Source: Marinoscillum pacificum (lineage in GTDB: Bacteria; Bacteroidota; Bacteroidia; Cytophagales; Cyclobacteriaceae). From it: DNA of 64,000 nucleotides. The stretch is taken from NCBI RefSeq assembly GCF_024714495.1, contig NZ_JAMZMJ010000004.1:310001-374000 (forward strand). Reading direction: 5' to 3'. This document shows positions 1 through 64,000 of this stretch, piece after piece. The position numbers and the translations under genes were made by a program. Position 1 is the stretch's first letter. Every line of letters begins with the position of its first letter. The notes under the pieces were generated by a model. That model was not told where the DNA came from, did not search any database, and saw only the letters and a program-made list of their open reading frames with translations.

Positions 1-1
1 C

Positions 2-826
2 ACGGCAATAAAGAAGAAACCTGATCAGTATTTCAAAAATCTTGGCTTACTAATAACAAGATATACATCCAGAGGCTTTGCAGAAATTCAAATAGAAAGA
101 TTACATCAAGAGTACGATCCACTTATCGAGAATGGAAAAGCAACAGAGATAGGTGTCTGTATCAACTATCTCACAGACTTTGTTTATGGTCAAATAGCTG
201 ACAAGAGAGCACAGGCCATTGATGATATGATCAATCTTTGTGAGACGGCTCTAAGGATTGAGGATCCATTTAAGCAGAATAGTGAAATCAAAGATCATAT
301 CTATTACTACTTCAATGCCAAGTACTCTCGACTGAACAATTTTGCATTAAAAGATGATGGTGAAAAGACTCCTGCTTCATTTTTCGATGATAAGGAAATG
401 AACACTTTTGACCTTATCAACAAATACCTGGATTTGACAGAATGGGATAGAACTGCATCTCTAAAAACCAACATCAAACACCTTAGAGGAGCTTGTATGA
501 GAATGCTAAGAGTATTGCCTGACCATGCAGGATTTAGAATACTCAAAGCATATGCCTTGATAGTCTTATCAGAAAACACACAAGGTTTACTTAAAGAGGC
601 TCAGAAAGAGCTTCTGGATGGCTTGGTTCGTTGGCAACAAGAAGAGGCGGATCTTTCTGTGATGGAACAATTTGATTTAATCGAAAAGAAAATACTATCT
701 CATATTAATAACAAACTCGTTCGTGAAGTTCTATCTACTGTTCGCTCTACCTTCAGAATAAAGTATTATGCCCAGTGGACTTCTAAATTTTCAAATCAAT
801 TTACTAAAGGCTTAAACTATGCTTAG
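2..826 (+). CDS. 3' part of a gene cut by the window start; possibly the tail of a helicase-type protein
   Basis: The reading frame is open from base 2 with no stop, so the true start lies outside the window and the internal ATG at 227 is not a likely start. About 275 residues are visible. They are helical and charged, with no Walker motif, signal peptide or membrane segment. A stretch near residues 60-80 (YLTDFVYGQIADKRAQAI) resembles a pattern I associate with the C-terminal regions of large defence-island helicases; this is recall, not a search. The stop overlaps the start of the next gene by 8 bases, which indicates translational coupling. Its neighbours (coiled-coil membrane protein, HipA-like kinase) suit a defence or cargo island. 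Function is uncertain. Confidence 0.45.
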   Translation, partial: TAIKKKPDQYFKNLGLLITRYTSRGFAEIQIERLHQEYDPLIENGKATEIGVCINYLTDFVYGQIADKRAQAIDDMINLCETALRIEDPFKQNSEIKDHIYYYFNAKYSRLNNFALKDDGEKTPASFFDDKEMNTFDLINKYLDLTEWDRTASLKTNIKHLRGACMRMLRVLPDHAGFRILKAYALIVLSENTQGLLKEAQKELLDGLVRWQQEEADLSVMEQFDLIEKKILSHINNKLVREVLSTVRSTFRIKYYAQWTSKFSNQFTKGLNYA

Positions 827-1397
827 CGAAGAAATAACCTCATCGATAGATCTCTTACATAAGGAACTTGAAAAACTATCACCGGCTATTGACCTGGTGG
901 CCAGAGCTAATCAGGCTGTTGATGCAGCTAAGACCATTCCGGATCTTCATAAAAACTTGATAGCTCAAATTCAAACTCTGGAAACCGATTTTAGAAATAA
1001 ACTTGTTGATGAGCTTCAATTAAGTGCATCAGATATTAGTAAGAATGTATCTTCTTTAACGGATTCCCTTACAGAGAGAATGGAGACTATTAAAGCATTT
1101 GCAGATAAGCTTGATGGACAATTAAAGGAGAATCACGACTTTATTGATCAAATTAATCTGATAGATTTTCCAGCACGTTTAAACTCTATTTCAGGTCATG
1201 TGAGCAATATCTCCTCAGGCTTTAACAATCTGCAAGGAGTTACTACTACTTTGAAAGATGATATCCTGAGAATAGAGAGAGAAAACAATCAGAGGATAAA
1301 TGAACTGAATGAGTCAGTGAAGTTCAATAAAACGCTTCAATTCGTATCCGTTGGTTTGTTGGTTGTTGTGATTGTACTGATTTTCGTTTTGAAATAA
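819..1397 (+). CDS. Coiled-coil protein with C-terminal membrane anchor
   Basis: The protein has 192 residues. Residues 1-165 are almost entirely helical with heptad-like spacing of Leu/Ile, as in a long coiled coil. A single hydrophobic segment at about 172-190 (FVSVGLLVVVIVLIFVLK) ends the protein, so it is probably tail-anchored with the coiled coil in the cytoplasm. There is no signal peptide and no catalytic motif. It starts inside the end of the preceding gene (8-base overlap), so the two are co-translated and probably act together. A phrase near residue 116 (LIDFPARLNSISGHV) recalls small coiled-coil partners that I associate with large ATPases or helicases, but I cannot name a family. 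One use would be a membrane-tethered adaptor or effector of the upstream protein. Confidence 0.7.
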   Translation: MLSEEITSSIDLLHKELEKLSPAIDLVARANQAVDAAKTIPDLHKNLIAQIQTLETDFRNKLVDELQLSASDISKNVSSLTDSLTERMETIKAFADKLDGQLKENHDFIDQINLIDFPARLNSISGHVSNISSGFNNLQGVTTTLKDDILRIERENNQRINELNESVKFNKTLQFVSVGLLVVVIVLIFVLK

Positions 1398-1889
1398 AGC
1401 TCGTACATAAACATCCCAAAATGACTTTTAAAGAAGCACCAATTATTGGAAGCCAGGAAAGGAATTTTTGTCTCCAAGTTGTTGAGAGTGTAACAAACAT
1501 TGGTCGATTTACCCAAGAAGAATTCAAGCTATTTGATCATCAAATAGTTTAAGGAACCAAATAAAGACTTTTAGTTTCACCTTGCCATATCATATTCTGA
1601 TGAATATTTCTCCGAAGAATACATCATCATTTCCAATGATAGCGAATGTTCAGGATTGAAGATATAAAACGGGAAAAGTCTAATTTTGGAAGTGATACTA
1701 CTCTACATTTCAATATTTAGTTTTTGGTCAAGACTCACAAAGTGAAGGAAGTCTCAATGAGTTTGAGAAATCAATACATGAGTTGATTGCAAGCATTAAT
1801 GATTCTGGAATGGAAATTAAAATAACACTGACTAAATTGGATTAAATTATATCTACCTGATAATCAATTCAATGATTAACTAAGAGAAA
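1398..1889 (+). pseudogene. Gene-free stretch with broken coding traces
   Basis: No complete gene of normal size is visible in these 492 bases. A 43-codon ORF runs 1421-1552 (starts MTFKEAPIIG, ends FDHQIV). After it come two protein-like segments without their own starts, ending at stops at 1665-1667 (ends SNDSECSGLKI) and 1843-1845 (contains GSLNEFEKSIHELIASIN, ends ITLTKLD). Successive fragments in different frames with plausible residue composition suggest a decayed gene of roughly 130 codons. It could also be chance, and I recognise no family. Confidence 0.3.
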
Positions 1890-2687
1890 ATGCTGCCCAT
1901 ATATGATGATATAACCTTCCTAGAATTGCTTGAAAAAGGTGGACGAAACAAGCCTTGGTTAATACGAGCATTGATTAATGATACTTATGAAGAATATGTA
2001 ATCAAACTTTTCTCACAAGAAGCAGAATTAGAACATAGTTTTACTGCCGCAGAAGTTTTTGGTTCTATTTTGGCTGGAGAGTTTGATCTTTCTACACCCG
2101 AAGTGGCATTATTTGATTTGAACCAAGAAAACATTTTCAGTTTTCCGCCTGACCAACAAGCAGAAATTGAAGAAAAAGGGTTTGGAGTAAAATTTGGCTG
2201 CAAGTACTATCAAGGCTCTCTTGCCTATTCGAAAAAACTCCACAAGGATCAAATTAAGAAAAGAGTTGCCATAGATACTTTTTTCGCTTTTGATCAGTTG
2301 ATCAACAACGTAGATCGTCAACATAATAAACCAAACGTTCTTTACAGAGATGATGGAATAATGCTTATTGATCATGAACTAGGATTCCGCAATATGACAG
2401 ATGCTCAGAATAATATCAGAAATGCCAATCCAGGCAATCCGCAAATTCATGGTCACATTTGTTACGAGTTACTAAGTAAAGCAAACAACAACACGAAGAA
2501 GAGTTACTTCGAGACCTTTGAGGAGTTATTGAGAACTTTAGATACAAATATTCTGGATCCATACCATGAACAATTACAAAATTTGGACGTTCATTCAGGT
2601 AATTTTGCTGATATCAAAAGTTTTCTGGAATTTGCGAAAGCAAATCATGGTTTGTTTATTAGAGTGCTGAAGAGTGTGATCTCATGA
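1890..2687 (+). CDS. HipA-like kinase domain protein
   Basis: The protein has 265 residues and matches the compact HipA-like kinase family usually found next to DUF3037 proteins. Visible kinase features are the nucleotide-binding half (YVIKLF near residue 36), a catalytic-loop-like NNVDRQHNKPN (residues 139-149, with N139, N140, D142 and R143) and a metal-binding IDHELGF (residues 160-166, with D161). HipA toxins phosphorylate proteins such as glutamyl-tRNA synthetase. This shorter relative lacks the N-terminal HipA extension and its substrate is unknown. The stop overlaps the next ATG by 4 bases (ATGA), so the two genes form a unit. It is separated from upstream genes by gene debris. I am confident of the fold and not of the role. 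Confidence 0.75.
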   Translation: MLPIYDDITFLELLEKGGRNKPWLIRALINDTYEEYVIKLFSQEAELEHSFTAAEVFGSILAGEFDLSTPEVALFDLNQENIFSFPPDQQAEIEEKGFGVKFGCKYYQGSLAYSKKLHKDQIKKRVAIDTFFAFDQLINNVDRQHNKPNVLYRDDGIMLIDHELGFRNMTDAQNNIRNANPGNPQIHGHICYELLSKANNNTKKSYFETFEELLRTLDTNILDPYHEQLQNLDVHSGNFADIKSFLEFAKANHGLFIRVLKSVIS

Positions 2688-3517
2688 AAACTAAAATTAA
2701 CTACTCAATATTAAAGTACATCCATTCCAGGGTTTCTAATGAAATTCTGAATGTTGGGGTATTGGTAGAGAAAGTAGATAGTAGAGAGTTCGAGCTATTC
2801 ATTCCAAGTGATTTATCTCGCTTGAGCATATTATACTCTGATTTTAGACCTGGTTTTCTCAAAACATATTTAACATCATTGAAGCAAAAAACCGATGAGT
2901 TAAATGCACAGAAGTTTCAGTTGATAATTGAAGATCAAGTAGACCCTAGATCATTCATTCTACGGCCAGATGATACCTCATTGGAGTTTGGTGAATTCAA
3001 GCCTGCACTTGTTTCTGATAGTATTCAAAGGTTTATAACTGGATTTGTGCCTAACCTATTCAGTGAAACATCAAGAGAGGAAAGGCATGATGAAGTCTAT
3101 CTTAAATCAAGATTGTTTAGATCACTTTCCCAATGGAGAGGTATTGAGAATAAAATTAAAAAAGACCAAGAAATCGAGTTTAACCATCTATCATTCAAAA
3201 TTGACTTTGAATGGCAAAACGGTACAACTAACTTGGTAAAAGCAATAAGTTTCGATTATAAAGATTCTGGTCAAATTAATAATAAGATTGCTCAGTCTGT
3301 TGGGTATTTGAATCATTTTCGTGAGTTCGCAGAACAACGCAACTCTAGGTTTGATTTGTTATTAGCTCGGCCAACTGAGAAAAGTACTTTCAAGGATTAT
3401 GACCGTGCTCTGGATATTTTAAGTGATCTTAAGGTTAATAAAGAGATCATAGAAGAAAATCGAATTGAGCAATATGCAGATCGTACTATTGCATACTTAA
3501 GAGATAGTGATTTTTAA
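2684..3517 (+). CDS. DUF3037 domain protein, partner of the HipA-like kinase
   Basis: The protein has 277 residues. The N-terminal part (YSILKYIHSRVSNEILNVGV, from residue 7) is the typical DUF3037 opening, a domain of unknown function repeatedly found beside HipA-like kinases. The C-terminal half (about 130-277) is extra and unassigned; it contains a SFDYKDSGQINNKIAQSVGY stretch. There is no membrane segment or signal peptide. It is translationally coupled to the kinase gene through ATGA and followed by a hairpin terminator, so the pair is a self-contained two-gene unit. By analogy with HipBA, one protein may restrain or target the kinase, but nothing in the sequence is an obvious DNA-binding antitoxin. 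Confidence 0.75.
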   Translation: MKTKINYSILKYIHSRVSNEILNVGVLVEKVDSREFELFIPSDLSRLSILYSDFRPGFLKTYLTSLKQKTDELNAQKFQLIIEDQVDPRSFILRPDDTSLEFGEFKPALVSDSIQRFITGFVPNLFSETSREERHDEVYLKSRLFRSLSQWRGIENKIKKDQEIEFNHLSFKIDFEWQNGTTNLVKAISFDYKDSGQINNKIAQSVGYLNHFREFAEQRNSRFDLLLARPTEKSTFKDYDRALDILSDLKVNKEIIEENRIEQYADRTIAYLRDSDF

Positions 3518-3613
3518 ATACTTCCTTGGTTACTTAATAATCTAATCGGCAGATAAGATCAAATCATTATAAATCGAATCAAGGATTTGTATCCATGGTA
3601 AACACAAAATGAG

Positions 3614-3639
3614 GTAGCATTCCCAAAAGGGTTTGCTAC
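3614..3639. terminator. Bidirectional hairpin terminator
   Basis: The arms GTAGCA and TGCTAC (perfect) enclose a second CCC/GGG step around an AAAA loop, with a T-rich flank on the right and an A-rich flank on the left. It sits between two convergent genes (DUF3037 on +, small ORF on -), as expected for a shared terminator. Confidence 0.6.
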
Positions 3640-3661
3640 TTTACTCCTTCTAAGTAGTTGC

Positions 3662-3874
3662 TTACTGACCAGAGCCAAACACCTTATTGAGTACCATCCG
3701 TTGACAATACTCATCCACTCGACCTAAGTCCAGTTCAGTGATTTCAGTAAGAACAACTTCTCCAGCTGTAGCCGTAAGATCGTTAGCCCTTTCCATTTCA
3801 GAAACCAGAGTCTCGAGATAAAAAATCTCTGCTTTTGTGTACTCTTTACCATTAATTTGACATTTAATCTCCAT
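3662..3874 (-). CDS. Small protein of unknown function, second gene of the repressor-linked cassette
   Basis: The product has 70 residues (MEIKCQINGK... ending VLNKVFGSGQ) and is acidic and helical, with no recognised domain. I place the start at 3874 rather than at the ATG 14 codons upstream, because this leaves a short 11-base overlap (ATGGAGATTAA) with the upstream gene, a normal coupling arrangement, instead of a 53-base overlap. The small acidic character and the pairing with a 158-residue gene under a palindromic operator would suit a toxin-antitoxin or immunity-type module, but this is inference from layout only. Confidence 0.55.
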   Translation of the reverse strand: MEIKCQINGKEYTKAEIFYLETLVSEMERANDLTATAGEVVLTEITELDLGRVDEYCQRMVLNKVFGSGQ

Positions 3875-4337
3875 TGCCGTGCACTTTGAGTTTGAACGTA
3901 AATTCATCCATTTCATCCCACCAGTAGTTGCGTTCAGAGATCAGCTCTTTAGAGCCCTTTAAAGCCATTAGCTCTTTTGTGCTTTTCCCTTTAGGATCTA
4001 TCAAGTAGATCACTCCATCATTTACTACTCTAAAGTTGATGATATGATCCTCAATTTTTAATGATTGATCCTTGACAATTGGTCGGTGTCTTCGCCAATA
4101 GCTAGCATTATTCTCAATATCCTCCTTACCAATATTCGAGTTTTGAGGCAAATAGAGAATCAACTCCTTCAGTTCATATGATGTCTCATGACAGAACTCG
4201 TTCGCTTCATGATAATCAATAAAAGCAATTTGCTCCGAAGGACGCTGTGGGTCAAAGCATAAAGGAATTACGACACACTCCAGTTTCTGATCAATCTTTT
4301 TCATATAGTTCCTAATGATTTTACGGTCTTCTTTCAT
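3864..4337 (-). CDS. Protein of unknown function, first gene of the repressor-linked cassette
   Basis: The protein has 157 residues, mixed alpha/beta composition, and no signal peptide or transmembrane segment. The start at 4337 (MKEDRKIIRNYMKK) is preferred over the ATG at 4364. The intervening codons would read MRIIILILI, and they overlap the 18-bp palindrome at 4346-4363, which is better explained as an operator in the 5' leader. Notable phrases are FIDYHEANEFCHE (mid) and YLIDPKGKS (late). I do not recognise the family. It is divergent from a Cro/C-type repressor and overlaps the following small gene by 11 bases. Confidence 0.6.
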   Translation of the reverse strand: MKEDRKIIRNYMKKIDQKLECVVIPLCFDPQRPSEQIAFIDYHEANEFCHETSYELKELILYLPQNSNIGKEDIENNASYWRRHRPIVKDQSLKIEDHIINFRVVNDGVIYLIDPKGKSTKELMALKGSKELISERNYWWDEMDEFTFKLKVHGNGD

Positions 4338-4345
4338 AATTAAAA

Positions 4346-4363
4346 TGAGGATTATAATCCTCA
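4346..4363. promoter_or_regulatory. Perfect 18-bp palindrome, probable operator of the adjacent HTH regulator
   Basis: TGAGGATTATAATCCTCA reads the same on both strands without a mismatch. It lies between the divergent starts at 4337 (-) and 4401 (+), where a Cro/C-protein-like repressor would bind to control both its own gene and the two-gene cassette. The symmetry is directly seen; the assignment to this regulator is inferred. Confidence 0.65.
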
Positions 4364-4400
4364 AATATATTGATTTGGCTCCGATAGCTTCACTTTCTCA

Positions 4401-4616
4401 ATGGAAAGTGATTTTCGCAAACAAGTCGGAGAACGTCTAATGAACCTCAGATCTAATAATAATCTGAGTCAGGAAATGCTTGCTAACCAAGCTGATCTAG
4501 ATAGGTCTTATATCTCCCGAATTGAGCGAGGTATTATTTCACCATCTGTTGAAAATCTAAGTAAGATTTGTAATGTCTTGAACACAAGCTTATCCAAATT
4601 CTTTCATGACTTTTGA
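4401..4616 (+). CDS. Small XRE-family (Cro/C-protein type) transcriptional regulator
   Basis: The 71-residue protein is essentially a single HTH_3 domain: helices 2-3 lie in LSQEMLANQADLDRSYISRI (residues 23-42) and are followed by ERGIISPSVENLSKI. The DRSYISRIERG signature is typical of restriction-modification controller proteins and related autoregulated repressors. It is too short for any sensor domain. It is transcribed away from the two-gene cassette across the 18-bp palindrome, and ends one base before the convergent relaxase gene stop. Its likely role is autoregulation and control of the divergent cassette. Confidence 0.85.
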   Translation: MESDFRKQVGERLMNLRSNNNLSQEMLANQADLDRSYISRIERGIISPSVENLSKICNVLNTSLSKFFHDF

Positions 4617-4617
4617 A

Positions 4618-5502
4618 TCAGAAGTCAAAGCCCTTTTTCCAACCATCACCTTTGTTCTGATCTTTCCTAAAGTCTAATTTTTTCTCTGCTTTTTCAGAAT
4701 CAACTTTAATCTCTTCGATTTGATCAATCAGTTGCTCCGATTTCTGCTCTTGTCTGGTTAATTTCTCCTTATTCAGATCAACATCAATACCTTCTTTTAT
4801 ATGACGAACAGTTTCCTTGATTTGATCTTGAATATCTCTTAGTTCACCTAACAGATGATTTGTTCGTTGGGCGTATTCTTTCACCTGTTCTTCCACCAGC
4901 ATACCTCTGTAAATCCTTCCATCATTTCGATCATATTTACTCACAAATTCAAAGTAGTCATCCTGCAATTTTCTAAGGGTATCCCTACCATTAATGAAAT
5001 CAGATCCACTTAGACTTTTGACAGTTTTCTCGCCTTGTCCATTTCTATTTTTCCACTTCCTCGTCTTTTCAATAATGGGCAATGTAATGACGTGAACATG
5101 AGGGGTTGTTTCATCAAAGTGAAAGGCCACAGATGCGATATTGTCAAGCCCGTATTTGTCAGCCACGAACTTCACCAAATTGGTCAACATACCCTGTTCA
5201 TCATAATTAGCCTTATCGTACCAATCCTTGCTAATTCCCAAGACATATTCATGAGCAATTACCGAATTTTTTCGTGGCTTTATTCCCACTTCTTGAAGCC
5301 TTTTTTCGATTGATGATTTCAAGTTTTTACCCTCCATTAACTGTTCATAAGAGGTATATCCTCTTTGCCCATTTCTTTCGGGTTTTATGTTGGCTGGAAG
5401 TTCTTTTCCATGCTCTTCATAGAGACGAGCATTATGTTCTTCAGCTCCATTAAGTGCTGACATTGAGGTTATCTTTTTTACTCTGCAGATTGGAAAGCTC
5501 AT
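4618..5502 (-). CDS. mobV: MobV-family relaxase (Mob/Pre plasmid recombination enzyme)
   Basis: The protein has 294 residues. The MobV signature HFDETTPHVHV (residues 128-138; H128, D130, E131, H135, H137) is the metal-binding active-site motif, and the N-terminal MSFPICRVKKI is the usual beta-strand with R7. Residues 215-294 form a charged coiled-coil tail (QIKETVRHIKEG). It would nick the origin of transfer and lead the strand during mobilization by a helper conjugation system. The tail is somewhat shorter than in many MobV proteins, although the conserved domain is complete. The hairpin cluster directly upstream of the start (5533-5622) is the obvious substrate candidate. Confidence 0.92.
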   Translation of the reverse strand: MSFPICRVKKITSMSALNGAEEHNARLYEEHGKELPANIKPERNGQRGYTSYEQLMEGKNLKSSIEKRLQEVGIKPRKNSVIAHEYVLGISKDWYDKANYDEQGMLTNLVKFVADKYGLDNIASVAFHFDETTPHVHVITLPIIEKTRKWKNRNGQGEKTVKSLSGSDFINGRDTLRKLQDDYFEFVSKYDRNDGRIYRGMLVEEQVKEYAQRTNHLLGELRDIQDQIKETVRHIKEGIDVDLNKEKLTRQEQKSEQLIDQIEEIKVDSEKAEKKLDFRKDQNKGDGWKKGFDF

Positions 5503-5532
5503 GGAAGTTTGATTTAGTTGTTTCCCGTAGGG

Positions 5533-5622
5533 CCCGCTTAAGAGGAAAAGCTAAGAAGCTAATCACTAGTGATGGATTCTAGCTTTTCCTAGCGGGTCTC
5601 ATAGGAAAAGCTGGAACCCGCG
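5533..5622. other. Candidate origin of transfer: nested inverted repeats upstream of mobV
   Basis: The outer arms CCCGCT (5533-5538) and AGCGGG (5591-5596), then AGGAAAAGCTA (5543-5553) and TAGCTTTTCCT (5580-5590), enclose a perfect 12-bp palindrome ATCACTAGTGAT (5562-5573). A third copy of AGGAAAAGCT (5603-5612) is followed by CCCGC (5617-5621). The block lies 31 bases upstream of the relaxase start, where MobV elements keep their oriT. Secondary structure is directly seen; function and nick position are inferred. Confidence 0.55.
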
Positions 5623-5630
5623 ATGGTTGA

Positions 5631-6070
5631 GTCAGGTGTATGGTAGATGGTGAAAGAGACGATAGTTAAAAAGTGAATGGTAGTTTGTCTTGTTGGGTAT
5701 GTTGAAAAAGCAGTGTTGCATGGAGATGTGTACGCAGTAGATAGGTTGTAGTACAAAAGTCGAAACAAGTAAGACGATGCGTCTGAGTATCCTGGAAGTC
5801 TGAATCAAAGTAAAGCACGGAGCGAATGGAAATAGGTGCGATGTTGGTTCGTCGAAGTGGAGGAATGATATACGGTGAAAGATGCGTTGAAGGTCAGCCT
5901 GAGTTGAGGGTAGACCAGGTCCGACTGGGTAGTAAACAGTTGGTAAAAAGGAATGATGAAAAACAGAAAGTGTGTAGTACTGAAATAGGTGGAATAATGT
6001 ATCAAAGTAGTTTGAAAGTGTGAGTGGAAGTATGCTGTTATATGACATGATAGATGATTTGTTAAGTAGG
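5631..6070. other. Gene-free, strongly G-over-C skewed stretch between oriT candidate and partition genes
   Basis: About 440 bases have no convincing gene. The + strand is purine- and G-rich: by hand, bases 5641-5700 contain 20 G and 2 C, and 5881-5940 contain 22 G and 10 C. ORFs on either strand here have skewed, low-complexity translations and overlap a real gene. It may be a lagging-strand or single-strand origin, an untranslated RNA, or the leader of transferred DNA. Nothing decisive is visible. Confidence 0.4.
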
Positions 6071-6367
6071 TTATTCCGGGCGCTCCTCGATACGATCGAG
6101 TGTATCGAAGAGCAGTGAAAAGGCATCCTCAAGTGCTTGTTTTTGACTGTAGTTGTAGTCCTCATATTTACGTTTGGTATGGACGAAATTTTTAAGCTTC
6201 TCAAGGCTAGATACCTTAATCATGAAAGTCTGCCTGGTTGTAGTTTCTGAAATGCTTGATTGAGATTTTTTCTCCTCTTTGGTGTTTCCTGGTTGTAAGT
6301 AATCAGACAAGAAATCATTACTTTTTCCAGCATCGTTTCCGAGAGTAAATGATTTGCCTTTTTTCAT
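6071..6367 (-). CDS. Small partner of ParA (ParB-like position), element stability
   Basis: The product has 98 residues. The N-terminal third is polar and low-complexity (SNDFLSDYLQPGNTKEEKKS). The C-terminal part from about residue 44 (TRQTFMIKVSSLEKLKNFVH) is a compact helical domain that could be ribbon-helix-helix-like. Its ATG overlaps the parA stop by 4 bases (ATGA). Small genes in this position next to ParA on plasmids and integrative elements usually encode the site-binding partner, which is my inference here, since sequence similarity to a named family is not evident. Confidence 0.65.
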   Translation of the reverse strand: MKKGKSFTLGNDAGKSNDFLSDYLQPGNTKEEKKSQSSISETTTRQTFMIKVSSLEKLKNFVHTKRKYEDYNYSQKQALEDAFSLLFDTLDRIEERPE

Positions 6368-7113
6368 ATTCCCAATCGATTTAGAACTTCCTGAGTGAAT
6401 TTGACATAGTCTTTGGCTCCATTAGAGTCAAGGTCATAATCAACTATTGTTTGAGTATGATGCGGAGCCTCACGTAGTGCCACATTTTCTCTGATTACAG
6501 TCTCAAATGTTTTTCCTGGAAAGGCCTCTGTCATAGCATTGTACAGATCTTTATTTAGGATGACATTCTTTCGGTGTCTTGTAAAGAGAATACCAAGGAG
6601 ATCAAGATTACTATTAAGCTGTTCTCTAATGGCTTTATAGAGATCTAAGACCTGATTTAATCCGTCCAGTGCAAATTGCTGCGCTTCCATTGGTACGATG
6701 AGATAATCAGCGCAGCAATAAGCATTCACAGTAGCTAAACCCACCGAGGGTGAAGTATCAATGATGATAAAGTCAACCTTATCTTTAATGGGCTCTATGG
6801 CCTTTGATAATAGTTCTTCTCTCCGGAGTTTCTCTTTTGCTTCGGTTTCAAATCTGGCAAATTGAGTAGAACTTGGAATAAGAACTAGATTTTCCCTCAC
6901 ATTGAAGGCCTTAATTTTAGCATTCTGAAGAAGTATATCTGTGATTGTAAAATCAGATTCAGGCATGCCGAGATTTTTAGAAGCGTTCCCCTGCGGGTCC
7001 ATATCGATAAGCAAGGTTCTATATCCTGCCCGACTCAAGCAAGCAGCTGTGTTAATGGCTGAAGTTGTCTTCCCGACGCCTCCTTTGAGGTTGTTAAAAA
7101 CTATGCATTTCAT
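6364..7113 (-). CDS. parA: ParA-family partition ATPase
   Basis: The protein has 249 residues. The deviant Walker A motif KGGVGKTT (residues 10-17), Walker A' DMDPQGN near residue 38 and Walker B FIIIDTSPSVG near residue 115 are all intact, so it should be an active ATPase. It acts in segregation of plasmids or of the excised form of an integrative element, or in element positioning. It is co-translated with the small gene downstream. The upstream leader contains five copies of a GTATT pentamer that may be the centromere-like site or the autoregulatory operator. Confidence 0.92.
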   Translation of the reverse strand: MKCIVFNNLKGGVGKTTSAINTAACLSRAGYRTLLIDMDPQGNASKNLGMPESDFTITDILLQNAKIKAFNVRENLVLIPSSTQFARFETEAKEKLRREELLSKAIEPIKDKVDFIIIDTSPSVGLATVNAYCCADYLIVPMEAQQFALDGLNQVLDLYKAIREQLNSNLDLLGILFTRHRKNVILNKDLYNAMTEAFPGKTFETVIRENVALREAPHHTQTIVDYDLDSNGAKDYVKFTQEVLNRLGI

Positions 7114-7137
7114 GGTAAGTGTTTTTCAATTAATAGT

Positions 7138-7224
7138 GTATTGTGAGTATGTTGTGTAAACACCGTATTACCCTTTGAATACAGTATTACTAGTGTTATT
7201 GGTGAACATGGTATTAATGGTATT
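7138..7224. repeat. Cluster of GTATT repeats upstream of parA (possible parS/operator)
   Basis: On the + strand GTATT occurs at 7138, 7165, 7184, 7211 and 7220. On the parA strand this reads AATAC. Spacings are 27, 19, 27 and 9 bases. The fuller motif is roughly GGTATTA. Repeated short motifs immediately upstream of parA are typical of partition sites bound by the small partner. In AT-rich DNA some recurrence is expected by chance, so confidence is moderate to low. Confidence 0.4.
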
Positions 7225-7290
7225 CCCGATGTTCCAGAAGGATTACTGTGAATATCAGAACACCTTATTCTCAGATGGTTTTGATAAAGC

Positions 7291-7572
7291 CTAATCAATA
7301 GTAACTTCCTTCCCATCTACAAATTTCATTAGTGGTAAATCGGTCTGTGTATTATAGATGATTGCTACTTCGTATTTGCCTACAAGATGACTTGATCTAG
7401 CCAGACTAATTAATTTCTTCATACCATATGTTAGGTCTCTTGATCTAACGGATTTTTCCGTTTCAAAACTCCAGTAAATCATATCTGGATATCCATTAAT
7501 TAGATATTTCCATTTCACCCACATTCTGGTTTGAGACTTTAATTTCATTTTGGGCGTGAAGGTGATACTCAT
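7291..7572 (-). CDS. Small unknown protein of the element backbone
   Basis: The product has 93 residues, is basic and beta-rich (MSITFTPKMKLKSQTRMWVK), and has no signal peptide or transmembrane segment. The start overlaps the stop of the winged-helix protein gene by 4 bases, so the two are translated from one message. The W/Y-rich central part (KWKYLINGYPDMIYWSFE) may bind nucleic acid or protein. I do not recognise a family. Confidence 0.55.
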   Translation of the reverse strand: MSITFTPKMKLKSQTRMWVKWKYLINGYPDMIYWSFETEKSVRSRDLTYGMKKLISLARSSHLVGKYEVAIIYNTQTDLPLMKFVDGKEVTID

Positions 7573-8600
7573 AATATTTTGTGGTTTACATATTGATTAA
7601 TGAGCCAACGGTTCATTCTTTGGGTGCCAAATGAGGAAATCTGCTCACTATGCTTTTTAATCATAATGCCTAAGCCAGTACCTAGAGACTCTTTGGAGTT
7701 TTTAATTTCATTCTTCACGGAGACCCTTACTCGTCTTTGCTTCAAGTTTCGTTCTTTTTGATTGTGCCAAGCCTCTATCTTATTGAACCTGAAGCCAGAT
7801 CTCTCCAGGGAGAAAAAATGATAAGGATCAGGTGGTAACACTTCAGGGTGCCTATCAAACCAATCAGAGGCATAACTCAGGTATTTCATTTGTAATAAAT
7901 AAACATCCCCCAAGTCTTTGTCAGAATGAGTCATTTTTGTAGTAAATAGCTTTTCAACTAAGCCAATCAGTACTTTTTCGCGTCTTTCGGTAAATCGAAC
8001 ATCCCGGTAAATCTTGAATTTGGCGAAGTTCCAAAAAACCTTGGCATGTTCATTCATAGAGCCGGTCCCCGGACACTTGACATATAAACCGGTCATAGTG
8101 TCTCGGGAAACCCGTTGCTCCTCAGTGTTCTTGGGATAGTTCTTGGTCGTGTTATCAACACCTATAGTTTTATTTTTTACAGTTAAAGGTTCAAGAACTA
8201 AAGGGTGATCTTTTTTCCTCTCTGGTTTGAAAGAACATAGTATAGCGTTTGGATTAAGATATACCTTAAGCCCCCTGCCGGTCATTTCCGACCGACATAT
8301 AATGCCAGTTTCTTTAAGTCGTTTAATCTGATTACGAATACTACGTGAAGTACAATCACATAACTTAGCTAGCGAATTGCAGTTAGTGGTTGTACAAAAC
8401 CCTAATTCACGTTCCTTTTCTGAGGATTCATTCCAAGTCTCAATCACAAAATTGAGCAGGTAGCGAGCGAGAAGTTGGTGAGATCCTCGAATTCGTTGAG
8501 ACGAAATACTCCTTTCTTTATAGCTCTTAAGGGAATTAAAGGCATCCTTCTTAGGTATATTGTATTCCAACACCCATTTAGGTACAAGATAATTGTTCAT
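7569..8600 (-). CDS. Winged-helix DNA-binding protein, replication-initiator-like or element regulator
   Basis: The protein has 343 residues. Residues about 85-150 form a helix-turn-helix (NSLAKLCDCTSRSIRNQIKR, then LKETGIICRSEMTGRGLKVY), a winged-helix arrangement where the wing follows the recognition helix. The remainder is basic and mostly helical. Its position upstream of parA on a mobilizable element matches replication or initiator proteins of Bacteroidetes plasmids and elements, but no Rep_3 signature is seen, so a regulator is equally possible. It is coupled to the 93-residue gene by ATGA and preceded by a 110-base leader with a terminator from the upstream gene. Confidence 0.6.
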   Translation of the reverse strand: MNNYLVPKWVLEYNIPKKDAFNSLKSYKERSISSQRIRGSHQLLARYLLNFVIETWNESSEKERELGFCTTTNCNSLAKLCDCTSRSIRNQIKRLKETGIICRSEMTGRGLKVYLNPNAILCSFKPERKKDHPLVLEPLTVKNKTIGVDNTTKNYPKNTEEQRVSRDTMTGLYVKCPGTGSMNEHAKVFWNFAKFKIYRDVRFTERREKVLIGLVEKLFTTKMTHSDKDLGDVYLLQMKYLSYASDWFDRHPEVLPPDPYHFFSLERSGFRFNKIEAWHNQKERNLKQRRVRVSVKNEIKNSKESLGTGLGIMIKKHSEQISSFGTQRMNRWLINQYVNHKIL

Positions 8601-8682
8601 AGCGATATTTTGATTTGAAAACCACTATGCCTACCTTAGCTTGGCAAGAACATTGAGGAGCACATAGTGTTTCTATATAAGA

Positions 8683-8707
8683 AGCAACCCATTCGAGATG
8701 AGTTGCT
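8683..8707 (-). terminator. Hairpin terminator after the excisionase-like gene
   Basis: The arms AGCAAC and GTTGCT plus an inner CAT/ATG step surround TCGAG. A run of T follows on the + strand, and a shorter T-rich tail on the - strand. It starts four bases past the stop of the 101-residue gene, so it is assigned to that transcript; it may work in both directions. Confidence 0.6.
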
Positions 8708-8710
8708 TTT

Positions 8711-9016
8711 TTATTTTCTAGATGCTTGGAGTAGATGAGGATTTCTTTGTATCACTGCTCTCAATTGGGATTTGTAAAACCTAACCTTGGCACTTCCAGG
8801 TAACTGTTCATAAGGTATTTTCCCCTGTTTTTTCCAACTGATAATAGTTACTTCTGAAACATCAAGGAATTTTGCCGCCTCTCTTTGGTTAATTGGACGC
8901 TCCTCTTCATCTCGCTCACCCAGTCTTATTCTATCCTCAGATGCCTCCAAAAGAATCCCTTTCACAAAGTCTTTAAATTCATTTAATGACATGTTGACCA
9001 TCACTGACTCTCTCAT
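8711..9016 (-). CDS. Excisionase-like HTH protein
   Basis: The product has 101 residues. The C-terminal half is a MerR/Xis-type helix-turn-helix: INQREAAKFLDVSEVTIISW (residues 42-61), then KKQGKIPYEQLPGSAKVRFY, with the usual x-RF/Y-x strand. Such HTH_17 proteins in Bacteroidetes elements act as excisionase or directionality factors. It lies next to the RteC-like and recombinase genes on the same strand. An alternative start at the next ATG (MVNMSLNEF) or at MSLNEF would shorten the N-terminus by 5 or 8 residues. Confidence 0.75.
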   Translation of the reverse strand: MRESVMVNMSLNEFKDFVKGILLEASEDRIRLGERDEEERPINQREAAKFLDVSEVTIISWKKQGKIPYEQLPGSAKVRFYKSQLRAVIQRNPHLLQASRK

Positions 9017-9135
9017 AATCGTCTTTAGTTGATTTGTATGTGGCTAAGCTGAACAATGATTTCACGAAAAAACACCCCTTTTTCTAGTTGGCCCAGAAAA
9101 GCCAATACAGCACGTCAAATCCCAAGAAAAATAAT

Positions 9136-10269
9136 TCAAGAAATATTCGGATGGCCTAAAATGAGGTATTCATTAACTCGTTTAAACCTCATCTTCTTAT
9201 ATTTTTTTAGGCTCTCATAGATGGAATCAAAAGACATTCCTTTTGGACCTGGAAATAATTTAGCGAGAAGCTTAGATGTACTTGTTTTATTTCCTGTGAT
9301 ATATCCTCTTTCAAACATTTTCTTGATCAATACTTTAAGATCATGATAAAAGACATCTTCAACAACAGAAAAAGTAGGCATTTCATGACTTGGAAGATGG
9401 TCCTCCATGAAGTTTTGAATGTTGCCTCTAGGTTCAGAAAATAGAAATATTATCTCATCAATTGTGGGTTGATCGATAGTAATAATATTCAAGTCATTCG
9501 CGGCTTTTAAGAACTTTCTTAAAGGAATGGGATTATTACACTGAACGAACCTGGTAGTATAAAAAGACCCACTGTCGAGCTCATCCAAGTCATAGTAAAA
9601 ATCAATATCATGGAGTAATGAATGGTAAAAAGCCGATACCTCATAGAACTGAAATAGACTTTGTCTAGTCGTGCAACTCAGATACTCATTATATTCAATT
9701 TCGTTCTTATCAAGCTGTAGATCAGAACTATAAATTTTTGATTTTAAGCATTGAGTGTGAAAGCCTATTTGTGGAACTAAAGAAATATTCAATTCAACGC
9801 CTAATAACATTTGCACCCTTGAATAGTCCACTCTTTCAAACTGAGTATGCAGTTGAGACAAGTAATTGCGAATACTACGTCTTAACTGCTCTGATTTTAT
9901 AAGTTGCTCTGGATCCCGATTTCTTGATAGTTCCTGAAGGCGGTTATGAAATTGATGTATGTAAAATGGAGAGTGGACGTATTCGAGTAATTCAAATGGA
10001 TCATTCTTAATATCATCGGTTAGTTGCTTTCTAATAAACCACAACTGACTTTTTGACTCATCATATGATCTCAATAGCCTTATGGCATCTAGGGTTTGAT
10101 CAATCCAGAAAGCAGCATAGAGCTTAACAAGAAAGGGGTCATTTAGTGGTATAAGTTCATGCTCCAGACTAATGACCTTTTCCTCTATTTCACTTTGGAT
10201 TGAACCTTTATCATTAAGTGGGTCTTTCAAACCTAAAACGTATAGACTAGAATTGATGTCTAACCCCAT
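9136..10269 (-). CDS. RteC-like protein, probable element excision/transfer regulator
   Basis: The protein has 377 residues. Features that recall RteC of Bacteroides conjugative transposons are the central FYYDLDELDSGSFYTTRF (near residue 225), comparable with the conserved YY...LD..YFTR region, and a C-terminal KYKKMRFKRVNEYLI helix comparable with the R/K-rich end of RteC. RteC activates excision genes in CTnDOT. The protein is larger than classical RteC, and similarity is by eye only. It overlaps the recombinase stop by 10 bases (ATGGGGTTAG), so the pair is co-translated, which supports a role in integration or excision. It could instead be an unrelated cargo protein. Confidence 0.45.
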   Translation of the reverse strand: MGLDINSSLYVLGLKDPLNDKGSIQSEIEEKVISLEHELIPLNDPFLVKLYAAFWIDQTLDAIRLLRSYDESKSQLWFIRKQLTDDIKNDPFELLEYVHSPFYIHQFHNRLQELSRNRDPEQLIKSEQLRRSIRNYLSQLHTQFERVDYSRVQMLLGVELNISLVPQIGFHTQCLKSKIYSSDLQLDKNEIEYNEYLSCTTRQSLFQFYEVSAFYHSLLHDIDFYYDLDELDSGSFYTTRFVQCNNPIPLRKFLKAANDLNIITIDQPTIDEIIFLFSEPRGNIQNFMEDHLPSHEMPTFSVVEDVFYHDLKVLIKKMFERGYITGNKTSTSKLLAKLFPGPKGMSFDSIYESLKKYKKMRFKRVNEYLILGHPNIS

Positions 10270-11516
10270 GCTTTGTCCATTTCACTTTTTCTATAACTAT
10301 CGGCTACCTTGACATACCTTCTAAATGATTCCTGTTTTTTGTGGCCTGTAATCTCTTTTACAACTGTCTCATGCATGCCTAAGATCAAAGAATTAGTCAC
10401 AAAGGTCTTGCGTGCTGTATGACTAGTGATCAATTGATATTTCGGCTTAGTCTCCTGTGTACGAACTCCTCCCGAATCATTGTAGATTGTTACAGGCTTA
10501 GTAATACCGACATCTTTACAACAATCTTTTATATACTCATTGAACTTCTGGGCCGAAATCTTCGGAAGAGGATCCCAAATGGTTTCTTTATACTTATTAA
10601 GGATCTGTTTACTAAACTTATTCAATGGGATGGTAACATTTACCTCGTTCGTTTTATGAATACGCTTTAAGATATGATCCTCATAAACCTCGGATGATTT
10701 TAAGCTGATAACATCAGAAAAACGTAGGCCAGTCGCACATGCAAAACAGTAAATATCTCTCACATGAGACAACTTCTTAGACTTAAAATTGAATTCATAG
10801 AGAGTTTGAAACTCATCCATTGTTAAGTATATAATTTCCTTCTCAGACTCCTTGGCTTTGAAATTTTTGTAATGCTCATTTGAATGATATCCCCTTTCTT
10901 TTGACCACCGCATAAATGCTTTTAAGACTTGTATGATCTTCTTGAAATAATTAATACTCCATTTCTTCTCTTGGAAACTGTAGCTCCGCAGTAATTCAAA
11001 ATATTCCTGATCGATCTCTTCAAAGTCATGCTTTAGCATTTTGTCTGCCTGGTAGGTCTCCAGAAGACTCTTGACAGTTTGAATTCCTTTGATTGTTCGC
11101 TCCTTTTTATAAGACTTGCTTACCTCAATGAATTCATCAAACGTTTGGAAAAAAGACTTTCGATCAACTTCAATTAGATTTGGATTGTCGATACGTTTCA
11201 GAATAAATTCCTTGGACAATTTTGAACCAAACTTCAGTACATGACGATTGATCTTGTGCACAGATTCCCGAATATTCTCCAGGCGCTCATTAAATTCTTC
11301 ATGACCATTATAGTCTTCCGAAGATGTGGGCTTCTTTACAAGTTCTTTATTGGAATTCCAATGTCCGGGTTTAACACGTACTTGTTTCACCGCTTTCCGG
11401 ATTCTTTGACCATTGAAGGTGATGAGCATATAGATCGGAGCAAACCCGGACTGAGAAATTTTTTGATTATTTATATAAAAACTCAGATTAACCATGGGTG
11501 GAAAGATTGGTGGCAA
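10260..11516 (-). CDS. int: Tyrosine recombinase/integrase of the element
   Basis: The protein has 418 residues. An N-terminal arm-binding domain (NLSFYINNQKISQSGFAPIY) is followed by a SAM-like core-binding domain (about 110-215) and a catalytic domain. Catalytic residues visible are Arg in CATGLRFSD (about 265), Lys in RIHKTNE, His-x-x-Arg in SHTARKT (about 365-368), His in TGHKKQE and the nucleophile Tyr in FRRYVKV (about 402). All are present, so the enzyme should be active. The start may be the ATG seven codons in (MVNLSFY). It sits at the right end of the element with its N-terminus toward the presumed attachment site. Confidence 0.92.
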   Translation of the reverse strand: MPPIFPPMVNLSFYINNQKISQSGFAPIYMLITFNGQRIRKAVKQVRVKPGHWNSNKELVKKPTSSEDYNGHEEFNERLENIRESVHKINRHVLKFGSKLSKEFILKRIDNPNLIEVDRKSFFQTFDEFIEVSKSYKKERTIKGIQTVKSLLETYQADKMLKHDFEEIDQEYFELLRSYSFQEKKWSINYFKKIIQVLKAFMRWSKERGYHSNEHYKNFKAKESEKEIIYLTMDEFQTLYEFNFKSKKLSHVRDIYCFACATGLRFSDVISLKSSEVYEDHILKRIHKTNEVNVTIPLNKFSKQILNKYKETIWDPLPKISAQKFNEYIKDCCKDVGITKPVTIYNDSGGVRTQETKPKYQLITSHTARKTFVTNSLILGMHETVVKEITGHKKQESFRRYVKVADSYRKSEMDKAWG

Positions 11517-11529
11517 ACAAAAACATTAA

Positions 11530-11584
11530 CTTCATTTAAGTGGGTTTAAACAAACGAAACCATTAAACCCATCTTAAACTGAAG
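11530..11584. repeat. 55-bp interrupted inverted repeat in front of int (att candidate)
   Basis: Perfect inner arms TGGGTTTAA (11541-11549) and TTAAACCCA (11563-11571) are extended by TTAAG/CTTAA and CTTCA/TGAAG. The repeat lies 13-68 bases from the recombinase start, where attachment arms or recombinase-operator sites are expected. The symmetry is seen; the role is inferred. Confidence 0.5.
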
Positions 11585-11643
11585 ATAAAAAAAATCAGAA
11601 AAAACCAATCTCAAAAACGGCTATGTCCCGCCCGAGGTACAGA

Positions 11644-11673
11644 AAGGTGATTCAGCAATGAGTCACCTTTTTT
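11644..11673 (+). terminator. Strong + strand terminator without an upstream gene
   Basis: The arms AAGGTGATTC and GAGTCACCTT (one mismatch) around AGCAAT are followed by a T tract (TTTTTTG). The gene to the left runs the other way, so no complete transcript in the window uses it. It may be the 3' remnant of a chromosomal gene at the insertion junction. The 23 bases before it (11618-11640) recur in diverged form at 50507-50531. Confidence 0.7.
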
Positions 11674-11784
11674 GTTTTTTAGTCCCTCCATTTCCTACAC
11701 ATTAAATCGATGTTATCGTTTTTTTAAAGTACTCGAAATTCTTTTTAGCTCACCTATTTTCGTAAGGAACCCATCAACTTCTAC

Positions 11785-13452
11785 ATGTTGCTGCAGCGAC
11801 TTTTGCTTGTTACTCTACTTACAGCATCACTCTTTGCTTGTGATGACGGCAACTTTCCATCTCAAAACCCTGAAGTGGATGAACTACTTGCATTAGCTGA
11901 AAATATCCAATTCACACAAAGTGATACGGCTTTAATTATTACCCGTCAAGCCCTTGATCAAAGCGAAAAAGCGAATTACTCTAATGGCATAGGGGCTGCA
12001 TCTGAACTCATGGGTAGTCTTCTGTATCAAATGGGAGGCCTAAGTCAAGCCATTGAACATCTCAACAAGGCGCTATCTACATATGAAGATTTGGAATTGC
12101 CTATAGAAGAAGCGCAAACTAATCTGCTGCTAGCCAAAGTCTACCAACGCTCTGGCAACGCCAATCAAGCATTCCTCTATTTGCATAGAGCTCAAAATCT
12201 CTTTACTCAACTAAATGACGATCAAGGAAAAGCTCAAGTCTTTGGCAGTCTGGGACACTATTATGAAAAATCCGAACAGTACGATAGTGCACTCCATTAT
12301 CAGCTTTTAGCGCTAGGCATCCTCTCTAAAGCTGGTAAGAACACCACTGCAGATATTCATGACAACATAGGCAGTATCTATGAGGACCTTAACCAGTTTG
12401 AAAAAGCTAAAAAACATTTCGAAACGGCCTTTGCTATCAACCAGGAAAACAACAATCAGGCAGCAGCGATTGTCAACATCAATAATATAGGGGATTCCTT
12501 TCGTAAACTGGGAAACCTTGACTCTGCACTTTCTTATAGTATAAAAGCTCTGCATTTGGCTGAAGCAGCCAACCTAGATTATCAAATTAAAAGTGCTTGC
12601 AGAGATCTTTCCAAAATATTTGAAGCACTCAATGATCCCAAACAAGCATTTTATTACCTGAACCGAAGTTATGAACTCACCGATGAGATCTTTAGCAATC
12701 AGATAGCAACTGAAATTGCTAAAACCCAATCCATTTATGAACTGGAGCAAAAACAACAGCGAATCACTATACTGGAACAAGAGCGATCCTTCAATCATAC
12801 ACTTACCATCATTTCTTCTGGAGCTGTATGCCTGTTTTTCCTATTAGGAGGATTTATATTCTATCAGCAAAAATCTAAAAACGCCAAACAGCACCGATTA
12901 CTTGAAGCAGAAGCTTCATTGGCAAAAACACAGCTAGAGAATACTCAACTGAATGAACAAAAACTCAAAACAGAACTGGAGAACACTTCACTCAAAGAAC
13001 AGCAATTGCTCCAGGAGTTGGATTTGAAAAGTAAGTCACTGACCAAAAGTGCCTTGCACATGATCCAGAAAAATGAATTTCTGAATGACATCAAATCACG
13101 ACTTAAAGACATCAGAAAAGGGGAACCAGAACTTCAGGAGAAACGAATCAAGAAACTCATCAAATCCATTGATTTCAATTTCACTCTTGACGATGATTGG
13201 CATGAATTTGAAACGGTGTTCCAGCAGGTACATTCTGATTTCTTCGAAAAACTGAAAATGTTGTACCCAAAGCTAACCCCTGCGGAAGTGAGACTTTGTG
13301 CTATGATCCGCTTGAATCTGCACTCCAAAGACATGGCAGCCATCATGGGTATTTCTCAGGATAGTTTGCGTATCGCCAGATATCGTCTTCGTAAAAAACT
13401 AGGATTGGACAAAGGCTCTAACTTGTATACCTATATCCTCAACATAGGTTAA
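11785..13452 (+). CDS. TPR-repeat membrane regulator with C-terminal HTH
   Basis: The protein has 555 residues. The N-terminus (LLVTLLTASLFAC, Cys 19) is a signal peptide with a lipobox-like end. Residues 30-320 contain tandem tetratricopeptide repeats (GDSFRKLGNLDSALSYSIKA is one). A transmembrane segment spans about 337-358, then comes a Gln/Leu-rich coiled coil, and a LuxR-type HTH closes the protein (LTPAEVRLCAMIRL from about 495). This is a common Bacteroidetes design in which a periplasmic TPR sensor is joined through the membrane to a DNA-binding domain. It is transcribed toward the TonB receptor and phytase genes and may regulate them, possibly through the 212-base gap that follows. 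Confidence 0.8.
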   Translation: MLLQRLLLVTLLTASLFACDDGNFPSQNPEVDELLALAENIQFTQSDTALIITRQALDQSEKANYSNGIGAASELMGSLLYQMGGLSQAIEHLNKALSTYEDLELPIEEAQTNLLLAKVYQRSGNANQAFLYLHRAQNLFTQLNDDQGKAQVFGSLGHYYEKSEQYDSALHYQLLALGILSKAGKNTTADIHDNIGSIYEDLNQFEKAKKHFETAFAINQENNNQAAAIVNINNIGDSFRKLGNLDSALSYSIKALHLAEAANLDYQIKSACRDLSKIFEALNDPKQAFYYLNRSYELTDEIFSNQIATEIAKTQSIYELEQKQQRITILEQERSFNHTLTIISSGAVCLFFLLGGFIFYQQKSKNAKQHRLLEAEASLAKTQLENTQLNEQKLKTELENTSLKEQQLLQELDLKSKSLTKSALHMIQKNEFLNDIKSRLKDIRKGEPELQEKRIKKLIKSIDFNFTLDDDWHEFETVFQQVHSDFFEKLKMLYPKLTPAEVRLCAMIRLNLHSKDMAAIMGISQDSLRIARYRLRKKLGLDKGSNLYTYILNIG

Positions 13453-13664
13453 TTAACTCCAGTTTAAGCGATATTAAAAATCACTGAGATTAACATCGAT
13501 TTAACATATATCCACCTGTATTACTGATAGTTATAAAATCCTGTTGCTTTTTTGTATACGGTCACACACCCCCTTGTTGCCGTTTTGTTGATGGCCATTT
13601 CACACCTAGTTAATATGCCGAATCTATCATTGGCCCATCGAACAAAACACTGACAAGACAACCG

Positions 13665-16484
13665 ATGAAAAAATCTTTACTTATTACATCACTTTGCTTG
13701 CTTATAGGCATAGCAGTGCATGCACAGGTAAGTTTAAAAGGAAGAATTTTAGACGAGAATGGCCTGGGAATGCCTGGAGCTACTATTCAGGTTACTGACC
13801 TGCAAAATACAGGTGGTATTACCGATATTGATGGATTTTACCTGATCCAAAACTTGCCAACTGGCGAGCATACCATAAAGGTATCTTACATTGGATACGC
13901 ATCTAAAGAAGAAAAAATCAATTTGACCGATGGCGTTAATGAACTGAATGCAGATCTGGAGCCAGGTGTGATCATGGGAGTTGGCGTAATGGTACTTGGA
14001 GACCGATTGAAAGGTCAGGCCAAAGCACTAAACCAGCAACGCACTAATGACAACATCACGAACGTAGTAGCTGCTGACCAGATTGGTCGTTTTCCAGATG
14101 CTAACATTGGTGATGCTATGAAGCGTATCCCAGGCATCACCATGCAGAGTGATCAAGGTGAAGCTAGAAATATCATTATCAGAGGTTTGGCACCACAGCT
14201 CAACTCGGTAATGATCAACGGAAACAGGATTCCATCTGCGGAGGGTGACAACAGAAACATACAAATGGACCTTATTCCTTCAGACATGATTCAGTCTATT
14301 GAGGTGAACAAAGCCATCACTCCAGATATGGATGCGGACGCTATAGGTGGTTCTGTAAACCTAGTGACTCGATCTAATCCATCCGGAGAGCGTATTTCTG
14401 GTACGTTGGCAAGTGGTTACAATGCATTGTCACAAAAACCAATCTGGACCGGAGGTTTGATTTATGGAAATCGCTATTTCAATGACAAATTAGGAGCAGT
14501 TGCTTCTGTTTCATACAACAATCACAATTTTGGTTCGGACAATATCGAAGCAGAATGGACTGAAGGTGATGATATCGACGCATATATTGAGGAGTTCCAA
14601 ATCAGAGCTTATGAAGTACAGCGCGTGAGAAGAAGTGCCTCATTGAATCTTGATTACAAATTCAATGAAAGCCACAAGATATTCTTAACCAGCATGTACA
14701 ACTGGAGAGATGATTGGGAAAACAGATACAGAGTAGTACTTGCAGACATTGGCGAACCGGATGCTAATGGAATCTCTTTTGTAGAGAAAGTAGAGCGTGA
14801 AACAAAAGGAGGCATAGGAAATGACCGAATAAACAATCATAGATTGGAAGATCAACGAGTAAAAACATTTACATTAGGTGGTGAGCATCTGTTGGGTAAA
14901 GCTGAACTTACCTGGATGGGTGCATGGTCCAGAGCTTCTGAAGAACGACTGAATGAAAGATATGCTGTGTTCGTAGCAGAGCCAGAAGTGGAAATAGATG
15001 GTGAGGACGAGCCTCAAGGAATACTCTATTATCAGGATCTATCAAATCCAAGAAAACCATTATTCAGCCCTGCCGCGAGTGATGGGTTTTCATTAGCAGG
15101 AAATGATCCAAGCCTTACAGATTATTCTGCATTTGAATTGGATGAAATTACTGAAGAAGAGCAGTACACACAAGAGACTGATATCAATGGACGAATAGAC
15201 CTTAAGCTCCCTTTGGCTCAAAAAGGGTTTGTGAAAGTAGGAACGCGATTTAGGTTAAAAGAAAAAGAGCGTAATAACACGTCGTTCTTTGCATACAGTT
15301 TTATCGACGATGAGTTCGAGTCATTAAATCAAGTTCCTTTGACCAACAAAACAGATGATGGATTCCTACCTGGAAGTCAATATCAAGCAGGCTCGTTTGC
15401 AACAAGTGAATGGCTTGGATCTTTAGATCTCACAAATGCCAATCGGTTTGAAAGTGAAGCTAAACCAGATGAGTACCTAGCTGAAAACTATCTGGCGACA
15501 GAAACGATTATTGCTGGCTATGCAATGGCTAAATATGATTTGACACCTAGTTTGAGTACCACTTTTGGTATAAGAGTAGAAAATACCTCGCTAGAATACA
15601 CAGGAAACGAAGTAGAAAATGAAGAAGATTTCGTAAAAGAAATCACCAATACTGACAGTTATACCAATTTGTTGCCTGGTGTTCACTTCAAGTACAATGC
15701 TACTGAGAACCTCATCTTAAGGGCTGCTTGGACTAATTCATTAGCAAGACCTAATTACTTTGATTTGGTACCGTATGTTGATAACAGGCCAGATGATGAA
15801 GAAATTTTTCTTGGAAACCCAGAATTACAGCCTACAACTTCTATGAACTTAGACTTTATGGCTGAAAACTATTTTGAAACAATAGGTTTAATTTCCTTCG
15901 GTTATTTCTACAAAAACGTGGATGGTTTCATCTACGTGCAGGCTACTGAAAATGCAGATGGATTTGATATCTATCAACCACAAAACGGCGGAACAGGAAC
16001 AATCAATGGAATAGAAACTTCTTTCCAAAGACAACTGGATTTCCTTCCTGGAGCATTGAAAGGTCTGGGTATTTACTTGAATTACACTTATACAAATTCA
16101 AACGCAACTGGCTTAGCCAACGAAGATGGTGACCTTAGAGATGACTTAGGCTTACCAGGAACGGCTAAAAACCTTTTTAATGCATCGTTATCTTTCGAAA
16201 CCAAGAAATTGATTGTGAGAGCTTCATTGAACTACTCTGGTGACTATGTAGATGAAGTGGGAGGAGATGCATTCTCTGACAGGTACTATGATAAACAGTT
16301 GTTCCTGGATGTAAACGCTTCATATGCTATCACCAAGAACTGGAGATTCTTCGTAGAAGGTAACAACTTGACTAATCAGCCACTGAGATATTATCAGGGA
16401 ACAAAAGATAGAACCATGCAAATGGAATATTATAACTCGCGTTTCAATGCCGGTGTGAAATTTGATTTATTCAATAACAAATAA
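13665..16484 (+). CDS. TonB-dependent outer-membrane receptor, probably phytate or organophosphate linked
   Basis: The protein has 939 residues. A signal peptide (residues 1-20, ending AVHAQ) is followed by a carboxypeptidase-regulatory-like domain (about 22-105, GRILDENGLGMPGATIQV), a plug domain (about 125-245, IPGITMQSDQGEARNIIIRG) and a 22-strand-type barrel ending in VKFDLF. The plug phrase RFPDANIGDAMKRIPG is typical of the TonB receptor group that handles oligosaccharides and phosphorylated compounds. The phytase lipoprotein is encoded 195 bases downstream on the same strand, so imported ligands are probably phytate, its breakdown products, or metal-phytate. No SusD partner is present. 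Confidence 0.9.
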   Translation: MKKSLLITSLCLLIGIAVHAQVSLKGRILDENGLGMPGATIQVTDLQNTGGITDIDGFYLIQNLPTGEHTIKVSYIGYASKEEKINLTDGVNELNADLEPGVIMGVGVMVLGDRLKGQAKALNQQRTNDNITNVVAADQIGRFPDANIGDAMKRIPGITMQSDQGEARNIIIRGLAPQLNSVMINGNRIPSAEGDNRNIQMDLIPSDMIQSIEVNKAITPDMDADAIGGSVNLVTRSNPSGERISGTLASGYNALSQKPIWTGGLIYGNRYFNDKLGAVASVSYNNHNFGSDNIEAEWTEGDDIDAYIEEFQIRAYEVQRVRRSASLNLDYKFNESHKIFLTSMYNWRDDWENRYRVVLADIGEPDANGISFVEKVERETKGGIGNDRINNHRLEDQRVKTFTLGGEHLLGKAELTWMGAWSRASEERLNERYAVFVAEPEVEIDGEDEPQGILYYQDLSNPRKPLFSPAASDGFSLAGNDPSLTDYSAFELDEITEEEQYTQETDINGRIDLKLPLAQKGFVKVGTRFRLKEKERNNTSFFAYSFIDDEFESLNQVPLTNKTDDGFLPGSQYQAGSFATSEWLGSLDLTNANRFESEAKPDEYLAENYLATETIIAGYAMAKYDLTPSLSTTFGIRVENTSLEYTGNEVENEEDFVKEITNTDSYTNLLPGVHFKYNATENLILRAAWTNSLARPNYFDLVPYVDNRPDDEEIFLGNPELQPTTSMNLDFMAENYFETIGLISFGYFYKNVDGFIYVQATENADGFDIYQPQNGGTGTINGIETSFQRQLDFLPGALKGLGIYLNYTYTNSNATGLANEDGDLRDDLGLPGTAKNLFNASLSFETKKLIVRASLNYSGDYVDEVGGDAFSDRYYDKQLFLDVNASYAITKNWRFFVEGNNLTNQPLRYYQGTKDRTMQMEYYNSRFNAGVKFDLFNNK

Positions 16485-16497
16485 AACTACAAACGGT

Positions 16498-16653
16498 GTC
16501 TCAAAAGTCCTTTTCAAAAGTCATTTGTAGCTAACCAGTCAGTAGACAGGGCAATGAAATCCAGTTCTTTAAAAAAGAGAAAGATTTCTCCCTGCCTTGA
16601 CGGCTATGGCCTTACCGGCAGGCAGGCTGCGTCGAAATGACACCTTTTGAGAC
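16498..16653. repeat. MITE-like intergenic repeat with terminal inverted repeats
   Basis: GTCTCAAAAG (16498-16507) and CTTTTGAGAC (16644-16653) are perfect inverted ends of a 156-bp segment, with subterminal GTCATTT/AAATGAC also inverted. The interior has an AGATTTCTCCCTGCC and a GCGTCGAAATGACA phrase of a kind I recall from dispersed Bacteroidetes intergenic repeats, plus a TGCCTGCC-type hairpin. There is no coding capacity. It separates the TonB receptor gene from the phytase gene. Confidence 0.65.
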
Positions 16654-16679
16654 CTCCTCAATTAAATATTTGATAGAAA

Positions 16680-17729
16680 ATGAGATATTCATATAGCATA
16701 CTCGTGGTTGGTCTTTTGGCATCTTGCATGTCCAAGCAACCAGAGAATGCCGCCATAAAACCCATTTACGTTACCGACTCTGTCACTTATGATAGCGATG
16801 ATCCAGCCATCTGGATCAACAAAAAAGATCCCGCCAATAGCTTGATTCTGGGAACAGACAAGCAAGAACAGGATGGAGGAGTTTATGCTTTTGATTTGAA
16901 AGGTAATTTACTAACAGACCGTAAAGCATATCCTTTGGATAGACCCAATAACGTAGATCTAGCTTATGATTTTGTCCTGAATGGAGACACTATTGATGTC
17001 GCTGTAGCAACAGAAAGAGGCAAAGGTCAGATACGAGTATTTAGGGTACCAGACCTACAACCGGTTGACAATGGTGGCATCAAAGTTTTTGAAGATGATA
17101 GCCTAAACAACCAGGTGATGGGTGTAGCACTATATAAGCGGACGGCAGATAACAAACTATATGCTATCGTCAGCAGAAAAGAAGGAACTACCAATGTTGA
17201 CAACTACCTCTACCAATATGAGCTAGTGAGCGACTCACTGGGAGTTACTGGCAAATTGGTTCGAAAGTTTGGGCAGTTTAGTGGCACCAAAGAAATCGAA
17301 GCGATAGCCGTAGATGCAGAGCTTGGTTATGTGTACTATTCTGATGAGCATTTTGGAGTTCGCAAGTACTATGCGGACCCAGAAAAAGGCAATGAAGAAT
17401 TGGCTCAGTTCGGATTAACAGGTTTTGCGGATGATCGTGAAGGTATTTCGATCTACAAAACAGGAGTTAAAACGGGTTACATCATCGTATCCGATCAGGG
17501 AGCCCATCAGTTTCAGGTTTTTGCTCGCGAAGGATCATCAGAAAACCCACATCTGCATGAGTTAATCACCACGATTCCTGTGACTGCTATGTCTAGTGAT
17601 GGGTCTGAAACTACTTCAGTTGCTTTAGGTCCGGACTTTCCAAAAGGATTGTTTGTGGCCATGTCAGATAACAAAACCTTTGAAATCTACGATTGGCGTG
17701 ATTTGGAAAAACGCATCTTAAGTAAATAA
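16680..17729 (+). CDS. Beta-propeller phytase (3-phytase), lipoprotein
   Basis: The protein has 349 residues. The lipoprotein signal VVGLLASC places the mature Cys at about 17, with no acidic residue directly after it. The family hallmarks of beta-propeller (alkaline) phytase are present: SDDPAIWINKKDPANSLILG (about 39-58), TDKQEQDGGVYAFDL, RPNNVDLAYDF, and the acidic calcium-site segment EIEAIAVDAELGYVYYSDE. The enzyme removes phosphates from phytate in a Ca-dependent manner; here it should face the periplasm or cell surface. The partner TonB receptor upstream would import the products. Length and motif order fit the family. Confidence 0.9.
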   Translation: MRYSYSILVVGLLASCMSKQPENAAIKPIYVTDSVTYDSDDPAIWINKKDPANSLILGTDKQEQDGGVYAFDLKGNLLTDRKAYPLDRPNNVDLAYDFVLNGDTIDVAVATERGKGQIRVFRVPDLQPVDNGGIKVFEDDSLNNQVMGVALYKRTADNKLYAIVSRKEGTTNVDNYLYQYELVSDSLGVTGKLVRKFGQFSGTKEIEAIAVDAELGYVYYSDEHFGVRKYYADPEKGNEELAQFGLTGFADDREGISIYKTGVKTGYIIVSDQGAHQFQVFAREGSSENPHLHELITTIPVTAMSSDGSETTSVALGPDFPKGLFVAMSDNKTFEIYDWRDLEKRILSK

Positions 17730-17754
17730 CATTTTCTCAAATACCTATTTTCTA

Positions 17755-17783
17755 AAAGGCTTCCGAAGGGGAGCCTTTTTTTT
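17755..17783 (+). terminator. Rho-independent terminator after phytase
   Basis: The arms AAAGGCT and AGCCTTT (17755-17761, 17772-17778), extended inward by TCC/GGG-type pairing, are followed by a run of T to 17783. It begins 26 bases after the phytase stop. Confidence 0.85.
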
Positions 17784-17877
17784 ATTGAAAGAACAAAGGC
17801 CACCTTTAAGGCAGCCTTTTTCTTCTATTATCAATACACCTCGTTTCGCTTAATCACGAGTTTCTCTTTAGTCTAGT

Positions 17878-17908
17878 AAAAAAGGTCGACCACCCCAGGT
17901 GGCCGACT
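17878..17908 (-). terminator. Terminator for the large T9SS protein gene
   Basis: Read on the - strand, GTCGGCCACC pairs with GGTGGTCGAC (one A/C mismatch) and is followed by TTTTTT. A second perfect hairpin, CCGCTA-AA-TAGCGG, lies just upstream in the transcript at 17919-17932. This is the first site with a proper T tract downstream of the 18080 stop. Confidence 0.65.
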
Positions 17909-18010
17909 CTTTGCAAATCCGCTAAATAGCGGTCTGCGCCTTAGTTTTATTTACAAGTTTTTCTTTCTACCCCTCTCGATAATTATCGGGACTAAAGGGA
18001 AAGAAGAGAA

Positions 18011-18055
18011 AATCAATTTGATTTACCCCTGACCCTAGAGGATGTCAAATTGATT
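18011..18055. repeat. Inverted repeat in the 3' untranslated region of the large T9SS gene
   Basis: AATCAATTTGA (18011-18021) and TCAAATTGATT (18045-18055) are perfect 11-base arms around 23 bases. The repeat lies 25 bases beyond the stop of the - strand gene. It has no good T run, so RNA 3'-end protection or a weak terminator is possible. Confidence 0.5.
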
Positions 18056-18079
18056 ATTTGCTTGACAAAGAATAACTAA

Positions 18080-21000
18080 CTACTTCTTAATCAACTTCCT
18101 TACTGATACGCCATCTGTATTTCGGATCTCCATCAGATAGATGCTCTCTTTCAGATTTTCTACATTTAGCTCAATCTCATCGATAAATGTTCTCTCGGTG
18201 ATCACTGTTCCCTTCAGGTCTATGATGCGCACTGAAGCTTCACCAGATACCTGTACGTTTACAAACTTTGTGGCAGGGTTCGGGTAGATGGAAAGTTTGA
18301 TTTGGTCTTCCACGCCAAGAACATTTTCCACAGACAAAGTCACTCCTTCATCGCTCACTAATGCTGTTACTGTCAGTTTAGAATTCTCTTCATCAAAAGT
18401 GATCGTGGATGCTGCAAGATTCACTGGCACACCATCTATATTAACCACTAATTGATAATCTCCGTCAGGAATTCCCTTAATTTCAAACGCTCCATTATCA
18501 TCTGTAATTACTTCTGTCATAATTTGCTGATCAGAAATCCTAATTAAAAAGACTGATACACCTACAAGTGGGGTTCCTTCAAGTATCCTTCCCAGAACAA
18601 CTCTCCCACCACCTAGATCAGATGATATCGCTACACCACTTAAGCTATTAGGACCAGTCAAGAAGTTTGACACTTCTCTTTTTTGCATTTTGATGTTCTG
18701 ACCAGACTGATTGCCAGAGTGCTTAGTAGAAGCAGAGGATGTAACTGTATTACCCAGGTAAGTTTGGTAATAAGTATCTGCAGCCGATGGCTTAACTGAC
18801 ACTACATATTCTGCGGCTAATATCTCAGCATAGAATGTTCCTGATTCAGAAAGTGTAATGATCTCAGGATCGGTATTTTGATCTATTCTCAGTCTAACCT
18901 CACCAGCTGTAAATACAGCATCATTTTCATCCACCACTGATCCTTCAATATAAATAATCGGATCTTGTTCTTTAGACCAGGCATGAATAGGATACCCCGT
19001 CTCTTCATCCATCTGCCAGATATCACCCGTTCCGTTGGTCGACTCACCTGTGAAATCCCAACCTGCAGCAATAAGCGTTTTAAGGGTTTTCAAATCCGCA
19101 GTGCTCTTACCAACACCACCTGCATTTCCACCGTCTGTTGTGCCACTTGCCTCTGTGTCCCAAAAACTATTCGAAATTGATATTGTGTTAAATTCTGCAA
19201 CATTGGTTCCGAAACCATAAGGGGTTTGGCCAATATTGAAGCTGTTTTTCACACTGTTTCCAGAACCGTTATTAACAGCAAACACTCCTATAGCGGCATT
19301 TCCTTTGTTATAGCAATTTTCGATTTTGCAGTCGTACGTTATAAAGGCAGTTATTCCTCCAGATCTAGACTCAATTGAGGCGGTAGGGTTAAGGTTTCCA
19401 GCATTAAAACACTCACTAACCGTACTATTAGTTATCGCTCCAACAATACCTCCAATAGCCGTGGATTTATTAGGTATATTTACATGGCTTGAGGATTGGT
19501 GAATAGTGCCAGTCCAGGCTTCACCAATTATCCCTCCGACCCATGAAGAAGTGTTATTGTGTTCAATGATTCCAGAAACATGGCAGTTCTTAACGGACGC
19601 TGCTACTCCTTCATCACCTAAATAACCCGCCAATCCACCTATCCATGTTGTGCTGGCATTCATTATGGTAATATTCTCCAGAGTGAGATTCATAATATCT
19701 CCTATAACCCAGGCAAAAACTCCGTTAGAATAGGATTGGTTGCCGTACATTTCGATATTTGCTATTTTATGCCTGTCTCCGTCGTACGTTCCAAGGAATT
19801 TACCAATCTGTTTAAACCCATACCCATTGTTGTAATAATCTCCACCCTCCTGAAAATCTGCAGGTTCAAAAACGATATCGGCTGTCTGTATGAAATGCTT
19901 GTTCCAGTCAGCTGATTTTTGGGCTAGTACCTGTAGGTCTTCTTTAATAGAAATTCGGTAAGGGTTCCCTGCACTACCGTCTCCTCCGCCATATTCATAA
20001 TCGATATCTACAGTGACCTCAATGCGCTCACTGGCACAAGTACCAGAAACAGCCGCTACCCAATAGGTATAGGTGCCAGGTCTCAAGGCAGGAGCATATG
20101 GACTGCCCTCAAATAGTACTTCTTCTGAAATACTGGTCTCATACCATCTCACGACAGCCTCCTCTCCCACTGTAGCTACTAATGCTACATCATTCGGGTC
20201 AGTATAAACGTACTCTGTCTGATTCATGGTAAGGGTAGGGGGTTGAGGATTTTCCTGCCATACGAAAATCGGAGAACCATTGCCACACCCGTTATCCATC
20301 TGCCAGATATCGGTGAAATCCCAATCAGTAAATGATGCTTGATCTTTCATTTCGGCAGTAGTCAATCCTTCTCCAACCTCACTTTCGGTGACACCACTAA
20401 GCTCTACATCCCAGAATGAATTCACAACAGTCCCATTATATGAGATTGGATAGACGGTTGTCTCACTTCCGATGAATTGCACCGCTGCATAGGAGTTGGT
20501 AACAGTGGTGGTGGCTATTGCTAAACCAGCCAAAAACGAAGTGCCTTCAATAGTTCCTCTTGCATAACTATTGTGAATACTAACAGAGCCACCCTCAGCG
20601 GTACTAGCAAGTCCACCAGCAGCAATACCACTTTTTACAGTACCTACGAAATATGAATGGCTAATGGAACTTACTCCCACACCCAAACCTACCAGTCCAC
20701 CAGCAGCCTGATCAGCTGAAACTGATCCTCTGTAGAAAACAGAGTCTAAGGTAGCTTCTTCAACCACAGCTACTATGCCGCCAGCAAACGAACCACCTAT
20801 CACTTCAGCATTAATCAATCCTAGATTTTTGATCACTCCATTTTTAACATAGCCAAACATTCCAGAAAGTGCTCCTTCTGTTTGATCCACTTTTAAGCCA
20901 CTTATCGTATGACCTCCACCATCGTAAGTTGCAGTGAATGGATTATCCAAAGATCCAACTGGCTGGAAAACATATGAATCAAAATCTGATGTCTCGAAGA

Positions 21001-24000
21001 CTATGTCTGCGTCTTGTTTAAAATTTGAAGACCAAAGTCCAGGGTTCTCACTTACCAATAAAAACTCTGCTTTATTGCTGATTAAATAAGGTTCTGCCTC
21101 CGTTCCGGATCCTTCTATACATGCTGATAATACAGTTGCTATTACCTCTACTCTATCTGTACTGCATTGGCCATTAGTAGCCTCTGCCCAATAGGATGTG
21201 GTCTCATTAATTGATACTTCGAAGGTAGCTCCTGTACTTAATAGAGTTCCATCTGCTTCAGAATCATACCAACTAATCTCTCCTGTCGTACTTGTAGCCA
21301 CAAGTGTAAAACTTAACGATCCACCTGTTTCATCACATTGAGGCTCGGGATTAGAAACCGTAATTTCCGGCTGAGCCAAATTTTCCTGCCATGCCAGAAT
21401 TGGGAAGCCATTGTTAACACAGCCATTGTCCATCTGCCAGGTATTAGAGAAATCCCAGTTGGAGAATGAAGTCTGATCTTGCATTTCAGCAGTTGTGAGG
21501 CCAATACCTCCATCGCTAATGGTTAAACCACTTGTTTCAGTATTCCAGTAGGAACTTGAAACAGTCCCAGTAGAAAGTGATCCTATCAACCCTCCCAGAG
21601 TACCTGACCCGCTAACGTTCATTGTAGAATAAGACTTTTCTATATAACCTCCATTTGAGGCTACAAGTCCACCAAAGGCAGCTCCATCACCTATGAGAGT
21701 ACCGGAAGTATAACAATTATAAATTGACCCCAGATTATAATCTACCAAACCTCCAGCATGTCCATTGCCAGATGAAGGTTCTAAATTTATTGTACCAATT
21801 ACCGCGCAATTTCTAATTGTTGCTCCTTCTCCATTAGTGTTTACCAAACCTCCTGCCTCATAATAGCCATCAATGTCTACATCAACTAAATAGACATTAG
21901 CAATTAAAGAATTAGCAGTTTTTCCAAACATAGTATTTTGCATTCCTATGATCTTAAACCCATCACCATCATAGGTTCCTGAAAAAACCTCCTCATATCC
22001 ACCTATCCATCTCATAAATTGAGTCATTTCTATATCAGCAGACTGCACGAAATGTTTATCCCAGTCACCGCTATGTTCGCTCAAGAATATTAAATCTGCC
22101 TCAGTTGCTATAAGGAATGGATTCTCTTCATATCCATCGCCATAATTTCCTTCAGCGTCTGGACTGTATAAGTACTGTACCGTTACGGTGACCTCTTGTC
22201 TGGCAGAAGAGCAATCATCATTCGAAGCAGAGACCCAATAGGAGGTAACTCCATAATCAATACCTGTCGGCACGAAGGGACTTCCTGTTGATAGTGCCTC
22301 ACTTGCATCTTCCGAAGCAAACCAACTGATGGTTGATCCTTCATTAGCAGTAGTTACAAGAGAAACCTCTTCTGGAGTGTCAAAGGTGAATGCCGACTCT
22401 ACAGTAATAATTGGTATCTCTGGGTTTGCCTGCCATGCGAGAATAGGAAATCCATTATTCGCACACCCATTGTCCATCTGCCATGTATCTGTGAAATCCC
22501 AACCTGTGAAAGAGGCCTGATCCTGCATTTCAGAAGTGGTTAAGCCCGAGATACCTGAACCACCGCCAAGACCAACAGCATTTGTATGCCCACTTGTTTC
22601 CGTGTTCCAGAAGGCACTTGTAAAAGCGGTATACTCAACTTCTGCAATCATACCGCTTGCTGCTCCTTCATATTCCGATTCTACAAATCCCGCCGAAAAG
22701 GAGTTTGATACTTGCCCATCTAGAGCGTTACCAATAAATCCGCCAATAGTATAATTACCAGAAACATCACTTGTAGAATAACAGTTGATTATGGTTCTTG
22801 AATTAGCCCCTGCAAAACCGCCCAAGTGTTCATATGCTGAAACTGACCCTGTTACAAAACATCTACTAATAGTACCATTATTATAACCGACAAAACCTCC
22901 AGCATAATAGTGGCCATCTTTTATATTCACATTAACAAGGCCTAAATCTTGCACAGAACCACTGGAGTTAATGTTCCCAAAGAACCCAATATAGTCCTGG
23001 TCTGGCCGGTCTATGACAAGTCCGGTAATGGTATGTCCACTTCCATCATAGCTACCAGAAAAACTAATATCATCATTCCCAATTGGGCTAAATCCCAGGC
23101 CATCATTGTAAAAATCCCCACCTTCCTCAAAATCCGGAACGTCAAACTCCATATCAGCTGTCTGCTTAAAGTGTAAGGCCCATTCTGAGCTGTTCTCACT
23201 TAGGTCTTTTAAGTCTGCTTTGGTAGTTAATAGGAATGGGCTAGCTGCCGTACCAGCTCCACCAGAGTATTCAAATACTACGTCAGTTACAGTGATTGAC
23301 ACCACCAATGTAGTAATGTTACCACCGTCATCTTCCGCGATTACCTCTATTTCATAAACATTGTCGGCATTTGCATCAAGTGCCGTTTCGAAATCCGGAG
23401 CATCAGTGAAGCTGATCTGATTTTCGTTCATCAGACTGAACAAAGCTTCGTCACGATCAGTACCGAGACTAAACGTAACGGATGTTTCATTAGTCTCTGC
23501 CGTATAAGCATCTGCCATGCTATTTTCCGCGAAATTAATCGCAGAAGCAGAAGTAAATTCCGCTGCTGGATCTACTACATTAATGGTAATTGTCTCTGCA
23601 TCTGAGGTGAGCTCTCCATCACTTACAGTAAGCGTCAATGTATAGCTTGGAGTTACCTCTGAATCCAGACTGGTATTGTCAGCTACTGTGATCTCACCAG
23701 TAGTTCCATTGATCGCAAAAACACCATCACTATTACCAGCAGTTATTGTCCAGCTACTAAATGTTGTTTCTTCGTTCACATCAGTGACAAGAACCGTTCC
23801 TACGCTTGTATTATTGGCGGCATTTTCAGACACATCAAAACTCTGATTTGCTGTAATGACCGGAACTACATTTGGTGTACTATATTTAAATATTCTTACA
23901 TGGCCTGCATCGGCACCACCACCATCATTAATAGGGCTACCAGCTCCTACAATCGACCCATCTTCGGAAATAGCCAAGGCTGTTCCAAAAACGTTGAACT

Positions 24001-25117
24001 CTGCTTCACCTTCCAGGCTAACACCTACTTTTTCCCAATTAGTGCTATATGACCAAATTTCCGCACGGCCGTTTTGATTATCATTTGTTACATACCCTGG
24101 TGCTCCAATAATGACATGACTCCCATCACCAGAAATATCTAAGTAGTTACCAAATTGATCCAGCTCAAGTGATGATTTAATCGTATCACCCAGTACTTCC
24201 CAGCTCGTGCTATACTCGTATACAATCACTAACCCAAAATAAGGGCCAGGTGAGAAGATCAGATCTTGCGGTGCACCAACCCCCAAGCGAGTTCCATCAT
24301 TCGATAAGCTAACTGATGTTCCTAAATTAAAATAATCTTTACCTACAAATTCATCAGATACACTCCAGACACCTGTATTGCGATTAAAAATTCGAACCCT
24401 TCCTTCGTTCTCAAAACCAGTAGTATAAATTGGTGAACCAATAGCTACGATGGTATCTCCGTTTGCAACAGCCAAGCTGACCGACATACCACTTGTTTCA
24501 TAGTCGGTATCGCCATCCAAATCTGCTCCTACCTGCCCCCAGGCAGAAGTTTTCCATTTGTATACTCTGGAAGTCCCTGCAGCAGAAGCACTTCCATCAG
24601 CACCTGGCACTCCTATGGCTAATACATTTCCATCCGAAGAAAGACTTACTGATTGCCCAAAATTCTCCTGGGCAGCCTGAGCATTAATTGTAGATCCTTT
24701 CTGTAGCCAACCATTAGTCTCATCATATGTATAGATATTAACATATCCAGCTACAGAATTTGATCCAAATGTACCATCGGCTGTGCGAGCCCCAACTGCC
24801 AGGGTTGTTCCATCAGCACTTAAACTTACTGACGATCCAAATGAATCACCTGCCTGACTACCAGATAAGGTTGACCCTAGTTGTTCCCAGGAAGATCCAT
24901 TATATTGATACACTTTGACTAATCCCTGCAGGGAATTAGCACTAGCTGCACCTACTGCCACGATCGATCCATCTGTAGACATGGCCATGGCATTGCCAAG
25001 TCCATCGCCCATACTCCCATCAATATCAGAACCAAGCTGATTCCAGGCGGGTTGAGCTATAATAGCCATAGATACTAAGGAGAGTACTACAGCCAAATAA
25101 ATTTTTATTGACTTCAT
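18080..25117 (-). CDS. Giant modular T9SS-secreted surface protein (FG-GAP propeller, cadherin, GLUG modules)
   Basis: The protein has 2345 residues from the ATG at 25117, chosen because it opens directly with a signal peptide (YLAVVLSLVSMAIIAQ); the upstream in-frame ATG would add 41 unlikely residues. In order: an FG-GAP-type beta-propeller (about 25-410; repeats such as DGTTLAVGA and SLSNDGTRLGVGA), two cadherin-like domains (about 415-610), and four GLUG modules. Each module opens with a G-x-G-x-x-x-x-P-[FY] motif and closes with WDF..WQMD; Ig-like domains (SYWVSASNDDC) separate them. Two carboxypeptidase-regulatory-like domains (about 2060-2250) and a type A T9SS sorting domain (LSIYPNPATKFVNVQV to the end) complete the protein. 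It is a probable adhesin or matrix protein, exported and anchored by T9SS. A 56-bp element shared with the 34-49 kb operon lies upstream. Confidence 0.88.
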   Translation of the reverse strand: MKSIKIYLAVVLSLVSMAIIAQPAWNQLGSDIDGSMGDGLGNAMAMSTDGSIVAVGAASANSLQGLVKVYQYNGSSWEQLGSTLSGSQAGDSFGSSVSLSADGTTLAVGARTADGTFGSNSVAGYVNIYTYDETNGWLQKGSTINAQAAQENFGQSVSLSSDGNVLAIGVPGADGSASAAGTSRVYKWKTSAWGQVGADLDGDTDYETSGMSVSLAVANGDTIVAIGSPIYTTGFENEGRVRIFNRNTGVWSVSDEFVGKDYFNLGTSVSLSNDGTRLGVGAPQDLIFSPGPYFGLVIVYEYSTSWEVLGDTIKSSLELDQFGNYLDISGDGSHVIIGAPGYVTNDNQNGRAEIWSYSTNWEKVGVSLEGEAEFNVFGTALAISEDGSIVGAGSPINDGGGADAGHVRIFKYSTPNVVPVITANQSFDVSENAANNTSVGTVLVTDVNEETTFSSWTITAGNSDGVFAINGTTGEITVADNTSLDSEVTPSYTLTLTVSDGELTSDAETITINVVDPAAEFTSASAINFAENSMADAYTAETNETSVTFSLGTDRDEALFSLMNENQISFTDAPDFETALDANADNVYEIEVIAEDDGGNITTLVVSITVTDVVFEYSGGAGTAASPFLLTTKADLKDLSENSSEWALHFKQTADMEFDVPDFEEGGDFYNDGLGFSPIGNDDISFSGSYDGSGHTITGLVIDRPDQDYIGFFGNINSSGSVQDLGLVNVNIKDGHYYAGGFVGYNNGTISRCFVTGSVSAYEHLGGFAGANSRTIINCYSTSDVSGNYTIGGFIGNALDGQVSNSFSAGFVESEYEGAASGMIAEVEYTAFTSAFWNTETSGHTNAVGLGGGSGISGLTTSEMQDQASFTGWDFTDTWQMDNGCANNGFPILAWQANPEIPIITVESAFTFDTPEEVSLVTTANEGSTISWFASEDASEALSTGSPFVPTGIDYGVTSYWVSASNDDCSSARQEVTVTVQYLYSPDAEGNYGDGYEENPFLIATEADLIFLSEHSGDWDKHFVQSADIEMTQFMRWIGGYEEVFSGTYDGDGFKIIGMQNTMFGKTANSLIANVYLVDVDIDGYYEAGGLVNTNGEGATIRNCAVIGTINLEPSSGNGHAGGLVDYNLGSIYNCYTSGTLIGDGAAFGGLVASNGGYIEKSYSTMNVSGSGTLGGLIGSLSTGTVSSSYWNTETSGLTISDGGIGLTTAEMQDQTSFSNWDFSNTWQMDNGCVNNGFPILAWQENLAQPEITVSNPEPQCDETGGSLSFTLVATSTTGEISWYDSEADGTLLSTGATFEVSINETTSYWAEATNGQCSTDRVEVIATVLSACIEGSGTEAEPYLISNKAEFLLVSENPGLWSSNFKQDADIVFETSDFDSYVFQPVGSLDNPFTATYDGGGHTISGLKVDQTEGALSGMFGYVKNGVIKNLGLINAEVIGGSFAGGIVAVVEEATLDSVFYRGSVSADQAAGGLVGLGVGVSSISHSYFVGTVKSGIAAGGLASTAEGGSVSIHNSYARGTIEGTSFLAGLAIATTTVTNSYAAVQFIGSETTVYPISYNGTVVNSFWDVELSGVTESEVGEGLTTAEMKDQASFTDWDFTDIWQMDNGCGNGSPIFVWQENPQPPTLTMNQTEYVYTDPNDVALVATVGEEAVVRWYETSISEEVLFEGSPYAPALRPGTYTYWVAAVSGTCASERIEVTVDIDYEYGGGDGSAGNPYRISIKEDLQVLAQKSADWNKHFIQTADIVFEPADFQEGGDYYNNGYGFKQIGKFLGTYDGDRHKIANIEMYGNQSYSNGVFAWVIGDIMNLTLENITIMNASTTWIGGLAGYLGDEGVAASVKNCHVSGIIEHNNTSSWVGGIIGEAWTGTIHQSSSHVNIPNKSTAIGGIVGAITNSTVSECFNAGNLNPTASIESRSGGITAFITYDCKIENCYNKGNAAIGVFAVNNGSGNSVKNSFNIGQTPYGFGTNVAEFNTISISNSFWDTEASGTTDGGNAGGVGKSTADLKTLKTLIAAGWDFTGESTNGTGDIWQMDEETGYPIHAWSKEQDPIIYIEGSVVDENDAVFTAGEVRLRIDQNTDPEIITLSESGTFYAEILAAEYVVSVKPSAADTYYQTYLGNTVTSSASTKHSGNQSGQNIKMQKREVSNFLTGPNSLSGVAISSDLGGGRVVLGRILEGTPLVGVSVFLIRISDQQIMTEVITDDNGAFEIKGIPDGDYQLVVNIDGVPVNLAASTITFDEENSKLTVTALVSDEGVTLSVENVLGVEDQIKLSIYPNPATKFVNVQVSGEASVRIIDLKGTVITERTFIDEIELNVENLKESIYLMEIRNTDGVSVRKLIKK

Positions 25118-25291
25118 ATTTGTAGTTGAATTTAGGTTCTTGTCAAATGCTCTTTTGTGACAGAGCTTCTCGAAAAGGTCTAATGTTTTCAAGGTTGTCA
25201 AGAAATGAAATGGAACAATTTTGTAATCTTTCACTTTCATATATCAGGCGGATTTAATGTCTCGGAAATCTAGTGGAGAAGTAAGGTCATC

Positions 25292-25347
25292 ATCAAAAAA
25301 ATGTTGTGAACGACACGTTTTTGTATGAGTTTGACATAGCCATTCGA
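25292..25347 (-). promoter_or_regulatory. 56-bp element, copy 1 (upstream of the giant T9SS gene)
   Basis: Read on the - strand, this block matches 33873-33928 at 54 of 56 positions; blocks include CTATGTCAAACTCATACAAA and CGTGTCGTTCACAACA followed by seven T and GAT. It points at the gene starting at 25117 (175 bases away) and lies 136 bases before the divergent LytTR gene at 25483. The rest of the 365-base intergenic gap holds no gene; the 64-codon ORF across it is rejected. Confidence 0.8.
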
Positions 25348-25482
25348 CGAAACGGCATGTTAATTGGACTAAAATCTGGAGATAGAAAGTCTGACAGATG
25401 TAACGCTTATTATCATGATAAAAGGCTAACAGCTTCATAAATCACCATCACTTCACTAAATTTCCGAATTCATTTCAACCAC

Positions 25483-26172
25483 ATGAGAACCAAAGAGAGC
25501 TATCGAATACTGATTGTAGATGACGAAGCATCCATCGCTGAGATGTGTTCTTCTATGCTATCTGACCTGGGTTATGAAGTAGTCGGAATTGCTCATACTT
25601 ATGCATCAGCAATCTCACAAATGGAATCTCAGCAAATCGATTTGGTGATTCTGGATATTGATCTGAAGGAAGAAAAAAACGGCATTGACTTAGCGATTTA
25701 CATCAAAGAACACTTTGATCTTAAATTCCTGTTTCTCACTTCCTTTGCTGATATAGACACGGTTAAAAAAGCAGCCAAAACGGTCCCGGAAGCTTATCTT
25801 ATTAAGCCATTTACTGAAGAGGATTTATTCACTACGATTGAAGTTATTCGAAGCAAAAAAGAAATTGACTACACGATTCAAATTAACACCGGTATCGAAG
25901 TGATCAAAGTTGCTGCCAATGATGTGGCTCTGGTAAAATCAGACAATAACTACCTGGAAGTTTATGTGAACCAGAAGAAGCACCTTATTAGAAGCTCTCT
26001 AGAATCATTTTTGAAGGAAAACAACTATTCCAACTTTGTCAGAATTCACCGTTCATATGTGGTGAATTTGTTGAAGGTGAGCTCTTTTAGCAGACAACAC
26101 GTAATCGTAGGAGATATCAAATGCCCCATTTCCAGGTCTTACAAGCAAGAACTATTTCAGCGATTTGCTTAA
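25483..26172 (+). CDS. LytTR-family response regulator (copy 1)
   Basis: The protein has 229 residues. The receiver domain (8-125) has the acidic pocket D13/D14, phospho-acceptor D58 (VILDIDL), Thr/Ser at 86-87 (FLTSF) and Lys108 (LIKPF). The LytTR DNA-binding domain spans about 135-229 (VKSDNNYLEVYV, then FVRIHRSYVVNLLKV). It is the close relative of the regulator at 33019-33711. Its stop overlaps by 4 bases the stop of the convergent kinase gene 26169-29696, its likely partner. Predicted targets are its own divergent neighbour and genes carrying the 56-bp element. Confidence 0.92.
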   Translation: MRTKESYRILIVDDEASIAEMCSSMLSDLGYEVVGIAHTYASAISQMESQQIDLVILDIDLKEEKNGIDLAIYIKEHFDLKFLFLTSFADIDTVKKAAKTVPEAYLIKPFTEEDLFTTIEVIRSKKEIDYTIQINTGIEVIKVAANDVALVKSDNNYLEVYVNQKKHLIRSSLESFLKENNYSNFVRIHRSYVVNLLKVSSFSRQHVIVGDIKCPISRSYKQELFQRFA

Positions 26173-29100
26173 TCAAGCGGTAGTTTAATAGTAATGCTAG
26201 TACCTATTCCAGGTGTACTGTCTATGTTAATCTCACCTTTGTTCAAAAGCACAAAATCATGAGCCAGTTTCAAGCCTAAACCAGTGCCTTTTTCACCTTT
26301 GGTTCCTGTGGTTTGTTTTTTTTCTGTGATTTCGAAAATAGTTTCAAGTTTATCCTCCGTGATCCCGATTCCTGAATCTTTCACCTTTACATAGACGAAT
26401 TGTTCTTCAGCCGATGTTTGTACGGATACAGAGCCACCTTCGTAAGTAAATTTGAGTGCATTACTGATGAGGTTTCTAAGGACGATTTCCATACTTCCTT
26501 TGTCAATGTTCACCTGAAGGTCTTCCGAAATTGAGGCATTGTAAATCAGATCAATGTTCTTATCAATGGCCTGTGGTTGATATAATTCAACAATGTTTTC
26601 TACAATCTCATCAAGGTATTGAGATTCCAAAACCACTTTTTTACTATTAGAGTCTATCAACCCCCAGTCGAGCACATTGTCCAGCAATTCATTAAAGTTA
26701 TGATACAAGTTATCAAATTCAGAAAAAGCCTTACTCGTCTCTTCATCTTTAATAGCCAGCTTTCGCTTGATATTAAACACTGTAGCAAATAGTTTGGTGA
26801 GCGGTGAGCGAAGATCATGTCCTACTACCGAGTAAAATTTGCTCTTCAGGTCATTGAGCTTTTCTAATTCAAAAGCCTGAATCTCTATTTCTTCTTTTTG
26901 TTTCTTGAGATCAGCCGTACGACTGGCTACCGTATCTTCAAGCATCTTTTTCTGACGTAAGAGGCTTTGAGTACGCCAATAAGTGTAACTGTATCCAATT
27001 AAAATGATCAACGCTACATACAAGGAATAAGCCCACCAGGTTTGATACCAGGGTGGAAGTATGGAAAATTGTAGTGTAGCCTCTTCACTCCATAGTTGAC
27101 TTTTGCCTCTTGCTCGTACTCTAAAAGTATAATCCCCGGGTGGTATATTTCGATAGTCGACTTTGGAATCGACAATAGGGCTACTCCATTCATTTTCGAA
27201 TCCATCCAGAACAAAACTATATTCAAGGTCGAAAGGAGATTGCCAATCTATAGCGGTAAAATGGAATGTCAAGTGATTGTTTTCGGCAGTTAACTCCGCA
27301 TTAATTGGGTAGTTTTCAAACCGCTGAACACTGTCATAATGAATCCCAATGTCTTCATTTTTTTCTGACTTTTGATAATCAATCATCTTTCCGTTAATAT
27401 CCAACTGTCGTAAGAATACATTGGGTATATGCTGTGGCTTTTGATGAGTGTTTAGGTCAACCATTGTTAGGCTCTTACCACTACCCAGCCACAGCTGGTT
27501 TTTGTGATCCAGACAAATACTATTGGTTAGAAAATCAATTCCTTTAAGGCCATCCCCTTGTTGATAATAAATGATTTTGTACATCCCATCTGGGGACTTT
27601 GGAATAAACTCATTCAGTCCTTTTTCTGAGGTTGCCCAGATATGGTGGTTATGATCTTCCACAATAGACCAGTTGACATCTGAAGACAGGCCCTCCGAAG
27701 TAGTATACTGTATAAACTCTATTCCATCAAACCGAAACACTCCACTTCCTCGTGTTGCAATCCAAATGTTACCGCTATGATCCAATGTTAAATCAATAAT
27801 ATCACCAACATCAAAGCCTTCGTTGGCACTATATCTCGTGAAAACCTCTCCATTAAATTTGGTAAGGCCATTATCTGTCCCAAACCACAAATCACCTTTC
27901 TTGTCCTGAATTATAGCATTGACAATATCATCACTCAGTCCGTCCTCGGTAGTAAACTGAAGAAACCGCTCGCCATCAAACCACAAAACTCCCGCTCCAT
28001 CGGTACCTAACCAGAGACCTCCATGTTCATCTTCTTGAATAGCTTGTATGCTATTACTTGGGAGTCCATGACTTTCATTGTAATTAACAAAGTTCTCGCC
28101 ATCGAACTTGCTTAATCCACTGAAACTAGTTCCAAACCACAGATTGCCATGGCTATCCTCAATAATAGAAGCTATAGAATTACCCGCCAACCCATCTTTT
28201 TCTGTGAAGTGAATCAAAAGTTGACCATCATATTTATTAACCCCTCCACCGTCTGTACCAAACCATAGATTCCCATGGCGGTCTTCAGCAATGGCATATA
28301 CATAGCTATTGGATAACCCTTCCTCTTCACTAAGATGAGAAAAACTGTTAGGAGCCAAAACACTTACTCCTCCGCCATTGGTGCCAAACCAAAGCTTACC
28401 ACTGTTATCCACAAAAGAGGCATAAACATCTGCATACAAACCTTCTCTTTCCTGATAGGTAATAAAACGATCACCTGTATATTGATTAGCACCGCCTCCA
28501 TCTGTATTGAACCACAGCACTCCATTATCATCTTCTACAATCGATCTTACCACATCATGACTTAGTCCTTCTTGGGTAGTGTATTGCACAAAAGACTCAC
28601 CATCAAACCTATTGACTCCACCACCGTCCGTTCCAAACCATAAATTGCCGTTACTATCTTCAAAAATCGAGATCACCGAGCGGTGACTTAGCCCATTATT
28701 GACGGTGTACTGTTCAAACAATGTACCATCAAAACTGATCACCCCATTTTCTGTCCCCAACCATATGACACCATTGCGGTCTTCTAATAGAGCATTGACT
28801 GTTTCATCCAATAACCCTTCATTTGAGGTATAGTGCATAAAGGAACTCCCATCATATTTAGTCAGTCCTGCTAAACTTCCAAACCAGATATTCCCCTGAC
28901 TATCTTCGGTTATTGACTTAATCTCATCATTGAGCAAACCTGTTTCTTCGCTGTATCGAATAAATCGCTTGCCATCATACTTGATAATTCCTCCAAAAGT
29001 CCCAAACCAAAGGGTACCGTCAGAGGCCAGTAAAGAACACCATACGGTTAAAAAACCATCTTTCTGCGTATAGTGCGTAAAATTGACTCCATCATACCTA

Positions 29101-29696
29101 CTTACTCCTTCCAGGTGACCAAACCACAACGCACCATCTTTGTCTTCTATTATCGACAAAACATAAGAAGATGCCATTCCCTGATCTACATCTAAATACT
29201 GAATGTTACTAGTGGAACGATCTTTAAACCTTGGTCTAGAGCCAGGAGTACTTGGCATTGGAGGGAAATCCATATCAGCACCAACTAAAAGCATCCAGGA
29301 TCCTGTGGGTATTGTATCTCCAAGAGAGTTGATCACAAAATGAGTAGCAGGGTCTTCTACCGCCGTAATAAATGTGGATTTAAGCAGTGAATCACTATCT
29401 ATGATATGACGTGTAAGATGCTCTGGTATCTTATGAATATTGGGGTGAGCCTCTTTCTTACTTGACTCCTGCGGGGTTTGAATGCTATTGACTTTTGGAC
29501 TGGAAAGAACAGTACCGATGGGCTCTTTGCTAAGACTATCTTGCCTTGGGACTATAGAGAACCGATTTGGATATGGGTACTCCATATTTTCAGCAGGGAA
29601 GTCCACTGCCTTTTTCTGTTGACATGAACCAGCCAATAATAGTGCTAACAGGCCATTAATGAGAATAATATACAATGCCGACTGACTTATGCGCAA
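26169..29696 (-). CDS. Propeller-type histidine kinase (two-component regulator propellers, Y_Y_Y, HisKA, HATPase)
   Basis: The protein has 1175 residues. A lipoprotein-like signal (LLALLLAGSC, Cys25) is followed by about 14 propeller repeats of roughly 42 residues (SIFEDSNGNLWFGTDGGGVN type), enough for two seven-bladed propellers. Next come a Y_Y_Y domain (about 815-880), a transmembrane helix (about 886-908), a coiled coil, a HisKA domain with FYSVVGHDLRSPLTKL (His about 960) and HATPase_c ending with GTGLGLKLAHDFV. It lacks the receiver and AraC domains of classical hybrid HTCS proteins, so it must use a separate regulator, most simply the convergent LytTR protein. It senses an extracellular or periplasmic signal; the ligand is unknown. 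Confidence 0.9.
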   Translation of the reverse strand: MRISQSALYIILINGLLALLLAGSCQQKKAVDFPAENMEYPYPNRFSIVPRQDSLSKEPIGTVLSSPKVNSIQTPQESSKKEAHPNIHKIPEHLTRHIIDSDSLLKSTFITAVEDPATHFVINSLGDTIPTGSWMLLVGADMDFPPMPSTPGSRPRFKDRSTSNIQYLDVDQGMASSYVLSIIEDKDGALWFGHLEGVSRYDGVNFTHYTQKDGFLTVWCSLLASDGTLWFGTFGGIIKYDGKRFIRYSEETGLLNDEIKSITEDSQGNIWFGSLAGLTKYDGSSFMHYTSNEGLLDETVNALLEDRNGVIWLGTENGVISFDGTLFEQYTVNNGLSHRSVISIFEDSNGNLWFGTDGGGVNRFDGESFVQYTTQEGLSHDVVRSIVEDDNGVLWFNTDGGGANQYTGDRFITYQEREGLYADVYASFVDNSGKLWFGTNGGGVSVLAPNSFSHLSEEEGLSNSYVYAIAEDRHGNLWFGTDGGGVNKYDGQLLIHFTEKDGLAGNSIASIIEDSHGNLWFGTSFSGLSKFDGENFVNYNESHGLPSNSIQAIQEDEHGGLWLGTDGAGVLWFDGERFLQFTTEDGLSDDIVNAIIQDKKGDLWFGTDNGLTKFNGEVFTRYSANEGFDVGDIIDLTLDHSGNIWIATRGSGVFRFDGIEFIQYTTSEGLSSDVNWSIVEDHNHHIWATSEKGLNEFIPKSPDGMYKIIYYQQGDGLKGIDFLTNSICLDHKNQLWLGSGKSLTMVDLNTHQKPQHIPNVFLRQLDINGKMIDYQKSEKNEDIGIHYDSVQRFENYPINAELTAENNHLTFHFTAIDWQSPFDLEYSFVLDGFENEWSSPIVDSKVDYRNIPPGDYTFRVRARGKSQLWSEEATLQFSILPPWYQTWWAYSLYVALIILIGYSYTYWRTQSLLRQKKMLEDTVASRTADLKKQKEEIEIQAFELEKLNDLKSKFYSVVGHDLRSPLTKLFATVFNIKRKLAIKDEETSKAFSEFDNLYHNFNELLDNVLDWGLIDSNSKKVVLESQYLDEIVENIVELYQPQAIDKNIDLIYNASISEDLQVNIDKGSMEIVLRNLISNALKFTYEGGSVSVQTSAEEQFVYVKVKDSGIGITEDKLETIFEITEKKQTTGTKGEKGTGLGLKLAHDFVLLNKGEINIDSTPGIGTSITIKLPLD

Positions 29697-29881
29697 GATC
29701 GATGGTGGTTGTTGACGTGAACAAATATCTATAATTTCTCTTGTTCTTATTTAGATCAGGTCTAGTTCATTGACCATGAACAGCTGCTTGAGAATTGGTT
29801 TCAACCGATTTAGATAGTTAGTCATTATATTTACCCCGTCAAAAGACTGTTTTATAACTTTCAATATCACTTCCAACCCAC

Positions 29882-32800
29882 TTGACCCGATTGAAGTTAA
29901 TTACAGGAATTCTTCTCTGCGTTGGCCTACATTGCTCTGTCCAATCAACTCTGCAATGGAAAAAACTTCCAGAACCTTCTAAAACCAGAGCATTTGTAAG
30001 ACATGGAACCGCCAGTATTGACACCATTGCCTCTGCAAAACCTCCTACGAAAATTCAGACAGATTACCTGGGGTCACCGTTTCAGTTTAAGTGTGTAATC
30101 AAACCAAAACACATTCCCACAACCTATGAAAAGCACCCTCTTGAAAAAAGAGAACGAGTAGCCACTATTGGAGGCATGCTGTTCAAGGATCAATCTACTG
30201 CCAACATTAAGTATTTGGATAAAGCTCACGGCCTACCTAGTAATCAGGTATTAGCATTGGCCAAAGGTAGTGATGGACGCATGTATTTTGGTACAGAAGA
30301 GTCTTTAGTCATTTACAATGGTCAAGAACTAGAAATTTATAGTGGAGCTAAAGACCACCCATTCCACAACATCAGAAGCCTTTTTTTTGATCATCAGGAA
30401 CGCTTATGGATTAGTACCGATGCTTTTACTGGGTACATCCAGGATGGCCATCTATACCTTCCAGAATCTCAAATTTTTGGCCCTACTCATCTCAAAGGGT
30501 TCAATGAATGCAAAAAAACCGGAGAAGTTTTCATTTTCACTCGATACAACGGTCTTTTTGTCCTTAGAAATGACAGCCTCCTCCACTTCCGAGACCAGCT
30601 ACCAGTTTTAGCTGTAAGTGCCACCATCAGAGACTCAGAGAATCGGCTATGGTTGGTCTATAGTCACGATGGCATCTCATACATACAAAATGACAGCCTC
30701 TATCACTATGACAGACCTGGAGTTTTCAATACTCCACGGTCAGTATATGAATATGAACAGGAAATTTATTTTGGTCAGTTTACCGGGTATTTAATGAAGT
30801 TCCGCAATGATTCACTTTTTTCCGTCAAATGGGACAACACAGAGCAACATCGTATTTTCTACATAGAAGGCAACGAACATGGTTTATGGCTCGCCGATTA
30901 CAGTAAAGGAGTAGTGCTAATCAAGAATAACCAGGAAGCTTTACAAGTAACAGCACGTCAAGGATTAGTAAATAATGCATCTTATGCCATATTAAAAGAT
31001 GATTTTAACAACCTCTGGGTAGGAGATGCACTTGATGGTGTATCGCGTATAGATGAATACCTCTTTAGTAATAGCGACAAACCCATAGTTGGCTTGATAA
31101 AAAATGCCATATCGGATAGCGAAAACACCTGGTACCTGACCAATAGTGGCATATACAGAGAACACCAAGACCAACTGATTGCTTACAATGGAATCGGTAA
31201 ATATTGTCTAGATGGTCTCATAGAAAATGAAGATGATATTTGGTTATCTAATGCCGATCAAGGACTGACTCTTCTCCAGTCAAATGACATCACTTATTAT
31301 ACTATTAATGAAAACCTAAGTGAAGACTCCACCATTTACTTTATTCAAAAAGACAACTTAGGCAATATTTGGGGGCAAGATCTGGCTGATAGGTTGATTT
31401 GCTTTTCTGATGGTTACTTTCTGAACTACTCAAATACAGCAGATTTCAAAAACTACCGATTCAAATCATTGACAACTTCCGCTAGTGGGATCGTGCTTGC
31501 ACTAACAGTAGCTAATGGAGTTATTGCAATTAAAAATAATCAATACCAGCACATTAATGCCAATAACTTACTGTCAGGCAACTTGGTTGACTTTGTGTTT
31601 GAGGATTCTCAAGGTAGACAGTGGTTTTGTCAACCTGGTTTTATCGAAATGATTGATAAAACCGGTAATAAGGTAAAACTGGAAAACCCAACCCTTAAAA
31701 ATAATACAGTAAAAGACATCCTGGAAATAGGAGCCAATAGGTACTTATTGATGACAAAAAATGGTGTCATTTGGCTAGAAGGAGATCAGGATTATGAAGC
31801 TAAATTATACGGTAATGAGTATGGCATTAACGTATTGGACAATGAAAACCTAAACATTGATCATCATGGTGAAATCTTTCTCCTGGGAGGCAATCAGTTG
31901 ATGACATTTAATCCTGAATTTCGAAACCTGGAGCGCCACAACCCAAAACTTAGTCTCAATAGGCTGCTTATAAATGACAGTACCATTTCCAATCCACATG
32001 ATTTAGAAGTAGCACAACAGAACAACCTCAGATACATATTCAATGTCATCAACTGGGGTCGAAATGCTGCATTGTATTACAAACTAGAGCGCGAGGGACA
32101 ACCAAGTAGTGCCAAATGGAATACGCTTACAGGCACCAACATCCCATTTAATGAACTCACACATGGCCAATATGAACTGAGTGTATACGCCATGGATGGA
32201 AATCAACAGAGCAACATTTGGAAAACCCATTTCACCATCACACCCTATTGGTATCAAACCACCTGGTTCCTTCTATTTATTTTCTTGTCCTTCTCCGGAC
32301 TCATCATTGGGTATTTCTTATTTAAACAGCGGAAGACCATCCAAGACAAAAAGAAACTGGAAGCGCAGGTTGCGGAAAGAACCGAAGAGCTCGTATATGA
32401 AAAGGAGCGAGTATTAAGGCAGCTTGAGGAAAAGGAAGTACTTCGACAGGAAGTACACCACCGGGTAAAAAACAACTTAACATTCTTAAAGAGTTTACTC
32501 TTCTTACGATCGCGGGCATCCTCTAGTGAAGAAGTGAAAATCATACTAGATGAATGTCAGGCAAGAATTCAAACCATGGCCTTAGTCCATCAAAACTTAT
32601 ATGACGTTGATGATACTGTCGACATTAATTTCTCAAGCTTTATCAAAGAATTGTTCGTTGAGTTGCATACCCTGTTCGAAACCAACAAATCTGTTGGTAT
32701 CCAAATAGAGGCTGGCGATATCAAAATGGACATGAAGTCGTCGATTTTCATCGGTTTGATTTTCAATGAGTTGATCACCAACTCGTTCAAATATGCCTTT

Positions 32801-33022
32801 AGCTATATCGAAAAGCCCGTAATTTACGTACATGTATCAGAATCTGATTCCCAGACATTCCTCGAATATTGGGACAATGGGCAAGGACTTACTGAAGGAT
32901 TCGATATCACTAAAACGAAAGGGTTTGGCTTCAAAATAATGAATATCTTAGTGCAGCAGACAGATGCCACTTTAGAGTATAAAGGACAAAAATTCTTATT
33001 AACTATACCCAAAAACCGATGA
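29882..33022 (+). CDS. Propeller-type histidine kinase with HisKA_2 (HWE/PdtaS-like) transmitter
   Basis: The protein has 1046 residues. The N-terminal signal peptide (LKLITGILLCVGLHC) is followed by propeller repeats more diverged than in its neighbour kinase. Both share the region FKDQSTANIKYLDKAHGLPS / FKDRSTSNIQYLDVDQGM, so they are paralogues. A Y_Y_Y-like segment, a transmembrane helix (about 791-813), a coiled coil and HisKA_2 with EVHHRVKNNLTFLKSL (His 858/859) come next, then HATPase_c. The transmitter type differs from the other kinase. There is no in-frame ATG before the signal peptide; a TTG (29882 or 29891) must start it. The stop overlaps the next ATG by 4 bases, coupling it to the LytTR regulator. 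Confidence 0.88.
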   Translation: MTRLKLITGILLCVGLHCSVQSTLQWKKLPEPSKTRAFVRHGTASIDTIASAKPPTKIQTDYLGSPFQFKCVIKPKHIPTTYEKHPLEKRERVATIGGMLFKDQSTANIKYLDKAHGLPSNQVLALAKGSDGRMYFGTEESLVIYNGQELEIYSGAKDHPFHNIRSLFFDHQERLWISTDAFTGYIQDGHLYLPESQIFGPTHLKGFNECKKTGEVFIFTRYNGLFVLRNDSLLHFRDQLPVLAVSATIRDSENRLWLVYSHDGISYIQNDSLYHYDRPGVFNTPRSVYEYEQEIYFGQFTGYLMKFRNDSLFSVKWDNTEQHRIFYIEGNEHGLWLADYSKGVVLIKNNQEALQVTARQGLVNNASYAILKDDFNNLWVGDALDGVSRIDEYLFSNSDKPIVGLIKNAISDSENTWYLTNSGIYREHQDQLIAYNGIGKYCLDGLIENEDDIWLSNADQGLTLLQSNDITYYTINENLSEDSTIYFIQKDNLGNIWGQDLADRLICFSDGYFLNYSNTADFKNYRFKSLTTSASGIVLALTVANGVIAIKNNQYQHINANNLLSGNLVDFVFEDSQGRQWFCQPGFIEMIDKTGNKVKLENPTLKNNTVKDILEIGANRYLLMTKNGVIWLEGDQDYEAKLYGNEYGINVLDNENLNIDHHGEIFLLGGNQLMTFNPEFRNLERHNPKLSLNRLLINDSTISNPHDLEVAQQNNLRYIFNVINWGRNAALYYKLEREGQPSSAKWNTLTGTNIPFNELTHGQYELSVYAMDGNQQSNIWKTHFTITPYWYQTTWFLLFIFLSFSGLIIGYFLFKQRKTIQDKKKLEAQVAERTEELVYEKERVLRQLEEKEVLRQEVHHRVKNNLTFLKSLLFLRSRASSSEEVKIILDECQARIQTMALVHQNLYDVDDTVDINFSSFIKELFVELHTLFETNKSVGIQIEAGDIKMDMKSSIFIGLIFNELITNSFKYAFSYIEKPVIYVHVSESDSQTFLEYWDNGQGLTEGFDITKTKGFGFKIMNILVQQTDATLEYKGQKFLLTIPKNR

Positions 33023-33711
33023 GTTTCAATATTCTGATCGTCGAGGATGAGCTGATGATTGCAGAGATGATCAAAGAAATGCTCAGTGAATTGGATTACC
33101 AGGTGTTAGGTGTGGCCAAAAACTATAAAGAAGCTACTGCCAGCTTGGAATCTAAACGAGATGTTATTGACCTCATTGTATTAGACATAAATCTCAATGA
33201 TCATAAAAATGGAATAGATATAGGTTCTCTAATTAAAGAGAAATATCAAATTCCGTTTGTCTATTTAACGTCATATTCGGATCCACAAACTATACGTGCT
33301 GCAGCATCTACCGAACCTGCAGCATATCTATTGAAACCTTTTACTGTTGGGGATCTTCATGCCACAGTTGAAGTGATAAAAGCCAGAAAAGCTGTTTCCG
33401 CTAAATCAATTATGATCAAGGAAAACGATCTAAATGTCAAGTTAGAAGTAGCTGATATCTCTTATGTGAAATCGGACAATAACTACCTGGAAATTTTCAC
33501 ATCTCGTAAGAAGCATCTTACTCGAAATTCACTAGAGAAATTCCTGGAGGATGTTGAAGAATCCAACATTATCAGAGTGCACCGCTCATTCGCTATTAAC
33601 ATTTCCAAAATTCAAGCGGTAAATGGTCAGTATTTAATGATCGATGATCAAAAGATACCCATCTCCAGAAAGCATAAATCAGAACTGATGGATATGCTCG
33701 AACAAATCTGA
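33019..33711 (+). CDS. LytTR-family response regulator (copy 2)
   Basis: The protein has 230 residues. The receiver domain has E9/D10, phospho-acceptor D56 (LIVLDINL), Thr/Ser in YLTSY and Lys in LLKPF. The LytTR domain (about 133-230) carries VKSDNNYLEIFTSRKKHL and IIRVHRSFAINISKI, nearly the same recognition region as the regulator at 25483-26172, which predicts similar DNA targets. It is translated from the same message as the HisKA_2 kinase (ATGA overlap). The downstream 716-base gap leads to the T9SS operon and holds copy 2 of the 56-bp element. Confidence 0.92.
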   Translation: MSFNILIVEDELMIAEMIKEMLSELDYQVLGVAKNYKEATASLESKRDVIDLIVLDINLNDHKNGIDIGSLIKEKYQIPFVYLTSYSDPQTIRAAASTEPAAYLLKPFTVGDLHATVEVIKARKAVSAKSIMIKENDLNVKLEVADISYVKSDNNYLEIFTSRKKHLTRNSLEKFLEDVEESNIIRVHRSFAINISKIQAVNGQYLMIDDQKIPISRKHKSELMDMLEQI

Positions 33712-34427
33712 CCAACACCTGATAACCAACATCCCTTTTTTCCGTCCTATTTGGTTTTCAAGCAGTTGAAAAAACCAACCAACTGGCCAGCCTTAACCAA
33801 ACCGTTAGAAAGTATTCAGCAGTTATTTCTGGCGTTTTTTAAACTTTTTAGTCTGTAGAATACACTTATTCATCGAATCGCTATGTCAAACTCATACAAA
33901 ATCGTGTCGTTCACAACATTTTTTTGATTTTCAGTGACATCCGCACCAATTTTTCTCAATTAAATGCAATGCGCTTCGTCTAGTTGATAGGATTTTCAAG
34001 AAAATGGCAGTTGTCTAACACCAATCAAATCGATATGGTGATAGAAAGCTCAAATTAGAAAATCCCATTTCAACGAGAAAAAGTATGGACTGATCTAGCA
34101 AATCAATTTTGATCGGCCTTTAACCTGCATTTTAATAGATTAAATCGACCTGTACTGACCACTATTGATTGTTTAGTACTGATATAAAGTAAGACATATG
34201 ATGCCCGCAATGCACCGCCAAAGAACCACAATCAGTAGCCATTGTCTAATTAGACCTTGCGCCACACCGTATATCAACCAACATTCACCTTAGGATTCAA
34301 GTCCTAAATACAACCATCAAAACTGATAAGAATCCAGAGATAACAGTTATCAAAGGACGATTACAAAAACCTACGGATGCAAAGCATCCATCTTAAAAAT
34401 TTAATTCAAACAAGATCTTATATAAAG
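33712..34427. other. 716-base intergenic region before the T9SS surface operon
   Basis: No gene is visible here. It contains the 56-bp element (33873-33928) and, at 34290-34307, an inverted repeat TTAGGA-TTCAAG-TCCTAA, 120 bases before the start of the collar-domain gene. The region is AT-rich with several possible Bacteroidetes promoters but none clear enough to mark. Such a long leader suggests heavy regulation of the following operon. Confidence 0.6.
33873..33928 (+). promoter_or_regulatory. 56-bp element, copy 2 (upstream of the T9SS surface operon)
   Basis: This copy is identical to copy 1 (25292-25347, opposite strand) except at two positions. It points toward the collar-domain gene at 34428, 500 bases away. 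As the conservation is far above that of any flanking DNA, it should be a functional site. Likely roles are a LytTR operator with promoter (the run of T then GAT may include a TTTG -7 box) or a conserved leader. Confidence 0.8.
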
Positions 34428-35405
34428 ATGAAAAAAATCACGCTAACACTATTTGCTTTAACATTTATCTGCCAATTCGCCTTCAGTCAAATCTTAACAA
34501 AAGGCTTTTCTTTCCAAGGATATGCAATAGACGGAGATGATCGTGCTATTGCCTCCACAAACGTCACCGTAAAATTCACTGTATACAGTTCTTCTCAGAA
34601 TTATGCTGAAGAGCACGCCTTGACCACTGACCCATACGGTATATTTAGCGCTATCGTAGGCGAAGGCTCGAAACTGAGCGCTGAATCAAATCTAAATTTT
34701 GAGGAACTAAAATTTAACTATTATGACTTCAAACTAAAGGTTGAAGTAAAAAAGACATCTGGAGGAACATACGCTACCATCAGCGATAAAACCTTAAATG
34801 CAGTTCCTTATGCTCAATCTGCATCTAACGGTGTTCCGGTGGGTACCATTATGGCGTTTGCTGGACCTGCGACTAAAGTTCCAAACGGTTGGTTATTGTG
34901 CGATGGATCAACAATAAATTCCTCTACAGACATTGAATACGCACCATTGTTTGATGCAATTGGCACCGCTTGGGGAGGAACAGGAGCAGGCAGTTTCAAT
35001 ATTCCTGATCTTAGAGGACAGTTTTTAAGAGGTCTAAATGAAACCACTTCTGGCACAGATGCCAACCGTACTCTGGGTTCTTCTCAAGGAGGAGCTATCC
35101 AATCACATAGTCACACTGCATCGTCAGGCAATGCAGGTATTCATGATCATGGAATCGGAAAAACTGGAAATCAAAGGACCGGAAATGGAACAATCGGCGT
35201 AATGAGGATCGATGGAAGCTTTACAGCAAATTCTACGGATGATGATTTATCCTATGGAGCAGCCAACCTCGAAAAAATGTATGAATTCCCAACTGCAACG
35301 AATACCGCTCATGGCCAACACTCACATACTGTAACTGTGAATTCTACTGGTAGTTCTGAAACTCGTCCTGTCAACAAAGCTGTTAACTACATCATCAAAT
35401 ACTAA
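34428..35405 (+). CDS. Secreted phage-tail-collar-domain protein
   Basis: The protein has 325 residues from the ATG at 34428; the earlier ATG at 34377 would put 17 residues before a clear signal peptide (LTLFALTFICQFAFSQ). Residues about 22-130 are a beta-rich N-terminal domain. A tail-collar domain follows from about 137 (PVGTIMAFAGPATKVPNGWL, then LCDGS, FNIPDLRGQFLRG) with His-rich loops (IQSHSHTASS, HDHG, HGQHSHTV) and a closing RPVNKAVNYIIKY, as in phage short-tail-fibre tips that trimerise. It is the first gene of a tight five-gene operon with T9SS clients. It has no T9SS sorting domain of its own and probably forms a surface tip or adhesin accessory. Confidence 0.85.
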   Translation: MKKITLTLFALTFICQFAFSQILTKGFSFQGYAIDGDDRAIASTNVTVKFTVYSSSQNYAEEHALTTDPYGIFSAIVGEGSKLSAESNLNFEELKFNYYDFKLKVEVKKTSGGTYATISDKTLNAVPYAQSASNGVPVGTIMAFAGPATKVPNGWLLCDGSTINSSTDIEYAPLFDAIGTAWGGTGAGSFNIPDLRGQFLRGLNETTSGTDANRTLGSSQGGAIQSHSHTASSGNAGIHDHGIGKTGNQRTGNGTIGVMRIDGSFTANSTDDDLSYGAANLEKMYEFPTATNTAHGQHSHTVTVNSTGSSETRPVNKAVNYIIKY

Positions 35406-35417
35406 TCACTCCTGACT

Positions 35418-38400
35418 ATGAAGTTTCCGAAACTACTGTCAGGATGGAAACAGTTTTCCTTACTGGCATGTGTTGGGTGCTTAGTGCATCTGACCTCCTA
35501 TGCCCAAACGGTATCGCCACCACAGGCGATTGGTTATACCAGTGGTCAATCAGTTCAAGTGAATGACACCCTGAGTGTCTCCTATTTTGGTGGCTCTATT
35601 TTTAAAGACACCAGTAATACAGCCTTTATTGATGGAACCGTCATAACGGGCTTCCCGTATATTTTACGGTTTGCACCAAATGCCTTTGATGAAGATCTCT
35701 TTGTATCCAAAGGGTATTATCCCGAATATGTCCAGCTGAGCTGGGAACTGATTCGTTTTCAGGATGAAGTGAGCTATTTCAGGATCTACAGAAAATTACT
35801 GTCAGAAGCTGATACGGAATACACTCAAGTAGCTACCGTTTCTACAGATGCTACCTCCTGGCGTGATGAGTTCGCTGAAGCTGGAGTGATGTATGAATAC
35901 AAATTGAAAGCGGAAGGTCTTTACGCTTTTGAGGAGAACTTCAAAAACACACTCGAAGGTGTTGGATTCAGATTGCCATCAGGGAGTGTTTCCGGACGTG
36001 TAACCTTCGTAGACGAAGGCGGAGCACCAGTAGAAGGAGTAACCATTATCGCTGAAACAGATGATTCGTTCAACTCTACGAGTGTTTTATTAAATGGTAC
36101 AAGTTCATATCTAGGAATATCTCCTGAGACTGATCATGCTGATTTTAAATTCGAAGAGGAGTTTACCTTTCAGGCCTGGGTAAAACCAGATGCTACTGCT
36201 AACTATCCCGCTACGATTTTTCAGAAAGGAAATCAGTACAAAATCACTCATACAGCAAGTGGTCAGGTTACTTTTGCGGTAGAAAATGCGGCGAATTCCA
36301 TAACGCTGAATTTCACTGAGAAAGCTGGAGAGTTCTTCAATATTTCTGCTGTAAGAACTGCTGATGACTCCTTGAAACTCTATGTGATGTATGAGGATGA
36401 TGAAATCTTCAAAACTTCCAGTTTAATCGCAGGATTAACAACTACACCAAACAACAATGAAGTATTCATAGGGCAGTCTGAAGGCGGCAGCAACTTCTTC
36501 AAAGGACATCTAGATGAAATTCGCATCTGGAAAAAAGCCAGAACGGATGCTCAAATCAGAGTGAAAACCTTCCAAATCATCTCTGGGACGGAAACAGGAT
36601 TGTCTGCCTATTACAGATTGAACGAAGCCACTGGTGACTATTTTTATGATTTGTCCAGACAAGGGTTCAACTTTCATGAACAGCACGGCAGTGTGTTCAA
36701 CATCACCTGGTCTACGGAAGTACCTACAGCTACTCAGCTAGCAGTAAAAGGGATCACAGATTCGAATGGTAACTATTTAGTGTCCGGCATACCTTATACT
36801 TCTGATGGGTCACTATACACACTGACTCCTGCATTTGGTACGCACAAGTTCTCACCTACTCAGGCTAGTAGATTTATTGGCCCTGGATCCTCTACTTTCA
36901 GTGGTGTGAATTTCGTAGACAAATCCTCCTTTTCTGTCACAGGCTACGTTTTTTATTCCAATACCAAATTTCCGGTTAGTGGCGTTCAGATCGCCGTGGA
37001 TGGAGTAGCAGCAATTGCTTCTGGTGGATCACCAGTAGTAACTGATGGTAACGGCTTCTTCAGTTTAGAGGTACCAATAGGAGAACACCGTTTACAATTA
37101 GTAAAGAATGGTCACGTATTTGAAGGAGATGGTTATTTCCCATCACCAGATACCTTTTTTGATTTCCAAACTGACTTTAACATTGACCCTTCTTTCTTTA
37201 GAGATTCTACACTCATAAAAGTGATTGGGAAAGTGGTAGGTGGCCCAGTAGAAGGTGAAAAACCTACAGGTTTAGGACAATCTGTGAACAATATAGGTAA
37301 TGCCTCCTTTGCACTAGAGCCACAGAAACCATATGACTTGAAAGAACAAGCAGCTGATAGTTCTGGAGTATGGGCCATGCAATATGTACACGAAGGTGAT
37401 ACGGTAGAATATGAAACAACCGCTACTACTGGATATGAAATATTAAATACGTACAACTCTCGTAGGATCACCATTGAGGCAGATTCCAAAACTGGTGAGT
37501 TCACAGCATATCTCTTACCAGAACGATACAGCCTTAAGAGTTTAGAAGCAGGAGACTATATATCAAGTGATTTTGGAAATCTGGTTGGTGCAACCTGGGA
37601 CCTAACCAATGTATTCTCTCTTAAAACTGAAATAGATTCTGCTTATTTAGATCCTTCTGATCCGGAAGCCGGATATGCATATGATAGTATTCAGTATAAT
37701 TTCATGCAAAATTTAGTTCTTCGAGTAAACCCTACGGTTTCTGTTACATCCAAAGACTCATCTGTTCCTCGTTTCTGGGATGATGTAGTAACTGTAGGTG
37801 AATCAGAAATCAGCGTGGTAAGTGGTGATGACTATGGTGATTGGAATACCGCTGCGCCTATTTTCACTCAGCGCAAAAAGTATGAAGTTCTAGTTTCCGT
37901 ATTTGAAGAATATGTAAACGTAGACAATTCTAATGCCTCAGATCAGGTACCAGTAGTTGACGGAGAAGTTCAAATTCAAAACGCACTAGCCAATAAAAGC
38001 GCTAGAAGAACCTTCTCATTGGACGAAAACGGAGAAGTGCTCTATGATTTCTTAGGTGGTATTCCGAATACCGCGTCTGCTGGAGCTGATAGTTATATGA
38101 AGACATTCTCATTGACTGTATATAGCGGAAAAGGAGGAGCAATTACAACAGAATGGCTACCTGGGGGCTCAACCTTCAAAGGTTATGTGCTTGGGGGTAA
38201 ACCAGTTGGTAACAACTTCGTGACTTCTGGGCCAAATGTGGTTTCCATGATATTGCGTGATCCACATGGATCCAATAGTTACTCGTATTACGAAACGGGA
38301 ACAACAAATACCACTGAAATGTCGCTTGCTGCATCAAGTAAAGAAGCTTCTTCTTTAAAAGGGACTGTTCAAATGGGTGCCAAAGTAACCGTAAACACTG

Positions 38401-41400
38401 GGGTACCAGGGGCTACCGTTCAAAATGAAGTGAAAATTGAGGCTAATGAAAGTATCGGACTTGAGCAGTCGCTTGAATGGGCAGATAACAATACAGTGAC
38501 TCACTCTGTGACGAATACCCAGCGTTGGAGTACCAGCGATAGCCCTGATTTTGTTGGATCAAATGGGGATGTATTTATTGGGAATGCTACCAACATCGTT
38601 TACGGGAACAGTCTTTTCATCGAGTTAATCGAAGAAAGCGCCTGGGACGGAACAGAAGTAGATCCTATGATTAGTTTTGGAGGCACCAATTACAAAATTG
38701 GTCAGCAAAATGCCTTGAGAATGAATCCAGAGTTTTCTACCGCATTCCAATACACTCAAAATCACATTGAAGGCTTTTTATTACCAGATCTGAAATTCTT
38801 AAGAAATGAATACTTAAAGTCTGCGGTAATAAGCGGGACTTATTCAACTTCTTTAAGTCCTACAGATTCTGGCTATGGTGAAGCTAACACGACAGAAACA
38901 CGATCTTCAACAGGTATCACTGGAGATTCCTACAGCATTACCTATCCTGCTGGATATGGACCTGGCACTGATGATGAATTTGTAGACAGTGTTGCATATT
39001 ACAACAATCAAATTCAGAGTTGGAAAAACATTTTAGCGAGAAACGAGCGAGAAAAACTGGAGTCAACTGTAATCACTAACTACTCTTACGATGCAGGTGT
39101 CGTTTTCGAAAGTTCAGCAACAGTTGAGGAATCTAAAGTAAGAACTGAAACCTTTGAATTCAGTGTAAGCCCAAATATTGCCAGATCGGCTGGTATTGAG
39201 GTAAATGGTGTAGGAGCAAAAGTTGAGTTCTCTATGTCTTTTGAACATAGAGAAACAGAAAGTTCAACTACTGGTAATATTACTACTCAAACTTTCGGAT
39301 ATGTTTTATCTGACTCAGATGAAGGAGATTATTACAGTATGGATGTACGCGATCCTGGATCCAGAACAGGACCAGTATTCAAAGTTAGAGGTGGGCAAAG
39401 TATGTGTCCATATGTAGGTGAAGAGCAAACTAAATACTATACACCAGGCGCTACTTTATCAGAAGCTACTCTTCAACGAGAGGTGCCGCAGCTATTAGTA
39501 GAAAATGCGATCATTTCTGATGTGTTAGAAGGAAAATCCGCCAATTTTAAACTTAGCTTAAGCAACGTATCTGACTCTGGAGACCCTGCGTGGTACCAGC
39601 TTTCAATAGATGAGTCTAGTGTATCAGGAGGATTGGTAGAAATAGATGGTGCGTCCTTAAAAGATGGTAGAGTATTCTTTATTCCTGCAGGATCTACATT
39701 GAAGAAGACTTTATCTATCAGCCAGGTTGATCCGAACATTACAGAATTTGAAGATGTGACGGTGATTCTACACTCATTGTGTCAGTTTGATCCTACATCT
39801 CCATGGCCAACTATTGCGGATTCTGTTTCGGTTACGGCAAGATTCCAACCAGCTTGTTCTGATGTTGAAATCACTTCGCCTGATGATCTTTGGTTGGTCA
39901 ATACCAGTCAGATTGTGTACAGTGGAAATGATATCTCTTCTATTCCAATTACTGTTGGATTAGCTGGATATGACTTGACACATTCATCTTTCGAAACGAT
40001 TGCCGTTCAGTACAAAGCCACTTCATCTTCGCAGTGGTTGACGGACATGGTTTACTATGTGGATGCAACACAATTCAATGCTGCTCCAGAACCGAAGACT
40101 TTTGTGAACAACTTAGCCAACCTGAGCTATATTCTGGAAACAAAGGATCTTCCGGACAGAACTTATGATGTCCGATTGAAGACGACTTGTTCTGATGGAA
40201 CAGAGAACTTCTCAGAAACCAGGTCAGGTATCAAAGATGTGAAACGTCCACTTCAGTTTGGTACTCCACAGCCAGGTGACGGCATTCTTTCACCAGGTGA
40301 AGACATCATGTTGACATTGGATGAGGACATTGAAGCAGGAATACTGACATTGTTCAACTTCTCTGTAAAAGGCGTTCTTAATGGCCAGCCAATCGATCAC
40401 AACTCTGTGTTGTTCTTCGACGGAATTGATGACAATGCGACTGTAGTAGAGGGGGTGAAATTGACTGACAAGTCATTCACTATCGAATTCTGGACAGAAA
40501 AACTAACTGATAATACCAATGGTGTGATTTACTCACAAGGTGATATTGAGTTAGGGTTCAACAGTTCTAACAACTTCTATGCGAAGCTTGGTACTTCTAC
40601 ATTCACAACTACCGATACCTATACCTCCTCTGATAATTGGATGCACTGGGCTGTAGTTTATGATTATACGGATAAGGAAGTTGCATTCTACATGAATGAC
40701 GAGATTGCTCTTAACAAAACCACAGTTTCAGGTGATTTTGAAGGTTCAGGTAGAGTTTACTTTGGACAATCTAAAGCTGGCTCAAACTTCTATCATGGTT
40801 ACGTTCATGATGTACGAGTTTGGGAAGCTTCTAAAGGTCAGGGAGCTATCGTTGCCAACATGAGCACTACGCTTCGTGGAGATGAAGTAGGGTTGTCAGG
40901 CTTATGGCCGATGAATGAAGCTCGTTCCTTAACGGCATACGATTTATCCAGAAACCACAATGCCGTACTGAACGGTGCTGACTGGAGAGTATTCCCTGTG
41001 GGTTATGCTTGGCCATTTGATGGGACAAATACTGTTTCATTGCCTTCAGGAACACTTCCTATTTCTAATTCCATGGACATGACCTTCGAGTTTTGGATGA
41101 AAGCTTCCGCTCAGTCTAATACAGTAATGTTCTCCAATGGACGTGGAAATGGCGATGATTCTACACCTCCATTTGCAAACATCTGGGTAGTAGGAGCGAA
41201 TGCTAATGGCAAGCTCTACGTGCAGAATAATGGTGTCAATTTGGTGGTTACTCCTGATGTATTCGACAACAACTGGCACCATGTGGCAGTTGTATTGAAG
41301 CGCATCGCAAATACCACCGTTTATGTGGATGGCAATCAGGCAGCATTTACTTCTAGTAGCAATGTTGGTGGATTTACCGGAGCACAGTTTGCACTTGGTG

Positions 41401-43724
41401 CACGTCAGTTCTACTCTGGAGGTACGTACTCATACGATCGTCACTTTACTGGGCGAATCGACGAATTCAGACTTTGGAAATTAGCTCGTACAAAAGAGCA
41501 ATTGGAACTGGATAGAAATGCTGCATTGAAAGGTGATGAAATAGGTTTAATGGCTTACCTGCCATTTGATGACTATGACATCAATCAGATTTTACAGCCT
41601 TCTTTAGCATCTAACACACCTGAAGATGATCTCACTGCTACTGCAAGTAGTGGATCGGCAGATAATAGTGATGTTCCGAATCTAAAAGAGCCAAGACCTG
41701 TACAAAATGTTGGCTTCAACTGGGTTGTTAATGAGGATCAAATCATTCTTAACTTAACGGATGATCCATCTGTGATTGAGAAAACAGTTCTTGAAATCAC
41801 TGTTCAGAATATAGAAGACCTTAATCAAAACAGGTTGGCATCTCCTATTACCTGGACGGCATACGTGAACAAGAATACGGTTCTTTGGGATGAGCAAGTG
41901 GTTAATCTTGAGAAGTTGCTTTACGAAGAGCTTACTTTCTCAGTGGACATTCTCAACCTGGGAGGTACTGAGCAGACTTACGAGATCTCTAATATTCCTA
42001 GCTGGCTAGACATTGATCAACCTACAGGTAACCTGCTTCCAAACAGCAGTAAAACACTCAGGTTTACGGTGAAGGAAGCTACCAATATTGGTGAGTACGA
42101 ACATTCCTTGTATTTGAGCTCTGACTTTGGCTTCCAGGAGAAGTTTGATATCAATTTGAGAGTGTATCAAGAAGCTCCAGACTGGGCTGTTGATCCTGAG
42201 TCTTTCGAATATGGCATGAGTGTAATTGGTGTCTTGGATGTGAATGGCATCATGTCTACGGATCCAAATGACATGATCGCGGCTCATTACGGAGGAGAAA
42301 TCAGAGGTGTTGCCAACTTGGAGTATGTAGCTGCTTATGACAAATACATCTTCTTCATGGATGTGTATTCTAATAAGTCAAATGGTGAGACGCTTGATTT
42401 CAAAGTTTGGAATGCAGACGAAGGAAAGATTCATGTGAATGTATCTCCACAATTGGATTTCTTGAATAACAATGTGGTTGGTAGTCCTTCAAGTCCTCAA
42501 GTATTTACCGTAAGAGATGAAATATTGGTGACTTATAACATGAAGCAAGGTTGGAACTGGATTTCATTCAATGTAACAGCCGTCAACATGGTGAATTCCA
42601 ATCAAATCTTCGGAGGATTGACCCTCACAGAAGGTGATTTGATAAAGACGATTGACAAGTTTGATCAGTATGGAATGGAAACCGGATGGATTGGTGAAGT
42701 GACCAATCAGGGAGGTCTTGATGTGTACACTGGATACAAAATGAAGTTGGGCGCAGCTCAATCATTCAACATTTCAGGAACACAGGTTAAGGTGGATACT
42801 GTGGAAATTCCACTAGTTACTGGTTGGAACTGGATAGGTTATCCTTCTTCGCTAAACATGGAGGTAAACACTGCCCTGGGCAACATGAACTTTACCAACA
42901 ATGACTTCATCAAAGGACAAAATGGATTTGCCTTGTATGATGATAAGCTGGGTTGGATTGGTAGTTTGGAGTTCATGGTTCCTACCAAAGGTTATATGCT
43001 CCAAGTAGCTAGCCCTGGAACATTGACATTCCCTGATCCTGCATTGCTGAGAACAGACAATAATGTGACCTCAGAGCCTATTTCAGCTCCAGAGGGATGG
43101 AACGTTGACGTTTACAATTTTGCTAAATCCATGTCGATTGTTGCTCAAGTCAACCTTTGTGAAAGTTCAAGTAGAGCCGGAGATTATCTGGGAGTATTTG
43201 TAAATGGAGAGTGCAGAGGCTACACACCAATCTATGAAAATGCTGATTTAGATAATGGACTGTTCTTCCTTACTGCACACGCAGAAACCAATGAAGAGAC
43301 ACTTGAATTCAAATATTTCAGCGCTGATTTAGGAGAAGCGTTTGCGTTGGATCGCAAGGAAGTATTTGTGTCGGATGCACTTAAAGGAACGGTAAATGAG
43401 CCAATCAGTTTAACCATGACTGATGAGAAGGCTTGTGCTCGAATACTTGCAGCTCAGCTTGAAAAAGCCGGAGTAAGCATCTATCCGAATCCATTTGAGT
43501 CTGGTTTGAACATTCAGCTAAATGCGAATGCATCACTACCGCTTAAACTTCAGTTCACTGACCTGGCTGGTAGACTTGTAGATGAAGCAACCGTGACTTC
43601 TAAAAAATATGTTTGGGATGGTCGCTCAAGTACCGGAGCTCTATTGCCTGATGGCATTTATATGGTCCTTCTGGACAATGGTGTAGAGCAATTCCGATTC
43701 AGAGTAATTAAAGAGACCAAATAA
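35418..43724 (+). CDS. Giant LamG-containing T9SS surface protein
   Basis: The protein has 2768 residues. A signal peptide ends near TSYAQ (30). A fibronectin-like segment (about 90-180) and carboxypeptidase-regulatory pieces flank a LamG/concanavalin-like domain (about 220-427). Residues about 430-1480 are large and unassigned, apart from a regulatory-like repeat near 520; this part holds Ser/Thr-rich beta stretches (VTHSVTNTQRWSTSDSPDF). Two more LamG domains follow (about 1660-1850, 1863-2047), then a BACON-like domain (about 2140-2250). Two copies of a domain shared with the next gene (about 2252-2367, 2557-2670) flank a GWNWI-containing tandem (about 2378-2545), and a type A T9SS sorting domain (IYPNPFESGLNIQL to the end) closes the protein. 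It is a likely adhesin that binds glycans. Confidence 0.88.
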   Translation: MKFPKLLSGWKQFSLLACVGCLVHLTSYAQTVSPPQAIGYTSGQSVQVNDTLSVSYFGGSIFKDTSNTAFIDGTVITGFPYILRFAPNAFDEDLFVSKGYYPEYVQLSWELIRFQDEVSYFRIYRKLLSEADTEYTQVATVSTDATSWRDEFAEAGVMYEYKLKAEGLYAFEENFKNTLEGVGFRLPSGSVSGRVTFVDEGGAPVEGVTIIAETDDSFNSTSVLLNGTSSYLGISPETDHADFKFEEEFTFQAWVKPDATANYPATIFQKGNQYKITHTASGQVTFAVENAANSITLNFTEKAGEFFNISAVRTADDSLKLYVMYEDDEIFKTSSLIAGLTTTPNNNEVFIGQSEGGSNFFKGHLDEIRIWKKARTDAQIRVKTFQIISGTETGLSAYYRLNEATGDYFYDLSRQGFNFHEQHGSVFNITWSTEVPTATQLAVKGITDSNGNYLVSGIPYTSDGSLYTLTPAFGTHKFSPTQASRFIGPGSSTFSGVNFVDKSSFSVTGYVFYSNTKFPVSGVQIAVDGVAAIASGGSPVVTDGNGFFSLEVPIGEHRLQLVKNGHVFEGDGYFPSPDTFFDFQTDFNIDPSFFRDSTLIKVIGKVVGGPVEGEKPTGLGQSVNNIGNASFALEPQKPYDLKEQAADSSGVWAMQYVHEGDTVEYETTATTGYEILNTYNSRRITIEADSKTGEFTAYLLPERYSLKSLEAGDYISSDFGNLVGATWDLTNVFSLKTEIDSAYLDPSDPEAGYAYDSIQYNFMQNLVLRVNPTVSVTSKDSSVPRFWDDVVTVGESEISVVSGDDYGDWNTAAPIFTQRKKYEVLVSVFEEYVNVDNSNASDQVPVVDGEVQIQNALANKSARRTFSLDENGEVLYDFLGGIPNTASAGADSYMKTFSLTVYSGKGGAITTEWLPGGSTFKGYVLGGKPVGNNFVTSGPNVVSMILRDPHGSNSYSYYETGTTNTTEMSLAASSKEASSLKGTVQMGAKVTVNTGVPGATVQNEVKIEANESIGLEQSLEWADNNTVTHSVTNTQRWSTSDSPDFVGSNGDVFIGNATNIVYGNSLFIELIEESAWDGTEVDPMISFGGTNYKIGQQNALRMNPEFSTAFQYTQNHIEGFLLPDLKFLRNEYLKSAVISGTYSTSLSPTDSGYGEANTTETRSSTGITGDSYSITYPAGYGPGTDDEFVDSVAYYNNQIQSWKNILARNEREKLESTVITNYSYDAGVVFESSATVEESKVRTETFEFSVSPNIARSAGIEVNGVGAKVEFSMSFEHRETESSTTGNITTQTFGYVLSDSDEGDYYSMDVRDPGSRTGPVFKVRGGQSMCPYVGEEQTKYYTPGATLSEATLQREVPQLLVENAIISDVLEGKSANFKLSLSNVSDSGDPAWYQLSIDESSVSGGLVEIDGASLKDGRVFFIPAGSTLKKTLSISQVDPNITEFEDVTVILHSLCQFDPTSPWPTIADSVSVTARFQPACSDVEITSPDDLWLVNTSQIVYSGNDISSIPITVGLAGYDLTHSSFETIAVQYKATSSSQWLTDMVYYVDATQFNAAPEPKTFVNNLANLSYILETKDLPDRTYDVRLKTTCSDGTENFSETRSGIKDVKRPLQFGTPQPGDGILSPGEDIMLTLDEDIEAGILTLFNFSVKGVLNGQPIDHNSVLFFDGIDDNATVVEGVKLTDKSFTIEFWTEKLTDNTNGVIYSQGDIELGFNSSNNFYAKLGTSTFTTTDTYTSSDNWMHWAVVYDYTDKEVAFYMNDEIALNKTTVSGDFEGSGRVYFGQSKAGSNFYHGYVHDVRVWEASKGQGAIVANMSTTLRGDEVGLSGLWPMNEARSLTAYDLSRNHNAVLNGADWRVFPVGYAWPFDGTNTVSLPSGTLPISNSMDMTFEFWMKASAQSNTVMFSNGRGNGDDSTPPFANIWVVGANANGKLYVQNNGVNLVVTPDVFDNNWHHVAVVLKRIANTTVYVDGNQAAFTSSSNVGGFTGAQFALGARQFYSGGTYSYDRHFTGRIDEFRLWKLARTKEQLELDRNAALKGDEIGLMAYLPFDDYDINQILQPSLASNTPEDDLTATASSGSADNSDVPNLKEPRPVQNVGFNWVVNEDQIILNLTDDPSVIEKTVLEITVQNIEDLNQNRLASPITWTAYVNKNTVLWDEQVVNLEKLLYEELTFSVDILNLGGTEQTYEISNIPSWLDIDQPTGNLLPNSSKTLRFTVKEATNIGEYEHSLYLSSDFGFQEKFDINLRVYQEAPDWAVDPESFEYGMSVIGVLDVNGIMSTDPNDMIAAHYGGEIRGVANLEYVAAYDKYIFFMDVYSNKSNGETLDFKVWNADEGKIHVNVSPQLDFLNNNVVGSPSSPQVFTVRDEILVTYNMKQGWNWISFNVTAVNMVNSNQIFGGLTLTEGDLIKTIDKFDQYGMETGWIGEVTNQGGLDVYTGYKMKLGAAQSFNISGTQVKVDTVEIPLVTGWNWIGYPSSLNMEVNTALGNMNFTNNDFIKGQNGFALYDDKLGWIGSLEFMVPTKGYMLQVASPGTLTFPDPALLRTDNNVTSEPISAPEGWNVDVYNFAKSMSIVAQVNLCESSSRAGDYLGVFVNGECRGYTPIYENADLDNGLFFLTAHAETNEETLEFKYFSADLGEAFALDRKEVFVSDALKGTVNEPISLTMTDEKACARILAAQLEKAGVSIYPNPFESGLNIQLNANASLPLKLQFTDLAGRLVDEATVTSKKYVWDGRSSTGALLPDGIYMVLLDNGVEQFRFRVIKETK

Positions 43725-43735
43725 CCGACACCAAC

Positions 43736-46700
43736 ATGAAAAAATATATCATTTTAATAGTAACACTATTTGCGATGCTGAAGAGCTGGGCAGCCGATCC
43801 GGGATGGTCGGTTTCCCCCGCCTCTTACAGCTATTCGATGACCGTAACGGCCGTTTTGGACGTCAACTGTACTGAGCTTACGAATGCATCCAATCGATTG
43901 GGTGCATTTGTTGGCGCAAATGTCAGAGGATCAGTATTAAGTGCGACAGTAGTTAATGGAAAATACGTGGCTTTACTGACGGTGTATAGCAACACCATAT
44001 CAGGAGAGGACATTTCTTTCAAAATCTACGACGAAGACAATGATCAAATCATAGATGCAACGACCGTTCTGGCATTTCAGGATGATGCTTCTTATGGTAC
44101 ACCTTCTGTTCCACAAGTGATTAGAAACAATCACCCACCAGTAAACCTGGTATTGGATAATCTGGATGTAGATGAAAACAATGCGGTTGGTGACGTGATC
44201 GGCAACTTATCAGTGGATGATGAAGATACTGGTGATAGCCACACGTTTACATTAGTTGCTGGTGATGGAGATACAGATAATGCAAGTTTCACCATCACTG
44301 GAAGTGAGTTGAAATTGCAGGAAGTAGCCAATTTCGAAGTGAAAGAAAGCTATGAAATCCGGGTAGAAGCTGCTGATGCAATCTGCTCTATAGAAGCTGC
44401 ATTTGTGATTGATGTAAACAATCTAAATGAAACACCAACCAATCTAACTCTATCTAACCTAGCCATTGATGAAGGCGTAAGTGCTCCATTCACTATCGGA
44501 ACACTAGGATCTGAAGATGAAGATACGGATGAAACATTCACTTATTCATTGGTAGCTGGCACTGGTGATACAGACAATGGCACTTTTGAAATTGATGGCA
44601 CTTCATTAGTGAGCCCTGTTACTTTCGATTTTGAAACTCAACCTTCTTATTTCATTCGTATTCGTACCACAGATTCTGGTGGTGAGTATTTCGAAGCTGA
44701 ATTTGAAGTTACTGTCAACGATTTGAACGAATCTCCGAGCAATTTGGCTTTGAGCGGGCTAACAGTAGATGAAAATCAGGATGCCGGAACAGCAGTAGGC
44801 ACTCTTTCTGCTGATGATCCAGATACTGGTGAAGTACTCACTTATGCTTTCGTGACGGGTACCAATGACAATGCATCTTTCCAATTATCAGGAATCCAAT
44901 TGTCTACCAACGAAATCTTCAATTACGAAGAAAAAAGTGAATACACTGTAGTAATAAGCGTAACTGATTCTGAGAATGTTAGCATTGAAGAAACCTTCAC
45001 CATTTCGGTAGTAGATCTGGAAGAAACTCCAACGAATATCGAATTATCTAATACTACGGTTGCTGAAAACAACGATACTCCGTTAGAAATAGCCACTTTG
45101 ACAAGCGAAGACAATGATGCTGATGAGACCTTCACTTACACCTTAGTGGCAGGTACAGGTGATACCGATAATGCAACTTTCTCTATTGAAGGAGAAAAGC
45201 TGGTTACAAGTACTGCATTCGATTTTGAAACTCAATCATCGTTTGCAATCCGCTTGAGAACAACTGATTCTGCAAATGAATTCTTCGAGAAATCTTTCAC
45301 CATCTCGATTACAGATGTCAATGAAACGCCTTCAAACTTAGCGTTAAGCACCCTATCTATCGAAGAGAATCAGGAAGTTGGAACAGTTTTAGGCACTCTT
45401 TCTGCCGATGATCCAGACACAGATGAAGTCTTGACCTATGAATTCGTAGAAGGAGAAAATGATAATGCTTCATTTACTCTAAATGGAACAGAACTATTTG
45501 TCAACGAGGTATTCAGTTATGAAGTGAAAAACGAATATTCAGTAACCATCAAAGTAACCGATTCAGAGGATGTAAGCATTGAAGAAACGTTTACTATTTC
45601 AATAATCGATCAGGAGGAAACTCCAACGGATATTCAACTGTCATCGGAAACTGTAGCAGAGGAGAATTTCACACCTCTACAGGTAGCTATCATGACGAGC
45701 ACGGATGACGATACAGATGAAACGTTCACTTATACGCTTGTAACTGGTGATGGAGATACAGATAACACTACTTTCTCTATCAATGGGGACACACTTTTTA
45801 CATCCACGAAGTTTGATTTTGAAACCAAGTCTTCGTATTCCATTCGTTTGAGAACGACGGATTCTGCAGACGAATTCTTTGAGAAATCCTTCACAATCAC
45901 CATTACGGATGTCAATGAACCTCCTTACGATTTGATTTTATCATCAACAGAAATAGAAGAGAATCAAGCTGTAGGAAGCGTACTTGGGACATTGAGTGTA
46001 TCTGATCAGGACGCTCCCGAAACGTTGACATTTGAATTAGTAGAAGATGGCATCAATGACAACAGCTTGTTCGAATTGGTCGATCAGGAAATCCGTACAA
46101 AAGAAGTATTCAATTACGAAATCAAAAATGAATACACACTTCACGTGAAAGTCAGTGACTCTGAAAATCAAGTGATTCAGGAAACTTACACAGTAAGTAT
46201 CCTCGATGTGGAAGAGGCTCCTACGGCTATTCAACTTTCAAACTCTGAGCTTTTAGAAGGAAACGATTCTTCTGTGGAGCTAGCTGCTTTGACTAGTACC
46301 GATGAAGATTTAGATGAAACTTTCACTTATACGTTAGTGGCAGGAGATGGAGATACGGACAATGCTTCATTCACTATAGAGGGCGATCGTTTGATCGTTT
46401 CTACCGTATTTGATTTCGAAACCAAGTCTTCTTACTCGATCAGAATTAGAACTACTGATTCTGCCAATGAAACATATGAAGAAGCTTTTATTATCAATGT
46501 ATTAGATAATAGTGAAGCTCCATACGACTTCACACTTAGCAATCAAGAAATCAATGAAAACCTTCCTATTGGAACAGTAATCGGCGTTTTAGATGTAGAA
46601 GATGATGATACCAACCCAACAGTAACTTATAGTTTCACAGATGGCAATGATTCAGATGTCAACGCATTCCAGATAGTGGGTAATGAATTACAGTCAGCTG

Positions 46701-47386
46701 TGGTTTTTGACTTTGAGCAAAAGTCTAGCTATTCTATTGCTGTGATTGCCACTGACAATGATGGACTGACTGTGGAGTCAAGTTGGGATATTTCTATCCT
46801 TAACTTAAATGAAACTCCAGAAGATCTGGAATTGGATAACAGAACCATCAAGGAAGATCAGCCAATTGGTACATTGATTGGTTACTTATCGGTATACGAT
46901 GACGATAAAAACGAATCCATCACCTTTAGTTTAACCAGTTCACTAGGCGAAAACAACAACACTTTAGTAGAAATAATTGATGAGGAACTGGTGACAAGTC
47001 AGGTACTCAACTTTGCGGATAATGAAGAATTGATCATTGAAGTGACTGCCTCTGACAGTGAAGGTGCTTCTGTTACAGCTCAGTACACAATTGAGGTTGA
47101 AGCTATTTCTGCATCGAAATTTCCATCGATTGATATAGTAACTCCAAATGGTGACGGTATTAATGATACCTGGACCATCAATAATGTAGTAGACTATGCC
47201 AACTACAGTGTGAAAATCTTTAACGCCAATGGACAATTGGTCTTCTCTGTTGCTTCCAACTACGATAACGAGTGGAATGGAAATAACAATGGAGTGATCA
47301 CTTCAACTGGTGTGTACTATTACGAAGTGCTGAACAATACATTTCCAGGCAAGAAGTTTACTGGTACAATTTCACTATTAAAATGA
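43736..47386 (+). CDS. Cadherin-repeat T9SS protein with type B (gliding-associated) C-terminal domain
   Basis: The protein has 1216 residues. After a signal peptide (FAMLKSWA) comes a domain of about 110 residues (WSVSPASYSYSMTVTAVLDV) that also occurs twice in the preceding giant. Ten cadherin-like repeats of about 95-100 residues follow; from repeat 2 to 8 they alternate between two types (GDTDNATF...DFET type and NDNASF...NYE type). The C-terminus (PSIDIVTPNGDGINDTW to the end) is the gliding-motility-associated type B T9SS CTD. Proteins with this CTD commonly depend on a PorP/SprF-family protein encoded next to them, here the following gene 8 bases away. A cell-surface filament or adhesin role is likely. 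Confidence 0.92.
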   Translation: MKKYIILIVTLFAMLKSWAADPGWSVSPASYSYSMTVTAVLDVNCTELTNASNRLGAFVGANVRGSVLSATVVNGKYVALLTVYSNTISGEDISFKIYDEDNDQIIDATTVLAFQDDASYGTPSVPQVIRNNHPPVNLVLDNLDVDENNAVGDVIGNLSVDDEDTGDSHTFTLVAGDGDTDNASFTITGSELKLQEVANFEVKESYEIRVEAADAICSIEAAFVIDVNNLNETPTNLTLSNLAIDEGVSAPFTIGTLGSEDEDTDETFTYSLVAGTGDTDNGTFEIDGTSLVSPVTFDFETQPSYFIRIRTTDSGGEYFEAEFEVTVNDLNESPSNLALSGLTVDENQDAGTAVGTLSADDPDTGEVLTYAFVTGTNDNASFQLSGIQLSTNEIFNYEEKSEYTVVISVTDSENVSIEETFTISVVDLEETPTNIELSNTTVAENNDTPLEIATLTSEDNDADETFTYTLVAGTGDTDNATFSIEGEKLVTSTAFDFETQSSFAIRLRTTDSANEFFEKSFTISITDVNETPSNLALSTLSIEENQEVGTVLGTLSADDPDTDEVLTYEFVEGENDNASFTLNGTELFVNEVFSYEVKNEYSVTIKVTDSEDVSIEETFTISIIDQEETPTDIQLSSETVAEENFTPLQVAIMTSTDDDTDETFTYTLVTGDGDTDNTTFSINGDTLFTSTKFDFETKSSYSIRLRTTDSADEFFEKSFTITITDVNEPPYDLILSSTEIEENQAVGSVLGTLSVSDQDAPETLTFELVEDGINDNSLFELVDQEIRTKEVFNYEIKNEYTLHVKVSDSENQVIQETYTVSILDVEEAPTAIQLSNSELLEGNDSSVELAALTSTDEDLDETFTYTLVAGDGDTDNASFTIEGDRLIVSTVFDFETKSSYSIRIRTTDSANETYEEAFIINVLDNSEAPYDFTLSNQEINENLPIGTVIGVLDVEDDDTNPTVTYSFTDGNDSDVNAFQIVGNELQSAVVFDFEQKSSYSIAVIATDNDGLTVESSWDISILNLNETPEDLELDNRTIKEDQPIGTLIGYLSVYDDDKNESITFSLTSSLGENNNTLVEIIDEELVTSQVLNFADNEELIIEVTASDSEGASVTAQYTIEVEAISASKFPSIDIVTPNGDGINDTWTINNVVDYANYSVKIFNANGQLVFSVASNYDNEWNGNNNGVITSTGVYYYEVLNNTFPGKKFTGTISLLK

Positions 47387-47393
47387 CCCTCGC

Positions 47394-48491
47394 ATGAAAA
47401 AATTACTATTTCTAATACTAACAATTTCGTCCTCGTCGGTCTTTGCTCAGGATTTGAATAATCTTTATTCCTACTCTCTGGGTTGGTCCAATATTAACAA
47501 TGCCTATGTGGGGACACAAGGTGGATTTGACATACTTTTCATGTCACGATCTCAATTTAATGGTGTACCGGGAAGTCCAACAAACAATGTTGCCATTGGA
47601 AGTTTTGCGATATCTGATGTACAGTCTATTGGAGCCAAAATAATCAGTGATAGCAGAGGCGTATTCGATATTACACGATTTGAAGGAATCTATGCTCAGC
47701 AATTCCAATTGAATACAGAAGGTAGTTTCTTGCGGTTCGGGATGTCATTTGGTGTGACCAACTCCTCCATTGACCTAAGCGGAGTTAACAACAATGAAGA
47801 AGTATTAGCAACTGGAGACCCAGTATTGACTTCTTCAGGATATAACTACACACACTTCACTTCTGGTGCGGGAGTGTTGCTGTTCCACCAAAATGTGGAA
47901 TTGGGTGTTTCTACTCCTCACCTGGTAGAATCTGATAAGGGAATTCAACCTTTAATTTTATCATCTGCTGCTTACAATTATCAAATTGCGTCAGCAAACA
48001 TTGGTCTAAAACCAGCAGTGATCTATCAGAGTAGACCGGATGACAAGAACATCTTTGATGGATTCTTGACCGTAACGTGGAAAGATCTCTTAAGCGGAAT
48101 TGCTGGATATAGTTCAGATGATCGTCTACGATTTGGAGGAAGAATCAAAGTGAGTGACTTCAGTGTAGGGTATATCAATGAGTCTCCTTTTGGATCCAAT
48201 GCTAGAACAAACACTACGCATGAAATCTCTGTCAGAGTGACCCTAAAGTCCAGCAAAAAGAAAGAAGTTTCTGCATTGAACAGCCAAATCAATCAATTGC
48301 TGGCTGAAACAAAAGAACTTGCTACTGGCAGCTATGACAAGGATTATCTACGCAGCAGATTGATTGAAATCGAAAGAGAACTTGACGATCTGATTGAGAA
48401 AAATTCGGTGGCTAATTCAAGTGAAATCGCGGTGAAGTTGCAAGAATTGGAAGGCCAGATTCTTCAAATTTTTGACAAACTAAATCGATAG
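47394..48491 (+). CDS. PorP/SprF-family type IX secretion-associated outer-membrane protein
   Basis: The protein has 365 residues. A signal peptide (LLFLILTISSSSVFAQ) precedes a beta-barrel region with the PorP/SprF pattern YSLGWSNINNAYVGTQGG, TNNVAIGSFAISD and MSFGVTNSSIDLS, typical of proteins that handle export or anchoring of a neighbouring type B CTD client. Unusually, residues about 285-365 are a charged coiled-coil extension (NSQINQLLAETKELA, LRSRLIEIERELDDLIEKN) beyond the barrel, which could contact the next gene's coiled coil. Spacing to both neighbours is under 10 bases, showing an operon. Confidence 0.88.
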   Translation: MKKLLFLILTISSSSVFAQDLNNLYSYSLGWSNINNAYVGTQGGFDILFMSRSQFNGVPGSPTNNVAIGSFAISDVQSIGAKIISDSRGVFDITRFEGIYAQQFQLNTEGSFLRFGMSFGVTNSSIDLSGVNNNEEVLATGDPVLTSSGYNYTHFTSGAGVLLFHQNVELGVSTPHLVESDKGIQPLILSSAAYNYQIASANIGLKPAVIYQSRPDDKNIFDGFLTVTWKDLLSGIAGYSSDDRLRFGGRIKVSDFSVGYINESPFGSNARTNTTHEISVRVTLKSSKKKEVSALNSQINQLLAETKELATGSYDKDYLRSRLIEIERELDDLIEKNSVANSSEIAVKLQELEGQILQIFDKLNR

Positions 48492-48494
48492 AGT

Positions 48495-49004
48495 ATGAGG
48501 CTAATAGCATTACTATTTTTCTGTGCTCCACTGATTTTATTTTCACAGGAGGCATCACAGGACAGCACATTGGTTTCTCAGAATGCCAATAAGATTGATG
48601 AACTGAAAAGAATGATTCGTTCGTCTGTGGAGAAAGAAGATGAATTGATATCGCTCAAAGGTGAACTTTCGGCAGCCAATGCCAGAATACTGGTATTGGA
48701 AAACACACTGGATAGCTTGTTGGAGAAGTTAAGACCACTGATGATCGAACCAACAGGTTCTTTCTACATCGTAGTTGAAGCACAAAAGAGTGAGGCTAGA
48801 GGTTCTCTGGCTTTGAATCAATTGAAAGAAGAGTTGAAGGACGACTTAAAACTCGTTCAATCCGAATCCGGAAATTGGTTTTTTGTCGTGCTCAGTGAAA
48901 GCCCGAAAGATGATCGATTAATTGATAAGCTCGATAAAACTAGAGGCATAGTTCCTGATGCCTGGTTTGTGGAACGAACCAAAACGCAGCAGATGAACAA
49001 CTAG
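48495..49004 (+). CDS. Exported coiled-coil protein with SPOR-like C-terminal domain
   Basis: The protein has 169 residues. It has a signal peptide (LLFFCAPLILFSQ), a coiled coil (about 35-85, LKGELSAANARILVLENTL) and a compact alpha/beta domain from about 90 (GSFYIVVEAQKSEARGSLAL, then SGNWFFVVLSESPKDD) that looks like the SPOR fold, which binds denuded peptidoglycan strands. It lies 3 bases after the PorP/SprF-like gene and before a strong terminator, so it is the last gene of the T9SS operon. It may tie the surface complex to the cell wall. Confidence 0.7.
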   Translation: MRLIALLFFCAPLILFSQEASQDSTLVSQNANKIDELKRMIRSSVEKEDELISLKGELSAANARILVLENTLDSLLEKLRPLMIEPTGSFYIVVEAQKSEARGSLALNQLKEELKDDLKLVQSESGNWFFVVLSESPKDDRLIDKLDKTRGIVPDAWFVERTKTQQMNN

Positions 49005-49033
49005 TACATTTGATGTCGGTGTATTGAATGTTT

Positions 49034-49079
49034 GAAGGGAGTTATACTAAGGAAACTTAGCTATTTCTCCCTTCTTCTT
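49034..49079 (+). terminator. Terminator of the T9SS surface operon
   Basis: The arms GAAGGGAG and CTCCCTTC are perfect; an inner CTAAG/CTTAG stem around GAAA makes a long two-step hairpin. A T-rich tail follows (TTCTTTTTAT). It begins 30 bases after the stop of the SPOR-like gene. Confidence 0.9.
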
Positions 49080-49243
49080 TTTATCGCGTAATCACTTCAC
49101 ATCTAAAATCGCTACTTGATAGATCTTCATAAACGCACAGAAAATCAGTGACTTATTGCGAAGCTGATTTTTTTTACTATTTTAGAGCTACCATCAGCTA
49201 TGTCAGGATCGTTGTTTACCAAGTTACGATCAACCTTTAACTA

Positions 49244-50107
49244 ATGAAATTCTGGCCCATTTCACTGCTACTGGCAGTTATTGCATGTAAAAGCAATGTG
49301 GATATCCGTGATGGAGTTTATCCCATCAATCAATCAATTTTTGAGAATGGAAAGATCATCTCTAATATCACAGACAAAAGATTATTAGAGACTTCTGGAT
49401 TGGAGTATAGCACCAAAAATCCGGGTCATCTGTGGACGCACAATGATAGCCAGGGACAGCCCTCCCTTTACTTGATCGACACTCTTGGTCAAGTTAAGTT
49501 AACCGTATACTTAAATGGTGCAGAAAACTATGACTGGGAAGACATCACCAGTGATGGTGAGCATCTATACATCGCTGAGATCGGTGATAACCGTGCGGAA
49601 AGAGAAAGCATTAAAATCTTTATGCTGGAAGAACCAAAATTAGAAACCGAGGACTCAATAGCCATCAATGACTGGTTGGAGATGGAACTAACATACACCA
49701 ATGGAGCCAGAGATGCGGAGACACTCATGTATGATTTCCAAACTGGCGAGTTAGTCATTGTGAGCAAACGAGATGAATCCTGTTACCTGTATTCGTTCAT
49801 GTTCGAAGCTGGAGAATCCAAGTCTCTAGAACCAAAAGGGCAAATTCAGTTAAGAATGTTCACAGCAGGTGACATCAATGAGTCTGGTGAAATCCTCCTC
49901 AAAAATTATAATACTATTTTTTATTGGTCTGCGTCAAACCTTTCTCTTAAAGAAAGGTTCGTCAAAGGTCCAGAGTACACTATACCGTATGTTGTGGAAC
50001 CACAGGGAGAGGCAATCACCTTTGCTCCTGACAATTCGTTTTATACGGTAAGTGAATTTAATGAACACAGTAAACAAAACGTCTACCACTATCAGCGAAA
50101 GATGTAA
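49244..50107 (+). CDS. Beta-propeller lipoprotein of unknown function
   Basis: The protein has 287 residues. A lipoprotein signal (LLLAVIACKSN, Cys15) is followed by a propeller-like series of beta hairpins (HLWTHNDSQGQPSLYLIDTL, YDWEDITSDGEHLYIAEIGD, GEAITFAPDNSFYTVSE). The ...DWED...IGDN... and EGEAIT-like phrases resemble SdiA-regulated or esterase-like-phytase propellers that I know in outline only. It is monocistronic: a strong terminator lies before it and an AT-rich gap after it. A periplasmic or surface binding role is probable; substrate unknown. Confidence 0.7.
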   Translation: MKFWPISLLLAVIACKSNVDIRDGVYPINQSIFENGKIISNITDKRLLETSGLEYSTKNPGHLWTHNDSQGQPSLYLIDTLGQVKLTVYLNGAENYDWEDITSDGEHLYIAEIGDNRAERESIKIFMLEEPKLETEDSIAINDWLEMELTYTNGARDAETLMYDFQTGELVIVSKRDESCYLYSFMFEAGESKSLEPKGQIQLRMFTAGDINESGEILLKNYNTIFYWSASNLSLKERFVKGPEYTIPYVVEPQGEAITFAPDNSFYTVSEFNEHSKQNVYHYQRKM

Positions 50108-50230
50108 AATGCATTATTTAAAAATTTAATAATTATTTAACCTTATTTCGTATATTAATTTAAATATTATAAAATAGTGTATCGTTTAATTATGTAATTG
50201 CTAATATTAACGTGTTTCACACCCTCAACC

Positions 50231-50458
50231 ATGAACCTAAACCATCAAATCAATATCGACCATGAGTCACTGATCAAAGAATTGGAGCCAGATGAACTAG
50301 AAATAGCCAAGACTTGTGCTTATAAGATTAAATCACATCTGGAAAAACTTTCGTTAAAGGATCAACAGTATTTAAATAACCTATCAATAGTTAACAATAT
50401 CATCTCGCAATATGACAAAGCATTGAGATGTGGCGTCAATTCCAGTAGACTGAATTAA
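50231..50458 (+). CDS. Small helical protein of unknown function
   Basis: The product has 75 residues from the ATG at 50231 (MNLNHQINIDHES); an ATG 11 codons upstream would add an unlikely hydrophobic start. It is highly charged and helical (KIKSHLEKLSLKDQQYLNNL), with no signal peptide or transmembrane segment. An AT-rich 123-base promoter region precedes it. I do not recognise a family. Confidence 0.5.
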   Translation: MNLNHQINIDHESLIKELEPDELEIAKTCAYKIKSHLEKLSLKDQQYLNNLSIVNNIISQYDKALRCGVNSSRLN

Positions 50459-50609
50459 TTCTTTTATTTTGGAAATTTGATTTGATGAATCAGAGAATAC
50501 CACAAGCGGCTTATGTCCTGCCTTTGAGTACCTCTCTATGAAGATAAAATCAAAACGTTATCAGGCAGCAGTATTTGATCTTTCCTAATTAATACGTTAC
50601 TTGGAATGT

Positions 50610-51035
50610 ATGAAACGCCTATTGCCTATTGTCAGCATAGCTTTAATTATTACAGCATGTCCGGCCCATCAAAATTTTGGTCCTCAATTTTTATATGGAC
50701 ATTATCAAAATATTGAAGATACGTCTCTTTATTTTTCAATAGGACTAACCCCAGTAGGAGAAGATGAAATACACAAAATACTGTTTATTTACTCGGTTGG
50801 CGACAGCATCTATGACAGCTTTTATGAGACGGAAAGAGAGTATGATTCCAAGAAAAATCAATCTCTAATTACCACTATTGAAGGACAATACCTCATGATT
50901 CATCAAATAACCGATACCAACATTGAGGTTTATGGCCCTTCCAATTCACTAGATGATTTACAATCAGTGGTGCATGAATATCAAAGATTACCTGATGATG
51001 TTCAGATTTTCCCTGAATCTATCTTATTCCCCTAA
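50610..51035 (+). CDS. Small lipoprotein of unknown function
   Basis: The product has 141 residues. The start at 50610 (MKRLLPIVSIALIITAC) gives a clean lipoprotein signal, with Cys at position 17; the ATG three codons earlier is less likely. The mature part is beta-rich and acidic (FGPQFLYGHYQNIEDTSLYF) with no known domain. It is convergent with mutS, with 18 bases between the stops. Confidence 0.6.
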   Translation: MKRLLPIVSIALIITACPAHQNFGPQFLYGHYQNIEDTSLYFSIGLTPVGEDEIHKILFIYSVGDSIYDSFYETEREYDSKKNQSLITTIEGQYLMIHQITDTNIEVYGPSNSLDDLQSVVHEYQRLPDDVQIFPESILFP

Positions 51036-51053
51036 AGTGTTTAAGAATAACCT

Positions 51054-53666
51054 TTAAGATTTGCCTTTGAGCACCTCTTTCATTTCATTGACTTTGAGCA
51101 ACGCTTCAACGGGTGATATGGTATTGATATCTATCCCTCTAAGAAGCTTCATTACCTGTTCAAATCGAGGATCACTCTCAAACAAATTCAACTGGAACTG
51201 ACTGCTAGGAACTTCTGCCAACTTCTCTTTATCGCTTTCAGATAGTTTGTCTGCCTCCAGATGTTTCAGAATGGTGTTTGCTCGTATTACTACCTGGTTT
51301 GGCATACCTGCCAATTGAGCCACGTGAATACCAAAACTGTGCTCACTACCACCAGCTTGGAGTTTACGAATGAAGATAATCTTGTTTTCGAGCTCCTTTA
51401 CCGCCACGTTGAAATTCTTAACCCTTGGCAAGTCGTTGGTCAACTCATTCAACTCATGATAGTGGGTCGCGAAAAGCGTCTTGGCCTTATAACTTTCATG
51501 ATTATGCAGATACTCTACAATAGACCAGGCTATGGATATCCCATCATATGTACTTGTTCCTCGGCCAATTTCATCCATCAACACCAGCGAGCGGTTGCTC
51601 AGGTTGTTGAGAATACTGGCCGTTTCGGTCATCTCCACCATAAAGGTCGACTCACCTCTGGAAAGATTATCTGAAGCTCCGACTCTGGTAAAGACCTTGT
51701 CCACCAGACCGACACGGGCATAGCCTGCTGGAACGAAACATCCCATTTGCGCCATCAATACAATCAATGCAGTTTGGCGAAGCAAAGCCGACTTACCGGC
51801 CATGTTCGGTCCAGTGATGATCATGATCTGCTGACTCTCATCATCCAGATACACGTCATTCGGGATGTAGTCCTCCTCAGGAGGCATGTTCTGCTCAATA
51901 ACCGGGTGACGTCCTTCTTTGATATCCAGCAAATACTCATCTGTGATGATTGGCTTCACATAGCTATTTCTCTTCGCCAGATAAGCAAAAGAGGTCAAAC
52001 AATCCAGAGATGCTATCGATCGGGCATTCTGCTGAATGGTCTCAATGTATTCTGTGGCAAACGAAACCAACTCCATGTAGAGCTTCTGCTCTATCACAAA
52101 TATTTGGCCTTCTGCATTGAGGATTTTTTCCTCGTAAACTTTAAGTTCTTCGGTGATGTATCGCTCGGCATTGACCAAAGTTTGCTTTCTGATCCACTCC
52201 TGAGGAACCTTATCTTTATGAGCATTGGTCACCTCCAGGTAATAGCCAAACACTTTGTTGTAAGCTATTTTTAAGGAAGAAATACCTGTTCGCTCAGTCT
52301 CTCGCTCTTGAATTCCTTTCAAGTAATCCTTACCAGAGAAAGCAAGCTTTCTCAATTCATCCAACTCCTCATTAACACCATCTTTGATGATATTCCCTTG
52401 AGTAGCATTGATTGGCGCATCATCTTTTAATCCTGCATCGATGTTGGAGAGTAGCGCTTCGCACTCATTGAGCTGATCAAGATGTTGAGCAAAAATGGGA
52501 TTGGATGATTTTTTTAGTTCGTCTTTAATTGGTTTGATCTGACTCAAACTTTTCTTCAACTGAACTAACTCACGAGGGTTAATTCTTCCTGTAGCTACTT
52601 TTGAAATCAGTCGCTCCAGGTCACCAATTTGTTTCAAATAAGCATTCACTTCATTGAGAAGATCATCTTCCTCCATGAATGCTTCTACTGTATTGAGTCT
52701 GCGCTCAATTTGTTCTTTATTCTTAAGCGGAAGCACCATCCATTTGCGAAGCAATCGACTTCCCATTGGCGTTTGAGTGCTATCCATAATGTCAATTAGC
52801 GCAGTGCCATCAGATTGACTTGGATGAATTAACTCAAGATTTCTGATGGTAAACTTATCTAACCAAACATATTGCTGTTCGTCAATTCTTGACAGCTGAC
52901 CAATGTGCTTGACCTCCTTGTGCTCGGTTTCTTCCAGGTAAAAAAGCACAGCTCCAGCAGCAATAATTCCAAGCTTCATTTCCTCTACACCATAGCCTTT
53001 GAGGTTATTGGTACTGAAATGTCTGGTCAATTTTTCATACCCATATTCGGTACTGAAGATCCAGTCCTCCAGGTGAAAATTGATATAATTGGCCCCAAAT
53101 GACTTTTCGAATCGTGCTTTCTCTGCTTTTGAATAGATAATCTCTGAAGGCTGGAATCCTTGAATCAGTTTCTCCACATAATCAACACTTCCTTCAGAAA
53201 CCAGGAACTCTCCTGTACTCAGATCAAGAAAAGAAACCCCGCATGCTTTCTCATCATAATGAATGGATGCCAGGAAGTTATTTCTTCTTTGCTCCAACAC
53301 ATTGTCATTCATCGATAGACCAGGAGTAACCAGTTCGGTAACACCCCGCTTCACAATACCTTTGACTGATTTTGGGTCTTCCAGCTGGTCACAAATTGCC
53401 ACCCGGTTTCCGGCTCTCACCAATCGTGGTAAATAAGCATCCAAAGAATGGTGCGGAAAACCAGCCAACTCTATATGTGATGCAGAACCATTGGCTCTTT
53501 TGGTCAGGACGATATCCAAAACCTTACTCGCCTTCACGGCATCTTCTCCAAAAGTCTCGTAAAAATCTCCAACACGGAACAAGAGCAATGCACCAGGATA
53601 TCTTGCCTTGATGGCATTGTATTGTTTCATCAAGGGAGTCTCTGAACTTTTCTTTGCTTTGGCCAT
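51054..53666 (-). CDS. mutS: DNA mismatch repair protein MutS
   Basis: The protein has 870 residues from the ATG at 53666 (MAKAKKSSETPLMKQY); the longer form starting 14 codons upstream lacks conservation. The mismatch-recognition motif FRVGDFYETFGEDA (Phe and Glu of the F-x-E site at about residues 32-34), the connector, lever and clamp regions, Walker A ITGPNMAGKSALLRQ (about 615), Walker B VLMDEIGRGTSTYDG and the signature ATHYHEL are intact. It binds base mismatches and starts methyl-independent repair with MutL. The length is normal. The C-terminal helix-turn-helix dimerisation region is present. Confidence 0.98.
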   Translation of the reverse strand: MAKAKKSSETPLMKQYNAIKARYPGALLLFRVGDFYETFGEDAVKASKVLDIVLTKRANGSASHIELAGFPHHSLDAYLPRLVRAGNRVAICDQLEDPKSVKGIVKRGVTELVTPGLSMNDNVLEQRRNNFLASIHYDEKACGVSFLDLSTGEFLVSEGSVDYVEKLIQGFQPSEIIYSKAEKARFEKSFGANYINFHLEDWIFSTEYGYEKLTRHFSTNNLKGYGVEEMKLGIIAAGAVLFYLEETEHKEVKHIGQLSRIDEQQYVWLDKFTIRNLELIHPSQSDGTALIDIMDSTQTPMGSRLLRKWMVLPLKNKEQIERRLNTVEAFMEEDDLLNEVNAYLKQIGDLERLISKVATGRINPRELVQLKKSLSQIKPIKDELKKSSNPIFAQHLDQLNECEALLSNIDAGLKDDAPINATQGNIIKDGVNEELDELRKLAFSGKDYLKGIQERETERTGISSLKIAYNKVFGYYLEVTNAHKDKVPQEWIRKQTLVNAERYITEELKVYEEKILNAEGQIFVIEQKLYMELVSFATEYIETIQQNARSIASLDCLTSFAYLAKRNSYVKPIITDEYLLDIKEGRHPVIEQNMPPEEDYIPNDVYLDDESQQIMIITGPNMAGKSALLRQTALIVLMAQMGCFVPAGYARVGLVDKVFTRVGASDNLSRGESTFMVEMTETASILNNLSNRSLVLMDEIGRGTSTYDGISIAWSIVEYLHNHESYKAKTLFATHYHELNELTNDLPRVKNFNVAVKELENKIIFIRKLQAGGSEHSFGIHVAQLAGMPNQVVIRANTILKHLEADKLSESDKEKLAEVPSSQFQLNLFESDPRFEQVMKLLRGIDINTISPVEALLKVNEMKEVLKGKS

Positions 53667-53734
53667 TGTGGAGTATTGGTGGTTATGTGCGCTGCAACTA
53701 AGCCACAATATTACAAGTAGTCCACGAGAGATGT

Positions 53735-53765
53735 AAAAAAATCGCCACCTTAATTGGCCACGATT
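53735..53765 (-). terminator. Terminator after the pirin-like gene
   Basis: On the - strand AATCG and CGATT flank a GGCC-type inner stem with an AATTAA loop, and a run of seven T follows. It lies 27 bases past the stop of the pirin-like gene and just before mutS. Confidence 0.7.
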
Positions 53766-53791
53766 CTACATTTTGATGCTGGTTAAGTTTC

Positions 53792-54469
53792 CTATAGCTC
53801 AATAGTTAACAAAATGGCATCATTTGATAATGCTTCAAACGCTACTTCACGTTCATTATCCCACAATGCAAGTGCATCTTTTGGTTGCAATAATCTGTTC
53901 TGAAATTCGAAGGCTCCCTGAATGACATAGGCGAAGACTCTATTCCTCTTGGAAGGAGGTACCATCCCTTCCTGACGACCTTCATACATTCCAAGAGAAA
54001 TTCGAATATTCTCCTGACTGATCACTTCAATCATCGAGTTAATTCCTTCTTCCAAATCAAATTTGGACTGATGATTAACGGACGCTGACGATTCATACTG
54101 TATTTCCAGATACTTGATAGTGCTTTCAAAATAAGGGTTGAAAACCGCATACGATTGCCCTTTAGAGATGGAAAATGAAACAACATCTCCCACATCAATG
54201 GTTTTCACTTCTGCTAGTGCCTTATAGGCCAATTCGCCCTGAATAGGAATCAACACTACTTGCATATCTGATTGGGCAACTGTAATGTCTTCTTTACATG
54301 CAATCAGGTCAACCTCCTTTACAGATTGGAGTGCAAAGAAATGTCCATGCTGTGGTAAGTATTCGTTCTGTGGAGACAGAATGTGATGTTTCGTGCATCC
54401 AACATTTGAATTCATTTTTCTTAGATCTGCTAAAAAAATTACTGCCGACTCTTCGATTGTATTGATCAT
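53792..54469 (-). CDS. Pirin-related cupin (YhaK-like)
   Basis: The protein has about 225 residues. The C-terminal cupin (RNRVFAYVIQGAFEFQNRLL, then ALALWDNEREVAFEALSNDA) matches the quercetinase C-terminal domain of pirins. The N-terminal cupin (LPQHGHFFALQSVKEVDLIA) is present but lacks the full pirin His/Glu metal set; only HGH is seen. Translation may begin at ATG 54469 or at GTG 54472, which touches the stop of the upstream gene. Quercetin 2,3-dioxygenase-type or redox-sensing roles are known for relatives; the function here is unassigned. Confidence 0.75.
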   Translation of the reverse strand: MINTIEESAVIFLADLRKMNSNVGCTKHHILSPQNEYLPQHGHFFALQSVKEVDLIACKEDITVAQSDMQVVLIPIQGELAYKALAEVKTIDVGDVVSFSISKGQSYAVFNPYFESTIKYLEIQYESSASVNHQSKFDLEEGINSMIEVISQENIRISLGMYEGRQEGMVPPSKRNRVFAYVIQGAFEFQNRLLQPKDALALWDNEREVAFEALSNDAILLTIEL

Positions 54470-54471
54470 CA

Positions 54472-54984
54472 CTATTTTGATTTAAACTGACATATTTGAA
54501 AATTCTCACCTAGTGAAACCATGTGTGTAAATATTTCTTCTCCTCTTAAAATTGAGAGTTGTTTATCACCATCGGTGAATAATAGCTGTCCATTGATGTT
54601 GTCAATCCAGGTAAGCCAGTCACTGTAGAAATTGATGGTAATAACATGTGCTGACTTATCATCAAGATCTGATTTTACTATCTCAAACTGATAATTTTTA
54701 AATGGAACACAGGCCTGGTCTAGAACATTGTAATGGTCAGGCATCATGCCATTCAAACCTCGGAGATAACCAACAATGGAAGTGCTTACTAGATAGTTGA
54801 ACTTAACCATGTCAATCGAACTCTGCTCAAACTGCGCAAAGGTTCTAAGGGAGCCGTCAGTGTCAAATTGCTGAGATTGGATCAAAAACTCACGAAATGA
54901 ATCTTCGAAGACACCCTTTTCCCAGGCCGATTTCGACTCTGAAGTCACCAACTTCCTGTAGCATAATTTTACCTGACCTTTCAT
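54472..54984 (-). CDS. Protein of unknown function between the dioxygenase-like and pirin-like genes
   Basis: The protein has 170 residues, no signal peptide and no transmembrane segment. It is soluble and alpha/beta (FNYLVSTSIVGYLRGLNGMM, HVITINFYSDWLTWIDNING). It lies 4 bases after the intradiol-type gene and directly before the pirin-like gene, so the three form an operon and may share a pathway acting on aromatic or phenolic compounds; this rests on context alone. I do not recognise the family. Confidence 0.65.
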   Translation of the reverse strand: MKGQVKLCYRKLVTSESKSAWEKGVFEDSFREFLIQSQQFDTDGSLRTFAQFEQSSIDMVKFNYLVSTSIVGYLRGLNGMMPDHYNVLDQACVPFKNYQFEIVKSDLDDKSAHVITINFYSDWLTWIDNINGQLLFTDGDKQLSILRGEEIFTHMVSLGENFQICQFKSK

Positions 54985-54988
54985 CGGA

Positions 54989-55720
54989 TTACCCGCTAAC
55001 GATAATGGAATGTGTCAACTCATAGCCACCACTTACTGATCCCTCTACTGTGGCTAATTCATTATCAACACCATCGCTGAATACATTATCGGAAGAATGA
55101 TATGTATAACCAGACATCCCTTTGGAATAGCCATAGTCTGTTGCTGCATTCACTTGAACAACTGGTGAATCGCTACTGTCCTCAGGAAAGGCTATTTGGG
55201 TTACTAAAAGGGATTTTCCAGAGGCATTATAAACATGCACATGTATGTGTGTAGATCGACTCTGATACCAACCAGGAAAAATACTGGTAAATTCAACTTT
55301 ACCTTCACTAGTAGTGACTTGTCGTCCACGCAAGAAATGAACATCTGAATAATCTACTGATTGCATGTTGGTGCCACCGTATTCCGAATAGTATCCATCT
55401 TTGTCACAATGCCAGATATCTACCAAGGCACCTTCTAATGGGTTACAATCATCATTCATATTTAGAATAGTAATGGCAATACTTAGAGGCACACCAGTAC
55501 GGTCTCCTATGATATTCGTTTTCACCAAAGAAGACGGGTCTTTTATCGGGAAGGGACCTTCTGTTTCTGAGTTGGTCAGACTACAATCAGGTGACGACAC
55601 ATCTTCAGATGTATCTTCTGTATTGGATAGTATTTCATCGCTATCACTGGCGCTACAGGCTACTATTGGAATCATTGCAGCGCCCATTCCTAACCTCTTT
55701 AAAAATTCCTTTCTCTTCAT
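54989..55720 (-). CDS. Intradiol ring-cleavage dioxygenase-like lipoprotein
   Basis: The protein has 243 residues from the ATG at 55720 (MKRKEFLKRLGMGAAMIPIV, then a lipobox ending VAC); the longer ORF start 40 codons upstream is not favoured. The protocatechuate 3,4-dioxygenase core is visible: the GPFPI opening, DIWHCDKDGYYSEYGG, FTSIFPGWYQSRSTHIHVHV with candidate Fe(III) ligands Tyr and the two His of the HIHVHV segment, and a late AATDYGYS. It is exported, unlike catabolic dioxygenases, and belongs to the less-studied secreted class. It heads the three-gene - strand operon with the unknown and pirin-like genes. Confidence 0.85.
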   Translation of the reverse strand: MKRKEFLKRLGMGAAMIPIVACSASDSDEILSNTEDTSEDVSSPDCSLTNSETEGPFPIKDPSSLVKTNIIGDRTGVPLSIAITILNMNDDCNPLEGALVDIWHCDKDGYYSEYGGTNMQSVDYSDVHFLRGRQVTTSEGKVEFTSIFPGWYQSRSTHIHVHVYNASGKSLLVTQIAFPEDSSDSPVVQVNAATDYGYSKGMSGYTYHSSDNVFSDGVDNELATVEGSVSGGYELTHSIIVSG

Positions 55721-55937
55721 ACTTTTCTCGATTGATTGACCTCTGTTGTATCTGTATATCAACAACATAAGTCCTTTCTTGAACCTCCAAATTATTGTGG
55801 AGGTTGCATTGCTCAAGATAGATTCAACCAAAGAAGTCATTCATTCAATCAACCAAATGAAGTTTTCAACGAGTCAAAAGGGCAATGAATAGCCTCTCCC
55901 GAGAAATGATAGTAGTTTTGAGGTGAATTTTAGGATT

Positions 55938-56477
55938 ATGCGAAAGTTAAAGAACGAGGAACTTGGCCGTATGGAGCCAGAAGAATTTGCGTCAGCTCAA
56001 AAATTAAATGCGTGCATTCTACTTGATGATATTCGCTCGATGAACAATGTGGGAAGTGCCTTTAGAACATCGGACGCTTTTCGCGTGGAAAAAATTTATT
56101 TGTGCGGTATTACGGCCACTCCTCCGCATAGAGATATCAATAAGACTGCTCTAGGTGCTACTGAAACGGTAGAATGGGAACATGCAACAGATATAAAAAG
56201 TCTGATTCAGCAACTGAAAGCGGATGGTTATCAAATAGTATCAGTGGAGCAAGCGGATGATAGCACTAAGCTGGATCAGTTCCTTCCAGATGCCGAATCT
56301 AAGTATGCCTTTGTTTTTGGAAATGAGGTATTTGGTGTGAACGATGACGTTGTTAAAGGATCGGATATAGTGCTAGAAATACCTCAATTTGGCACGAAAC
56401 ACTCATTGAATATTTCAGTAAGTCTTGGGATTACCATTTGGGATTTTGTGTCCAAAACGAAGTTTTTTAATTCCTAG
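55938..56477 (+). CDS. SpoU/TrmH-family RNA 2'-O-methyltransferase
   Basis: The protein has 179 residues from the ATG at 55938 (MRKLKNEELGRM); the ATG five codons earlier is possible. SPOUT motifs are present: motif 1 NNVGSAFRTSDAF (Asn and Arg in the cofactor and substrate site), motif 2 YAFVFGNEVFGVNDDVV and motif 3 IPQFGTKHSLNISVSLGITI. It is a short, single-domain form lacking the N-terminal RNA-binding extension. It should methylate a ribose 2'-OH in rRNA or tRNA using S-adenosylmethionine; the target is not known. Confidence 0.92.
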   Translation: MRKLKNEELGRMEPEEFASAQKLNACILLDDIRSMNNVGSAFRTSDAFRVEKIYLCGITATPPHRDINKTALGATETVEWEHATDIKSLIQQLKADGYQIVSVEQADDSTKLDQFLPDAESKYAFVFGNEVFGVNDDVVKGSDIVLEIPQFGTKHSLNISVSLGITIWDFVSKTKFFNS

Positions 56478-56515
56478 TAAATTAGGGTATCGAAATCGCT
56501 ACTTATACCAAGACT

Positions 56516-57211
56516 ATGCGCATCATTCTACTTAGTTTATTGACAATCATCGCACAAATTCTTTTCGCTCAGGAAGGACCTGTCAATACTAGAAACAATC
56601 TTGAAGAAGTTGGTAGAGCCAATAACTTCCAAATGGTTTACACCTATAACAACATTGGTTCAGGCACCAAAGGGACTCCGTTTTTCAATGAGGACTGGGT
56701 AGTGGGTGATGTATATCTACAAAATGGACAGTCGCTGGAAGGGCTGAAACTCAAATTGGATCTATTCAAGGATGAATTGATTTTAAGTAAAAACAATTCA
56801 GAAATCTATATTCCTAAGTCTCAAGTAAAAGGATTCAAACTTCAATTGGAGTCTGGTGACTTAACTTTCGTAAAATCGGCACTGGCGGCAGACGAGAATA
56901 TTTACATGCAGTATCTAGTGAAAGATGAACCGTTCTCCTTGGTAAAACAGCGAAAAATAACATTCGTAGAAGCTAGAAATAATGGCGCCTATAAGTCCGC
57001 TAATGCCTATGACGAATACTTAATGACTCCTAAATATTATTTGATGCAAGGGGAGGAAGTAGAGAAAATCACAGGCTCTGCCAACAAATTTGCCAAGCTC
57101 ATAGTAGGTCACACCGAAGAAACCAAAACCTATATTAAAGAGCAGAACATCGACCTGAATAAAGAAGCCGATTTGATGATTCTTGTGCAGTATATCAATA
57201 CATTGGATTAG
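56516..57211 (+). CDS. Exported protein of unknown function
   Basis: The protein has 231 residues with a signal peptide (LLSLLTIIAQILFAQ). The mature part is beta-rich with alternating polar residues (FNEDWVVGDVYLQNGQSLEG, KLKLDLFKDELIL, then IYIPKSQVKGFKLQ), in the manner of small periplasmic beta-barrel or sandwich proteins in Bacteroidetes. No domain is recognised. It is 38 bases downstream of the methyltransferase gene, convergent with the iron operon. Confidence 0.6.
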   Translation: MRIILLSLLTIIAQILFAQEGPVNTRNNLEEVGRANNFQMVYTYNNIGSGTKGTPFFNEDWVVGDVYLQNGQSLEGLKLKLDLFKDELILSKNNSEIYIPKSQVKGFKLQLESGDLTFVKSALAADENIYMQYLVKDEPFSLVKQRKITFVEARNNGAYKSANAYDEYLMTPKYYLMQGEEVEKITGSANKFAKLIVGHTEETKTYIKEQNIDLNKEADLMILVQYINTLD

Positions 57212-57255
57212 AAATTGAGGGTCCAATTTCAAATGAGCGTACGTTAATTACTCAC

Positions 57256-58854
57256 CTAATTGTTGGCATTATCAGTCGATTTTTCTCCTTTTTTGATATC
57301 ATTTTTAGGTTCCTTAATCTTCAAAAAGATTAGCAATGTGATAACAGAAGTAATCAGCCAAAATGCATCTACCACAAAGATTTGAGTTTGGTTGTTCTGC
57401 ATGGTTTGCCAAAACCAATCGCCAGTAACAAGTCCATTGACCACAGGAATACAGAATCCAAGTAGAGATCCGAGCAATAAAGAATACTTGGTAGTGATGA
57501 AATTGCTTTTTCTGATTGAAAAAACGACAGATAGAATCAACCACGTAATGAAAAACACTTTGTAGATCATCACTTGGGGTGTTGGATCAGCTGGATCTTT
57601 GAATAATTTGACTGCACTAAAGATTAATGCCATAGCTGGATACATCGTCAAGGAAACAGCCATGAAGATGCTTCCTACCCATTCATTAGCTTTTCGCTTC
57701 CAGGGTTCTGTGCTTTTCTTATCTCTGGCACGTACCCAAATCAGTACTCCGGACAGGATCACGAAACACGATACGATTCCAAAAATGAAGTAAATGATGC
57801 GTAATCCATAGCCGCCATAGTTGCCAAAATGAAGACTCCTCATTGTTTGATCTGCTCCTACTACATAATTGATGGACTGTGCCTCGGTTACCGAAACTAC
57901 TTGCCCGGATCGATCAAGTGTCACTCTCCCCAAACCTAAAAAGGCATCTGTGGTTTGAGGTTTACCTTCTATGATGATGCGCATAGCTGGATCACCGTAA
58001 TTTTGAATAACCACTCTACTCAAATTAGCATTTGTCCAATGTGATGTTGCCTGATGAATTAAATCATTCATATCCCCAGTAAAACCGATGGAGTCATTTT
58101 CAAAAGTCAATGGTTCTGGTTGATCCATCAATTCACGAAACATGTGCTCGTTATCGTTTTTATAAATCAATGAACTGGCTGGCCCTAACATGATAGTTGT
58201 ACCAATAATGAGCACTGCACCAGTTACAGCAAACACAAATTGAAAGGGCAACCCTATCAGCCCAAGTGCTGTATGAGCATCCGTCCAGATGGTCTTTAGC
58301 TTAGCAGCAGGTCGAAAAATGTAGAAGTTAGAAATGATCTTTTTCCAGTGAACAACAACTCCCGTAACGATGGCAAATAGAAAAAAGAAAGCTACAAAAC
58401 CGGATAGTAAATACCCATATGGGTATGGAATCTGAGCAAAAAAGTGCAGACGATAAATGAACTCACCCAGAGTGTAAGAGGAGAAATAGTTAGCCTCTTC
58501 ATAGGTATTTGTATCGATATAGGTAAACACACTTTGCTTAGCTAAATCCGAAGCCAACGAGTCCTTTGATGGCTCCATGGATACCACGATGTTTCGCTCC
58601 TGATGTGGCTGACGAATATTGATATTCCGACCGTAGAGTGCTCCATACCTAGCTGCCAGCGTATCCAACACCTGATTGTAATCGGCTTCCATCTGGGTAT
58701 CTGGCGCTATTGATTGACCTCTTTCCCAGGCGATGATGTCATCTCTAAAAAAGCTAATTGAGCCAGCAAAGAATATGACGTACAAAGCCACACTTATGAC
58801 CAGGCCACTGACTGTATGGGTATGAAAAAGGATATTGTAAATTCTGTTACTCAT
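57256..58854 (-). CDS. PepSY-associated membrane protein of the iron operon
   Basis: The protein has 532 residues. It contains four or more transmembrane helices: one near the N-terminus (HTHTVSGLVISVALYVIFFA), a pair near 155-225 (LSGFVAFFFLFAIVTGVVVH) and further helices from about 350. Conserved PepSY_TM features are HTHTVSG, DAHTALGLIGLPFQFVFAVT and LHFGNYGGYGLRI. Such proteins are thought to act as ferric-siderophore reductases or stabilisers next to TonB receptors. It is the last gene of the - strand operon. The long loop between helices (about 230-350) is outside the membrane. Confidence 0.85.
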   Translation of the reverse strand: MSNRIYNILFHTHTVSGLVISVALYVIFFAGSISFFRDDIIAWERGQSIAPDTQMEADYNQVLDTLAARYGALYGRNINIRQPHQERNIVVSMEPSKDSLASDLAKQSVFTYIDTNTYEEANYFSSYTLGEFIYRLHFFAQIPYPYGYLLSGFVAFFFLFAIVTGVVVHWKKIISNFYIFRPAAKLKTIWTDAHTALGLIGLPFQFVFAVTGAVLIIGTTIMLGPASSLIYKNDNEHMFRELMDQPEPLTFENDSIGFTGDMNDLIHQATSHWTNANLSRVVIQNYGDPAMRIIIEGKPQTTDAFLGLGRVTLDRSGQVVSVTEAQSINYVVGADQTMRSLHFGNYGGYGLRIIYFIFGIVSCFVILSGVLIWVRARDKKSTEPWKRKANEWVGSIFMAVSLTMYPAMALIFSAVKLFKDPADPTPQVMIYKVFFITWLILSVVFSIRKSNFITTKYSLLLGSLLGFCIPVVNGLVTGDWFWQTMQNNQTQIFVVDAFWLITSVITLLIFLKIKEPKNDIKKGEKSTDNANN

Positions 58855-58858
58855 CAGG

Positions 58859-59143
58859 CTACTGCGGGAGATTCAAATAAAAAATGGACGAAAAAAACAG
58901 CGTGAGAATTATGTACAGACCCCAGGTCACCCAACCATTTTTGATAAGGAAGGCGCAGATCAGTAATCCTGCCCACATGATGAAACCACCAAAAACTAGT
59001 GTGACCATGGTGCCTGCCCTGTCTAACAACTGAGACAGCATCATAAATAAACTTACTGTAACAAAATAACCTCCAATGAATCCCGCTGAAATCTTAGCAA
59101 AACGCTGAAGAGGACTGCTGAAATACTTCTTATTAGCTGGCAT
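58859..59143 (-). CDS. Small membrane protein of the iron operon
   Basis: The product has 94 residues with three predicted transmembrane segments (IGGYFVTVSLFMMLSQLL, VFGGFIMWAGLLICAFLI, WGLYIILTLFFSSIFYL). It overlaps the upstream gene by 11 bases and ends 4 bases before the PepSY gene. Similar small proteins (possibly DUF3649-like) accompany PepSY proteins in siderophore operons; I am not sure of the family. Confidence 0.65.
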   Translation of the reverse strand: MPANKKYFSSPLQRFAKISAGFIGGYFVTVSLFMMLSQLLDRAGTMVTLVFGGFIMWAGLLICAFLIKNGWVTWGLYIILTLFFSSIFYLNLPQ

Positions 59144-59474
59144 GCGTCAAAATGATTTCAATAAGTAAACACAATAAGGCAAATGCAGAACCTATTCCCA
59201 AATTGAGCAACCCGATGGGTGCTAAGACAATCACCAAACTGGAAATAGTGGAAACTAACATAATAAACCCAAAAAAGCCCGAGCCTAAACCTAACGCCAT
59301 AATACACATAAACAGACCCGAAAACAGTAAGACAACTCCCAGGGAGTTGCCTTTTAAACGGTCTGATCTAAGCCACATTTCCACTTTATTTGGTGCAGCC
59401 AATACGGCCTTTTGGGATGTTTGATAGCAAAACCAGAATCCTAAAAACGTGAGGTATGTGGCTAAAGAGATCAT
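59133..59474 (-). CDS. Small integral membrane protein of the iron operon
   Basis: The product has 113 residues and about four hydrophobic segments (LGVVLLFSGLFMCIMALGLG, FIMLVSTISSLVIVLAPIGL, LNLGIGSAFALLCLLIEIIL). It overlaps the preceding DUF4198 gene by 4 bases and the next gene by 11, so it is translated as part of the operon. No named family is evident. Co-occurrence with PepSY and TonB genes suggests a role in the inner-membrane step of iron uptake. Confidence 0.6.
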   Translation of the reverse strand: MISLATYLTFLGFWFCYQTSQKAVLAAPNKVEMWLRSDRLKGNSLGVVLLFSGLFMCIMALGLGSGFFGFIMLVSTISSLVIVLAPIGLLNLGIGSAFALLCLLIEIILTHAS

Positions 59475-60214
59475 TTACTCAAGTTCAAACTGTAGGTTGC
59501 ACAATGCCAGATGAACTCGTAATCATCGCCTTTGTAAGTCCCTGGAACTTCCTCTTTTCTGGTAGTCTCCACGGTATAACGAGTTTCCCATGGAAGTGTG
59601 AAACTCACCTTTCCTTCAGCATCTGTATACAGTTTTTTACTCCACATATCTGAAATGTAAACAGCTACTTCTTGTCCTTCTACAGGCTCGCCTTTGTACA
59701 AAACATTAAGAGTGACCTCTCCATTTTTTGCTCCAGTTGAAGCAGACGAATTGATCACCACAAGACCATCAGCATTGGTTGATTCAGTGATACCTACTTC
59801 TTTACCCACAACAACTTTGGCTGTTGAGTGATAGTGTGTTTTGAATATGCCAAAATCATACTGCGTGTAGTCAATAACATCTATCTCGTTGTTATTAAGC
59901 ACCACCGTGTATGTTCCATTTTCTTCCGGAGTAAACGTTCCGACAAAAGACTCTTTGCCTGCTGTGGTTTTGATTTCTGTTTTCTTACCAGAAGGAGCAA
60001 CTACCCATAACTGGAAGTTTTTTACGTTTTCAAAATTCTCACCGCTTGGATCTTCGATTACACCATAGGTATACTCTCCGAAAAACACCTGTACCTTATG
60101 TGTTTTTCCAATTTTACCAGTTTCAGCTGTTTCCACCCACAAATAATGAGCAGATACCTGGCTTGCGATAACAAGCATCATTGCTGTTACCCAAATTCTT
60201 ATTTGATTCTTCAT
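59471..60214 (-). CDS. DUF4198-family periplasmic protein
   Basis: The protein has 247 residues from the ATG at 60214 (MKNQIRIWVTAMMLVI), giving a signal peptide that ends VSAHYLW. The HYLWVE start of the mature chain and the FFGEYTYGVIEDPSGENFEN segment are characteristic of DUF4198 proteins, which accompany metal-uptake systems. A second Ig-like domain follows (GEVTLNVLYKGEPVEGQEVA). The His at the mature N-terminus could bind a metal. It is the third gene of the operon; the long ORF start upstream is rejected because it precedes the signal. Confidence 0.8.
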   Translation of the reverse strand: MKNQIRIWVTAMMLVIASQVSAHYLWVETAETGKIGKTHKVQVFFGEYTYGVIEDPSGENFENVKNFQLWVVAPSGKKTEIKTTAGKESFVGTFTPEENGTYTVVLNNNEIDVIDYTQYDFGIFKTHYHSTAKVVVGKEVGITESTNADGLVVINSSASTGAKNGEVTLNVLYKGEPVEGQEVAVYISDMWSKKLYTDAEGKVSFTLPWETRYTVETTRKEEVPGTYKGDDYEFIWHCATYSLNLSK

Positions 60215-60278
60215 CCTATTAAATATCAAAAACCGAGATGAGAATAAACTCACCCCGGTTACTCAAGAAACAATTCAA

Positions 60279-61526
60279 TTACTTCGTTGCAAACAATGCC
60301 TGGAACTGGTTACCAATTAGCTTCGCACCTTTTGTAGCAGTGGCGCTAGCTGGATCTACCTCATATACATGAGCATCAGTACCTGTATTTACTGAAATGT
60401 ATACTTTACCATTTTCTACTAAGTAAGGAGTCTTATATTGACCACCATGTAATGGCACATCTTCAACAATAGTTAAAGTCTCTGCATTCAAATCAATAAC
60501 TGCAGCATTCAATATAGGAGTCACCTCACTGAACGTAGCCCACATATTCACTGCTGACGCCTGATCATCCAATTGAGTAGAGATAACCCTTGCTACTGCT
60601 AATCCATTGCCTACGTATGTACCAGAAAGCACTTTGTATCCAGTTTTACCTTCTACATCAAAATAGTAATTAGGATCAAATTCTGTTTCACCAGCATTAA
60701 CCTTCAAAATACCTGAAGACTTAGTCACCTGCGTGAACCCACAAGCTTTACAACCTGTAGAAACAAAGAAGTGATCTCCACCTTCGTTTTCTAAAATCAC
60801 TGGAGATCCACCGTAGTATCCGATAGGACCAGTTCTATCGTCTTTGATTGTTTTGATATAATCCAATTCAGGATAAGAGAACACACTTACATAAGCAGTG
60901 TCTGTATTAGGCGTTTGCCATGAAGTTCCGTGCAAAGGATAGAAGCTTACAAAAAGCTTATCATTATCCAAATATGCACCGGTAGGCCAGGCATTTAATT
61001 GTACGCTTTGGTCTAATGAATCCACGTAGTGGAAACTTTCATATATTGGGTGTTCTGCATTGTGATCGATAGCAATATCATCAATGCTCACTACCTGAAG
61101 ATTACAATCATAAGAACCTCCGCCCCACGGAGCTCCAATTCCTAAAAAGTAATCATTGTCCAATGGCTCCATTACGTCTATTCTCTCAAAAACAAACTTA
61201 CCTTGAGAAATCAACTCACCATCTTGTAGTTTATAACCGATACACTCATTCAGGTCATAACCAAATGCAAAATAAGTATCACCAAATTTGGCATTGTAAT
61301 TCCATCCTATAAGCTCTACACCCTGACCAACAGCACTGATTTCTCCATTTAATAGATCATCCACGGTGATGTAATAATCTGCACTTTCATCATTTGCATT
61401 CTGAGTACGCAAAGACATAACATAATTAGCACCAGCGGTGTCTACTTCGTCATCTGTAGTACATGCTGACAACCCTGAAATGATGGCTAGGAGCAACATC
61501 ATTTTTATAAAATTCAACTTGTTCAT
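60279..61526 (-). CDS. DUF4374-family lipoprotein of the iron operon
   Basis: The protein has 415 residues from the ATG at 61526 (MNKLNFIKMMLLLAIISGLS), with lipobox SAC and an acidic CTTDDE mature start that suits surface export in Bacteroidetes. The rest is a beta-propeller-like chain, with FAFGYDLNECIGYKLQDGEL, LGIGAPWGGGSYDCNL and KACGFTQVTKSSGILKV visible. DUF4374 proteins are typical neighbours of TonB receptors for iron complexes. Here the gene lies 33 bases after the receptor, so it may be a surface binding partner. Confidence 0.8.
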   Translation of the reverse strand: MNKLNFIKMMLLLAIISGLSACTTDDEVDTAGANYVMSLRTQNANDESADYYITVDDLLNGEISAVGQGVELIGWNYNAKFGDTYFAFGYDLNECIGYKLQDGELISQGKFVFERIDVMEPLDNDYFLGIGAPWGGGSYDCNLQVVSIDDIAIDHNAEHPIYESFHYVDSLDQSVQLNAWPTGAYLDNDKLFVSFYPLHGTSWQTPNTDTAYVSVFSYPELDYIKTIKDDRTGPIGYYGGSPVILENEGGDHFFVSTGCKACGFTQVTKSSGILKVNAGETEFDPNYYFDVEGKTGYKVLSGTYVGNGLAVARVISTQLDDQASAVNMWATFSEVTPILNAAVIDLNAETLTIVEDVPLHGGQYKTPYLVENGKVYISVNTGTDAHVYEVDPASATATKGAKLIGNQFQALFATK

Positions 61527-61558
61527 ATCTAAATATTGGTTTTTGATTGGCACTATTG

Positions 61559-63931
61559 TTAATCAAGGAAGTAGTTCAATTTCAAACTAAAAGCCCTTCC
61601 TGGTTTTTGAAGCATAAAGTTGTCAAAGAGCACAGCATCAAAAATATTTGTGCAGCTCAATGAAGCATTATACTTGCCTCCCTTCATGCTATAAGAGAGT
61701 GATATGCTGTGCGATAATTGCCTTGGTATATCAGCTTTGGAACTCTTGCCTCCATATGCAGGCCATTTCAGATAAAATGCCTCAACAAAAGAGGTGGTCC
61801 AATTTGCAAATAACTTGTTGCTGGTTTGGGTATTGTTTAGGATAGTATATCCCGCTTGAGCATTACCAAATAAGATTGGTTCATTTGGTATTTGAGAAAG
61901 ATACAGGTAGTTAGTTCCGCCAGAAACAGGGTCCGTCTTTTGTGTATTAACTATTGGTTGGTAGGTTCCATTAATAGAAGCATTGATTTTTCTGTTATAA
62001 TCATAGCGTAGATTGAGCTCATAGCCAGTAACTTTTGTATCTACCAGGTTTAAATAGTTACTGGTATTTCCAACAGCATAATTTCTGATCATGTTTTTCG
62101 GCAAACGATATAAAAATGACGCTTCGGTCATCAACTGGTGCTTGCCCCATGTTTGCTGAGATAGGACACCAAAATTATAGTTTTGGCTGTGTTCAGAATC
62201 AAGGTGCGCATTGGGCTCTACTTGCAACCCGTTTCCAAAAAGCTCTAACACATCCGGGAGCCTGTAAGCATATTCATAAGAAGCTTTGATTTGAAATCCT
62301 TCAAACAAAAAATACGTAGCTCCTACACCATAGCCATATGTTAGGCTTTCCTTGCGAATGGTGTTGATTTCTTGTTGATCACCAAAACCATCCTCTTCTC
62401 TGGAAACTGAATGCAGGTAATACATTTTACCAAACCCAACCATTCGAAGCTTATCTTCTAGCAGTTTTAAACTATAGGATAGTCCTGTGATGTTCTTGCG
62501 AAGCGTATTTGGTTCCGTAAATGGCACTGAACTTAATCCAACCGGGTCACTTTGCCCCAATGGATCACTACCAATTCTGTAGAAGTAAGAAAAGGTGTTG
62601 TTAATAGCTACGGATTGATTCTCATTAATTTTATAGGACAGTAAAGAAGTAGCAGTAGACGCCTTGTCGTCAAACCTAAACTGGGTTTTATACCATGCTA
62701 TTTCACCAGAAGTTGTTCCTAGTTTCTTTCTGGAACGCTCCCCAAGCCAGTTATACTCATAACTACTCGTATCTACAGTTAAAATTCTACCGAATTTTGT
62801 AAATCCATTTACTGTTAAGGTTAAGCCATCCAGGAATAAGTCAGACTTCTTGTATTTGAAAGTACCCAATATCGCCTTGTCTTCTGTATAAGCCTCTCCA
62901 ACTACCTTCGTAAGGTTATAACCTGATTGAATCTCCTTATAATTACTTGACCCAATTACGCCAACCAATAACTGATCAGCATAGGGTTTATTGGTCACAC
63001 CAATTTCTACCTGTACTGTTTGAGATTGATATCCGTCGTGAAAACGCTCTACTTCTTGCTCTGTTACCTTTCCTGTTTCGGTATTGGCCACCTCGGCCAT
63101 TATGTCATAATTGTTGTCAGAATAATTGAAGAAGGCGTTGGCATTTACTCTTAAGCCACTATTGGTGGTATAGCGACTCACTACCGACGCTCGGTGCGTA
63201 TTAAAAGAGCCGATTGAATAACTTATATCTAGAAATCGTCGGATGTTTTGATTGGTAGTAATGTTAATAGCTCCTCCAAGAGCATCGGATCCAAGGTGTA
63301 CAGGAACTACTCCTTTATACACTTCAATATTGGAAATAAGATTAGATGGTATATTGTTAAGTGTAAGTGATGAACCAAAATAGTCCATAGGTATTCCATC
63401 AATAAAAAATCGGACCTGATTACCGGAAAAACCATTTAGAGTAAAATTGAAACTAGACCCTAATCCACCTTCTTCTCTGATTCGCACTCCAGATACCGTT
63501 CCCAAAATCTGATTAACATCTAAATTTTGTGTTTTCAACGGAGCTACATCAATTGCGGTAATTGAGTAGGGCATTTCTCGAATTTCTGCAGTTTCCGACT
63601 TTCCTACTACCTGTACAGCACTTAGCTCGGTGGTACTTTCTTTAAGTTTTACCGGGTCTATTCTGGAGGAATTTTCCAGCAGAACGGCTAATTCTTGCTG
63701 TTGAAAACCAATTCCTGTAAAAACGAGCGTCAACGGACCCTTTGAAAGGTTTTTCAAGCGGAAGTTTCCTTCAATATCGGTAGAAACTCCATTGCTGGTT
63801 CCTTTTACCTGTACTGTGATACCCGGAATACCTACACCAGACTGGTCAGTCACCTGACCACCAAGTGTCATTTGTCCCCAGACAACTGTACCAGAGATGA
63901 AAAATAATATGAATAGAAAAGCTGGTCTCAT
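61559..63931 (-). CDS. TonB-dependent siderophore-type receptor
   Basis: The protein has 790 residues. A signal peptide ends near TVVWGQ (20). A carboxypeptidase-regulatory-like domain (about 22-95, GGQVTDQSGVGIPGITVQVK) precedes the plug (ILGTVSGVRIREEGGLGSS, DALGGAINITTN) and a 22-strand barrel closing with AFSLKLNYFLD. The lack of SusC-type features and the operon partners (DUF4374, DUF4198, PepSY) point to iron or siderophore uptake. A 7-3-7 palindrome lies 14 bases before the start codon. Confidence 0.92.
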   Translation of the reverse strand: MRPAFLFILFFISGTVVWGQMTLGGQVTDQSGVGIPGITVQVKGTSNGVSTDIEGNFRLKNLSKGPLTLVFTGIGFQQQELAVLLENSSRIDPVKLKESTTELSAVQVVGKSETAEIREMPYSITAIDVAPLKTQNLDVNQILGTVSGVRIREEGGLGSSFNFTLNGFSGNQVRFFIDGIPMDYFGSSLTLNNIPSNLISNIEVYKGVVPVHLGSDALGGAINITTNQNIRRFLDISYSIGSFNTHRASVVSRYTTNSGLRVNANAFFNYSDNNYDIMAEVANTETGKVTEQEVERFHDGYQSQTVQVEIGVTNKPYADQLLVGVIGSSNYKEIQSGYNLTKVVGEAYTEDKAILGTFKYKKSDLFLDGLTLTVNGFTKFGRILTVDTSSYEYNWLGERSRKKLGTTSGEIAWYKTQFRFDDKASTATSLLSYKINENQSVAINNTFSYFYRIGSDPLGQSDPVGLSSVPFTEPNTLRKNITGLSYSLKLLEDKLRMVGFGKMYYLHSVSREEDGFGDQQEINTIRKESLTYGYGVGATYFLFEGFQIKASYEYAYRLPDVLELFGNGLQVEPNAHLDSEHSQNYNFGVLSQQTWGKHQLMTEASFLYRLPKNMIRNYAVGNTSNYLNLVDTKVTGYELNLRYDYNRKINASINGTYQPIVNTQKTDPVSGGTNYLYLSQIPNEPILFGNAQAGYTILNNTQTSNKLFANWTTSFVEAFYLKWPAYGGKSSKADIPRQLSHSISLSYSMKGGKYNASLSCTNIFDAVLFDNFMLQKPGRAFSLKLNYFLD

Positions 63932-63945
63932 TATTTGTTTGCTTA

Positions 63946-63962
63946 TTTAGAATGTTTCTAAA
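63946..63962. promoter_or_regulatory. Fur-like operator in front of the iron operon
   Basis: TTTAGAA-TGT-TTCTAAA is a perfect inverted repeat (7-3-7) placed 15-31 bases upstream of the TonB receptor start codon. AT-rich palindromes of this shape precede iron-regulated TonB receptor genes in Bacteroidetes, so repression by Fur (or a DtxR-type regulator) with iron is the simplest reading. Confidence 0.7.
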
Positions 63963-64000
63963 CAACACTGCAAAAGTGTATTTGAGACGCTTCTATGTCA

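Follow-up and report, generated by a model that had tools for sequence, protein, structure and literature searches.

Two almost identical 56-bp elements lie in the window (the whole 64,000-nucleotide stretch of Marinoscillum pacificum DNA that was analysed), facing away from each other towards genes for very large surface proteins, with two sensor kinases and two LytTR response regulators between them. What is the element for, and which regulator reads it? Most likely the duplicated element, as judged from its sequence, is both docking site and promoter for a LytTR-type switching-on of giant secreted surface-protein genes. The genes and the element copies are arranged as follows.

18080..25117, - strand: target 1, a 2345-aa T9SS surface protein (ATG at 25117) with FG-GAP, GLUG, Ig_7, cadherin and Por_Secre_tail domains
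25292..25347, - strand: copy 1 of the 56-bp element (putative operator with a -33 box), directed towards the gene for the 2345-aa protein, in the divergent gap between that gene and RR1
25483..26172, + strand: RR1, a response regulator (Pfam Response_reg and LytTR), in the RR1 clade with G001 (Marinoscillum furvescens) and G263 (an Ekhidna MAG)
26169..29696, - strand: HK1, a sensor kinase (Pfam Reg_prop, Y_Y_Y and HATPase_c), convergent with RR1, an order shared by G001 and G263
29882..33022, + strand: HK2, a sensor kinase (Pfam Reg_prop and HisKA_2), overlapping the start of RR2
33019..33711, + strand: RR2, a response regulator (Pfam Response_reg and LytTR), with relatives in G001, G005, G032 and G207
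33873..33928, + strand: copy 2 of the 56-bp element, following RR2 and preceding the five-ORF surface run
34377..49004, + strand: target 2, a five-ORF run encoding a tail-collar protein, a LamG giant, a cadherin/CHU_C protein, PorP/SprF and a 169-aa protein

Copies of the element in the genome

Copies 1 and 2 are identical at 54 of 56 positions, similarity falls to background in the flanks, and a repeat search of the window recovered the two copies as 60-nt inverted arms that are 95% complementary and 8517 nt apart. By chance, about 1e-19 pairs of 56-mers with two or fewer mismatches would be expected in 64 kb. The duplication in inverted orientation, with dissimilar flanks, is thus real, and the surrounding genes are largely those named in the original prediction, namely a giant with a Por_Secre_tail domain, two LytTR response regulators and a run of five ORFs. 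Within that run, the 169-aa protein has no Pfam match, and the Por_Secre_tail match of the LamG giant scores 25.3 bits, below the Pfam cut-off of 27.

The genome itself (G000; 6.4 Mb, 32 contigs) contains one further copy, copy 3 (G000:C22:421782-421826), with 91% identity over 45 bp. A site model run on this genome recovers the three copies at E 1.1e-10 or better and nothing else better than E 0.33; a scan of the genome contigs with an exact pattern gave no match. With a single extra copy and all remaining matches no better than E 0.33, the element is not a dispersed repeat or MITE, for which many copies unrelated to gene function would be expected. Rather than many sites without a regulated gene, the genome holds three sites, one of which (copy 3) has no adjoining surface gene.

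Half-sites and promoter boxes

Each copy in the window resolves into two 10-bp half-sites followed by candidate promoter boxes.

25326..25335, - strand: copy 1 half-site 1, GTCAAACTCA, conserved in relatives
25305..25314, - strand: copy 1 half-site 2, GTCGTTCACA, at a 21-bp period; at the two main G001 sites and in G263 this half-site is identical to half-site 1
25294..25297, - strand: putative -33 box TTTG of copy 1
25265..25272, - strand: putative -7 box TAGATTTC of copy 1, matching TAnnTTTG at 5/6 positions, with a predicted transcription start near 25260
33885..33894, + strand: copy 2 half-site 1, GTCAAACTCA
33906..33915, + strand: copy 2 half-site 2, GTCGTTCACA
33923..33926, + strand: putative -33 box TTTG of copy 2
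33948..33955, + strand: weak -7-like sequence AATTTTTC of copy 2, matching at 4/6 positions (below the 5-of-6 threshold), at the spacing seen in copy 1

LytTR sites are described as pairs of repeats, direct or inverse, each 9-11 nt long and with spacers of 11-13 nt, and that of E. coli YpdB as a direct repeat of GGCATTTCAT with the units 11 nt apart in the printed probe (PMC4847170). An arrangement of this kind is present in exact form, GTCAAACTCA-N11-GTCAAACTCA, at the two main sites of G001 and in G263, and the half-sites of the M. pacificum copies match each other at only 6/10 positions. The YpdA/YpdB operator at yhjX is likewise a LytTR-read direct repeat of 10-bp half-sites, the printed yhjX probe having the same 10 + 11 bp geometry (PMC4847170), and the G004 half-site GGCATTCACC resembles GGCATTTCAT. 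The E. coli system nonetheless belongs to a different phylum, has a kinase of LytS type rather than Reg_prop/Y_Y_Y sensors, and targets a transporter rather than T9SS giants; moreover, the half-sites here have diverged from each other. An FhRhHRS-type LytTR core is present in both RR1 and RR2. AgrA of Staphylococcus aureus and VirR of Clostridium perfringens act at promoters of secreted factors. These are also LytTR regulators with the FhRhHRS core (PMC4227749), although the organisms and the type of promoter differ.

The TTTG boxes of copies 1 and 2 were assigned by the -33 rule. The -7 consensus of the Bacteroidota sigma-A promoter is TAnnTTTG (PMC9723704), and as in such promoters a -7-like box follows the element at a fixed spacing, although here it is coupled to a two-site regulator operator. 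With a threshold of at least 5/6 positions and offsets counted from the start of half-site 1, a -7 box occurs at offset 62/63 in 9/16 sites (0/3000 shuffles), in 6/13 after thinning of close pairs (0/3000) and in 4/11 when the close-family sites are taken alone (17/3000); five of the nine matches come from outside the close family. This test omitted L184, L155, L119 and the second L168 site, the last of which was seen later by eye. Placement just upstream of a promoter core is thus found at these nine sites; copy 2 falls below the threshold, as does copy 3, which has no -7 box at that level. A further point against the promoter reading is the long leader predicted for copy 2, which exceeds 400 nt. 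The repeat structure, the distant third copy and the -33 and -7 boxes had not figured in the original prediction.

The LytTR repeat geometry, taken with the phased -7 box, suggests that a LytTR dimer probably docks on the element, just ahead of the -33 box. A dimer of RR1 and/or RR2 would occupy the two half-sites, whose 21-bp period corresponds to about two helical turns. With half-site 2 a short way before the -33 box, and 62-63 bp from the start of half-site 1 to the -7 box, a bound regulator would be positioned at about -75 to -44, where it may help RNA polymerase to start transcription of the giant T9SS surface protein from copy 1 and of the collar/LamG/cadherin/PorP-SprF run from copy 2. 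We hold it to be highly probable that the 56-mer joins an operator for a LytTR response regulator to the upstream part of a promoter, with the two surface units as its targets. The copies, their repeat geometry, the -7 phasing, the linkage and the conservation are seen in the sequence; binding, and activation as opposed to repression, are inferred. The type of switch is a known one, of which the element is a new instance. Within the open-access literature, searches that combined LytTR with Bacteroidota, Flavobacterium or type IX secretion yielded no title reporting a LytTR binding site in the phylum.

The element in related genomes

Among 344 genomes of the family, 11 matches at E < 1e-5 were found in seven genomes. 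Ten of these 11 strong matches have a LytTR system of this kind within about 10 kb, including the two (G207 and G263) that stood outside the training of the site model, in which the other nine were included. The eleventh is copy 3, located where relatives keep a LytTR system that is missing from this genome, and hence probably an orphan operator; its first half resembles the third-system sites of G001 and G004, and its second half-site is identical to that of copies 1 and 2. Homologues of the element precede genes for large surface proteins, close to orthologues of the kinases and LytTR regulators, in G001 (two sites), G005 and G032, and likewise in G207 and G263, with Big_12, FG-GAP, GLUG, LamG, S74 or Por_Secre_tail domains encoded downstream. 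A surface gene is supported at only 8/11 strong sites since, besides copy 3, the G004 site has a first downstream gene without a Pfam match and the third G001 site is followed by kinase genes. In the 339 genomes outside motif derivation, the strong motif occurs in two, an RR1/RR2-subfamily protein (cut E <= 1e-57, placed at a gap in the list) in three, and both in two (Fisher P 5e-5); within the genus of G207, motif and subfamily are found in the same 2/10 genomes.

A wider search of 395 phylum and 390 order genomes gave only weak matches outside close relatives. The Marinilabiliales MAGs L165 and L168 hold matches (E 4.8e-5, 4.1e-4 and 5.0e-4 for 1.25 Mb searched) that immediately precede Reg_prop HK-LytTR genes and, in L165, also the gene after the regulator. 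In the related systems L119 (= G363), L149 and L150 the element is conserved only in part, with a phenylacetate-catabolism gene downstream in L149. A broader model of 17 sites (R3, which includes L184 and excludes L155) gave 13 matches in the phylum and order genomes outside G000 and G001 (E 2e-4 to 0.003), all overlapping or abutting unrelated ORFs and all without a regulator of the RR1/RR2 family within about 1.5 kb on each side (less for one); R3 is weak for diverged sites, scoring the third G001 site itself at only E 5e-4. A family search with the R2 model produced 19 weak matches (E 4e-4 to 0.01), and the 13 whose surroundings were read overlapped or abutted unrelated ORFs, none beside an RR1/RR2-type regulator; one of them, L111, has a distant homologue (25% identity) about 3 kb away. 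Matches in Kordia (L155) and Flavobacterium jejuense (L184) were discounted as too weak (E 0.02-0.03). In the Bacteroidota loci examined, LytTR regulators are repeatedly found with propeller-type sensor kinases as partners.

The direct-repeat geometry, the -7 box in phase and the linkage, in relatives, to LytTR orthologues and to genes for surface proteins together bear out the earlier proposal of an operator or promoter, very probably one for the adjoining LytTR regulators. That proposal is supported in part, as its view of all of 18-49 kb as a single regulon would go further than these findings. The inverted arrangement of the copies around four regulatory genes would also suit a mobile or recombination element, either a small dispersed repeat or a pair of sites that flip the 8.5-kb kinase segment, but this is very improbable in view of only three genomic copies, the same orientation of the two main G001 copies, the retention of the element in relatives at promoters whose -7 box is in phase, and the intervening genes, which are two kinases and two regulators with no recombinase. 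We give just as little credence to a structured RNA leader common to the two transcripts: more than 400 nt separate copy 2 from the first gene in its run, which leaves room for one, but the element, being upstream of the predicted -7 box, would stay outside the transcript, the letters that vary between genomes are, as judged by eye, those of the half-sites and not paired bases, and an Rfam search of 24800-34500 returned 0 matches at the gathering score. All three of these readings were rejected.

Which regulator reads which copy

Over 40 operator positions there is one mismatch between copies 1 and 2, none between the two main G001 copies, and 6-7 between genomes. Both sites here have GTCGTTCACA as their second half-site, and both G001 sites have GTCAAACTCA. 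Within a genome the copies of the element seem to vary in concert, as would be expected if they had the same regulators as readers. In a tree, RR1 and RR2 belong to different clades: support is 100/98 for the one that unites RR1 of G000, G001 and G263, and a moderate 89/92 for that of RR2. A PDB sequence search with RR2 had receiver-domain matches at the top of its list, and these are of no use for DNA contacts.

Since the paralogues split early and yet operators are most alike within a genome, the operator reading can be taken further: RR1 and RR2 would both read both copies, and two Reg_prop kinases would feed one regulon. The common second half-site within G000 and within G001 argues for this, as does copy 3, whose second half-site equals that of copies 1 and 2 despite its third-system-like first half. 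Recent promoter copying or gene conversion would, however, yield the same pattern; the LytTR domains of RR1 and RR2 are only 41% identical; only two genomes with both systems were found, and support for the RR2 clade is moderate; and LamG domains occur in the target of copy 2 and in that of the second G001 site, but BLAST gave no match between the two at E 1e-5. We regard joint reading as a tentative proposal whose chances fall slightly short of even. The divergence of RR1 and RR2 would also suit an element read by one regulator only, the other having a different site and the second copy being a promoter copied to a second target. Single-system genomes indeed hold one element and one regulator, of the RR2 type in G005, G032 and G207 and of the RR1 type in G263; but as each type is thus found alone beside the element, each can probably read it, and reading by a single regulator appears rather doubtful, if still plausible.

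The joint reading of both copies by RR1 and RR2 can be extended, with rather more doubt, to a picture in which two anciently split Reg_prop kinase/LytTR systems share one operator code, constant across targets and drifting as a set between species. Two sensors might then jointly gate alternative giant adhesins, and the orphan operator of a lost third system might have been partly drawn into the code. The half-sites, their spacing and the -33/-7 frame make a directly testable target. The element would link propeller-kinase LytTR regulators to giant T9SS adhesins, and in this locus nature provides a pair of paralogous two-component systems with operators that appear to be co-evolving.

The element and its copies in Marinoscillum pacificum

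The original prediction holds in its description of the pair: copies 1 and 2 of the 56-bp element are inverted, 54/56 identical and 8.5 kb apart, and identity around them is at background level. Approximately 1e-19 such pairs would be expected by chance in 64 kb.

18080-25117, - strand: giant T9SS protein gene, downstream of copy 1
25292-25347, - strand: copy 1
25483-26172, + strand: RR1, LytTR response regulator
33019-33711, + strand: RR2, LytTR response regulator
33873-33928, + strand: copy 2
34377-49004, + strand: five-ORF surface-protein run, downstream of copy 2

The giant gene contains an internal 122-nt direct repeat (79%; window 21381-21502 and 22425-22546). RR1 and RR2 share a 44-nt DNA stretch at 80% identity (window 25920-25963 and 33453-33496) that encodes the conserved SDNNYLE segment of the LytTR domain.

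The remainder of the 6.4-Mb genome has a single extra copy (G000:C22:421782, equivalent to L007:9782-9830), and the site model detects nothing else better than E 0.33. The genome encodes six homologous regulators (E <= 1e-30); two of the three sites lie beside RR1 and RR2, but copy 3 is at none of the six. Copy 3 is flanked by a methyltransferase gene on one side and an RNase H gene on the other (Pfam). In M. furvescens DSM 4134 (G001) and the relative G004, the equivalent interval, bounded by orthologues of these genes (55-60% and 83-91% identity, respectively), houses a sister sensor kinase (HK)/LytTR system with its own diverged operator. The first half of copy 3 resembles the sites of this third system, and its second half-site is identical to that of copies 1 and 2. 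We read copy 3 as a putative orphan operator left from a lost HK/LytTR system.

Co-occurrence with the regulator subfamily

In relatives, the loci with the closest LytTR homologues were scanned with the element core (21 stretches: 9 from relatives, plus the window and L007, and later 12 more). Genes for large surface proteins follow the element in G005, in G032 and, at two sites, in G001, at loci that carry an RR1 or RR2 orthologue, and two diverged sites (one in G001, one in G004) lie upstream of the third, sister system; most of the later 12 stretches gave no convincing site. Among 80 named LytTR loci of distant relatives, two Marinilabiliales MAGs (L165 and L168) have matches immediately 5′ of Reg_prop HK-LytTR genes, which suggests autoregulation in those MAGs and that the arrangement is older in origin. 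L165 has an additional match 5′ of the gene that comes after the regulator, and a similar second site in L168, found by eye only, lies ahead of an FG-GAP protein gene.

A sequence-only model built from nine sites (R2) was run on 344 family genomes, returning 11 matches with E < 1e-5 in seven genomes; the next best was 3.8e-4. Nine of these are training sites. Of the two independent matches, the one in G263 (an Ekhidna MAG) is ∼40 bp away from where an RR1-type regulator gene begins, and the one in G207 is ∼105 bp from the start of a kinase gene partnered with an RR2-type regulator. With the cut-off placed at a gap in the list (E <= 1e-57), 7 of the 344 genomes encode RR1/RR2-subfamily proteins. 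Six of these seven also contain a strong site; the exception, G363 (a 3-kb contig), retains only the second half-site and part of the spacer, after the regulator gene. When the five training genomes are excluded (n = 339), two have the motif, three the subfamily and two both (P 5e-5). In the genus of G207, the motif occurs in 2 of 10 genomes, and the subfamily is confined to those two; G002 and G003, members of the window's genus that lack the subfamily, gave no R2 match at E 0.01.

Half-sites and proposed promoter frame

Both main G001 sites are 21-bp direct repeats, GTCAAACTCA-N11-GTCAAACTCA, as is the site in G263, which was outside the training set of the first model. In M. pacificum, the second half-site is GTCGTTCACA, with 6/10 identity to the first. 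PMC4847170 describes LytTR sites as two repeats of 9-11 nt separated by 11-13 nt, and a direct repeat of GGCATTTCAT as the YpdB target. A related LytTR group keeps TACAAAT-N4-GTCAAACTCAACAT directly 3′ of the regulator gene (L119:965-996, L149:10708-10734, L150:3869-3899); in L149 the next gene is a PaaA_PaaC phenylacetate-catabolism gene rather than a surface-protein gene.

The -7 consensus TAnnTTTG, as given in PMC9723704, was sought 3′ of the modelled stretch at 16 sites (mean flank identity 31%). Matches of at least 5 of 6 fell at offset 62 at seven sites and 63 at two, a result equalled by 0/3000 dinucleotide shuffles, the copy-1 box having been noticed before this test. With close pairs thinned, 6/13 sites matched (0/3000), 4/13 at one exact offset (7/3000); close-family sites alone gave 4/11 (17/3000) and 3/11 (44/3000), respectively. 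The TTTG that copies 1 and 2 carry at offset 38-41 would be the -33 box. These putative boxes would thus place the operator at approximately -75 to -44, a usual location of an activator. Copy 2 is separated from the first gene in its run by a predicted leader of >400 nt (window 33960-34428).

Putative target genes and possible shared reading of the operators

Of the 11 strong sites, 8 have 3′ genes that encode Big_12, FG-GAP, GLUG, Ig_7, LamG or S74 domains. The remaining three are copy 3, with no surface-protein gene, the third G001 site, which precedes kinase genes, and the G004 site, whose target, a 1130-aa protein, has no Pfam match. Por_Secre_tail is found in targets of M. pacificum (copy 1), G001, G005 and G032, and the remaining targets lack it or are cut by stretch or contig ends. 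Copy 2 heads a tail-collar/LamG/cadherin/PorP-SprF run, and the G263 element an S74/LamG run. In the window, the first gene (34377-35405) has a phage tail-collar domain; the first gene in G263 (L099:1573-3675) has an endosialidase-chaperone (S74) domain. A LamG protein follows in each case, such that tail-fibre-like genes head surface-protein operons.

RR1 of M. pacificum, G001 and G263 forms a clade with support of 100/98, and support for the RR2 clade is moderate (89/92). Operators differ at 0-1 of 40 positions inside one genome and at 6-7 across genomes. Common reading by RR1 and RR2, to which we give slightly less than an even chance, would account for this within-genome likeness; copying or gene conversion would explain it as well. 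The element is probably a LytTR operator-promoter, a new case of a kind already known. Its copies raise the interesting question of joint operator evolution.
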